Assembly (NCBI GenBank): GCA_964016885.1
Contig: OZ024744.1
Coordinates: 111,002,536 to 111,066,535, forward strand
From: Eledone cirrhosa
Taxonomy: Eukaryota; Mollusca; Cephalopoda; Octopoda; Eledonidae
Direction: 5' to 3'
Length of the DNA: 64,000 nt
The position numbers and the translations under genes are program-made. Below the pieces are notes generated by a model. The model did not search any database. It was not told where the DNA came from and saw nothing but the letters and a program-made list of their open reading frames with translations. The stretch's first letter is position 1; every line of letters starts with the position of its first letter. Positions 1-64,000 of this stretch are shown here, in pieces.

Positions 1-6
1 GAACAC

Positions 7-12
7 AATAAA
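7..12 (+). other. AATAAA word created by a monomer variant (example)
   Basis: The change CAGTAAAAC to CAATAAAAC creates the canonical polyadenylation hexamer on the + strand. It recurs in defined classes, for example at 6,303, near 893, 973, 1,193 and 1,681, and at the homologous places in R3 and the distal R1 copy. It follows HOR structure, so its spread is explained by block duplication. Confidence 0.6.
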
Positions 13-130
13 ACTACACAATCCACTATAACTTAACTGGCCCTGAACACAGTAAAACTACACAATCCACTATAACTTAACTGGCCCTGAACACAGTAAA
101 ACTACACAATCCACTATAAGTTACCTTGCT

Positions 131-174
131 CTGAACACAGTAAAACTACACAATCCACTATAACTTACCTTGCC
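131..174 (+). repeat. Reference copy of the commonest monomer
   Basis: This copy shows the majority form: CTGAACACAG, then TAAAACTACA, then CAATCCACTA, then TAACTTACCT, then TGCC. Composition is A17 C14 T10 G3 with no CpG. The first 30 bases are the most constant across the window. The last ~14 bases vary most and define the monomer classes: TTACCTTGCC, TTACCTTGCT, TTAACTGGCC, TTACATTGCC, TTACTTTGCC, AATTACCTTG and ACAAACATTG. ACACA occurs twice, 13 bases apart, and ACTA twice, 12 bases apart, a faint hint of a shorter ancestral unit. Confidence 0.97.
163..171 (-). other. 5' splice-site-like word, example of a repeated motif
   Basis: On the minus strand the majority monomer reads AAG|GTAAGT, a full match to the metazoan donor consensus MAG|GTRAGT, with AGGTAAGT complementary to eight bases of the U1 snRNA 5' end. 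It recurs in every TAACTTACCTT monomer, so hundreds of times. TTAACTGG and TTACATTG monomers lose it; TTACTTTG monomers keep AAAGTAAGT. No exon or transcript is known here, so this is a sequence match, not a demonstrated splice site. Confidence 0.6.
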
Positions 175-202
175 CTGAACACAGTAAAACTACACAAACC
201 AC

Positions 203-210
203 TATAAATT
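203..210 (+). other. TATA-box-like word in AATTACC monomers (example)
   Basis: The class with CACTATAAATTACC contains TATAAATT, close to the TATA-box consensus TATAWAAR; the majority form has the weaker TATAACTT. The class is frequent in all regions. In AT-rich repeats such words arise easily, and no initiation site is supported. Confidence 0.35.
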
Positions 211-1538
211 ACCTTGTTCTGAACACAGTAAAACTACACAATCCACTATACCTTACCTTGCCCTGAACACAGTAAAACTACACAATCCACTATAGCTTAC
301 ATTGCTCTGAACACAGTAAAACTACACAATCCACTATAAATTACCTTGCTCTGAACACAGCAAAACTACACAATCCACTATAACTTACTTTGCCATGAAC
401 ACAGTAAAACTACACAATCCACTATAACTTACCTTGCACTGAACACAGTAAAACTACACAATCCACTATAACTTAACTGGCCCTGAACACAGTAACACTA
501 CACAATCAACTATAACTTACCTTGCTCTGAACACAGTAAAACTACACAATGCACTATAACTTACTTTGCCATGAACACAGTAAAACTACACAATCCACTA
601 TAACTTACCTTGCACTGAACACAGTAAAACTACACAATCCACTATAAATTACCTTGTTCTGAACACAGAAAAACTACACAATCCACTCTAACTTACCTTG
701 CCCAGAACAAAATAAAACTACGTAATCCACTATACCTTACCTTGCCCTGAACACAGTGAAACTACACAATCCACTATAACTTACCTTGCTCTGAACACAG
801 TAAAACTACACAATCCACTATACCTTACCTTGCCCTGAACACAGTAAAACTACATAATCCACTATAGTTTACCTTGCCCTGAACACAATAAAACTACACA
901 ATCCACTATAAATTACCTTGCCCTGAAAACAGTAGAACTACACAATCCACTATAAATTACCTTGCTCTGAACACAATAAAACTACACAATCCACTATAAC
1001 TTAACTGGCCCTGAACACAGTAAAACTACACAATCCACTATAACTTACCTTGCCCTGAACACAGTAAAACTACACAATCCACTATAACAAACATTGCCCT
1101 GAACACGGTAAAACTACACAAACCACTATCAATTACCTTGCCCTGAACACAGTAAAACTACATAATCCACTATAGTTTACCTTGCCCTGAACACAATAAA
1201 ACTACACAATCCACTATAAATTACCTTGCCCTGAACACAGTAAAACTACACAATCCTCTATAACTTACCTTGCTGTGAACACAGTAAAACTACACAATCC
1301 ACTATGCCTTACCTTGCCATGAACACAGTAAAACTACACAATCCACTATTACTTACATTGCTCTGAACACAGAAAAACTACACAATCCACTATAACTTAC
1401 CTTGCACTGAACACAGTAAAACTACACAATCCACTATAACTTACCTTGCCCTGAACACAGTAAAACTACACAATCCACTATAACTTAACTGGCCCTGAAC
1501 ACAGTAAAACTACACAATCCACTATAACTTACCTTGCC

Positions 1539-1584
1539 CTGAACACAGTAAAACTACACAATCCAAACTATAACAAACATTGCC
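1539..1584 (+). repeat. 46-bp length-variant monomer (AA insertion)
   Basis: Two extra A bases after AATCC give AATCCAAACTATAAC, and the tail is ACAAACATT instead of ACTTACCTT. The same 46-bp copy recurs at 4047-4092, 5677-5722, 7878-7923, 59092-59137, 61600-61645 and 63230-63275, always followed by a monomer carrying CACGGTAAAAC and CACAAACC. A shared indel plus a shared neighbour shows common descent by block duplication, and makes this a good landmark for the R1 HOR. Confidence 0.95.
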
Positions 1585-2288
1585 CTGAACACGGTAAAAC
1601 TACACAAACCACTATAAATTACCTTGCCCTGAACACAGTAAAACTACATAATCCACTATAGTTTACCTTGCCCTGAACACAATAAAACTACACGATCCAC
1701 TTTAAATTACCTTGCCCTGAACACAGTAAAACTACACAATCCACTATAACGTACCTTGCCCTGAACACAGTAAAACTACTTAATTCACTATAACTTACCT
1801 TGCTCTGAACACAGTAAAACTACACAATCCACTATACCTTACCTTGCCCTGAACACAGTGAAACTACACAATCCACTATAACTTACCTTGCCCTGAACAC
1901 AGTAAAACTACACAATCCTCTATAACTTACCTTGCTGTGAACACAGTAAAACTACACAATCCACTATGCCTTACCTTGCCCTGAACACAGTAAAACTACA
2001 CAATCCACTATTACTTACATTGCTCTGAACACAGAAAAACTACACAATCCACTATAACTTACTTTGCCATGAACACAGTAAAACTACACAATCCACTACA
2101 ACTTACCTTGCACTGAACACAGTAAAACTACACAATCCACTATAAATTACCTTCCTCTGAACACAATAAAACTACACAATCCACTATAACTTAACTGGCC
2201 CTGAACACAGTAAAACTACACAATCCACTATAACTTAACTGGCCCTGAACACAGTAAAACTACACAATCCACTATAACTTACCTTGCC

Positions 2289-2331
2289 CTGAACACAGTA
2301 AACTACACAATCCACTATAACTTACATTGCC
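2289..2331 (+). repeat. 43-bp length-variant monomer (AAAA to AAA)
   Basis: The A tract in CAGTAAAACTAC is shortened to CAGTAAACTAC, giving a 43-bp monomer. The form recurs in R1 (near 4853, 6481, 8638), R2 (near 12809, 14394, 15535, 17049, 17559, 19053) and R4, often followed by a TTACATTG monomer. A second 43-bp class reads TAAACTACAGGATCC or TAAACTACAGAATCC (near 10395, 12109, 21557, 26658) and introduces a GGATCC word. These copies shift all later monomers by one base, so block offsets are not always exact multiples of 44. Confidence 0.93.
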
Positions 2332-5300
2332 CTGAACACAGTAAAACTACACAAACCACTATAAATTACCTTGTTCTGAACACAGTAAAACTACACAATC
2401 CACTATACCTTACCTTGCCCTGAACACAGTAAAACTACACAATCCACTATAACTTACTTTGCCCTGAACACATTAAAACTACACAAACCACTATAAATTA
2501 CCTTGCTCTAAACACAGTAAAACTTTATAATCCACTATAACTTAACTGGCCCTGAACACAGTAAAACTACACAATCCACTATAACTTAACAGGCCCTGAA
2601 CACAGTAAAACTACACAATCCACTATAACTTAACTGGCCCTGAACACAGTAAAACTACACAATCCACTATAACTTACCTTGCCTTGAACACAGTAAAACT
2701 ACACAATCCACTATAACTTACATTGCCCTGAACACAGTAAAACTACACAATCCACTATAACTTACCTTGCTCTGAACACAGTAAAACTACACAAACCACT
2801 ATAACTTAACAGTCCCTGAACACAGTAAAACTACACAATCCACTATAACTTAACTGACCCTGAACACAGTAAAACTACACAATCCACTATAACTTAACTG
2901 GCCCTGAACACAGTAAAACTACACAATCCACTATAACTTACCTTGCTCTGAACACAGTAAAACTACACAATCCACTATAACTTACCTTGCCCTGAACACA
3001 GTAAAACTACACAATCCTCTATAACTTACCTTGCTGTGAACACAGTAAAACTACACAATCCACTATGCCTTACCTTGCCCTGAACACAGTAAAACTACAC
3101 AATCCACTATTACTTACATTGCTCTGAACACAGAAAAACTACACAATCCACTATAACTTACTTTGCCATGAACACAGTAAAACTACACAATCCACTACAA
3201 CTTACCTTGCACTGAACACAGTAAAACTACACAATCCACTATAAATTACCTTCCTCTGAACACAATAAAACTACACAATCCACTATAACTTAACTGGCCC
3301 TGAACACAGTAAAACTACACAATCCACTATAACTTAACTGGCCCTGAACACAGTAAAACTACACAATCCACTATAAGTTACCTTGCTCTGAACACAGTAA
3401 AACTACACAATCCACTATAACTTACCTTGCCCTGAACACAGTAAGCTACACAATCCACTATAACTTAACTGGCCCTGAACACAGTAAAACTACACAATCC
3501 ACTATAACAAACATTGCCCTGAACACGGTAAAACTACACAAACCACTATAGTTTACCTTGCCCTGAACACAATAAAACTACACAATCCACTATAAATTAC
3601 CTTGCCCTGAACACAGTAAAACTACACAATCCACTATAAATTACCTTGCCCTGAACACAGTAAAACTACATAATCCACTATAGTTTACCTTGCCCTGAAC
3701 ACAATAAAACTACACAATCCACTATAAATTACCTTGCCCTGAACACAGTAAAACTACACAATCCACTATAAATTACCTTGCCCTGAACACAGTAAAACTA
3801 CACAATCCACTATGCCTTACCTTGCCCTGAACACAGTAAAACTACACAATCCACTATTACTTACATTGCTCTGAACACTGAAAAACTACACAATCCACTA
3901 TAACTTACTTTGCCATGAACACAGTAAAACTACACAATCCTCTATAACTTACCTTGCTGTGAACACAGTAAAACTACACAATCCACTATGCCTTACCTTG
4001 CCCTGAACACAGTAAAACTCCACAATCCACTATAACTTACCTTGCCCTGAACACAGTAAAACTACACAATCCAAACTATAACAAACATTGCCCTGAACAC
4101 GGTAAAACTACACAAACCACTATAAATTACCTTGCCCTGAACACAGTAAAACTACATAATCCACTATAGTTTACCTTGCCCTGAACACAATAAAACTACA
4201 CAATCCACTTTAAATTACCTTGCCCTGAACACAGTAAAACTACACAATCCACTATAACGTACCTTGCCCTGAACACAGTAAAACTACTTAATTCACTATA
4301 ACTTACCTTGCTCTGAACACAGTAAAACTACACAATCCACTATACCTTACCTTGCCCTGAACACAGTGAAACTACACAATCCACTATAACTTACCTTGCC
4401 CTGAACACAGTAAAACTACACAATCCTCTATAACTTACCTTGCTGTGAACACAGTAAAACTACACAATCCACTATGCCTTACCTTGCCCTGAACACAGTA
4501 GAACTACACAATCCACTATTACTTACATTGCTCTGAACACAGAAAAACTACACAATCCACTATAACTTACTTTGCCATGAACACAGTAAAGCTACACAAT
4601 CCACTACAACTTACCTTGCACTGAACACAGTAAAACTACACAATCCACTATAAATTACCTTCCTCTGAACACAATAAAACTACACAATCCACTATAACTT
4701 AACTGGCCCTGAACACAGTAAAACTACACAATCCACTATAACTTAACTGGCCCTGAACACAGTAAAACTACACAATCCACTATAAGTTACCTTGCTCTGA
4801 ACACAGTAAAACTACACAATCCACTATAACTTACCTTGCCCTGAACACAGTAAACTACACAATCCACTATAACTTACATTGCCCTGAACACAGTAAAACT
4901 ACACAAACCACTATAAATTACCTTGTTCTGAACACAGTAAAACTACACAATCCACTATACCTTACCTTGCCCTGAACACAGTAAAACTACACAATCCACT
5001 ATAGCTTACATTGCTCTGAACACAGTAAAACTACACAATCCACCATAAATTACCTTGCTCTGAACACAGCAAAACTACACAATCCACTATAACTTACTTT
5101 GCCATGAACACAGTAAAACTACACAATCCACTATAACTTACCTTGCACTGAACACAGTAAAACTACACAATCCACTATAACTTAACTGGCCCTGAACACA
5201 ATAACACTACACAATCCACTATAACAAACATTGCCCTGAACACGGTAAAACTACACAAACCACTATCAATTACCTTGCCCTGAACACAGTAAAACTACAT

Positions 5301-6296
5301 AATCCACTATAGTTTACCTTGCCCTGAACACAATAAAACTACACAATCCACTATAAATTACCTTGCCCTGAAGACAGTAAAACTACACAATCCACTATAA
5401 CTTACCTTGCTGTGAACACAGTAAAACTACACAATCCACTATGCCTTACCTTGCCCTGAACACAGTAAAACTACACAATCCATTATTACTTACATTGCTC
5501 TGAACACAGAAAAACTACACAATCCACTATAACTTACTTTGCCATGAACACAGTAAAAATAACACAATCCTCTATAACTTACCTTGCTGTGAACACAGTA
5601 AAACTACACAATCCACTATGCCTTACCTTGCCCTGAACACAGTAAAACTCCACAATCCACTATAACTTACCTTGCCCTGAACACAGTAAAACTACACAAT
5701 CCAAACTATAACAAACATTGCCCTGAACACGGTAAAACTACACAAACCACTATAAATTACCTTGCCTTGAACACAGTAAAACTACATAATCCACTATAGT
5801 TTACCTTGCCCTGAACACAATAAAACTACACGATCCACTTTAAATTACCTTGCCCTGAACACAGTAAAACTACACAATCCACTATAACGTACCTTGCCCT
5901 GAACACAGTAAAACTACTTAATTCACTATAACTTACCTTGCTCTGAACACAGTAAAACTACACAATCCACTATACCTTACCTTGCCCTGAACACAGTGAA
6001 ACTACACAATCCACTATAACTTACCTTGCCCTGAACACAGTAAAACTACACAATCCTCTATAACTTACCTTGCTGTGAACACAGTAAAACTACACAATCC
6101 ACTATGCCTTACATTGCCCTGAACACAGTAAAACTACACAATCCACTATTACTTACATTGCTCTGAACACAGAAAAACTACACAATCCACTATAACTTAC
6201 TTTGCCATGAACACAGTAAAACTACACAATCCACTACAACTTACCTTGCACTGAACACAGTAAAACTACACAATCCACTATAAATTACCTTCCTCT

Positions 6297-9200
6297 GAAC
6301 ACAATAAAACTACACAATCCACTATAACTTAACTGGCCCTGAACACAGTAAAACTACACAATCCACTATAACTTAACTGGCCCTGAACACAGTAACACTA
6401 CACAATCCACTATAAGTTACCTTGCTCTGAACACAGTAAAACTACACAATCCACTATAACTTACCTTGCCCTGAACACAGTAAACTACACAATCCACTAT
6501 AACTTACATTGCCCTGAACACAGTAAAACTACACAAACCACTATAAATTACCTTGTTCTGAACACAGTAAAACTACACAATCCACTATACCTTACCTTGC
6601 CCTGAACACAGTAAAACTACACAATCCACTATAGCTTACATTGCTCTGAACACAGTAAAACTACACAATCCACTATAAATTACCTTGCTCTGAACACAGC
6701 AAAACTACACAATCCACTATAACTTACTTTGCCATGAACACAGTAAAACTACACAATCCACTATAACTTACCTTGCACTGAACACAGTAAAACTACACAA
6801 TCCACTATAACTTAACTGGCCCTGAACACAGTAACACTACACAATCAACTATAACTTACCTTGCTCTGAACACAGTAAAACTACACAATGCACTATAACT
6901 TACTTTGCCATGAACACAGTAAAACTACACAATCCACTATAACTTACCTTGCACTGAACACAGTAAAACTACACAATCCACTATAAATTACCTTGTTCTG
7001 AACACAGAAAAACTACACAATCCACTCTAACTTACCTTGCCCAGAACAAAATAAAACTACGTAATCCACTATACCTTACCTTGCCCTGAACACAGTGAAA
7101 CTACACAATCCACTATAACTTACCTTGCTCTGAACACAGTAAAACTACACAATCCACTATACCTTACCTTGCCCTGAACACAGTAAAACTACATAATCCA
7201 CTATAGTTTACCTTGCCCTGAACACAATAAAACTACACAATCCACTATAAATTACCTTGCCCTGAAAACAGTAGAACTACACAATCCACTATAAATTACC
7301 TTGCTCTGAACACAATAAAACTACACAATCCACTATAACTTAACTGGCCCTGAACACAGTAAAACTACACAATCCACTATAACTTACCTTGCCCTGAACA
7401 CAGTAAAACTACACAATCCACTATAACAAACATTGCCCTGAACACGGTAAAACTACACAAACCACTATCAATTACCTTGCCCTGAACACAGTAAAACTAC
7501 ATAATCCACTATAGTTTACCTTGCCCTGAACACAATAAAACTACACAATCCACTATAAATTACCTTGCCCTGAACACAGTAAAACTACACAATCCTCTAT
7601 AACTTACCTTGCTGTGAACACAGTAAAACTACACAATCCACTATGCCTTACCTTGCCATGAACACAGTAAAACTACACAATCCACTATTACTTACATTGC
7701 TCTGAACACAGAAAAACTACACAATCCACTATAACTTACCTTGCACTGAACACAGTAAAACTACACAATCCACTATAACTTACCTTGCCCTGAACACAGT
7801 AAAACTACACAATCCACTATAACTTAACTGGCCCTGAACACAGTAAAACTACACAATCCACTATAACTTACCTTGCCCTGAACACAGTAAAACTACACAA
7901 TCCAAACTATAACAAACATTGCCCTGAACACGGTAAAACTACACAAACCACTATAAATTACCTTGCCCTGAACACAGTAAAACTACATAATCCACTATAG
8001 TTTACCTTGCCCTGAACACAATAAAACTACACGATCCACTTTAAATTACCTTGCCCTGAACACAGTAAAACTACACAATCCACTATAACGTACCTTGCCC
8101 TGAACACAGTAAAACTACTTAATTCACTATAACTTACCTTGCTCTGAACACAGTAAAACTACACAATCCACTATACCTTACCTTGCCCTGAACACAGTGA
8201 AACTACACAATCCACTATAACTTACCTTGCCCTGAACACAGTAAAACTACACAATCCTCTATAACTTACCTTGCTGTGAACACAGTAAAACTACACAATC
8301 CACTATGCCTTACCTTGCCCTGAACACAGTAAAACTACACAATCCACTATTACTTACATTGCTCTGAACACAGAAAAACTACACAATCCACTATAACTTA
8401 CTTTGCCATGAACACAGTAAAACTACACAATCCACTACAACTTACCTTGCACTGAACACAGTAAAACTACACAATCCACTAAAAATTACCTTCCTCTGAA
8501 CACAATAAAACTACACAATCCACTATAACTTAACTGGCCCTGAACACAGTAAAACTACACAATCCACTATAACTTAACTGGCCCTGAACACAGTAAAACT
8601 ACACAATCCACTATAACTTACCTTGCCCTGAACACAGTAAACTACACAATCCACTATAACTTACATTGCCCTGAACACAGTAAAACTACACAAACCACTA
8701 TAAATTACCTTGTTCTGAACACAGTAAAACTACACAATCCACTATACCTTACCTTGCCCTGAACACAGTAAAACTACACAATCCACTATAACTTACTTTG
8801 CCCTGAACACATTAAAACTACACAAACCACTATAAATTACCTTGCTCTAAACACAGTAAAACTTTATAATCCACTATAACTTAACTGGCCCTGAACACAG
8901 TAAAACTACACAATCCACTATAACTTAACTGGCCCTGAACACAGTAAAACTACACAATCCACTATAAGTTACCTTGCTCTGAACACAGTAAAACTACACA
9001 ATCCACTATAACTTAACTGGCCCTGAACACAGTAAAACTACACAATCCACTATAACTTACCTTGCCTTGAACACAGTAAAACTACACAATCCACTATAAC
9101 TTACATTGCCCTGAACACAGTAAAACTACACAATCCACTATAACTTACCTTGCTCTGAACACAGTAAAACTACACAAACCACTATAACTTAACAGGCCCT

Positions 9201-9370
9201 GAACACAGTAAAACTACACAATCCACTATAACTTAACTGACCCTGAACACAGTAAAACTACACAATCCACTATAACTTAACTGGCCCTGAACACAGTAAA
9301 ACTACACAATCCACTATAACTTACCTTGCTCTGAACACAGTAAAACTACACGATCCACTATAACTTACCT
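6297..9370 (+). repeat. R1 higher-order repeat, partial copy 2
   Basis: This block follows 1 to about 2,990 in monomer order. The offset is 6,296 at the start and 6,339 after one extra 43-bp monomer near 6,480. It becomes 6,383 after one more monomer near 8,960. Shared rare variants include AATCAACT, AATGCACT, CAGAACAAAATAAAAC, the 46-bp monomer and AAACTTTATAATCC. Homology ends near 9,370, where CTGAGCACAGTAAGAC starts a different order. Confidence 0.9.
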
Positions 9371-9639
9371 TGCCCTGAGCACAGTAAGACTACACAAACC
9401 ACTATAACTTAACTGGCCCTGAACACAGTAAAACTACACAATCCACTATCACTTACCTTGCCCTGAACACAGTCAAACTACACAATCCACTATAACTTAA
9501 CTGGCCCTGAACACAGTAAAACTACACAATCCACTATAACTTAACTGGCCCTGAACACAGTAAAACTACACAATCCACTATAAGTTACCTTGCTCTGAAC
9601 ACAGTAAAACTACACAATCCACTATAACTTACCTTGCCC

Positions 9640-10390
9640 TGAACACAGTAAACTACACAATCCACTCTAACTTACCTTGCCCAGAACAAAGTAAAACTAC
9701 GTAATCCACTATACCTTACCTTGCCCTGAACACAGTGAAACTACACAATCCACTATAACTTACCTTGCTCTGAACACAGTAAAACTACACAATCCACTAT
9801 ACCTTACCTTGCCCTGAACACAGTAAAACTACATAATCCACTATAGTTTACCTTGCCCTGAACACAATAAAACTACACAATCCACTATAAATTACCTTGC
9901 CCTGAAAACAGTAGAACTACACAATCCACTATAAATTACCTTGCTCTGAACACAATAAAACTACACAATCCACTATAACTTAACTGGCCCTGAACACAGT
10001 AAAACTACACAATCCACTATAACTTACCTTGCCCTGAACACAGTAAAACTACACAATCCACTATAACAAACATTGCCCTGAACACGGTAAAACTACACAA
10101 ACCACTATAAATTACCTTGCCCTGAACACAGTAAAACTACATAATCCACTATAGTTTACCTTGCCCTGAACACAATAAAACTACACAATCCACTATAAAT
10201 TACCTTGCCCTGAACACAGTAAAACTACACAATCCTCTATAACTTACCTTGCTGTGAACACAGTAAAACTACACAATCCACTATGCCTTACCTTGCCCTG
10301 AACACAGTAAAACTACACAATCCACTATTACTTACATTGCTCTGAACACAGAAAAACTACACAATCCACTATAACTTACCTTGCCCGGAA
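9640..10390 (+). repeat. R1 edge fragment, third copy of the 682-1,400 segment
   Basis: From TCCACTCTAAC at 9,661 the variant order repeats that of 682-1,400 (offset 8,979) and of 7,021-7,740. It includes CAGAACAAAGTAAAACTACG, the AAACAGTAGAAC monomer, the ACAAACATT monomer with CACGG, and GCTGTGAACAC. It ends near 10,390, where a GGATCC-bearing 43-bp monomer opens R2. Confidence 0.85.
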
Positions 10391-13300
10391 CACAGTAAAC
10401 TACAGGATCCACTATAACTTACCTTGCTCTGAACACAGTAAAACTACACGATCCACTATAACTTACATTGCCCTGAACACAGTAAAACTACACAATCCAC
10501 TATAACTTACCTTGCGCTGAACACAGTAAAACTACACGATCCACTATAACTTACTTTGCCATGAACACAGTAAAACTACACGATCCACTATAACTTACCT
10601 TGCACTGAACACAGTAAAACTACACAATCCACTATAACTTAACTTGCACTGAACACAGTAAAACTACACAATCCACTATAACTTAATTGGCCCTGAACAC
10701 AGTAAAACTACACAATCCACTATAACTTACCTTGCACTGAACACAGTAAAACTACACAATCCACTATAAGTAACCTTGCTCTGAACACAGTAAAACTACA
10801 CAATCCACTATAACTTACCTTGCCCTGAACACAGTAAACTACACAATCCACTATAACTTACATTGCCATGAACACAGTAAAACTACACAAACCACTATAA
10901 ATTACCTTGTTCTGAACACAGTAAAACTACACAATCCCCTATACCTTACCTTGCCCTGAACACACTAAACTACAGGATCCACTATAACTTAACTGGCCCT
11001 GAACACAGTAAAACTACACGATCCACTATAACTTACCTTGCACTGAACACAGTAAAACTACACAATCCACTATAACTTACCTTGCACTGGACACAGTAAA
11101 ACTACACAATCCACTATAAATTACCTTGCTCTGAACACAGTAAAACTACACAATCCACTATAACTTAACTGGCCCTGAACACAGTAAACTACAGAATCCA
11201 CTATAACTTACCTTGCCCAGAACAAAGTAAAACTACGTAATCCACTATACCTTACCTTGCCCTGAACACAGTAAAACTACACAATCCACTATAGCTTACA
11301 TTGCTCTGAACACAGTAAAACTACACAATCCACTATAGCTTACCTTGCCCTGAACACAGTAAAACTACACAATCCACTATAAATTACCTTGCTCTGAACA
11401 CAGTAAAACTACACAATCCACTATAACTTACCTTGCCCTGAACACAGTAAAACTACACAATCCACTATAACTGAACTGGCCCTGAACACAGTAAAACTAC
11501 ACAATCCACTATAACTTAACTGGCCCTGAACACAGTAAAACTACACAATCCACTATAACTTAACTGGCCCTGAACACAGTAAAACTACACAAACCACTAT
11601 AAATTACCTTGTTCTGAACACAGTAAAACTACACAATCCACTATACCTTACCTTGCCCTGAACACAGTAAAACTACACAATCCACTATAACTTACTTTGC
11701 CCTGAACATATTAAAACTACACAAACCACTATAAATTACCTTGCTCTAAACACAGTAAAACTTTATAATCCACTATAACTTAACTGGCCCTGAACACAGT
11801 GAAACTACACAATCCACTATAACTTAACTGGCCCTGAACACAGTAAAACTACACAATCCACTATAAGTTACCTTGCTCTGAACACAGTAAAACTACACAA
11901 TCCACTATAACTTAACTGGCCTTGAACACAGTAAAGCTACACAATCCACTATAACTTACATTTCTGTGAACACAGGAAAACTACACAAACCACTATAACT
12001 TAACTGACCCTGAACACAGTAAAACTACACAATCCACTATAACTTAACTGACCCTGAACACAGTCAAACTACACAATCCACTATAACTTAACTGGCCCTG
12101 AACACAGTAAACTACAGGATCCACTATAACTTACCTTGCTCTGAACACAGTAAAACTACACGATCCACTATAACTTACATTGCCCTGAACACAGTAAAAC
12201 TACACAATCCACTATAACTTGCCTTGCGCTGAACACAGTAAAACTACACGATCCACTATAACTTACTTTGCCATGAACACAGTAAAACTACACGATCCAC
12301 TATAACTTACCTTGCACTGAACACAGTAAAACTACACAATCCACTATAACTTAACTTGCACTGAACACAGTAAAACTACACAATCCACTATAACTTAACT
12401 GGCCCTGAACACAGTAAAACTACACAATCCACTATAACTTACCTTGCACTGAACACAGTAAAACTACACAATCCACTATAAGTTACCTTGCTCTGAACAC
12501 AGTAAAACTACACAATCCACTATAACTTAACTGGCCCTGAACACAGTAAACTACAGAATCCACTATAACTTACCTTGCCCTGAACAAAGTAAAACTACGT
12601 AATCCACTATACCTTACCTTGCCCTGAACACAGTAAAACTACACAATCCACTATAGCTTACATTGCTCTGAACACAGTAAAACTACACAATACACTATAG
12701 CTTACCTTGCCCTGAACACAGTAAAACTACACAATCCACTATAAATTACCTTGCTCTGAACACAGTAAAACTACACAATCCACTATAACTTACCTTGCCC
12801 TGAACACAGTAAACTACACAATCCACTATAACTTACATTGCCCTGAACACAGTAAAACTACACAATCCACTATAACTGAACTGGCCCTGAACACAGTAAA
12901 ACTACACAATCCACTATAACTTAACTGGCCCTGAACACAGTAAAACTACACAATCCACTATAACTTAACTGGCCCTGAACACAGTAAAACTACACAATCC
13001 ACTATAAGTTACCTTGCTCTGAACACAGTAAAACTACACAATCCACTATAACTTACCTTGTCCTGAACACACTAAAACTACACAATCCTCTATAACTTAA
13101 CTGGCCCTGAACACAGTAAAACTACACAATCCACTATAACTTAGCTTGCACTGAACACACTAAAACTACACAATCCACTATAACTTACCTTGCCCTGAAC
13201 ACAGTAAAACTACACAATCCACTTCAACTTACCTTGCTCTGAACACAGTAAAACTACACAATCCACTATAACTTACCTTGCCCTGAACACAGTAAAATTA

Positions 13301-13900
13301 CACAATCCACTATAACTAACCTTGCCCTGAACACAGTAAAACTACACAATCCACTATAACTTACTTTGCTCTGAACACAGTAAAACTACACAATCCACCT
13401 TAACTTACCTTGCTCTGAACACAGTAAAACTACACAATCCACTTCAACTTACCTTGCTCTGAACACAGTAAAACTACACAATCCACTATAACTTACCTTG
13501 CCCTGAACACAGTAAAATTACACAATCCTCTATAACTTACCTTGCCCTGAACACAGTAAAACTACATAATCCACTATAACTTAACATGCTCTGAACACAG
13601 TAAAACTACACAACCCACTATAACTTACCTTGCCTTGAACACAGTAAAACTACACAATCCACAATAACCTACCTTGCCCTGAACATAGTAAAACTACGTA
13701 ATCCACTATAACTTACCTTCCTCTAAACACAGTAAAACTACACAATCTACTATAACTTACCTTGCCCAGAACACAGTAAAACTACGTAATCCACTATAAC
13801 TTACCTTGCCCTGAACACAGTAAAACTACACAATCCACTATAATTTACCTTGCCCTGAACACAGTAAAACTACACAATCCACTATAACTTACCTTGCTCT
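10390..13900 (+). repeat. R2 array, proximal irregular part
   Basis: Monomers here mix CACGATCC, GGATCC, TTAACTTGCACTG and TTAACTGG variants. A segment at about 11,571-12,090 matches 14,428-14,947 (offset 2,857), shown by TAAATTACCTTGTTCTG, AACATATTAAAAC and AAACTTTATAATCC in the same order. The stretch around 13,060 (TTGTCCTGAACACACT) recurs near 15,741 and 17,806. The segment holding CACTTCAAC at 13,220 recurs at 17,966. It looks like an older, partly shuffled relative of the regular units that follow. Confidence 0.8.
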
Positions 13901-15920
13901 GAACACAGTAAAACTACATAATCCACTATAACTTACCTTGCCCTGAACACAGTAAAACTAACACAATCCACTATAACTTACCTTGCCCTGAACACAGTAA
14001 AACTACACCATCCACTATAAATTACGTTGCCATGAACATACTAAAACTACACGATCTTCTATAACTTACCTTGCCCTGAACACAGTAAAACCACACAATC
14101 CACTATAACTTACCTTGCCCTGAACACAGTAAAACTACACAATCCACTATAACTTACATTGCCCTGAACGCAGTAAAACAACACGATCCACTATAACTGA
14201 ACTGGCCCTGAACACAGTAAAACTACACAATCCACTATAACTTAACTGGCCCTGAACACAGTAAAACTACACAATCCACTATAACTTAACTGGCCCTGAA
14301 CACAGTAAAACTACACAATCCACTATAAGTTACCTTGCTCTGAACACAGTAAAACTACACAATCCACTATAACTTACCTTGCCCTGAACACAGTAAACTA
14401 CACAATCCACTATAACTAACATTGCCCTGAACACAGTAAAACTACACAAACCACTATAAATTACCTTGTTCTGAACACAGTAAAACTACACAATCCACTA
14501 TACCTTACCTTGCCCTGAACACAGTAAAACTACACAATCCACTATAACTTACTTTGCCCTGAACATATTAAAACTACACAAGCCACTATAAATTACCTTG
14601 CTCTAAACACAGTAAAACTTTATAATCCACTATAACTTAACTGGCCCTGAACACAGTGAAACTACACAATCCACTATAACTTAACTGGCCCTGAACACAG
14701 TAAAACTACACAATCCACTATAAGTTACCTTGCTCTGAACACAGTAAAACTACACGATCCACTATAACTTAACTGGCCTTGAACACAGTAAAGCTACACA
14801 ATCCACTATAACTTACATTTCTCTGAACACAGGAAAACTACACAAACCACTATAACTTAACTGACCCTGAACACAGTAAAACTACACAATCCACTATAAC
14901 TTAACTGACCCTGAACACAGTAAAACTACACAATCCACTATAACTTACCTTGCACTGAACACAGTAAAACTACACAATCCACTATAAGTTACCTTGCTCT
15001 GAACACAGTAAAACTACACAATCCACTATAACTTACCTTGCCCTGAACACAGTAAACTACACAATCCACTATAACTTACATTGCCCTGAACACAGTAAAA
15101 CTACACAAACCACTATAACTTACCTTGTTCTGAACACAGTAAAACTACACAATCCCCTATACCTTACCTTGCCCTGAACACACTAAACTACAGGATCCAC
15201 TATAACTTAACTGGCCCTGAACACAGTAAAACTACACGATCCACTATAACTTACCTTGCACTGAACACAGTAAAACTACACAATCCACTATAACTTACCT
15301 TGCACTGAACACAGTAAAACTACACAATCCACTATAAATTACCTTGCCCTGAACACAGTAAAACTACACAATCCACTATAGCTTACATTGCTCTGAACAC
15401 AGTAAAACTACACAATCCACTATAGCTTACCTTGCCCTGAACACAGTAAAACTACACAATCCACTATAAATTACCTTGCTCTGAACACAGTAAAACTACA
15501 CAATCCACTATAACTTACCTTGCCCTGAACACAGTAAACTACACAATCCACTATAACTTACATTGCCCTGAACACAGTAAAACTACACAATCCACTATAA
15601 CTGAACTGGCCCTGAACACAGTAAAACTACACAATCCACTATAACTTAACTGGCCCTGAACACAGTAAAACTACACAATCCACTATAAGTTACCTTGCTC
15701 TGAACACAGTAAAACTACACAATCCACTATAACTTACCTTGTCCTGAACACACTAAAACTACACAATCCTCTATAACTTAACTGGCCCTGAACACAGTAA
15801 AACTACACAATCCACTATAACTTAGCTTGCACTGAACACAGTAAAACTACACAATCCACTATAACTTACCTTGCCCTGAACACAGTAAAACTACACAATC
15901 CACTTCAACTTACCTTGCTC
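13900..15920 (+). repeat. R2 higher-order repeat, unit B
   Basis: A 2,021-bp unit defined by the rare string CACGATCTTCT at 14,050, next seen at 16,071. The order includes the 45-bp monomer, ACTACACCATCC, ATTACGTTGCCATG, AAAACCACACAATCC, GAACGCAGTAAAACAACAC, CTGAACTGG and AAACTTTATAATCC at 14,618. Confidence 0.88.
13943..13987 (+). repeat. 45-bp length-variant monomer, marks R2 units
   Basis: One base is inserted so the text reads AAAACTAACACAATCC, giving 45 bp. Copies sit near 15964 and 18601, each in the same position relative to the GATCTTCT landmark downstream. A separate +1 insertion (AAAAATAACACAATCC) occurs near 5556 and its duplicate near 63109. Confidence 0.92.
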
Positions 15921-18557
15921 TGAACACAGTAAAACTACATAATCCACTATAACTTACCTTGCCCTGAACACAGTAAAACTAACACAATCCACTATAACTT
16001 ACCTTGCCCTGAACACAGTAAAACTACACCATCCACTATAAATTACGTTGCCATGAACATACTAAAACTACACGATCTTCTATAACTTACCTTGCCCTGA
16101 ACACAGTAAAACCACACAATCCACTATAACTTACCTTGCCCTGAACACAGTAAAACTACACAATCCACTATAACTTACATTGCCCTGAACGCAGTAAAAC
16201 AACACAATCCACTATAACTGAACTGGCCCTGAACACAGTAAAACTACACAATCCACTATAACTTAACTGGCCCTGAACACAGTAAAACTACACAATCCAC
16301 TATAACTTAACTGGCCCTGAACACAGTAAAACTACACAATCCACTATAAGTTACCTTGCTCTGAACACAGTAAAACTACACAATCCACTATAACTTACCT
16401 TGCCCTGAACACAGTAAACTACACAATCCACTATAACTAACATTGCCCTGAACACAGTAAAACTACACAAACCACTATAAATTACCTTGTTCTGAACACA
16501 GTAAAACTACACAATCCACTATACCTTACCTTGCCCTGAACACAGTAAAACTACACAATCCACTATAACTTACTTTGCCCTGAACATATTAAAACTACAC
16601 AAGCCACTATAAATTACCTTGCTCTAAACACAGTAAAACTTTATAATCCACTATAACTTAACTGGCCCTGAACACAGTGAAACTACACAATCCACTATAA
16701 CTTAACTGGCCCTGAACACAGTAAAACTACACAATCCACTATAAGTTACCTTGCTCTGAACACAGTAAAACTACACAATCCACTATAACTTAACTGGCCT
16801 TGAACACAGTAAAGCTACACAATCCACTATAACTTACATTTCTCTGAACACAGGAAAACTACACAAACCACTATAACTTAACTGACCCTGAACACAGTAA
16901 AACTACACAATCCACTATAACTTAACTGACCCTGAACACAGTAAAACTACACAATCCACTATAACTTACCTTGCACTGAACACAGTAAAACTACACAATC
17001 CACTATAAGTTACCTTGCTCTGAACACAGTAAAACTACACAATCCACTATAACTTACCTTGCCCTGAACACAGTAAACTACACAATCCACTATAACTTAC
17101 ATTGCCCTGAACACAGTAAAACTACACAAACCACTATAAATTACCTTGTTCTGAACACAGTAAAACTACACAATCCCCTATACCTTACCTTGCCCTGAAC
17201 ACACTAAACTACAGGATCCACTATAACTTAACTGGCCCTGAACACAGTAAAACTACACGATCCACTATAACTTACCTTGCACTGAACACAGTAAAACTAC
17301 ACAATCCACTATAACTTACCTTGCACTGAACACAGTAAAACTACACAATCCACTATAAATTACCTTGCCCTGAACACAGTAAAACTACACAATCCACTAT
17401 AGCTTACATTGCTCTGAACACAGTAAAACTACACAATCCACTATAGCTTACCTTGCCCTGAACACAGTAAAACTACACAATCCACTATAAATTACCTTGC
17501 TCTGAACACAGTAAAACTACACAATCCACTATAACTTACCTTGCCCTGAACACAGTAAACTACACAATCCACTATAACTTACATTGCCCTGAACACAGTA
17601 AAACTACACAATCCACTATAACTGAACTGGCCCTGAACACAGTAAAACTACACAATCCACTATAACTTAACTGACCCTGAACACAGTAAAACTACACAAT
17701 CCACTATAACTTAACTGGCCCTGAACACAGTAAAACTACACAATCCACTATAAGTTACCTTGCTCTGAACACAGTAAAACTACACAATCCACTATAACTT
17801 ACCTTGTCCTGAACACACTAAAACTACACAATCCTCTATAACTTAACTGGCCCTGAACACAGTAAAACTACACAATCCACTATAACTTAGCTTGCACTGA
17901 ACACAGTAAAACTACACAATCCACTATAACTTACCTTGCCCTGAACACAGTAAAACTACACAATCCACTTCAACTTACCTTGCTCTGAACACAGTAAAAC
18001 TACACAATCCACTATAACTTACCTTGCCCTGAACACAGTAAAATTACACAATCCACTATAACTAACCTTGCCCTGAACACAGTAAAACTACACAATCTAC
18101 TATAACTTACTTTGCTCTGAACACAGTAAAACTACACAATCCACCTTAACTTACCTTGCTCTGAACACAGTAAAACTACACAATCCACTTCAACTTACCT
18201 TGCACTGAACACAGTAAAACTACACAATCCACTATAACTTACCTTGCCCTGAACACAGTAAAACTACACAACCCACTATAACTTACCTTGCCTTGAACAC
18301 AGTAAAACTACACAATCCACAATAACTTACCTTGCCCTGAACATAGTAAAACTACGTAATCCACTATAACTTACCTTCCTCTAAACACAGTAAAACTACA
18401 CAATCTACTATAACTTACCTTGCCCAGAACACAGTAAAACTACGTAATCCACTATAACTTACCTTGCCCTGAACACAGTAAAACTACACAATCCACTATA
18501 ATTTACCTTGCCCTGAACACAGTAAAACTACACAATCCACTATAACTTACCTTGCTC
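15921..18557 (+). repeat. R2 higher-order repeat, unit C
   Basis: This unit repeats B at offset 2,021 up to about 17,650. It then gains one extra TTAACTGACC monomer and extra material that also occurs at 13,200-13,900. Its landmark CACGATCTTCT at 16,071 recurs at 18,708, so the unit spans 2,637 bp. Confidence 0.87.
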
Positions 18558-19640
18558 TGAACACAGTAAAACTACATAATCCACTATAACTTACCTTGCC
18601 CTGAACACAGTAAAACTAACACAATCCACTATAACTTACCTTGCCCTGAACACAGTAAAACTACACCATCCACTATAAATTACGTTGCCATGAACATACT
18701 AAAACTACACGATCTTCTATAACTTACCTTGCCCTGAACACAGTAAAACCACACAATCCACTATAACTTACCTTGCCCTGAACACAGTAAAACTACACAA
18801 TCCACTATAACTTACATTGCCCTGAACACAGTAAAACTACACAATCCACTATAACTGAACTGGCCCTGAACACAGTAAAACTACACAATCCACTATAACT
18901 TAACTGGCCCTGAACACAGTAAAACTACACAATCCACTATAACTTAACTGGCCCTGAACACAGTAAAACTACACAATCCACTATAAGTTACCTTGCTCTG
19001 AACACAGTAAAACTACACAATCCACTATAACTTACCTTGCCCTGAACACAGTAAACTACACAATCCACTATAACTTACATTGCCCTGAACACAGTAAAAC
19101 TACACAAACCACTATAAATTACCTTGTTCTGAACACAGTAAAACTACACAATCCACTATACCTTACCTTGCCCTGAACACAGTAAAACTACACAATCCAC
19201 TATAACTTACTTTGCCCTGAACATATTAAAACTACACAAACCACTATAAATTACCTTGCTCTAAACACAGTAAAACTTTATAATCCACTATAACTTAACT
19301 GGCCCTGAACACAGTGAAACTACACAATCCACTATAACTTAACTGGCCCTGAACACAGTAAAACTACACAATCCACTATAAGTTACCTTGCTCTGAACAC
19401 AGTAAAACTACACAATCCACTATAACTTAACTGGCCTTGAACACAGTAAAGCTACACAATCCACTATAACTTACATTTCTCTGAACACAGGAAAACTACA
19501 CAAACCACTATAACTTAACTGACCCTGAACACAGTAAAACTACACAATCCACTATAACTTAACTGACCCTGAACACAGTAAAACTACACAATCCACTATA
19601 ACTTAACTGGCCCTGAACACAGTAAACTACAGGATCCACT
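18557..19640 (+). repeat. R2 higher-order repeat, partial unit D
   Basis: Matches 15,907-16,970 at offset 2,637, including AAACTTTATAATCC at 19,276 and the CATTTCTCTGAACACAGG monomer. Order diverges near 19,600, where a GGATCC 43-bp monomer and ACCCTACTCTG follow. Confidence 0.85.
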
Positions 19641-19889
19641 ATAACTTACCCTACTCTGAACACAGTAAATCTACACGATCCACTATAACTTACATTGCCC
19701 TGAGCACAGTAAAACTACACAATCCACTATAACTTGCCTTGCTCTGAACACAGTAAAACTACACAATCCACTATAACTTACTTTGCCATGAACACAGTAA
19801 AACTACACGATCCACTATAAATTACCTTGCACTGAACACAGTAAAACTACACAATCCACTATAACTTACCTTACCCTGAACACAGTAAA

Positions 19890-21999
19890 CTACACAATCC
19901 ACTCTAACTTACCTTGCCCAGAACAAAGTAAAACTACGTAATCCACTATACCTTACCTTGCCCTGAACACAGTGAAACTACACAATCCACTATAACTTAC
20001 CTTGCTCTGAACACAGTAAAACTACACAATCCACTATACCTTACCTTGCCCTGAACACAGTAAAACTACATAATCCACTATAACTTACCTTGCCCTGAAC
20101 ACAGTAAAACTACACAATCCACTATAAGTTACCTTGCCCTGAAAACAGTAGAACTACACAATCCACTATAAATTACCTTGCTCTGAACACAATAAAACTA
20201 CACAATCCACTATAACTTAACTGGCCCTGAACACAGTAAAACTACACAATCCACTATAACTTACCTTGCCCTGAACACAGTAAAACTACACAATCCACTA
20301 TAACAAACATTGCCCTGAACACGGTAAAACTACACAAACCACTATAAATTACCTTGCCCTGAACACAGTAAAACTACATAATCCACTATAGTTTACCTTG
20401 CCCTGAACACAATAAAACTACACAATCCACTATAAATTACCTTGCCCTGAACACAGTAAAACTACACAATCCTCTATAACTTACCTTGCTGTGAACACAG
20501 TAAAACTACACAATCCACTATGCCTTACCTTGCCCTGAACACAGTAAAACTACACAATCCACTATTACTTACATTGCTCTGAACACAGAAAAACTACACA
20601 ATCCACTATAACTTACTTTGCCATGAACACAGTGAAACTACACAATCCTCTATAACTTACCTTGCTGTGAACACAGTAAAACTACACAATCCACTATAAA
20701 TTACCTTGCTCTGAACACAGTAAAACTACACAATCCACTATGCCTTACCTTGCCCTGAACACAGTAAAACTACACAATCCACTATAACAAACATTGCCCT
20801 GAACACGGTAAAACTACACAAACCACTATAAATTACCTTGACCTGAACACAGTAAAACTACATAATCCACTATAGTTTACCTTGCCCTGAACACAATAAA
20901 ACTACACAATCCACTATAAATTACCTTGCCCTGAAAACAGTAAAACTACACAATCCACTATAACGTACCTTGCCCTGAACACAGTAAAACTACTTAATTC
21001 ACTATAACTTACCTTGCTCTGAACACAGTAAAACTACACAATCCACTATACCTTACCTTGCCCTGAACACAGTGAAACTACACAATCCACTATAACTTAC
21101 CTTGCCCTGAACACAGTAGAACTACACAATCCACTATAACTTACCTTGCCCTGAACACAGTAAAACTACACAATCCTCTATAACTTACCTTGCTGTGAAC
21201 ACAGTAAAACTACACAATCCACTATGCCTTACCTTGCCCTGAACACAGTAAAACTACACAATCCACTATTACTTACATTGCTCTGAACACAGTAAGACTA
21301 CACAATCCACTATAAGTTACATTGCCCTGAACACAGTAAAACTACACAAGCCACTATAAATTACCTTGTTCTGAACACAGTAAAACTACACAATCCACTA
21401 TACCTTACCTTGCCCTGAACACAGTAAAACTACACAATCCACTATAACTTACTTTGCCCTGAACACATTAAAACTACACAAACCACTATAAATTACCTTG
21501 CTCTGAACACAGTAAAACTACACAATCCACTATAACTTAACTGGCCCTGAACACAGTAAACTACAGAATCCACTATAACTTACCTTGCCCAGAACAAAGT
21601 AAAACTACGTAATCCACTATACCTTACCTTGCCCTGAACACAGTAAAACTACACAATCCACTATAGCTTACATTGCTCTGAACACAGTAAAACTACACAA
21701 TCCACTATAAATTACCTTGTTCTGAACACAGTAAAACTACACAATCCACTATAACTGAACTGGCCCTGAACACAGTAAAACTACACAATCCACTATAACT
21801 TAACTGGCCCTGAACACCGTAAAACTACACAATCCACTATAACTTAACTGGCCCTGAACACAGTAAAACTACACAATCCACTATAAGTTACCTTGCTCTG
21901 AACACAGTAAAACTACACGATCCACTATAACTTACCTTGCACTGAACACAGTAAAACTACACAATCCACTATAACTTGCCTTGCCCTGAACACAGTAAA
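19890..21999 (+). repeat. R3 higher-order repeat, copy 1
   Basis: The unit begins around CCACTCTAACTTACC (ACTCTAACTT at 19,901, next at 22,011; offset 2,110). It contains the ACAAACATT/CACGG pair, GCTGTGAACAC monomers, CTACTTAATTCAC at about 20,991 and AGTAAGACTACAC at 21,291. One extra AGTAGAACTAC monomer near 21,117 changes the offset to 2,066 for the right-hand part. Many variants are shared with R1, so R3 probably derives from the same parental block. Confidence 0.86.
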
Positions 22000-23980
22000 C
22001 TACACAATCCACTCTAACTTACCTTGCCCAGAACAAAGTAAAACTACGTAATCCACTATACCTTACCTTGCCCTGAACACAGTGAAACTACACAATCCAC
22101 TATAACTTACCTTACTCTGAACACAGTAAAACTACACAATCCACTATACCTTACCTTGCCCTGAACACAGTAAAACTACATAATCCACTATAGTTTACCT
22201 TGCCCTGAACACAATAAAACTACACAATCCACTATAAATTACCTTGCCCTGAAAACAGTAGAACTACACAATCCACTATAAATTACCTTGCTCTGAACAC
22301 AATAAAACTACACAATCCACTATAACTTAACTGGCCCTGAACACAGTAAAACTACACAATCCACTATAACTTACCTTGCCCTGAACACAGTAAAACTACA
22401 CAATCCACTATAACAAACATTGCCCTGAACACTGTAAAACTACACAAACCACTATAAATTACCTTGCCCTGAACACAGTAAAACTACATAATCCACTATA
22501 GTTTACCTTGCCCTGAATACAATAAAACTACACAATCCACTATAAATTACCTTGCCCTGAACACAGTAAAACTACACAATCCTCTATAACTTACCTTGCT
22601 GTGAACACAGTAAAACTACACAATCCACTATGCCTTACCTTGCCCTGAACACAGTAAAACTACACAATCCACTATTACTTACATTGCTCTGAACACAGAA
22701 AAACTACACAATCCACTATAACTTACTTTGCCATGAACACAGTGAAACTACACAATCCTCTATAACTTACCTTGCTGTGAACACAGTAAAACTACACAAT
22801 CCACTATGCCTTACCTTGCCCTGAACACAGTAAAACTACACAATCCACTATAACTTACCTTGCCCTGAACACAGTAAAACTACACAATCCACTATAACAA
22901 ACATTGCCCTGAACACGGTAAAACTACACAAACCACTATAAATTACCTTGACCTGAACACAGTAAAACTACATAATCCACTATAGTTTACCTTGCCCTGA
23001 ACACAATAAAACTACACAATCCACTATAAATTACCTTGCCCTGAAAACAGTAAAACTACACAATCCACTATAACGTACCTTGCCCTGAACACAGTAAAAC
23101 TACTTAATTCACTATAACTTACCTTGCTCTGAACACAGTAAAACTACACAATCCACTATACCTTACCTTGCCCTGAACACAGTGAAACTACACAATCCAC
23201 TATAACTTACCTTGCCCTGAACACAGTAAAACTACACAATCCTCTATAACTTACCTTGCTGTGAACACAGTAAAACTACACAATCCACTATGCCTTACCT
23301 TGCCCTGAACACAGTAAAACTACACAATCCACTATTACTTACATTGCTCTGAACACAGTAAGACTACACAATCCACTATAAGTTACATTGCCCTGAACAC
23401 AGTAAAACTACACAAGCCACTATAAATTACCTTGTTCTGAACACAGTAAAACTACACAATCCACTATACCTTACCTTGCCCTGAACACAGTAAAACTACA
23501 CAATCCACTATAACTTACTTTGCCCTGAACACATTAAAACTACACAAACCACTATAAATTACCTTGCTCTGAACACAGTAAAACTACACAATCCACTATA
23601 ACTTAACTGGCCCTGAACACAGTAAACTACAGAATCCACTATAACTTACCTTGCCCAGAACAAAGTAAAACTACGTAATCCACTATACCTTACCTTGCCC
23701 TGAACACAGTAAAACTACACAATCCACTATAGCTTACATTGCTCTGAACACAGTAAAACTACACAATCCACTATAGCTTACCTTGCCCTGAACACAGTAA
23801 AACTACACAATCCACTATAAATTACCTTGCTCTGAACACAGTAAAACTACACAATCCACTATAACTTACCTTGCCCTGAAGACAGTAAAACTACACAATC
23901 CACTATAACTGAACTGGCCCTGAACACAGTAAAACTACACAATCCACTATAACTTAACTGGCCCTGAACACAGAAAAACT
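22000..23980 (+). repeat. R3 higher-order repeat, copy 2
   Basis: Follows copy 1 at offset 2,110, then 2,066. The rare AGTGAAACTACACAATCCTC monomer sits at 20,631 and 22,741, and CTTAATTCAC at 20,993 and 23,103. Private changes in this copy include CACTGTAAAAC near 22,430 and GAATACAATAAAAC near 22,516. Confidence 0.86.
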
Positions 23981-25320
23981 ACACAATCCACTATACCTTA
24001 CCTTGCCCTGAACACAGTAAAACTACATAATCCACTATAGTTTACCTTGCCCTGAACACAATAAAACTACACAATCCACTATAAATTACCTTGCCCTGAA
24101 AACAGTAGAACTACACAATCCACTATAAATTACCTTGCTCTGAACACAATAAAACTACACAATCCAGTATAACTTAACTGGCCCTGAACACAGTAAAACT
24201 ACACAATCCACTATAACTTACCTTGCCCTGAACACAGTAAAACTACACAATCCACTATAACAAACATTGCCCTGAACACGGTAAAACTACACAAACCACT
24301 ATAAATTACCTTGCCCTGAACACAGTAAAACTACATAATCCACTATAGTTTACCTTGCCCTGAACACAATAAAACTACACAATCCACTATAAATTACCTT
24401 GCCCTGAACACAGTAAAACTACACAATTCTCTATAACTTACCTTGCTGTGAACACAGTAAAACTACACAATCCACTATGCCTTACCTTGGCCTGAACACA
24501 GTAAAACTACACAATCCACTATAACTTACCTTGCCCTGAACACAGTAAAACTACACAATCCACTATTACTTACATTGCTCTGAACACAGAAAAACTACAC
24601 AATCCACTCTAACTTACTTTGCCATGAACACAGTAAAACTACACAATCCTCTATAACTGACCTTGCTGTGAACACAGTAAAAGTACACAATCCACTATGC
24701 CTTACCTTGCCCTGAACACAGTAAAACTACACAATCCACTATAACTTACCTTGCCCTGAACACAGTAAAACTACACAATCCACTATAACAAACATTGCCC
24801 TGAACACGGTAAAACTACACAAACCACTATAAATTACCTTGCCCTGAACACAGTAAAACTACATAATCCACTATAGTTTACCTTGCCCTGAACACAATAA
24901 ACTACACAATCCACTATAAATTACCTTGCCCTGAAAACAGTAAAACTACACAATCCACTATAACGTACCTTGCCCTGAACACAGTAAAACTACTTAATTC
25001 ACTATAACTTACCTTGCTCTGAACACAGTAAAGCTACACAATCCACTATACCTTACCTTGCCCTGAACACAGTGAAACTACACAATCCACTATAACTTAC
25101 CTTGCCCTGAACACAGTAAAACTACACAATCCTCTATAACTTACCTTGCTGTGAACACAGTAAAACTACACAATCCACTATGCCTTACCTTGCCCTGAAC
25201 ACAGTAAAACTACACAATCCACTATTACTTACATTGCTCTGAACACAGTAAGACTACACAATCCACTATAACTTACATTGCCCTGAACACAGTAAAACTA
25301 CACAAACCACTATAAATTAC
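23980..25320 (+). repeat. R3 higher-order repeat, partial copy 3
   Basis: Repeats the middle of the R3 unit: CTTAATTCAC at 24,993 lies 1,890 bases after its copy-2 match. Private variants are AATCCAGTATAAC near 24,165, ACAATTCTCTATAAC near 24,424, CTATAACTGACC near 24,651 and AAAAGTACAC near 24,680. It ends near 25,320 at an AAACGTTATAATCC monomer. Confidence 0.82.
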
Positions 25321-27180
25321 CTTGCTCTAAACACAGTAAAACGTTATAATCCACTAAAACTTAACTGGCCCTGAACACAGTAAAACTACACAATCCACTA
25401 TAGCTTAACTGGCCCTGAACACAGTAAAACTACACAATCCACTATAAGTTACCTTGCTCTGAACACAGTAAAACTACACAATCCACTATAACTTAACTGG
25501 CCCTGAACACAGTAAAACTACACAATCCACTATAACTTACCTTGCCTTGAACACAGTAAAACTACACAATCCACTATAACTTACATTACTCTGAACACAG
25601 GAAAACTACACAAACCACTATAACTTAACTGACCCTGAACACAGTAAAACTACACAATCCACTATAACTTGCCTTGCGCTGAACACATTAAAACTACACA
25701 ATCCACTATAACTTACTTTGCCATGAACACAGTAAAACTACACGATCCACTATAACTTACCTTGCACTGAACACAGTAAAACTACACAATTCACTATAAC
25801 TTACCTTGCACTGAACACAGTAAAACTACACAATCCACTATAACTTAACTGGCCCTGAACACAGTAAAACTACACAATCCACTATAACTTAACTGGCCCT
25901 GAACACAGTAAAACTACACAATCCACTATAACTTTACTGGCCCTGAACACAGTAAAACTACACAATCCACTATAAGTTACCTTGCTCTGAACACAGTAAA
26001 ACTACACAATCCACTATAACTTACCTTGCCCTGAACACAGTAAACTACACAATCCACTATAACTTACCTTGCCCTGAACACAGTAAAACTACACAATCCA
26101 CTATAACTTACCTTGCTCTGAACACAGTAAAACTACACAATCCACTATAACTTACCTTGCCCTGAACACAGTAAAACTACACAAACCACTATAAATTACC
26201 TTGTTCTGAACACAATAAAACTACACAATCCACTATACCTTACCTTGGCCTGAACACAGTAAAACTACACAATCCACTATAACTTACTTTGCCCTGAACA
26301 TATTAAAACTACACAAACCACTATAAGTTAACTTGCCCTGAACACAGTGAAACTACACAATCCACTATAACTTAACTGGCCCTGAACACAGTAAAACTAC
26401 ACAATCCACTATAAGTTACCTTGCTCTGAACACAGTAAAACTACACAATCCACTATAACTTAACTGGCCCTGAACACAGTAAAGCTACACAATCCACTAT
26501 AACTTACATTGCTCTGAACACAGGAAAACTACACAAACCACTATAACTTAACTGACCCTGAACTCAGTAAAACTACACAATCCACTATAACTTAACTGAC
26601 CCTGAACACAGTAAAACTACACAATCCACTATAACTTAACTGGCCCTGAACACAGTAAACTACAGGATCCACTATAACTTACCTTGCTCTGAACACAGTA
26701 AAACTACGCGATCCACTATAACTTACATTGCCCTGAGCACAGTAAAACTACACAATCCACTATAACTTGCCTTGCTCAGAACACAGTAAAACTACACAAT
26801 CCACTATAACTTACTTTGCCATGAACACAGTAAAACTACACGATCCTCTATAACTTACCTTGCACTGAACACAGTAAAACTACACAATCCACTATAACTT
26901 ACCTTGCACTGAACACAGTAAAATTACACAATCCACTATAACTTAACTGGCCCTGAACACAGTAAAACTACACAATCCACTATAAGTTACCTTGCTCTGA
27001 ACACAGTAAAACTACACAATCCACTATAACTTACCTTGCCCTGAACACAGTAAACTACACAATCCACTATAACTTACTTTGCCCTGAACACATTAAAACT
27101 ACACAAACCACTATAAATTACCTTGCTCTAAACACAGTAAAACTTTATAATCCACTATAACTTATCTGGCCCTGAACACA
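25320..27180 (+). repeat. R4 array, irregular proximal part
   Basis: Mixed TTAACTGG, TTAACTGACC, TTACTTTGCCATG and CATTGCTCTGAACACAGG monomers whose local order resembles parts of R2 (19,300-19,800) but with many insertions and losses. I see no single regular unit here. Confidence 0.75.
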
Positions 27181-28628
27181 CTAAACTACAGGATCCACTA
27201 TAACTTAACTGGCCCTGAACACAGTAAAACTACACGATCCACTATAACTTACATTGCCCTGAACACAGCAAAACTACATAATCCACTATACCTTACCTTG
27301 CCCTGAACACAGTAAAACTACACAATCCACTATAACTTGCCTTGCTCTGAACACAGTAAAACTACACAATCCACTATAACTTACTTTGCCATGAACACAG
27401 TAAAACTATACGATCCACTATAACTTACCTTGCACTGAACACAGTAAAACTACACAGTCCACTATAACTTACCTTGCACTGAACACAGTAAAACTACACA
27501 ATCCACTATAAATTACCTTGCTCTGAACACAGTAAAACTACACAATCCACTATAACTTAACTGGCCCTGAACACAGTAAACTACAGAATCCACTATAACT
27601 TACCTTGCCCAGAACAAAGTAAAACTACGTAATCCACTATACCTTACCATGCCCTGAACACAGTAAAACTACACAATCCACTATAGCTTACATTGCTCTG
27701 AACACAGTAAAACTACACAATCCACTATACCTTACCATGCCCTGAACACAGTAAAACTACACAATCCACTATACCTTACCTTGCTCTGAACACAGTAAAA
27801 CTACACAATCCACTATAACTTACCTTGCCCTGAACACAGTAAAATTACACAATCCACTATAGCTTACCTTGCCCTGAACACAGAAAAACTAAACAATCCA
27901 CTATAACTTACATTGCCCTGAACATAGTAAAACTACACAATCCTCTATAAATTACCTTGCTCTGAACACAGTAAAATTACACAATCCACTATAACTTACC
28001 TTGCTCTGAACACAGTAAACCTACACAATCCACTATAAATTACCTTGCCCTGAACACAGTAAAACTACACAATCCACTATAACTTAACTGGCCCTGAACA
28101 CAGTAAAACTACACAATCCACTATAGTTTACCTTGCCCTGAACACAGTCAATCTACACAATCCACTATAACTTACCTTGCCCTGAACACAGTAAAACTAC
28201 TTAATTCACTATAACTTACCTTGCTCCGAACACAGTAAAACTACACAATCCACTATACCTTACCTTGCCCTGAACACAGTAAAATTACACAATCCACTAT
28301 AGTTTACCTTGCCCTGAACACAGTAAAACTACACAAACCACTATAGTTTACCTTGCCCTGAACACAGTAAAACTACACAAACCACTATAAATTACCTTGC
28401 CCTGAACACAGTAAACTACACAATCCACTATAACTTACCTTGCTCTGAACACAGTAAAACTACACAATCCACTATAACTTACCTTGCCCTGAACACAGTA
28501 AACTACACAATCCACTATAACTTACATTGCCCTGAACACAGTAAAACTACACAAACCACTATAAATTACCTTGTTCTGAACACAGTAAAACTACACAATC
28601 CACTATACCTTACCTTGCCCTGAACACA
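27181..28628 (+). repeat. R4 ~1.4 kb unit, copy 1
   Basis: The unit opens with CTAAACTACAGGATCC at 27,181, seen again at 28,629 and 31,043. It contains ACTATACGATCC, ACACAGTCCACT, two TTACCATGCCC monomers, AAAAACTAAACAATCC, AGTAAACCTACAC, CTTAATTCAC at 28,199 and TTGCTCCGAACAC. The distance to copy 2 is 1,448 at the left and 1,404 after one monomer is missing from copy 2. Confidence 0.86.
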
Positions 28629-30080
28629 CTAAACTACAGGATCCACTATAACTTAACTGGCCCTGAACACAGTAAAACTACACGATCCACTATACCTTAC
28701 CTTGCCCTGAACACAGTAAAACTACACAATCCACTATAACTTGCCTTGCTCTGAACACAGTAAAACTACACAATCCACTATAACTTACTTTGCCATGAAC
28801 ACAGTAAAACTATACGATCCACTATAACTTACCTTGCACTGAACACAGTAAAACTACACAGTCCACTATAACTTACCTTGCACTGAACACAGTAAAACTA
28901 CACAATCCACTATAAATTACCTTGCTCTGAACACAGTAAAACTACACAATCCACTATAACTTAACTGGCCCTGAACACAGTAAACTACAGAATCCACTAT
29001 AACTTACCTTGCCCAGAACAAAGTAAAACTACGTAATCCACTATACCTTACCATGCCCTGAACACAGTAAAACTACACAATCTACTATAGCTTACATTGC
29101 TCTGAACACAGTAAAACTACACAATCCACTATACCTTACCATGCCCTGAACACAGTAAAACTACACAATCCACTATACCTTACCTTGCTCTGAACACAGT
29201 AAAACTACACAATCCACTATAACTTACCTTGCCCTGAACACAGTAAAACTACACAATCCACTATAGCTTACCTTGCCCTGAACACAGAAAAACTAAACAA
29301 TCCACTATAACTTACATTGCCCTGAACATAGTAAAACTACACAATCCTCTATAAATTACCTTGCTCTGAACACAGTAAAATTACACAATCCACTATAACT
29401 TACCTTGCTCTGAACACAGTAAACCTACACGATCCACTATAAATTACCTTGCCCTGAACACAGTAAAACTACACAATCCACTATAACTTAACTGGCCCTG
29501 AACACAGTAAAACTACACAATCCACTATAGTTTACCTTGCCCTGAACACAGTCAAACTACACAATCCACTATAACTTACCTTGCCCTGAACACAGTAAAA
29601 CTACTTAATTCACTATAACTTACCTTGCTCCGAACACAGTAAAACTACACAATCCACTATACCTTACCTTGCCCTGAACACAGTAAAATTACACAATCCA
29701 CTATAGTTTACCTTGCCCTGAACACAGTAAAACTACACAAACCACTATAGTTTACCTTGCCCTGAACACAGTAAAACTACACAAACCACTATAAATTACC
29801 TTGCCCTGAACACAGTAAACTACACAATCCACTATAACTTACCTTGCTCTGAACACAGTAAAACTACACAATCCACTATACCTTACCTTGCCCTGAACAC
29901 AGTAAAACTACACAATCCACTATAAGTTACCTTGCTCTGAACACAGTAAAACTACACAATCCACTATAACTTGCCTTGCTCTGAACACAGTAAAACTACA
30001 CAATCCACTATAACTTACTTTGCCATGAACACAGTAAAACTACACGATCCACTATAACTTACCTTGCACTGAACACAGTA
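28629..30080 (+). repeat. R4 ~1.4 kb unit, copy 2
   Basis: Same order as copy 1; ACTATACGATCC and CTTAATTCAC lie 1,404 bases after their copy-1 matches. Private differences include ACAATCTACTATAGC near 29,079 and ACACGATCC after AGTAAACCT near 29,430. Confidence 0.86.
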
Positions 30081-31042
30081 AAACTACACAATCCACTATA
30101 ACTTACCTTGCACTGAACACAGTAAAACTACACAATCCACTATAAATTACCCTGCCCTGAACACAGTAAAACTACACAATCCACTATAACTTACCTTGCT
30201 CTGAACACAGTAAAACTACACAATCCACTATAACTTAACTGGCCCTGAACACAGTAAACTACAGAATCCACTATAACTTACCTTGCCCTGAACACAGTAA
30301 AACTACACAATCCACTATAACTTACCTTGCCCTTAACACAGTAAAACTACACAATCCACTATAGCTTACCTTGCCCTGAACACAGTAAAACTACACAATC
30401 CACTATGAATTACCTTGCTCTGAACACAGTAAAACTACACAATCCACTATGAATTACCTTGCACTGAACACAGTAAAACTACACAATCCACTATAACTTA
30501 ACTGGCCCTGAACACAGTAAAACTACACAATCCACTATAACTTAACTGGCCCTGAACACAGTAAAACTACACAATCCACTATAAGTTACCTTGCCCTGAA
30601 CACTGTAAACTACACAATCCACTATAACTTACATTGCCCTGAACACAGTAAAACTACACAAACCACTATAAATTACCTTGTTCTGAACACAGTAAAACTA
30701 CACAATCCACTATACCTTACCTTGCCCTGAACACAGTAAAACTACACAATCCACTATAACTTACTTTGCCCTGAACATATTAAAACTACACAAACCACTA
30801 TAAATTACCTTGCCCTAAACACAGTAAAACTTTATAATCCACTATAACTTAACTGGCCCTGAACACACTAAACTACAGGATCCACTATAACTTACATTGC
30901 TCTGAACACAGGAAAACTACACAAACCACTATAACTTACATTGCCCTGAACACAGTAAAACTACACAAACCACTATAAATTACCTTGTTCTGAACACAGT
31001 AAAACTACACAATCCACTATACCTTACCTTGCCCTGAACACA

Positions 31043-32470
31043 CTAAACTACAGGATCCACTATAACTTAACTGGCCCTGAACACAGTAAAACTACACGAT
31101 CCACTATAACTTACATTGCCCTGAACACAGTAAAACTACACAATCCACTATAACTTGCCTTGCTCTGAACACAGTAAAACTACACAATCCACTATAACTT
31201 ACTTTGCCATGAACACAGTAAAACTATACGATCCACTATAACTTACCTTGCACTGAACACAGTAAAACTACACAGTCCACTATAACTTACCTTGCACTGA
31301 ACACAGTAAAACTACACAATCCACTATAAATTACCTTGCTCTGAACACAGTAAAACTACACAATCCACTATAACTTAACTGGCCCTGAACACAGTAAACT
31401 ACAGAATCCACTATACCTTACCATGCCCTGAACACAGTAAAACTACACAATCCACTATAGCTTACATTGCTCTGAACACAGTAAAACTACACAATCCACT
31501 ATACCTTACCATGCCCTGAACACAGTAAAACTACACAATCCACTATACCTTACCTTGCTCTGAATACAGTAAAACTACACAATCCACTATAACTTACCTT
31601 GCCCTGAACACAGTAAAACTACACAATCCACTATAGCTTACCTTGCCCTGAACACAGAAAAACTAAACAATCCACTATAACTTACATTGCCCTGAACATA
31701 GTAAAACTACACAATCCTCTATAAATTACCTTGCTCTGAACACAGTAAAATTACACAATCCACTATAACTTACCTTGCTCTGAACACAGTAAACCTACCC
31801 AATCCACTATAAATTACCTTGCCCTGAACACAGTAAAACTACACAATCCACTATAACTTAACTGGCCCTGAACACAGTAAAACTACACAATCCACTATAG
31901 TTTACCTTGCCCTGAACACAGTCAAACTACACAATCCACTATAACTTACCTTGCCCTGAACACAGTAAAACTACTTAATTCACTATAACTTACCTTGCTC
32001 CGAACACAGTAAAACTACACAATCCACTATACCTTACCTTGCCCTGAACACAGTAAAATTACACAATCCACTATAGTTTACCTTGCCCTGAACACAGTAA
32101 AACTACACAAACCACTATAGTTTACCTTGCCCTGAACACAGTAAAACTACACAAACCACTATAAATTACCTTGCCCTGAACACAGTAAAACTACACAATC
32201 CTCTATAACTTACATTGCTCTGAACACAGTAAAACTACACAATCCACTATAAATTACCTTGCCCTGAACACAGTAAAACTACACAATCAACTATAACTTA
32301 CCTTGCCCTGAACACAGTAAACAACACAATCCACTATAACTTACCTTGCTCTGAACACAGTAAAACTACACAATCCACTATACCTTACCTTGCCCTGAAC
32401 ACAGTAAAACTACACAATCCACTATAAGTTACCTTGCTCTGAACACAGTAAAACTACACAATCCACTATA
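31043..32470 (+). repeat. R4 ~1.4 kb unit, copy 3
   Basis: The same block after a ~1 kb spacer. The string TATACGATCC is 2,414 bases after copy 2, while CTTAATTCAC is only 2,370 after. This copy therefore lost exactly one 44-bp monomer, the CAGAACAAAG one, near 31,400. Private change: GAATACAGT near 31,563. Confidence 0.85.
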
Positions 32471-33009
32471 ACTTACCTTGCCCTGAACACAGTAAACTAC
32501 ACAATCCACTATAACTTACATTGCCCTGAACACAGTAAAACTACACAAACCACTATAAATTACCTTGTTCTGAACACAGTAAAACTACACAATCCACTAT
32601 ACCTTACCTTGCCCTGAACACACTAAACTACAGGATCCACTATAACTTAACTGGCCCTGAACACAGTAAAACTACACGATCCACTATAACTTACATTGCC
32701 CTGAACACAGTAAAACTACACAATCCACTATAACTTGCCTTGCTCTGAACACAGTAAAACTACACAATCCACTATAACTTACTTTGCCATGAACACAGTA
32801 AAACTACACGATCCACTATAACTTACCTTGCACTGAACACAGTAAAACTACACAATCCACTATAACTTACCTTGCACTGAACACAGTAAAACTACACAAT
32901 CCACTATAAATTACCCTGCCCCGAACACAGTAAAACTACACAATCCACTATAACTTACCTTGCTCTGAACACAGTAAAACTACACAATCCACTATAACTT
33001 AACTGGCCC

Positions 33010-34280
33010 TGAACACAGTAAACTACAGAATCCACTATAACTTACCTTGCCCTGAACACAGTGAAACTACACAATCCACTATAAATTACCTAGCTCTGAA
33101 CACAGTAAAACTACACAATCCACTATAACTTACCTTGCCCTGAACACAGTAAAACTACACAATCCACTATAGCTTACCTTGCCCTGAACACAGTAAAACT
33201 ACACAATCCACTATGAATTACCTTGCTCTGAACACAGTAAAACTACACAATCCACTATAAATTACCTTGCACTGAACACAGTAAAACTACACAATCCACT
33301 ATAACTGAACTGGCCCTGAACACAGTAAAACTACACAATCCACTATAACTTAACTGGCCCTGAACACAGTAAAACTACACAATCCACTATAACTTAACTG
33401 GCCCTGAACACAGTAAAACTACACAATCCACTATAAGTTACCTTGCTCTGAACACAGTAAAACTACACAATCCACTATAACTTACCTTGCCCTGAACACT
33501 GTAAACTACACAATCCACTATAACTTACATTGCCCTGAACACAGTAAAACTACACAAACCACTATAAATTACCTTGTTCTGAACACAGTAAAACTACACA
33601 ATCCACTATACCTTACCTTGCCCTGAACACAGTAAAACTACACAATCCACTATAACTTACTTTGCCCTGAACATATTAAAACTACACAAACCACTATAAA
33701 TTACCTTGCCCTAAACACTGTAAAACTTTATAATCCACTATAACTTAACTGGCCCTGAACACACTAAACTACAGGATCCACTATAACTTACATTGCTCTG
33801 AACACAGGAAAACTACACAAACCACTATAACTTACATTGCCCTGAACACAGTAAAACTACACAAACCACTATAAATTACCTTGTTCTGAACACAGTAAAA
33901 CTACACAATCCACTATACCTTACCTTGCCCTGAACACACTAAACTACAGGATCCACTATAACTTAACTGGCCCTGAACACAGTAAAACTACACGATCCAC
34001 TATAACTTACATTGCCCTGAACACAGTAAAACTACACAATCCACTATAACTTGCCTTGCTCTGAACACAGTAAAACTACACAATCCACTATAACTTACTT
34101 TGCCATGAACACAGTAAAACTACACAATCCACTATAACTTACCTTGCACTGAACACAGTAAAACTACACAATCCACTATAAATTACCCTGCCCTGAACAC
34201 AGTAAAACTACACAATCCACTATAACTTACCTTGCTCTGAACACAGTAAAACTACACAATCCACTATAACTTAACTGGCC
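33010..34280 (+). repeat. R4 1,272-bp unit, copy 1
   Basis: The stretch from ACTACAGAATCC (33,025) through AAACTTTATAATCC (33,726) repeats at 34,297 and 34,998, both offset 1,272. It contains CTATGAATTACC, CTGAACTGG, three TTAACTGG monomers, AACATATTAAAAC and an AACACTGTAAAC variant. A looser copy lies at 30,261-30,830. Confidence 0.83.
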
Positions 34281-35060
34281 CTGAACACAGTAAACTACAG
34301 AATACACTATAACTTACCTTGCCCTGAACACAGTAAAACTACACAATCCACTATAAATTACCTTGCTCTGAACACAGTAAAACTACACAATCCACTATAA
34401 CTTACCTTGCCCTGAACACAGTAAAACTACACAATCCACTATAGCTTACCTTGCCCTGAACACAGTAAAACTACACAATCCACTATGAATTAGCTTGCTC
34501 TGAACACAGTAAAACTACACAATCCACTATAAATTACCTTGCACTGAACACAGTAAAACTACACAATCCACTATAACTGAACTGGCCCTGAACACAGTAA
34601 AACTACACAATCCACTATAACTTAACTGGCCCTGAACACAGTAAAACTACACAATCCACTATAACTTAACTGGCCCTGAACACAGTAAAACTACACAATC
34701 CACTATAAGTTACCTTGCTCTGAACACAGTAAAACTACACAATCCACTATAACTTACCTTGCCCTGAACACAGTAAACTACACAATCCACTATAACTTAC
34801 ATTGCCCTGAACACAGTAAAACTACACAAACCACTATAAATTACCTTGTTCTGAACACAGTAAAACTACACAATCCACTATACCTTACCTTGCCCTGAAC
34901 ACAGTAAAACTACACAATCCACTATAACTTACTTTGCCCTGAACATATTAAAACTACACAAAGCACTATAAATTACCTTGCTCTAAACACAGTAAAACTT
35001 TATAATCCACTATAACTTAACTGGCCCTGAACACACTAAACTACAGGATCCACTATAACT
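34281..35060 (+). repeat. R4 1,272-bp unit, partial copy 2
   Basis: Colinear with the preceding unit at offset 1,272 up to the CTAAACTACAGGATCC monomer at 35,036. Private variants are AGAATACACTATAAC near 34,300 and ACACAAAGCACT near 34,960. Confidence 0.82.
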
Positions 35061-35419
35061 TACATTGCTCTGAACACAGGAAAACTACACAAACCACTAT
35101 AACTTAACTGACCCTGAACACAGTAAAACTACACAATCCACTATAACTTAACTGACCCTGAACACAGTAAAACTACACAATCCACTATAACTTAACTGGC
35201 CCTGAACACAGTAATATACAGGATCCACTATAACTTACCTTGCTCTGAACACAGTAAAACTACACGATCCACTATAACTTACATTGCCCTGAGCACAGTA
35301 AAACTACACAATCCACTATAACTTGCCTTGCTCTGAACACAGTAAAACTACACAATCCACTATAACTTACTTTGCCATGAACACAGTAAAACTACACAAT
35401 CCACTATAACTTACCTTGC

Positions 35420-36225
35420 ACTGAACACAGTAAAACTACACAATCCACTATAACTTACCTTGCACTGAACACAGTAAAACTAAACAATCCACTATAACTT
35501 ACATTGCCCTGAACACAGTATAACTACATAATCCACTATAAATTACCTTGCTCTGAACACGGTAAAATTACGCAATCCACTATAACTTACCTTGCTCTGA
35601 ACACAGTAAACCTACACAATCCACTATAAATTACCTTGCCCTGAACACAGTAAAACTACACAATCCACTATAAGTTACCTTGCTCTGAACACAGTAAAAC
35701 AACACAATCCACTATAACTTATCTGGCCCTGAACACAGTAAAACTACACAATCCACTATAACTTACCATGCCCTGAACACAGTAAAACTAAACAATCCAC
35801 TATAACTTACATTGCCCTGAACACAGTAAAATTACACAAACCACTATAAATTACCTTGCCGCGAACACAGTAAAACTACAAAATCCACTATAACTTACCT
35901 TGCACTGAACACAGTAAAACTACACAATCCACTATAACTTACCTTGCACTGAACACAGTAAAACTAAACAATCCACTATAACTTACATTGCCCTGAACAC
36001 AGTAAAACTACATAATCCACTATAAATTACCTTGCTCTGAACACAGTAAAATTACACAATCCACTATAACTTACCTTGCTCTGAACACAGTAAACCTACA
36101 CAATCCACTATAAATTACCTTGCCCTGAACACAGTAAAACTACACAATCCACTATAAGTTACCTTGCTCTGAACACAGTAAAACAACACAATCCACTATA
36201 ACTTATCTGGCCCTGAACACAGTAA
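35420..36225 (+). repeat. 484-bp (11-monomer) tandem duplication
   Basis: TGCACTGAAC followed by AAAACTAAACAATCC occurs at 35,461 and 35,945, offset 484, exactly 11 monomers. The next monomers match in order: ACTACATAATCC, AAAATTACACAATCC (CGCAATCC in the first copy), AGTAAACCTAC, AAAACAACACAATCC and TTATCTGGCCC. The second copy keeps the majority forms AGTAAAACTACATAATCC and CACAGTAAAATTACAC where the first has AGTATAAC and CACGG. Confidence 0.86.
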
Positions 36226-36359
36226 AACTACACAATCCACTATAAATTACCTTGCCCTGAACACAGTAAAACTACACAATCCACTATAACTTACCTTGCC
36301 CTGGACACAGTAAAACTACACAATCCACTATAACTTACCTTGCTCTGAACACAGTAAAA

Positions 36360-38442
36360 CTACACAATCCACTATACCTTACCTTGGCCTGAACACAGTA
36401 AAACTACACAATCCACTATAGCTTACATTGCTCTGAACACAGTAAAACTACACAATCCATTATAGCTTACCTTGCCCTGAAAACAGTGGAACTACACAAT
36501 CCACTATAAATTACCTTGCTCTGAACACAGTAAAACTACACAATCCACTATAACTTAACTTGCTCTGAACACAGTAAAACTACACAATCCACTATAACTT
36601 ACCTTGCTCTGAACACAGTAAAACTACACAATCCACTATAACTTACTTTGCCATGAACACAGTAAAACTACACAATCCACTATAACTTACCTTGCACTGA
36701 ACACAGTAAAACTACACAATCCACTATAGTTTACCTTGCCCTGAACACAGTAAAACTACACAATCCACAATAACGTACCTTGCCCTGAACACAGTAAAAC
36801 TACTTAATTCACTATAACTTACCTTGCTCTGAACACAGTAAAACTACACAATCCACTATACCTTACCTTGCCCTGAACACAGTAAAACTACACAATCCAC
36901 TAAAACTTACCTTGTTCTGAACACAGTAAAACTACACAATCCACTCTAACTTACCTTGCCCGGAACAAAGTAAAACTACGTAATCCACTATACCTTACCT
37001 TGCCCTGAACACAATGAAACTACACAATCCACTATAACTTACCTTGCTCTGAACACAGTAAAACTACACAATCCACTATAAATTACCTTGCCCTGAACAC
37101 AGTAAAACTACACAATCCACTATTACTTACCTTGCCCTGAACACAGAATAACTACACAATCCACTATAACTTAACTGGCCCTGAACACAGTAAAACTACA
37201 CAATCCACTATTACTTACCTTGCTCTGAACACAGTAAAACTACACAATCCACTATTACTTACCTTGCTCTGAACACAGAAAAACTACACAATCCACTATA
37301 ACCTACTTTGCCATGAACACAGTAAAACTACACAATCCACTATTACTTACCTTGCTCTGAACACAGAAAAACTACACAATCCACTATAACTTACTTTGCC
37401 ATGAACACAGTAAAACTACACAATCCACTATAACTTAACTGGCCCTGAACACAGTAACACTACACAATCAACTATAACTTACCTTGCTCTGAACACAGTA
37501 AAACTACACAATGCACTATAACTTACTTTGCCATGAACACAGTAAAACTACACAATCCACTAAAACTTACCTTGCACTGAACACAGTAAAACTACACAAT
37601 CCACTATAAATTACCTTGTTCTGAACACAGTAAAACTACACAATCCACTCTAACTTACCTTGCCCGGAACAAAGTAAAACTACGTAATCCACTATACCTT
37701 ACCTTGCCCTGAACACAGTGAAACTACACAATCCACTATAACTTACCTTGCTCTGAACACAGTAAAACTACACAATCCACTATAACTTACTTTGCCATGA
37801 ACACAGTAAAACTACACAATCCACTATAACTTAACTGGCCCTGAACACAGTAACACTACACAATCAACTATAACTTACCTTGCTCTGAACACAGTAAAAC
37901 TACACAATGCACTATAACTTACTTTGCCATGAACACAGTAAAACTACACAATCCACTAAAACTTACCTTGCACTGAACACAGTAAAACTACACAATCCAC
38001 TATAAATTACCTTGTTCTGAACACAGTAAAACTACACAGTCCACTCTAACTTACCTTGCCCGGACCAAAGTAAAACTACGTAATCCACTATACCTTACCT
38101 TGCCCTGAACACAGTGAAACTACACAATCAACTATAACTTACCTTGCTCTGAACACAGTAAAACTACACAATCCACTATAACTTACTTTGCCATGAACAC
38201 AGTAAAACTACACAATCCACTATAACTTACCTTGCACTGAACACAGTAAAACTACACAATCCACTATAACTTACCTTGCACTGAACACAGTAAAACTACA
38301 CAATCCACTATAACTTAACTGGCCCTGAACACAGTAAAACTACACAATCCACTATAACTTAACTGGCCCTGAACACAGTAAAACTACAGAATCCACTATA
38401 ACTTACCTTGCCCAGAACAAAGTAAAACTACGTAATCCACTA
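36360..38442 (+). repeat. R5 unit, ancestral-type copy
   Basis: Begins with CTTGGCCTGAACAC, then TAGCTTACATTGCTC, ACAATCCATTATAGC and AAAACAGTGGAAC, then CTTAATTCAC, CCCGGAACAAAG, AGAATAACTAC, AATCAACT and AATGCACT monomers. The same order is found at 42,540-44,560, 46,680-48,740 and 51,650-53,270. It ends with CTACAGAATCC and CAGAACAAAG monomers near 38,400. Confidence 0.84.
37460..38260 (+). repeat. 396-bp (9-monomer) tandem duplication, locus 1
   Basis: The nine-monomer run with AATCAACT, AATGCACT, CACTAAAACTTACC, TTGTTCTG, CCACTCTAAC and CCCGGA occurs twice in a row; AATGCACT is at 37,511 and 37,907. The second repeat carries CCCGGACCAAAG instead of CCCGGAACAAAG and a second AATCAACT. 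The same pair is at 43,570-44,370, 47,750-48,550 and 56,530-57,330. Confidence 0.88.
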
Positions 38443-41310
38443 TACCTTACCATGCCCTGAACACAGTAAAACTACACAATCCACTATACCTTACCATGCC
38501 CTGAACACAGTAAAACTACACAATCCACTATAGCTTACCTTGCCCTGAACACAGAAAAACTAAACAATCCACTATAACTTACATTGCCCTGAACACAGTA
38601 AAACTACACAATCCACTATAAATTACCTTGCTCTGAACACAGTAAAATTACACAATCCACTATAACTTACCTTGCTCTGAACACAGTAAACCTACACAAT
38701 CCACTATAAATTACCTTGCCCTGAACACAGTAAAATTACACAATCCACTATAAGTTACCTTGCTCTGAACACAGTAAAACAACACAATCCACTATAACTT
38801 AACTGGCCCTGAACACAGTAAAACTACACAATCCACTATAACTTACCATGCGCTGAACACAGTAAAACTAAACAATCCACTATAACTTACATTGCCCTGA
38901 ACACAGTAAAATTACACAAACCACTATAAATTACCTTGCCCGGAACACAGTAAAACTACACAATCCACTATAAATTACCTTGCCCTGAACACAGTAAAAC
39001 TACACAATCCACTATAACTTACCTTGCCCTGGACACAGTAAAACTACACAATCCACTATAACTTACCTTGCTCTGAACACAGTAAAACTACACAATCCAC
39101 TATACCTTACCTTGGCCTGAACACAGTAAAACTACACAATCCACTATAGCTTACATTGCTCTGAACACAGTAAAACTACACAATCCATTATAGCTTACCT
39201 TGCCCTGAAAACAGTGGAACTACACAATCCACTATAAATTACCTTGCTCTGAACACAGTAAAACTACACAATCCACTATAACTTACCTTGCTCTGAACAC
39301 AGTAAAACTACACAATCCACTATAACTTACCTTGCTCTGAACACAGTAAAACTACACAATCCACTATAACTTACTTTGTCATGAACACAGTAAAACTACA
39401 CAATCCACTATAACTTACCTTGCACTGAACACAGTAAAACTACACAATCCACTATAGTTTACCTTGCCCTGAACACAGTAAAACTACACAATCCACAATA
39501 ACGTACCTTGCCCTGAACACAGTAAAACTACTTAATTCACTATAACTTACCTTGCTCTGAACACAGTAAAACTACACAATCCACTATACCTTACCTTGCC
39601 CTGAACACAGTAAAACTACACAATCCACTATAGCTTACATTGCTCTGAACACAGTAAAACTACACAATCCACTATAAATTACCTTGCCCTGAACACAGTA
39701 AAACTACACAATCCACTATTACTTACCTTGCCCTGAACACAGAATAACTACACAATCCACTATAACTTAACTGGCCCTGAACACAGTAAAACTACACAAT
39801 CCACTATTACTTACCTTGCTCTGAACACAGTAAAACTACACAATCCACTATTACTTACCTTGCTCTGAACACAGAAAAACTACACAATCCACTATAACTT
39901 AATTTGCCATGAACACAGTAAAACTACACAATCCACTATTACTTACCTTGCTCTGAACATAGAAAAACTACACAATCCACTATAACTTACTTTGCCATGA
40001 ACACAGTAAAACTACACAATCCACTATAACTTAACTGGCCCTGAACACAGTGACACTACACAATCAACTATAACTTACCTTGCTCTGAACACAGTAAAAC
40101 TACACAATGCACTATAACTTACTTTGCCATGAACACAGTAAAACTACACAATCCACTAAAACTTACCTTGCACTGAACACAGTAAAACTACACAATCCAC
40201 TATAACAAACATTGCCCGGAACAAAGTAAAACTACGTAATCCACTATACCTTACCTTGCCCTGAACACAGTGAAACTACACAATCCACTATAACTTACCT
40301 TGCTCTGAACACAGTAAAACTACACAATCCACTATACCTTACCTTGCCCTGAACACAGTAAAACTACATAATCCACTATAGTTTACCTTGCCCTGAACAC
40401 AATAAAACTACACAATCCACTATAAATTACCTTGCTCTGAACACAATAAAACTACACAATCCACTATAACTTAACTGGCCCTGAACACAGTAAAACTACA
40501 CAATCCACTATAACTTACCTTGCCCTGAACACAGTAAAACTACACAATCCACTATAACAAACATTGCCCTGAACACGGTAAAACTACACAAACCACTATA
40601 AATTACCTTGCCCTGAACACAGTAAAACTACATAATCCACTATAGTTTACCTTGCCCTGAACACAATAAAACTACACAATCCACTATAACGTACCTTGCC
40701 CTGAACACAGTAAAACTACTTAATTCACTATAACTTACCTTGCTCTGAACACAGTAAAACTACACAATCCACTATACCTTACCTTGCCCTGCACACAGTA
40801 AAACTACACAATCCACTATAACTTACCTTGCCCTGAACACAGTAAAACTACACAATCCTCTATAACTTACCTTGCTGTGAACACAGTAAAACTACACAAT
40901 CCACTATGCCTTACCTTGCCCTGAACACAGTAAAACTACACAATCCTCTATAACTTACATTGCCCTGAACACAGTAAAACTACACAATCCACTATTACTT
41001 ACATTGCTCTGAACACAGAAAAACTACACAATCCACTATAACTTACTTTGCCATGAACAGAGTAAAACTACACAATCCACTACAACTTACCTTGCACTGA
41101 ACACAGTAAAACTACACAATCCACTATAAGTTACCTTCCTCTGAACACAGTAAAACTACACAATCCACTATAACTTAACTGGCCCTGAACACAGTAACAC
41201 TACACAATCCACTCTAACTTACCTTGCCCAGAACAAAGTATAACTACGTAATCCACTATACCTTACCTTGCCCTGAACACAGTCAAACTACACAATCCAC
41301 TATAGCTTAC
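38443..41310 (+). repeat. 2.8 kb block, source or copy of 53,270-56,093
   Basis: From TACCTTACCATG at 38,443 the order equals that from 53,270: offset 14,827, then 14,783 after one TTAACTGG monomer near 38,800 is absent from the distal copy. Shared rare changes include TTACCATGCGCTG, CCCTGGACACAG, TTTGTCATGAAC, AACATAGAAAAAC, CAGTGACACTAC and AACAGAGTAAAAC. Private to this copy is CCTGCACACAG near 40,791. Confidence 0.9.
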
Positions 41311-42060
41311 ATTGCTCTGAACACAGTAAAACTACACAATCCACTATAGCTTACCTTGCCCTGAACACAGTAAAACTACACAATCCACTATAGCTTACCT
41401 TGCCCTGAACACAGAAAAACTAAACAATCCACTATAACTTACATTGCCCTGAACACAGTAAAACTACACAATCCACTATAAATTACCTTGCTCTGAACAC
41501 AGTAAAATTACACAATCCACTATAACTTACTTTGCCATGAACACAGTAAAACTACACAATCCACTACAACTTACCTTGCACTGAACACAGTAAAACTACA
41601 CAATCCACTATAAATTACCTTCCTCTGAACACAGTAAAACTACACAATCCACTATAACTTAACTGGCCCTGAACACAGTAACACTACACAATCCACTCTA
41701 ACTTACCTTGCCCAGAACAAAGTATAACTACGTAATCCACTATACCTTACCTTGCCCTGAACACAGTCAAACTACACAATCCACTATAGCTTACATTGCT
41801 CTGAACACAGTAAAACTACACAATCCACTATAGCTTACCTTGCCCTGAACACAGTAAAACTACACAATCCACTATAGCTTACCTTGCCCTGAACACAGAA
41901 AAACTAAACAATCCACTATAACTTACATTGCCCTGAACACAGTAAAACTACACAATCCACTATAAATTACCTTGCTCTGAACACAGTAAAATTACACAAT
42001 CCACTATAACTTACCTTGCTCTGAACACAGTAAACCTACACAATCCACTATAAATTACCT
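41040..42060 (+). repeat. 484-bp (11-monomer) duplication, R5 locus
   Basis: CACTACAAC occurs at 41,078 and 41,562, offset 484. Each run holds TTACCTTCCTCTG (ATAAGTTACC in the first copy), CAGTAACACTAC, CCACTCTAAC, AAAGTATAACTACG, AGTCAAACTAC, two TAGCTTACC monomers and AAAAACTAAACAATCC. Confidence 0.87.
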
Positions 42061-42184
42061 TGCCCTGAACACAGTAAACTACACAATCCACTATAAGTTA
42101 CCTTGCTCTGAACACAGTAAAACAACACAATCCACTAAAACTTAACTGGCCCTGAACACAGTAAAACTACACAATCCACTATAC

Positions 42185-45100
42185 CTTACTTTGCTCTGAA
42201 CACAGTAGAACTACACAATCCACTATACCTTACCTTGGCCTGAACACAGTAAAACTACACAATCCACTATAACTTACCTTGCTCTGAACACAGTAAAACT
42301 ACACAATCCACTATAACTTACCTTGCTCTGAACACAGTAAAACTACACAATCCACTATAAATTACCTTGCTCTGAACACAGTAAAACTACACAATCCACT
42401 ATAACTTACCTTGCTCTGAACACAGTAAAACTACACAATCCACTATAACTTACTTTGCCATGAACACAGTAAAACTACACAATCCACTATAACTTACTTT
42501 GCCATGAACACAGTAAAACTACACAATCCACTATACCTTACCTTGGCCTGAACACAGTAAAACTACACAATCCACTATAGCTTACATTGCTCAGAACACA
42601 GTAAAACTACACAATCCATTATAGCTTACCTTGCCCTGAAAACAGTGGAACTACACAATCCACTATAAATTACCTTGCTCTGAACACAGTAAAACTACAC
42701 AATCCACTATAACTTAACTTGCTCTGAACACAGTAAAACTACACAATCCACTATAACTTACCTTGCTCTGAACACAGTAAAACTACACAATCCACTATAA
42801 CTTACTTTGCACTGAACACAGTAAAACTACACAATCCACTATAGTTTACCTTGCCCTGAACACAGTAAAACTACACAATCCACAATAACGTACCTTGCCC
42901 TGAACACAGTAAAACTACTTAAATCACTATAACTTACCTTGCTCTGAACACAGTAAAACTACACAATCCACTATACCTTACCTTGCCCTGAACACAGTAA
43001 AACTACACAATCCACTAAAACTTACCTTGTTCTGAACACAGTAAAACTACACAATCCACTCTAACTTACCTTGCCCGGAACAAAGTAAAACTACGTAATC
43101 CACTATACCTTACCTTGCCCTGAACACAATGAAACTACACAATCCACTATAACTTACCTTGCTCTGAACACAGTAAAACTACACAATCCACTATAAATTA
43201 CCTTGCCCTGAACACAGTAAAACTACACAATCCACTATTACTTACCTTGCCCTGAACACAGAATAACTACACAATCCACTATAACTTAACTGGCCCTGAA
43301 CACAGTAAAACTACACAATCCACTATTACTTACCTTGCTCTGAACACAGTAAAACTACACAATCCACTATTACTTACCTTGCTCTGAACACAGAAAAACT
43401 ACACAATCCACTATAACCTACTTTGCCATGAACACAGTAAAACTACACAATCCACTATTACTTACCTTGCTCTGAACACAGAAAAACTACACAATCCACT
43501 ATAACTTACTTTGCCATGAACACAGTAAAACTACACAATCCACTATAACTTAACTGGCCCTGAACACAGTAACACTACACAATCAACTATAACTTACCTT
43601 GCTCTGAACACAGTAAAACTACACAATGCACTATAACTTACTTTGCCATGAACACAGTAAAACTACACAATCCACTAAAACTTACCTTGCACTGAACACA
43701 GTAAAACTACACAATCCACTATAAATTACCTTGTTCTGAACACAGTAAAACTACACAATCCACTCTAACTTACCTTGCCCGGAACAAAGTAAAACTACGT
43801 AATCCACTATACCTTACCTTGCCCTGAACACAGTGAAACTACACAATCCACTATAACTTACCTTGCTCTGAACACAGTAAAACTACACAATCCACTATAA
43901 CTTACTTTGCCATGAACACAGTAAAACTACACAATCCACTATAACTTAACTGGCCCTGAACACAGTAACACTACACAATCAACTATAACTTACCTTGCTC
44001 TGAACACAGTAAAACTACACAATGCACTATAACTTACTTTGCCATGAACACAGTAAAACTACACAATCCACTAAAACTTACCTTGCACTGAACACAGTAA
44101 AACTACACAATCCACTATAAATTACCTTGTTCTGAACACAGTAAAACTACACAATCCACTCTAACTTACCTTGCCCGGACCAAAGTAAAACTACGTAATC
44201 CACTATACCTTACCTTGCCCTGAACACAGTGAAACTACACAATCAACTATAACTTACCTTGCTCTGAACACAGTAAAACTACACAATCCACTATAACTTA
44301 CTTTGCCATGAACACAGTAAAACTACACAATCCACTATAACTTACCTTGTACTGAACACAGTAAAACTACACAATCCACTATAACTTACCTTGCACTGAA
44401 CACAGTAAAACTACACAATCCACTATAACTTAACTGGCCCTGAACACAGTAAAACTACACAATCCACTATAACTTAACTGGCCCTGAACACAGTAAAACT
44501 ACAGAATCCACTATAACTTACCTTGCCCAGAACAAAGTAAAACTACGTAATCCACTATACCTTACCATGCCCTGAACACAGTAAAACTACACAATCCACT
44601 ATACCTTACCATGCCCTGAACACAGTAAAACTACACAATCCACTATAACTTACCTTGCCCTGAACACAGTAAAACTACACAATCCTCTATAACTTACCTT
44701 GCTGTGAACACAGTAAAACTACACAATCCACTATGCCTTACCTTGCCCTGAACACAGTAAAACTACACAATCCTCTATAACTTACATTGCCCTGAACACA
44801 GTAAAACTACACAATCCACTATTACTTACATTGCTCTGAACACAGAAAAACTACACAATCCACTATAACTTACTTTGCCATGAACAGAGTAAAACTACAC
44901 AATCCACTAAAACTTACCTTGCACTGAACACAGTAAAACTACACAATCCACTATAAATTACCTTGTTCTGAACACAGTAAAACTACACAATCCACTCTAA
45001 CTTACCTTGCCCGGACCAAAGTAAAACTACGTAATCCACTATACCTTACCTTGCCCTGAACACAGTGAAACTACACAATCAACTATAACTTACCTTGCTC

Positions 45101-46320
45101 TGAACACAGTAAAACTACACAATCCACTATAACTTACTTTGCCATGAACACAGTAAAACTACACAATCCACTATAACTTACCTTGTACTGAACACAGTAA
45201 AACTACACAATCCACTATAACTTACCTTGCACTGAACACAGTAAAACTACACAATCCACTATAACTTAACTGGCCCTGAACACAGTAAAACTACACAATC
45301 CACTATAACTTAACTGGCCCTGAACACAGTAAAACTACAGAATCCACTATAACTTACCTTGCCCAGAACAAAGTAAAACTACGTAATCCACTATACCTTA
45401 CCATGCCCTGAACACAGTAAAACTACACAATCCACTATACCTTACCATGCCCTGAACACAGTAAAACTACACAATCCACTATAACTTACCTTGCCCTGAA
45501 CACAGTAAAACTACACAATCCTCTATAACTTACCTTGCTGTGAACACAGTAAAACTACACAATCCACTATGCCTTACCTTGCCCTGAACACAGTAAAACT
45601 ACACAATCCTCTATAACTTACATTGCCCTGAACACAGTAAAACTACACAATCCACTATTACTTACATTGCTCTGAACACAGAAAAACTACACAATCCACT
45701 ATAACTTAACTGGCCCTGAACACAGTAACACTACACAATCCACTCTAACTTACCTTGCCCAGAACAAAGTATAACTACGTAATCCACTATACCTTACCTT
45801 GCCCTGAACACAGTCAAACTACACAATCCACTATAGCTTACATTGCTCTGAACACAGTAAAACTACACAATCCACTATAGCTTACCTTGCCCTGAACACA
45901 GTAAAACTACACAATCCACTATAGCTTACCTTGCCCTGAACACAGAAAAACTAAACAATCCACTATAACTTACATTGCCCTGAACACAGTAAAACTACAC
46001 AATCCACTATAAATTACCTTGCTCTGAACACAGTAAAATTACACAATCCACTATAACTTACTTTGCCATGAACACAGTAAAACTACACAATCCACTACAA
46101 CTTACCTTGCACTGAACACAGTAAAACTACACAATCCACTATAAATTACCTTCCTCTGAACACAGTAAAACTACACAATCCACTATAACTTAACTGGCCC
46201 TGAACACAGTAACACTACACAATCCACTCTAACTTACCTTGCCCAGAACAAAGTATAACTACGTAATCCACTATACCTTACCTTGCCCTGAACACAGTCA
46301 AACTACACAATCCACTATAC
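42185..46320 (+). repeat. R5 higher-order repeat, copy 1
   Basis: Starts at TTACTTTGCTCTGAACACAG with AGTAGAAC; TTGCTCTGAA is at 42,191, 46,327 and 51,299. Length 4,136 bp, 94 x 44. It carries the 396-bp pair (43,570-44,370) and the 836-bp pair (about 44,040-45,710), and ends with one copy of the 11-monomer run (CACTACAAC at 46,093). Relative to copy 2 it lacks one monomer near 42,808. Private change: CTTAAATCAC at 42,918. Confidence 0.9.
44040..45710 (+). repeat. 836-bp (19-monomer) tandem duplication, copy 1 of the R5 unit
   Basis: CCGGACCAAAG lies at 44,175 and 45,011, offset 836, exactly 19 monomers. Between them sit CTTGTACTG, two TTAACTGG, CTACAGAATCC, two TTACCATGCCC, two AATCCTCTATAAC and CAGAAAAAC monomers. 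The junction monomer near 44,885 is a hybrid, AACAGAGT on its left and CACTAAAAC on its right. Confidence 0.88.
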
Positions 46321-49300
46321 CTTACTTTGCTCTGAACACAGTAGAACTACACAATCCACTATACCTTACCTTGGCCTGAACACAGTAAAACTACACAATC
46401 CACTATAACTTACCTTGCTCTGAACACAGTAAAACTACACAATCCACTATAACTTACCTTGCTCTGAACACAGTAAAACTACACAATCCACTATAAATTA
46501 CCTTGCTCTGAACACAGTAAAACTACACAATCCACTATAACTTACCTTGCTCTGAACACAGTAAAACTACACAATCCACTATAACTTACTTTGCCATGAA
46601 CACAGTAAAACTACACAATCCACTATAACTTACTTTGCCATGAACACAGTAAAACTACACAATCCACTATACCTTACCTTGGCCTGAACACAGTAAAACT
46701 ACACAATCCACTATAGCTTACATTGCTCAGAACACAGTAAAACTACACAATCCATTATAGCTTACCTTGCCCTGAAAACAGTGGAACTACACAATCCACT
46801 ATAAATTACCTTGCTCTGAACACAGTAAAACTACACAATCCACTATAACTTAACTTGCTCTGAACACAGTAAAACTACACAATCCACTATAACTTACCTT
46901 GCTCTGAACACAGTAAAACTACACAATCCACTATAACTTACTTTGCCATGAACACAGTAAAACTACACAATCCACTATAACTTACCTTGCACTGAACACA
47001 GTAAAACTACACAATCCACTATAGTTTACCTTGCCCTGAACACAGTAAAACTACACAATCCACAATAACGTACCTTGCCCTGAACACAGTAAAACTACTT
47101 AATTCACTATAACTTACCTTGCTCTGAACACAGTAAAACTACACAATCCACTATACCTTACCTTGCCCTGAACACAGTAAAACTACACAATCCACTAAAA
47201 CTTACCTTGTTCTGAACACAGTAAAACTACACAATCCACTCTAACTTACCTTGCCCGGAACAAAGTAAAACTACGTAATCCACTATACCTTACCTTGCCC
47301 TGAACACAATGAAACTACACAATCCACTATAACTTACCTTGCTCTGAACACAGTAAAACTACACAATCCACTATAAATTACCTTGCCCTGAACACAGTAA
47401 AACTACACAATCCACTATTACTTACCTTGCCCTGAACACAGAATAACTACACAATCCACTATAACTTAACTGGCCCTGAACACAGTAAAACTACACAATC
47501 CACTATTACTTACCTTGCTCTGAACACAGTAAAACTACACAATCCACTATTACTTACCTTGCTCTGAACACAGAAAAACTACACAATCCACTATAACCTA
47601 CTTTGCCATGAACACAGTAAAACTACACAATCCACTATTACTTACCTTGCTCTGAACACAGAAAAACTACACAATCCACTATAACTTACTTTGCCATGAA
47701 CACAGTAAAACTACACAATCCACTATAACTTAACTGGCCCTGAACACAGTAACACTACACAATCAACTATAACTTACCTTGCTCTGAACACAGTAAAACT
47801 ACACAATGCACTATAACTTACTTTGCCATGAACACAGTAAAACTACACAATCCACTAAAACTTACCTTGCACTGAACACAGTAAAACTACACAATCCACT
47901 ATAAATTACCTTGTTCTGAACACAGTAAAACTACACAATCCACTCTAACTTACCTTGCCCGGAACAAAGTAAAACTACGTAATCCACTATACCTTACCTT
48001 GCCCTGAACTCAGTGAAACTACACAATCCACTATAACTTACCTTGCTCTGAACACAGTAAAACTACACAATCCACTATAACTTACTTTGCCATGAACACA
48101 GTAAAACTACACAATCCACTATAACTTAACTGGCCCTGAACACAGTAACACTACACAATCAACTATAACTTACCTTGCTCTGAACACAGTAAAACTACAC
48201 AATGCACTATAACTTACTTTGCCATGAACACAGTAAAACTACACAATCCACTAAAACTTACCTTGCACTGAACACAGTAAAACTACACAATCCACTATAA
48301 ATTACCTTGTTCTGAACACAGTAAAACTACACAATCCACTCTAACTTACCTTGCCCGGACCAAAGTAAAACTACGTAATCCACTATACCTTACCTTGCCC
48401 TGAACACAGTGAAACTACACAATCAACTATAACTTACCTTGCTCTGAACACAGTAAAACTACACAATCCACTATAACTTACTTTGCCATGAACACAGTAA
48501 AACTACACAATCCACTATAACTTACCTTGTACTGAACACAGTAAAACTACACAATCCACTATAACTTACCTTGCACTGAACACAGTAAAACTACACAATC
48601 CACTATAACTTAACTGGCCCTGAACACAGTAAAACTACACAATCCACTATAACTTAACTGGCCCTGAACACAGTAAAACTACAGAATCCACTATAACTTA
48701 CCTTGCCCAGAACAAAGTAAAACTACGTAATCCACTATACCTTACCATGCCCTGAACACAGTAAAACTACACAATCCACTATACCTTACCATGCCCTGAA
48801 CACAGTAAAACTACACAATCCACTATAACTTACCTTGCCCTGAACACAGTAAAACTACACAATCCTCTATAACTTACCTTGCTGTGAACACAGTAAAACT
48901 ACACAATCCACTATGCCTTACCTTGCCCTGAACACAGTAAAACTACACAATCCTCTATAACTTACATTGCCCTGAACACAGTAAAACTACACAATCCACT
49001 ATTACTTACATTGCTCTGAACACAGAAAAACTACACAATCCACTATAACTTACTTTGCCATGAACAGAGTAAAACTACACAATCCACTAAAACTTACCTT
49101 GCACTGAACACAGTAAAACTACACAATCCACTATAAATTACCTTGTTCTGAACACAGTAAAACTACACAATCCACTCTAACTTACCTTGCCCGGACCAAA
49201 GTAAAACTACGTAATCCACTATACCTTACCTTGCCCTGAACACAGTGAAACTACACAATCAACTATAACTTACCTTGCTCTGAACACAGTAAAACTACAC

Positions 49301-51292
49301 AATCCACTATAACTTACTTTGCCATGAACACAGTAAAACTACACAATCCACTATAACTTACCTTGTACTGAACACAGTAAAACTACACAATCCACTATAA
49401 CTTACCTTGCACTGAACACAGTAAAACTACACAATCCACTATAACTTAACTGGCCCTGAACACAGTAAAACTACACAATCCACTATAACTTAACTGGCCC
49501 TGAACACAGTAAAACTACAGAATCCACTATAACTTACCTTGCCCAGAACAAAGTAAAACTACGTAATCGACTATACCTTACCATGCCCTGAACACAGTAA
49601 AACTACACAATCCACTATACCTTACCATGCCCTGAACACAGTAAAACTACACAATCCACTATAACTTACCTTGCCCTGAACACAGTAAAACTACACAATC
49701 CTCTATAACTTACCTTGCTGTGAACACAGTAAAACTACACAATCCACTATGCCTTACCTTGCCCTGAACACAGTAAAACTACACAATCCTCTATAACTTA
49801 CATTGCCCTGAACACAGTAAAACTACACAATCCACTATTACTTACATTGCTCTGAACACAGAAAAACTACACAATCCACTATAACTTACTTTGCCATGAA
49901 CAGAGTAAAACTACACAATCCACTACAACTTACCTTGCACTGAACACAGTAAAACTACACAATCCACTATAAATTACCTTCCTCTGAACACAGTAAAACT
50001 ACACAATCCACTATAACTTAACTGGCCCTGAACACAGTAACACTACACAATCCACTCTAACTTACCTTGCCCAGAACAAAGTATAACTACGTAATCCACT
50101 ATACCTTACCTTGCCCTGAACACAGTCAAACTACACAATCCACTATAGCTTACATTGCTCTGAACACAGTAAAACTACACAATCCACTATAGCTTACCTT
50201 GCCCTGAACACAGTAAAACTACACAATCCACTATAGCTTACCTTGCCCTGAACACAGAAAAACTAAACAATCCACTATAACTTACATTGCCCTGAACACA
50301 GTAAAACTACACAATCCACTATAAATTACCTTGCTCTGAACACAGTAAAATTACACAATCCACTATAACTTACTTTGCCATGAACACAGTAAAACTACAC
50401 AATCCACTACAACTTACCTTGCACTGAACACAGTAAAACTACACAATCCACTATAAATTACCTTCCTCTGAACACAGTAAAACTACACAATCCACTATAA
50501 CTTAACTGGCCCTGAACACAGTAACACTACACAATCCACTCTAACTTACCTTGCCCAGAACAAAGTATAACTACGTAATCCACTATACCTTACCTTGCCC
50601 TGAACACAGTCAAACTACACAATCCACTATAGCTTACATTGCTCTGAACACAGTAAAACTACACAATCCACTATAGCTTACCTTGCCCTGAACACAGTAA
50701 AACTACACAATCCACTATAGCTTACCTTGCCCTGAACACAGAAAAACTAAACAATCCACTATAACTTACATTGCCCTGAACACAGTAAAACTACACAATC
50801 CACTATAAATTACCTTGCTCTGAACACAGTAAAATTACACAATCCACTATAACTTACCTTGCTCTGAACACAGTAAAATTACACAATCCACTATAACTTA
50901 CTTTGCCATGAACACAGTAAAACTACACGATCCACTACAACTTACCTTGCACTGAACACAGTAAAACTACACAATCCACTATAAATTACCTTCCTCTGAA
51001 CACAGTAAAACTACACAATCCACTATAACTTAACTGGCCCTGAACACAGTAACACTACACAATCCACTCTAACTTACCTTGCCCAGAACAAAGTATAACT
51101 ACGTAATCCACTATACCTTACCTTGCCCTGAACACAGTCAAACTACACAATCCACTATAGCTTACATTGCTCTGAACACAGTAAAACTACACAATCCACT
51201 ATAGCTTACCTTGCCCTGAACACAGTAAAACTACACAATCCACTATAGCTTACCTTGCCCTGAACACAGTAAAACTACACAATCCACTATAC
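46321..51292 (+). repeat. R5 higher-order repeat, copy 2
   Basis: Length 4,972 bp, 113 x 44. It matches copy 1 (offset 4,136, then 4,180 after the extra monomer near 46,950) through the 396-bp pair (47,750-48,550) and the 836-bp pair (CCGGACCAAAG at 48,355 and 49,191). It then has three tandem 11- or 12-monomer runs (CACTACAAC at 49,921, 50,405 and 50,933) where copy 1 has one. Private changes: GAACTCAGTG near 48,007 and TAATCGACT near 49,565. Confidence 0.9.
49880..51280 (+). repeat. Triple 484/528-bp run in R5 copy 2
   Basis: The CACTACAAC landmark at 49,921, 50,405 and 50,933 shows an 11-monomer step followed by a 12-monomer step. The 12th monomer is an extra TTGCTCTGAACACAG copy with AAAATTACAC near 50,865. 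The third run starts with a private CACGATCCACTACAAC. Confidence 0.87.
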
Positions 51293-53269
51293 CTTACTTT
51301 GCTCTGAACACAGTAGAACTACACAATCCACTATACCTTACCTTGGCCTGAACACAGTAAAACTACACAATCCACTATAACTTACCTTGCTCTGAACACA
51401 GTAAAACTACACAATCCACTATAACTTACCTTGCTCTGAACACAGTAAAACTACACAATCCACTATAAATTACCTTGCTCTGAACACAGTAAAACTACAC
51501 AATCCACTATAACTTACCTTGCTCTGAACACAGTAAAACTACACAATCCACTATAACTTACTTTGCCATGAACACAGTAAAACTACACAATCCACTATAA
51601 CTTACTTTGCCATGAACACAGTAAAACTACACAATCCACTATACCTTACCTTGGCCTGAACACAGTAAAACTACACAATCCACTATAGCTTACATTGCTC
51701 TGAACACAGTAAAACTACACAATCCATTATAGCTTACCTTGCCCTGAAAACAGTGGAACTACACAATCCACTATAAATTACCTTGCTCTGAACACAGTAA
51801 AACTACACAATCCACTATAACTTAACTTGCTCTGAACACAGTAAAACTACACAATCCACTATAACTTACCTTGCTCTGAACACAGTAAAACTACACAATC
51901 CACTATAACTTACTTTGCCATGAACACAGTAAAACTACACAATCCACTATAACTTACCTTGCACTGAACACAGTAAAACTACACAATCCACTATAGTTTA
52001 CCTTGCCCTGAACACAGTAAAACTACACAATCCACAATAACGTACCTTGCCCTGAACACAGTAAAACTACTTAATTCACTATAACTTACCTTGCTCTGAA
52101 CACAGTAAAACTACACAATCCACTATACCTTACCTTGCCCTGAACACAGTAAAACTACACAATCCACTAAAACTTACCTTGTTCTGAACACAGTAAAACT
52201 ACACAATCCACTCTAACTTACCTTGCCCGGAACAAAGTAAAACTACGTAATCCACTATACCTTACCTTGCCCTGAACACAATGAAACTACACAATCCACT
52301 ATAACTTACCTTGCTCTGAACACAGTAAAACTACACAATCCACTATAAATTACCTTGCCCTGAACACAGTAAAACTACACAATCCACTATTACTTACCTT
52401 GCCCTGAACACAGAATAACTACACAATCCACTATAACTTAACTGGCCCTGAACACAGTAAAACTACACAATCCACTATTACTTACCTTGCTCTGAACACA
52501 GTAAAACTACACAATCCACTATTACTTACCTTGCTCTGAACACAGAAAAACTACACAATCCACTGTAACCTACTTTGCCATGAACACAGTAAAACTACAC
52601 AATCCACTATTACTTACCTTGCTCTGAACACAGAAAAACTACACAATCCACTATAACTTACTTTGCCATGAACACAGTAAAACTACACAATCCACTATAA
52701 CTTAACTGGCCCTGAACACAGTAACACTACACAATCAACTATAACTTACCTTGCTCTGAACACAGTAAAACTACACAATGCACTATAACTTACTTTGCCA
52801 TGAACACAGTAAAACTACACAATCCACTAAAACTTACCTTGCACTGAACACAGTAAAACTACACAATCCACTATAAATTACCTTGTTCTGAACACAGTAA
52901 AACTACACAATCCACTCTAACTTACCTTGCCCGGAACAAAGTAAAACTACGTAATCCACTATACCTTACCTTGCCCTGAACACAGTGAAACTACACAATC
53001 CACTATAACTTACCTTGCTCTGAACACAGTAAAACTACACAATCCACTATAACTTACTTTGCCATGAACACAGTAAAACTACACAATCCACTATAACTTA
53101 CCTTGTACTGAACACAGTAAAACTACACAATCCACTATAACTTACCTTGCACTGAACACAGTAAAACTACACAATCCACTATAACTTAACTGGCCCTGAA
53201 CACAGTAAAACTACACAATCCACTATAACTTAACTGGCCCTGAACACAGTAAAACTACAGAATCCACTA
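51293..53269 (+). repeat. R5 higher-order repeat, partial copy 3
   Basis: Colinear with copy 2 at offset 4,972 (CTTAATTCAC at 47,098 and 52,070). Near 53,000 the second 396-bp repeat is missing, so the AATGCACT run appears only once. Near 53,260 the CAGAACAAAG monomer is also lost before the order switches to the 38,443 block. Private change: CACTGTAACC near 52,563. Confidence 0.87.
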
Positions 53270-56093
53270 TACCTTACCATGCCCTGAACACAGTAAAACT
53301 ACACAATCCACTATACCTTACCATGCCCTGAACACAGTAAAACTACACAATCCACTATAGCTTACCTTGCCCTGAACACAGAAAAACTAAACAATCCACT
53401 ATAACTTACATTGCCCTGAACACAGTAAAACTACACAATCCACTATAAATTACCTTGCTCTGAACACAGTAAAATTACACAATCCACTATAACTTACCTT
53501 GCTCTGAACACAGTAAACCTACACAATCCACTATAAATTACCTTGCCCTGAACACAGTAAAATTACACAATCCACTATAAGTTACCTTGCTCTGAACACA
53601 GTAAAACAACACAATCCACTATAACTTACCATGCGCTGAACACAGTAAAACTAAACAATCCACTATAACTTACATTGCCCTGAACACAGTAAAATTACAC
53701 AAACCACTATAAATTACCTTGCCCGGAACACAGTAAAACTACACAATCCACTATAAATTACCTTGCCCTGAACACAGTAAAACTACACAATCCACTATAA
53801 CTTACCTTGCCCTGGACACAGTAAAACTACACAATCCACTATAACTTACCTTGCTCTGAACACAGTAAAACTACACAATCCACTATACCTTACCTTGGCC
53901 TGAACACAGTAAAACTACACAATCCACTATAGCTTACATTGCTCTGAACACAGTAAAACTACACAATCCATTATAGCTTACCTTGCCCTGAAAACAGTGG
54001 AACTACACAATCCACTATAAATTACCTTGCTCTGAACACAGTAAAACTACACAATCCACTATAACTTACCTTGCTCTGAACACGGTAAAACTACACAATC
54101 CACTATAACTTACCTTGCTCTGAACACAGTAAAACTACACAATCCACTATAACTTACTTTGTCATGAACACAGTAAAACTACACAATCCACTATAACTTA
54201 CCTTGCACTGAACACAGTAAAACTACACAATCCACTATAGTTTACCTTGCCCTGAACACAGTAAAACTACACAATCCACAATAACGTACCTTGCCCTGAA
54301 CACAGTAAAACTACTTAATTCACTATAACTTACCTTGCTCTGAACACAGTAAAACTACACAATCCACTATACCTTACCTTGCCCTGAACACAGTAAAACT
54401 ACACAATCCACTATAGCTTACATTGCTCTGAACACAGTAAAACTACACAATCCACTATAAATTACCTTGCCCTGAACACAGTAAAACTACACAATCCACT
54501 ATTACTTACCTTGCCCTGAACACAGAATAACTACACAATCCACTATAACTTAACTGGCCCTGAACACAGTAAAACTACACAATCCACTATTACTTACCTT
54601 GCTCTGAACACAGTAAAACTACACAATCCACTATTACTTACCTTGCTCTGAACACAGAAAAACTACACAATCCACTATAACTTAATTTGCCATGAACACA
54701 GTAAAACTACACAATCCACTATTACTTACCTTGCTCTGAACATAGAAAAACTACACAATCCACTATAACTTACTTTGCCATGAACACAGTAAAACTACAC
54801 AATCCACTATAACTTAACTGGCCCTGAACACAGTGACACTACACAATCAACTATAACTTACCTTGCTCTGAACACAGTAAAACTACACAATGCACTATAA
54901 CTTACTTTGCCATGAACACAGTAAAACTACACAATCCACTAAAACTTACCTTGCACTGAACACAGTAAAACTACACAATCCACTATAACAAACATTGCCC
55001 GGAACAAAGTAAAACTACGTAATCCACTATACCTTACCTTGCCCTGAACACAGTGAAACTAAACAATCCACTATAACTTACCTTGCTCTGAACACAGTAA
55101 AACTACACAATCCACTATACCTTACCTTGCCCTGAACACAGTAAAACTACATAATCCACTATAGTTTACCTTGCCCTGAACACAATAAAACTACACAATC
55201 CACTATAAATTACCTTGCTCTGAACACAATAAAACTACAGAATCCACTATAACTTAACTGGCCCTGAACACAGTAAAACTACACAATCCACTATAACTTA
55301 CCTTGCCCTGAACACAGTAAAACTACACAATCCACTATAACAAACATTGCCCTGAACACGGTAAAACTACACAAACCACTATAAATTACCTTGCCCTGAA
55401 CACAGTAAAACTACATAATCCACTATAGTTTACCTTGCCCTGAACACAATAAAACTACACAATCCACTATAACGTACCTTGCCCTGAACACAGTAAAACT
55501 ACTTAATTCACTATAACTTACCTTGCTCTGAACACAGTAAAACTACACAATCCACTATACCTTACCTTGCCCTGAACACAGTAAAACTACACAATCCACT
55601 ATAACTTACCTTGCCCTGAACACAGTAAAACTACACAATCCTCTATAACTTACCTTGCTGTGAACACAGTAAAACTACACAATCCACTATGCCTTACCTT
55701 GCCCTGAACACAGTAAAACTACACAATCCTCTATAACTTACATTGCCCTGAACACAGTAAAACTACACAATCCACTATTACTTACATTGCTCTGAACACA
55801 GAAAAACTACACAATCCACTATAACTTACTTTGCCATGAACAGAGTAAAACTACACAATCCACTACAACTTACCTTGCACTGAACACAGTAAAACTACAC
55901 AATCCACTATAAATTACCTTCCTCTGAACACAGTAAAACTACACAATCCACTATAACTTAACTGGCCCTGAACACAGTAACACTACACAATCCACTCTAA
56001 CTTACCTTGCCCAGAACAAAGTATAACTACGTAATCCACTATACCTTACCTTGCCCTGAACACAGTCAAACTACACAATCCACTATAGCTTAC
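53270..56093 (+). repeat. 2.8 kb block, partner of 38,443-41,310
   Basis: Colinear with the proximal block at offset 14,827, then 14,783. Private changes are CACGGTAAAAC near 54,081, GTGAAACTAAACAATCC near 55,055 and AAACTACAGAATCC near 55,237. The order leaves the proximal block at 56,094, where TATAGCTTACC joins an AACACAATGAAAC monomer. Confidence 0.88.
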
Positions 56094-57405
56094 CTTGCCC
56101 TGAACACAATGAAACTACACAATCCACTATAACTTACCTTGCTCTGAACACAGTAAAACTACACAATCCACTATAAATTACCTTGCCCTGAACACAGTAA
56201 AACTACACAATCCACTATTACTTACCTTGCCCTGAACACAGAATAACTACACAATCCACTATAACTTAACTGGCCCTGAACACAGTAAAACTACACAATC
56301 CACTATTACTTACCTTGCTCTGAACACAGTAAAACTACACAATCCACTATTACTTACCTTGCTCTGAACACAGAAAAACTACACAATCCACTATAACCTA
56401 CTTTGCCATGAACACAGTAAAACTACACAATCCACTATTACTTACCTTGCTCTGAACACAGAAAAACTACACAATCCACTATAACTTACTTTGCCATGAA
56501 CACAGTAAAACTACACAATCCACTATAACTTAACTGGCCCTGAACACAGTAACACTACACAATCAACTATAACTTACCTTGCTCTGAACACAGTAAAACT
56601 ACACAATGCACTATAACTTACTTTGCCATGAACACAGTAAAACTACACAATCCACTAAAACTTACCTTGCACTGAACACAGTAAAACTACACAATCCACT
56701 ATAAATTACCTTGTTCTGAACACAGTAAAACTACACAATCCACTCTAACTTACCTTGCCCGGAACAAAGTAAAACTACGTAATCCACTATACCTTACCTT
56801 GCCCTGAACACAGTGAAACTACACAATCCACTATAACTTACCTTGCTCTGAACACAGTAAAACTACACAATCCACTATAACTTACTTTGCCATGAACACA
56901 GTAAAACTACACAATCCACTATAACTTAACTGGCCCTGAACACAGTAACACTACACAATCAACTATAACTTACCTTGCTCTGAACACAGTAAAACTACAC
57001 AATGCACTATAACTTACTTTGCCATGAACACAGTAAAACTACACAATCCACTAAAACTTACCTTGCACTGAACACAGTAAAACTACACAATCCACTATAA
57101 ATTACCTTGTTCTGAACACAGTAAAACTACACAATCCACTCTAACTTACCTTGCCCGGACCAAAGTAAAACTACGTAATCCACTATACCTTACCTTGCCC
57201 TGAACACAGTGAAACTACACAATCAACTATAACTTACCTTGCTCTGAACACAGTAAAACTACACAATCCACTATAACTTACTTTGCCATGAACACAGTAA
57301 AACTACACAATCCACTATAACTTACCTTGTACTGAACACAGTAAAACTACACAATCCACTATAACTTACCTTGCACTGAACACAGTAAAACTACACAATC
57401 CACTA
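56094..57405 (+). repeat. R5 fragment with the 396-bp pair
   Basis: AACACAATGAAAC at about 56,103 matches 47,303 (offset 8,800, 200 x 44) and 43,123. The 396-bp pair follows with AATGCACT at 56,606 and 57,002. Matching continues past CTTGTACTG to the junction at about 57,405. Confidence 0.87.
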
Positions 57406-57553
57406 TTACTTACATTGCTCTGAACACAGAAAAACTACACAATCCACTATAACTTACTTTGCCATGAACACAGTAAAACTACACAATCCACTACAACTTA
57501 CCTTGCACTGAACACAGTAAAACTACACAATCCACTATAAATTACCTTCCTCT
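57406..57553 (+). repeat. Junction from R5 back to the R1 block
   Basis: Up to 57,405 the order follows 48,571-48,610. At 57,406 the expected CTATAAC becomes CTATTAC, and from there the sequence follows 6,149-6,296, the tail of the R1 unit (TTACATTGCTCTG, CAGAAAAAC, CACTACAAC, TTACCTTCCTCTG). The switch lies inside one monomer and keeps register. Confidence 0.88.
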
Positions 57554-60500
57554 GAACACAATAAAACTACACAATCCACTATAACTTAACTGGCCCTGAA
57601 CACAGTAAAACTACACAATCCACTATAACTTAACTGGCCCTGAACACAGTAAAACTACACAATCCACTATAAGTTACCTTGCTCTGAACACAGTAAAACT
57701 ACACAATCCACTATAACTTACCTTGCCCTGAACACAGTAAAACTACACAAACCACTATAAATTACCTTGTTCTGAACACAGTAAAACTACACAATCCACT
57801 ATACCTTACCTTGCCCTGAACACAGTAAAACTACACAATCCACTATAGCTTACATTGCTCTGAACACAGTAAAACTACACAATCCACTATAAATTACCTT
57901 GCTCTGAACACAGCAAAACTACACAATCCACTATAACTTACTTTGCCATGAACACAGTAAAACTACACAATCCACTATAACTTACCTTGCACTGAACACA
58001 GTAAAACTACACAATCCACTATAACTTAACTGGCCCTGAACACAGTAACACTACACAATCAACTATAACTTACCTTGCTCTGAACACAGTAAAACTACAC
58101 AATGCACTATAACTTACTTTGCCATGAACACAGTAAAACTACACAATCCACTATAACTTACCTTGCACTGAACACAGTAAAACTACACAATCCACTATAA
58201 ATTACCTTGTTCTGAACACAGAAAAACTACACAATCCACTCTAACTTACCTTGCCCAGAACAAAATAAAACTACGTAATCCACTATACCTTACCTTGCCC
58301 TGAACACAGTGAAACTACACAATCCACTATAACTTACCTTGCTCTGAACACAGTAAAACTACACAATCCACTATACCTTACCTTGCCCTGAACACAGTAA
58401 AACTACATAATCCACTATAGTTTACCTTGCCCTGAACACAATAAAACTACACAATCCACTATAAATTACCTTGCCCTGAAAACAGTAGAACTACACAATC
58501 CACTATAAATTACCTTGCTCTGAACACAATAAAACTACACAATCCACTATAACTTAACTGGCCCTGAACACAGTAAAACTACACAATCCACTATAACTTA
58601 CCTTGCCCTGAACACAGTAAAACTACACAATCCACTATAACAAACATTGCCCTGAACACGGTAAAACTACACAAACCACTATCAATTACCTTGCCCTGAA
58701 CACAGTAAAACTACATAATCCACTATAGTTTACCTTGCCCTGAACACAATAAAACTACACAATCCACTATAAATTACCTTGCCCTGAACACAGTAAAACT
58801 ACACAATCCTCTATAACTTACCTTGCTGTGAACACAGTAAAACTACACAATCCACTATGCCTTACCTTGCCATGAACACAGTAAAACTACACAATCCACT
58901 ATTACTTACATTGCTCTGAACACAGAAAAACTACACAATCCACTATAACTTACCTTGCACTGAACACAGTAAAACTACACAATCCACTATAACTTACCTT
59001 GCCCTGAACACAGTAAAACTACACAATCCACTATAACTTAACTGGCCCTGAACACAGTAAAACTACACAATCCACTATAACTTACCTTGCCCTGAACACA
59101 GTAAAACTACACAATCCAAACTATAACAAACATTGCCCTGAACACGGTAAAACTACACAAACCACTATAAATTACCTTGCCCTGAACACAGTAAAACTAC
59201 ATAATCCACTATAGTTTACCTTGCCCTGAACACAATAAAACTACACGATCCACTTTAAATTACCTTGCCCTGAACACAGTAAAACTACACAATCCACTAT
59301 AACGTACCTTGCCCTGAACACAGTAAAACTACTTAATTCACTATAACTTACCTTGCTCTGAACACAGTAAAACTACACAATCCACTATACCTTACCTTGC
59401 CCTGAACACAGTGAAACTACACAATCCACTATAACTTACCTTGCCCTGAACACAGTAAAACTACACAATCCTCTATAACTTACCTTGCTGTGAACACAGT
59501 AAAACTACACAATCCACTATGCCTTACCTTGCCCTGAACACAGTAAAACTACACAATCCACTATTACTTACATTGCTCTGAACACAGAAAAACTACACAA
59601 TCCACTATAACTTACTTTGCCATGAACACAGTAAAACTACACAATCCACTACAACTTACCTTGCACTGAACACAGTAAAACTACACAATCCACTATAAAT
59701 TACCTTCCTCTGAACACAATAAAACTACACAATCCACTATAACTTAACTGGCCCTGAACACAGTAAAACTACACAATCCACTATAACTTAACTGGCCCTG
59801 AACACAGTAAAACTACACAATCCACTATAACTTACCTTGCCCTGAACACAGTAAACTACACAATCCACTATAACTTACATTGCCCTGAACACAGTAAAAC
59901 TACACAAACCACTATAAATTACCTTGTTCTGAACACAGTAAAACTACACAATCCACTATACCTTACCTTGCCCTGAACACAGTAAAACTACACAATCCAC
60001 TATAACTTACTTTGCCCTGAACACATTAAAACTACACAAACCACTATAAATTACCTTGCTCTAAACACAGTAAAACTTTATAATCCACTATAACTTAACT
60101 GGCCCTGAACACAGTAAAACTACACAATCCACTATAACTTAACAGGCCCTGAACACAGTAAAACTACACAATCCACTATAACTTAACTGGCCCTGAACAC
60201 AGTAAAACTACACAATCCACTATAACTTACCTTGCCTTGAACACAGTAAAACTACACAATCCACTATAACTTACATTGCCCTGAACACAGTAAAACTACA
60301 CAATCCACTATAACTTACCTTGCTCTGAACACAGTAAAACTACACAAACCACTATAACTTAACAGTCCCTGAACACAGTAAAACTACACAATCCACTATA
60401 ACTTAACTGACCCTGAACACAGTAAAACTACACAATCCACTATAACTTAACTGGCCCTGAACACAGTAAAACTACACAATCCACTATAACTTACCTTGCT

Positions 60501-63500
60501 CTGAACACAGTAAAACTACACAATCCACTATAACTTACCTTGCCCTGAACACAGTAAAACTACACAATCCTCTATAACTTACCTTGCTGTGAACACAGTA
60601 AAACTACACAATCCACTATGCCTTACCTTGCCCTGAACACAGTAAAACTACACAATCCACTATTACTTACATTGCTCTGAACACAGAAAAACTACACAAT
60701 CCACTATAACTTACTTTGCCATGAACACAGTAAAACTACACAATCCACTACAACTTACCTTGCACTGAACACAGTAAAACTACACAATCCACTATAAATT
60801 ACCTTCCTCTGAACACAATAAAACTACACAATCCACTATAACTTAACTGGCCCTGAACACAGTAAAACTACACAATCCACTATAACTTAACTGGCCCTGA
60901 ACACAGTAAAACTACACAATCCACTATAAGTTACCTTGCTCTGAACACAGTAAAACTACACAATCCACTATAACTTACCTTGCCCTGAACACAGTAAGCT
61001 ACACAATCCACTATAACTTAACTGGCCCTGAACACAGTAAAACTACACAATCCACTATAACAAACATTGCCCTGAACACGGTAAAACTACACAAACCACT
61101 ATAGTTTACCTTGCCCTGAACACAATAAAACTACACAATCCACTATAAATTACCTTGCCCTGAACACAGTAAAACTACACAATCCACTATAAATTACCTT
61201 GCCCTGAACACAGTAAAACTACATAATCCACTATAGTTTACCTTGCCCTGAACACAATAAAACTACACAATCCACTATAAATTACCTTGCCCTGAACACA
61301 GTAAAACTACACAATCCACTATAAATTACCTTGCCCTGAACACAGTAAAACTACACAATCCACTATGCCTTACCTTGCCCTGAACACAGTAAAACTACAC
61401 AATCCACTATTACTTACATTGCTCTGAACACTGAAAAACTACACAATCCACTATAACTTACTTTGCCATGAACACAGTAAAACTACACAATCCTCTATAA
61501 CTTACCTTGCTGTGAACACAGTAAAACTACACAATCCACTATGCCTTACCTTGCCCTGAACACAGTAAAACTCCACAATCCACTATAACTTACCTTGCCC
61601 TGAACACAGTAAAACTACACAATCCAAACTATAACAAACATTGCCCTGAACACGGTAAAACTACACAAACCACTATAAATTACCTTGCCCTGAACACAGT
61701 AAAACTACATAATCCACTATAGTTTACCTTGCCCTGAACACAATAAAACTACACAATCCACTTTAAATTACCTTGCCCTGAACACAGTAAAACTACACAA
61801 TCCACTATAACGTACCTTGCCCTGAACACAGTAAAACTACTTAATTCACTATAACTTACCTTGCTCTGAACACAGTAAAACTACACAATCCACTATACCT
61901 TACCTTGCCCTGAACACAGTGAAACTACACAATCCACTATAACTTACCTTGCCCTGAACACAGTAAAACTACACAATCCTCTATAACTTACCTTGCTGTG
62001 AACACAGTAAAACTACACAATCCACTATGCCTTACCTTGCCCTGAACACAGTAGAACTACACAATCCACTATTACTTACATTGCTCTGAACACAGAAAAA
62101 CTACACAATCCACTATAACTTACTTTGCCATGAACACAGTAAAGCTACACAATCCACTACAACTTACCTTGCACTGAACACAGTAAAACTACACAATCCA
62201 CTATAAATTACCTTCCTCTGAACACAATAAAACTACACAATCCACTATAACTTAACTGGCCCTGAACACAGTAAAACTACACAATCCACTATAACTTAAC
62301 TGGCCCTGAACACAGTAAAACTACACAATCCACTATAAGTTACCTTGCTCTGAACACAGTAAAACTACACAATCCACTATAACTTACCTTGCCCTGAACA
62401 CAGTAAACTACACAATCCACTATAACTTACATTGCCCTGAACACAGTAAAACTACACAAACCACTATAAATTACCTTGTTCTGAACACAGTAAAACTACA
62501 CAATCCACTATACCTTACCTTGCCCTGAACACAGTAAAACTACACAATCCACTATAGCTTACATTGCTCTGAACACAGTAAAACTACACAATCCACCATA
62601 AATTACCTTGCTCTGAACACAGCAAAACTACACAATCCACTATAACTTACTTTGCCATGAACACAGTAAAACTACACAATCCACTATAACTTACCTTGCA
62701 CTGAACACAGTAAAACTACACAATCCACTATAACTTAACTGGCCCTGAACACAATAACACTACACAATCCACTATAACAAACATTGCCCTGAACACGGTA
62801 AAACTACACAAACCACTATCAATTACCTTGCCCTGAACACAGTAAAACTACATAATCCACTATAGTTTACCTTGCCCTGAACACAATAAAACTACACAAT
62901 CCACTATAAATTACCTTGCCCTGAAGACAGTAAAACTACACAATCCACTATAACTTACCTTGCTGTGAACACAGTAAAACTACACAATCCACTATGCCTT
63001 ACCTTGCCCTGAACACAGTAAAACTACACAATCCATTATTACTTACATTGCTCTGAACACAGAAAAACTACACAATCCACTATAACTTACTTTGCCATGA
63101 ACACAGTAAAAATAACACAATCCTCTATAACTTACCTTGCTGTGAACACAGTAAAACTACACAATCCACTATGCCTTACCTTGCCCTGAACACAGTAAAA
63201 CTCCACAATCCACTATAACTTACCTTGCCCTGAACACAGTAAAACTACACAATCCAAACTATAACAAACATTGCCCTGAACACGGTAAAACTACACAAAC
63301 CACTATAAATTACCTTGCCTTGAACACAGTAAAACTACATAATCCACTATAGTTTACCTTGCCCTGAACACAATAAAACTACACGATCCACTTTAAATTA
63401 CCTTGCCCTGAACACAGTAAAACTACACAATCCACTATAACGTACCTTGCCCTGAACACAGTAAAACTACTTAATTCACTATAACTTACCTTGCTCTGAA

Positions 63501-63849
63501 CACAGTAAAACTACACAATCCACTATACCTTACCTTGCCTTGAACACAGTGAAACTACACAATCCACTATAACTTACCTTGCCCTGAACACAGTAAAACT
63601 ACACAATCCTCTATAACTTACCTTGCTGTGAACACAGTAAAACTACACAATCCACTATGCCTTACATTGCCCTGAACACAGTAAAACTACACAATCCACT
63701 ATTACTTACATTGCTCTGAACACAGAAAAACTACACAATCCACTATAACTTACTTTGCCATGAACACAGTAAAACTACACAATCCACTACAACTTACCTT
63801 GCACTGAACACAGTAAAACTACACAATCCACTATAAATTACCTTCCTCT
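57554..63849 (+). repeat. R1 higher-order repeat, distal copy
   Basis: Equals 1-6,296 at a constant offset of 57,553 with no indel found. Every rare private variant I checked in copy 1 is present here. Examples are CAGCAAAAC, AATCAACT, AACACTGAAAAAC, AACTCCACAATCC, AGTAAGCTACAC, AATCCACCATAAA, GAAGACAG and AATCCATTATTAC. The single difference I found is T at 63,540 where copy 1 has C at 5,987. Confidence 0.93.
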
Positions 63850-64000
63850 GAACACAATAAAACTACACAATCCACTATAACTTAACTGGCCCTGAACACA
63901 GTAAAACTACACAATCCACTATAACTTAACTGGCCCTGAACACAGTAACACTACACAATCCACTATAAGTTACCTTGCTCTGAACACAGTAAAACTACAC
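63850..64000 (+). repeat. Start of a further R1 unit, cut by the window end
   Basis: Matches 6,297-6,447, including the CAGTAACACTAC monomer that separates the 6,297 copy from copy 1. The order of copy 1 then partial copy 2 is therefore reproduced here, so the duplicated segment extends past the window end. Confidence 0.9.

Follow-up and report, generated by a model that had tools for sequence, protein, structure and literature searches.

Evidence for a recent 57-kb tandem duplication inside a 44-bp satellite array of Eledone cirrhosa

Analysis of a stretch of satellite DNA from the octopod Eledone cirrhosa points to a 57-kb tandem duplication inside an array of 44-bp monomers, and we consider it highly probable that this duplication is real, by whatever route it arose. 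The two copies are direct and adjacent, placed head-to-tail, with a unit of 57.2-57.6 kb. In the window, by which we mean the whole stretch of 64,000 nucleotides that was analyzed, copy 1 is visible at 1-57,404 (plus strand), its start lying outside at -177, and copy 2 is visible at 57,376-64,000 (plus strand), from where it extends to 114,603, again outside the window. The best reading of these data is one very recent duplication by unequal exchange or template switch.

Sequence analyzed and satellite array

The assembly comprises 2.98 Gb in 1,582 contigs, and the window corresponds to positions 111,002,536-111,066,535 of contig OZ024744.1. The sequence read amounts to 264 kb, that is, the window plus 100 kb on each side, and it contains no N. 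Coordinates below 1 are used for the left flank, 0 being the base immediately left of the window.

The entire window (1-64,000) is a long head-to-tail array of one monomer, that is, satellite DNA, for which TRF gave a period of 44 and 1,455.4 copies (1,455 monomers); across the 264 kb, 6,003 monomers were counted. The 44-bp monomers of the window have a mean identity of 94.4% to their consensus, and random monomer pairs differ at 9.8%. Using 29 spaced samples, in which the satellite was found in 6 of the 20 of a first set and 3 of the 9 of a second, the start of the array was placed between 110.15 and 110.20 Mb and its end between 111.21 and 111.22 Mb; the array spans ~1.01-1.07 Mb if it is continuous between samples. 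One of these 29 samples carries a tRNA-SINE-like sequence, perhaps of a kind known from octopus genomes.

By shared words of four monomers, several neighbourhoods can be told apart in the window: type A occupies 0-10 kb and is back after 57.4 kb, type D occupies 36-57.4 kb, and other stretches lie between. When 2-kb bins were compared, the D-type domain (36,001-57,404) had almost no four-monomer words in common with 0-36 kb, and it ends abruptly at the duplication junction (~57.4 kb), where type A resumes. Despite this near-absence of common words, some sharing between A and D is present by exact 150-mers, 430 of which, for example, are common to the 8-kb bins 4,001 and 36,001, the figure for bins 36,001 and 44,001 being 5,198.

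No open reading frame of at least 100 aa (table 11) and no Rfam match at the gathering score was found in the window. Four tRNA-Leu predictions made by ARAGORN were judged to be chance, because they fall within the satellite and lack an Rfam match. One 31-base pattern gave no exact match in viral contigs or genome contigs, blastn of window positions 1-3,000 gave no match against plasmids or phages, and a CENP-B-box pattern had no match on the plus strand of the window, a result that speaks neither for nor against a centromeric satellite.

Structure of the duplication

Within the window the duplication appears as a pair of stretches at its two ends. Positions 1-6,447 (plus strand) align to 57,554-64,000 (plus strand) without indels and with a single mismatch (C at 5,987, T at 63,540), just as had been stated in a preliminary description of this DNA. 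The T is private to 63,540, the same 29-bp context being found with C at 27 places of the window, including 5,987. Among the 231 near-identical ungapped pairs that reach 300 bp in the window, this one is the longest (the runner-up measures 2,902 bp), and it is also the top-scoring of 14 gapped monomer alignments, with 145 monomers aligned, 144 of them identical, and 0 gaps; an alignment inside the D-type domain, 36,699-48,005 against 42,814-52,977, has more aligned monomers (193, of which 180 are identical) and 7 gaps. At a lag of 1,309 monomers up to 135 monomers in succession are identical, while in 20 shuffles of the monomer order the longest such runs had 2-4, thus the pair is not the product of chance. 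Since its two members are the same except for one base, the repeats found within them are presumably shared and older.

The pair occupies all the overlap that is possible at an offset of 57,553; therefore its 6,447 bp are a truncated length, an effect of the window edge, and a fixed window can disguise a 57-kb duplication as a 6.4-kb one. Extension by 100 kb on both sides, a check that the preliminary description had proposed with 60 kb, revealed that 6,448-57,553 also repeats, to the right of the window. The sequence between the two members, which had been described as differently organized, is so inside the window but is itself repeated beyond its right edge.

At offset 57,553 the ungapped match runs from -177 to 15,688 with 1 mismatch, and from there it continues with small indels, at offsets 57,597, 57,595 and 57,199, to 57,404. 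Before -177 and after 114,603, the unit offsets show no more than background identity. The sequence thus contains the unit twice, side by side in the same orientation and sharply bounded, which is a tandem segmental duplication; the copies align end to end, -177 to 57,404 with 57,376 to 114,603, and this supports the earlier suggestion of a very recent large duplication as the best reading. Because identity remains at background beyond -177 to 114,603, the long copies of the unit are two within the 264 kb read, out of an array of ~1.01-1.07 Mb.

Pieces of the unit are also present outside both copies, as expected of a satellite. For the stretch from -177 to 10,400, 648 of 1,043 sampled 150-mers occur elsewhere; the next four stretches of the unit gave 87/906, 116/726, 123/886 and 548/1,186, and the sixth (48,000-57,404) gave 490/926. 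Pairs between the unit and the outside reach up to ~2.5 kb among the 60 pairs listed, out of 88 of at least 1.5 kb.

Junction and proposed mechanism

The junction is located at 57,376-57,404, a stretch of 29 bp identical to both parental breakpoints (-177 to -149 and 114,575 to 114,603), with D-type monomers on its left and A-type monomers on its right. Up to 57,404 the sequence follows the right parental site, and from 57,376 onwards it follows the left one, with the 29 bp common to both; this is a novel junction that joins the right end of the unit to its left end. The preliminary description had put it at ~57,405, which is correct to a few bases, given that A-type sequence is free of mismatches from 57,376 onwards and agreement with the right parental site lasts until 57,404. 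Judging from other D-type paralogues, which match through 57,406, the homology was perhaps 31 bp long originally.

The junction 151-mer has a single occurrence in the 264 kb, and its nearest other places show 4 mismatches in an ungapped comparison. Over the 1 kb beyond each unit end, the similarity of the two parental neighbourhoods is 88.6% and 89.9%, which does not exceed that of random in-register A-D pairs (mean 90.2%, sd 0.7, 60 pairs). A homology of 29 bp is ordinary for this array, given that the junction stretch has 2,401 occurrences in the 264 kb (counted on continuous DNA) and that 26% of random in-register points fall inside identical runs of at least 29 bp (20,000 draws, mismatch points dropped).

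Two sites ~57.5 kb apart, in 44-bp register and with 29 bp of common identity, were joined, with a product ordered as left flank, unit, unit and right flank, as the three-way match at the breakpoint shows. The joining process may have been an unequal exchange between sister chromatids or homologues, or break-induced replication restarting behind the fork. A circle of 57 kb, excised via the 29-bp homology and reinserted at a homologous site, would be expected from established knowledge of recombination to give the same junction and the same two-copy structure, but it takes two steps instead of one; we allow it a small share, which belongs to the best explanation and is not additional to it. Reciprocal exchange, break-induced replication and circle reintegration are inseparable by sequence. 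After the duplication by unequal exchange or template switch, divergence would have consisted of 5-7 point changes and the loss of one monomer in copy 1, together with the loss of nine monomers and one conversion-like replacement of ~276 bp in copy 2.

Differences between the copies

Between the copies, piecewise alignment revealed 7 isolated SNVs, an indel of one monomer, a deletion of nine monomers and a replaced tract of ~276 bp. SNVs total 32 over the full unit, 25 of them within that one tract, which also has two 1-bp gaps. The isolated SNVs, at copy-1 positions 5,987, 18,512, 21,119, 29,795, 29,805, 46,035 and 49,569, amount to 7 per 56,924 bp, a rate of 1.2e-4 (95% 0.5-2.5e-4) that could include consensus errors. 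Because the SNV at 18,512 may be part of the replaced tract (18,556-18,831), and those at 29,795 and 29,805, 10 bp apart, may represent one small conversion, 5-7 point changes is a fair range.

While the differences themselves are observed in the alignment, we infer from paralogues which of the copies changed. At 15,604-15,689 copy 1 is without one 44-bp monomer that is present in copy 2. Exact matches to the arrangement with the monomer lie at 12,835, 70,388 and 76,189, and matches with 1 mismatch at 17,581 and 75,178; for the arrangement without it even the best matches have at least 4 mismatches, and the monomer was therefore probably lost from copy 1. The opposite direction is suggested for the 396 bp (9 monomers) at 47,663-48,058, which are in copy 1 and absent from copy 2 (at 105,258): the 800-bp stretch of copy 1 across this site recurs, each time with 1 mismatch, at six further sites, and on this ground the 396 bp were probably deleted from copy 2.

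In the replaced tract, the version of copy 2 (76,153-76,426) is identical to the sequence at 12,799, 70,352 and 73,077, and its joins at the tract edges have no exact match anywhere. The left flank and tract of copy 1 follow one paralogue at a single offset (exactly at 13,792; with 1 mismatch at 13,898), so the change probably took place in copy 2 and the tract would be a non-allelic, conversion-like replacement. Changes that are private, or polarised by paralogues, are found on both copies.

Alternative explanations

The duplication could be false, the assembler having laid two haplotypes, or one collapsed segment, in tandem. Isolated differences at 1.2e-4 could be allelic and so could the indels; besides, three of 20 samples, taken from the same contig 0.43-0.93 Mb beyond the right edge of the window, consist almost entirely of N, which may stand for assembly gaps or for withheld sequence, for which reason the contig may not be gap-free. 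Against this, the 264 kb around the junction hold no N, and at the junction, which keeps the 44-bp register, identity covers 29 bp and similarity beyond is only ~89-90%, which leaves no long overlap to drive a false join. A read crossing from D to A would moreover imply a molecule with that junction, unless it were chimeric. We therefore regard a false join of this kind as improbable. A pure artefact in which the same reads were placed twice, as the preliminary description had considered, could be suspected from the single base that differs within the window overlap, but it is hard to reconcile with the 32 SNVs, the two 1-bp gaps and the states supported by paralogues; the copies, which differ by 44 bp, by 396 bp and in a tract of ~276 bp and each carry private changes, are far from identical apart from random errors, and we hardly give this explanation any credit.

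A super-repeat of ~57.5 kb with many copies had also been put forward. Its period holds, being seen in the window and persisting across the entire unit, but the many copies do not, since identity at the unit offsets is at background outside -177 to 114,603; in the 264 kb, out of the ~1.01-1.07 Mb of the array, the unit is not repeated many times in tandem. Such a higher-order period is in our opinion very unlikely, and we retain a single recent tandem duplication.

Size of the duplication and its significance

Apart from this duplication, the ungapped search of the 264 kb gave 84 pairs of 1.5 kb or longer; in six of them the members lie next to each other in tandem, with unit lengths of 1,980-3,960 bp. 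The 57-kb unit is ~14 times the largest of these (3,960 bp, by ungapped search); compared with the gapped alignment of the D-type domain, in which the shift goes from 139 to 113 monomers (~5-6 kb), it is ~9 times larger, considering the window only. Being far larger than the other adjacent duplications, it does not represent the usual size of step here.

The locus offers a single clean step in the growth of a satellite array, one whose two breakpoints, joining homology and earliest subsequent changes can all be made out; furthermore, a unit present in two copies lets the rate of exchange and conversion be set against that of point mutation inside one array. We tentatively raise the possibility, as a conjecture and with more doubt than confidence, that rare exchanges of tens of kilobases reshape the array beside frequent ones of 2-4 kb, and that the two-copy unit could serve as a natural clock, according to which exchange and conversion (3 events, ~716 bp) would have acted nearly as often as point mutation (5-7 events), and far more broadly.

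Comparison with known systems

The kind of event described here is already known; in this case the breakpoint and the first changes are still readable. A text search of the literature with words of the monomer gave no match, a search on 44-bp satellites matched only work on Chlamydia plasmids and barley, and this instance of duplication was not found in the literature searched.

The unequal exchange model reportedly goes back to Smith in 1976. Unequal exchange and break-induced replication are both described as sources of satellite growth in a review (PMC8997354). The likeness to these models is that an exchange out of register, or a restart behind the fork, leads to a head-to-tail duplication; the difference is the step, ~1,300 monomers here versus the 2-4 kb adjacent duplications that the ungapped search found elsewhere in the 264 kb.

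With higher-order repeats the unit has in common that a block of distinct monomers is repeated jointly and with high identity, but here there are two copies in 264 kb. Because only those two were found in the sequence read, we do not consider it an established higher-order repeat.

A further likeness is given by the human DXZ1 alpha-satellite arrays, for which duplications of hundreds of kilobases within the array, shown as variation between individuals, are described in a review (PMC9859433). There, as here, the duplications lie inside a satellite array; the satellites are different ones, the alpha monomer being ~171 bp long and that of E. cirrhosa 44 bp, and the duplication of E. cirrhosa is seen in one assembly only.

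Base composition and tRNA calls within the window

The window (1-64000) displays a strong strand asymmetry, its + strand carrying 18,809 C versus 5,026 G. CpG dinucleotides were observed 168 times, against 1,477 expected, and in the consensus of the 44-bp satellite monomer G is scarce and CpG is absent.

ARAGORN called four tRNA-Leu genes in the window (3373-3467, 31720-31817, 54016-54113 and 60926-61020), all of them within satellite DNA, and Rfam returned no matches for any of the four; these calls are probably chance folds. The calls at 3373-3467 and 60926-61020 are 57,553 bp apart, one lying in each member of the pair of nearly identical blocks pointed out in the preliminary description.

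Duplications and repeats around the array

Outside the window, the left flank contains an adjacent duplication of 3,604 bp (-54,135 to -46,898) with 0 mismatches across 3,634 bp, a degree of identity which puts its age at about that of the 57-kb tandem duplication, or younger. In the right flank, an adjacent duplication with a 3,960-bp unit is present in ~2.7 copies at 149,785-160,628; its copies differ by 4 mismatches over the 6,884 bp compared, and it is another young duplication.

Moreover, 6 of the 11 flanking samples analyzed with TRF were filled by other tandem repeats (L021, L022, L025, L032, L038 and L040, lying between 106 and 116 Mb on the same contig, with periods of 58, 15, 424, 12, 59 and 39, respectively); thus the contig region around the array is repeat-rich.
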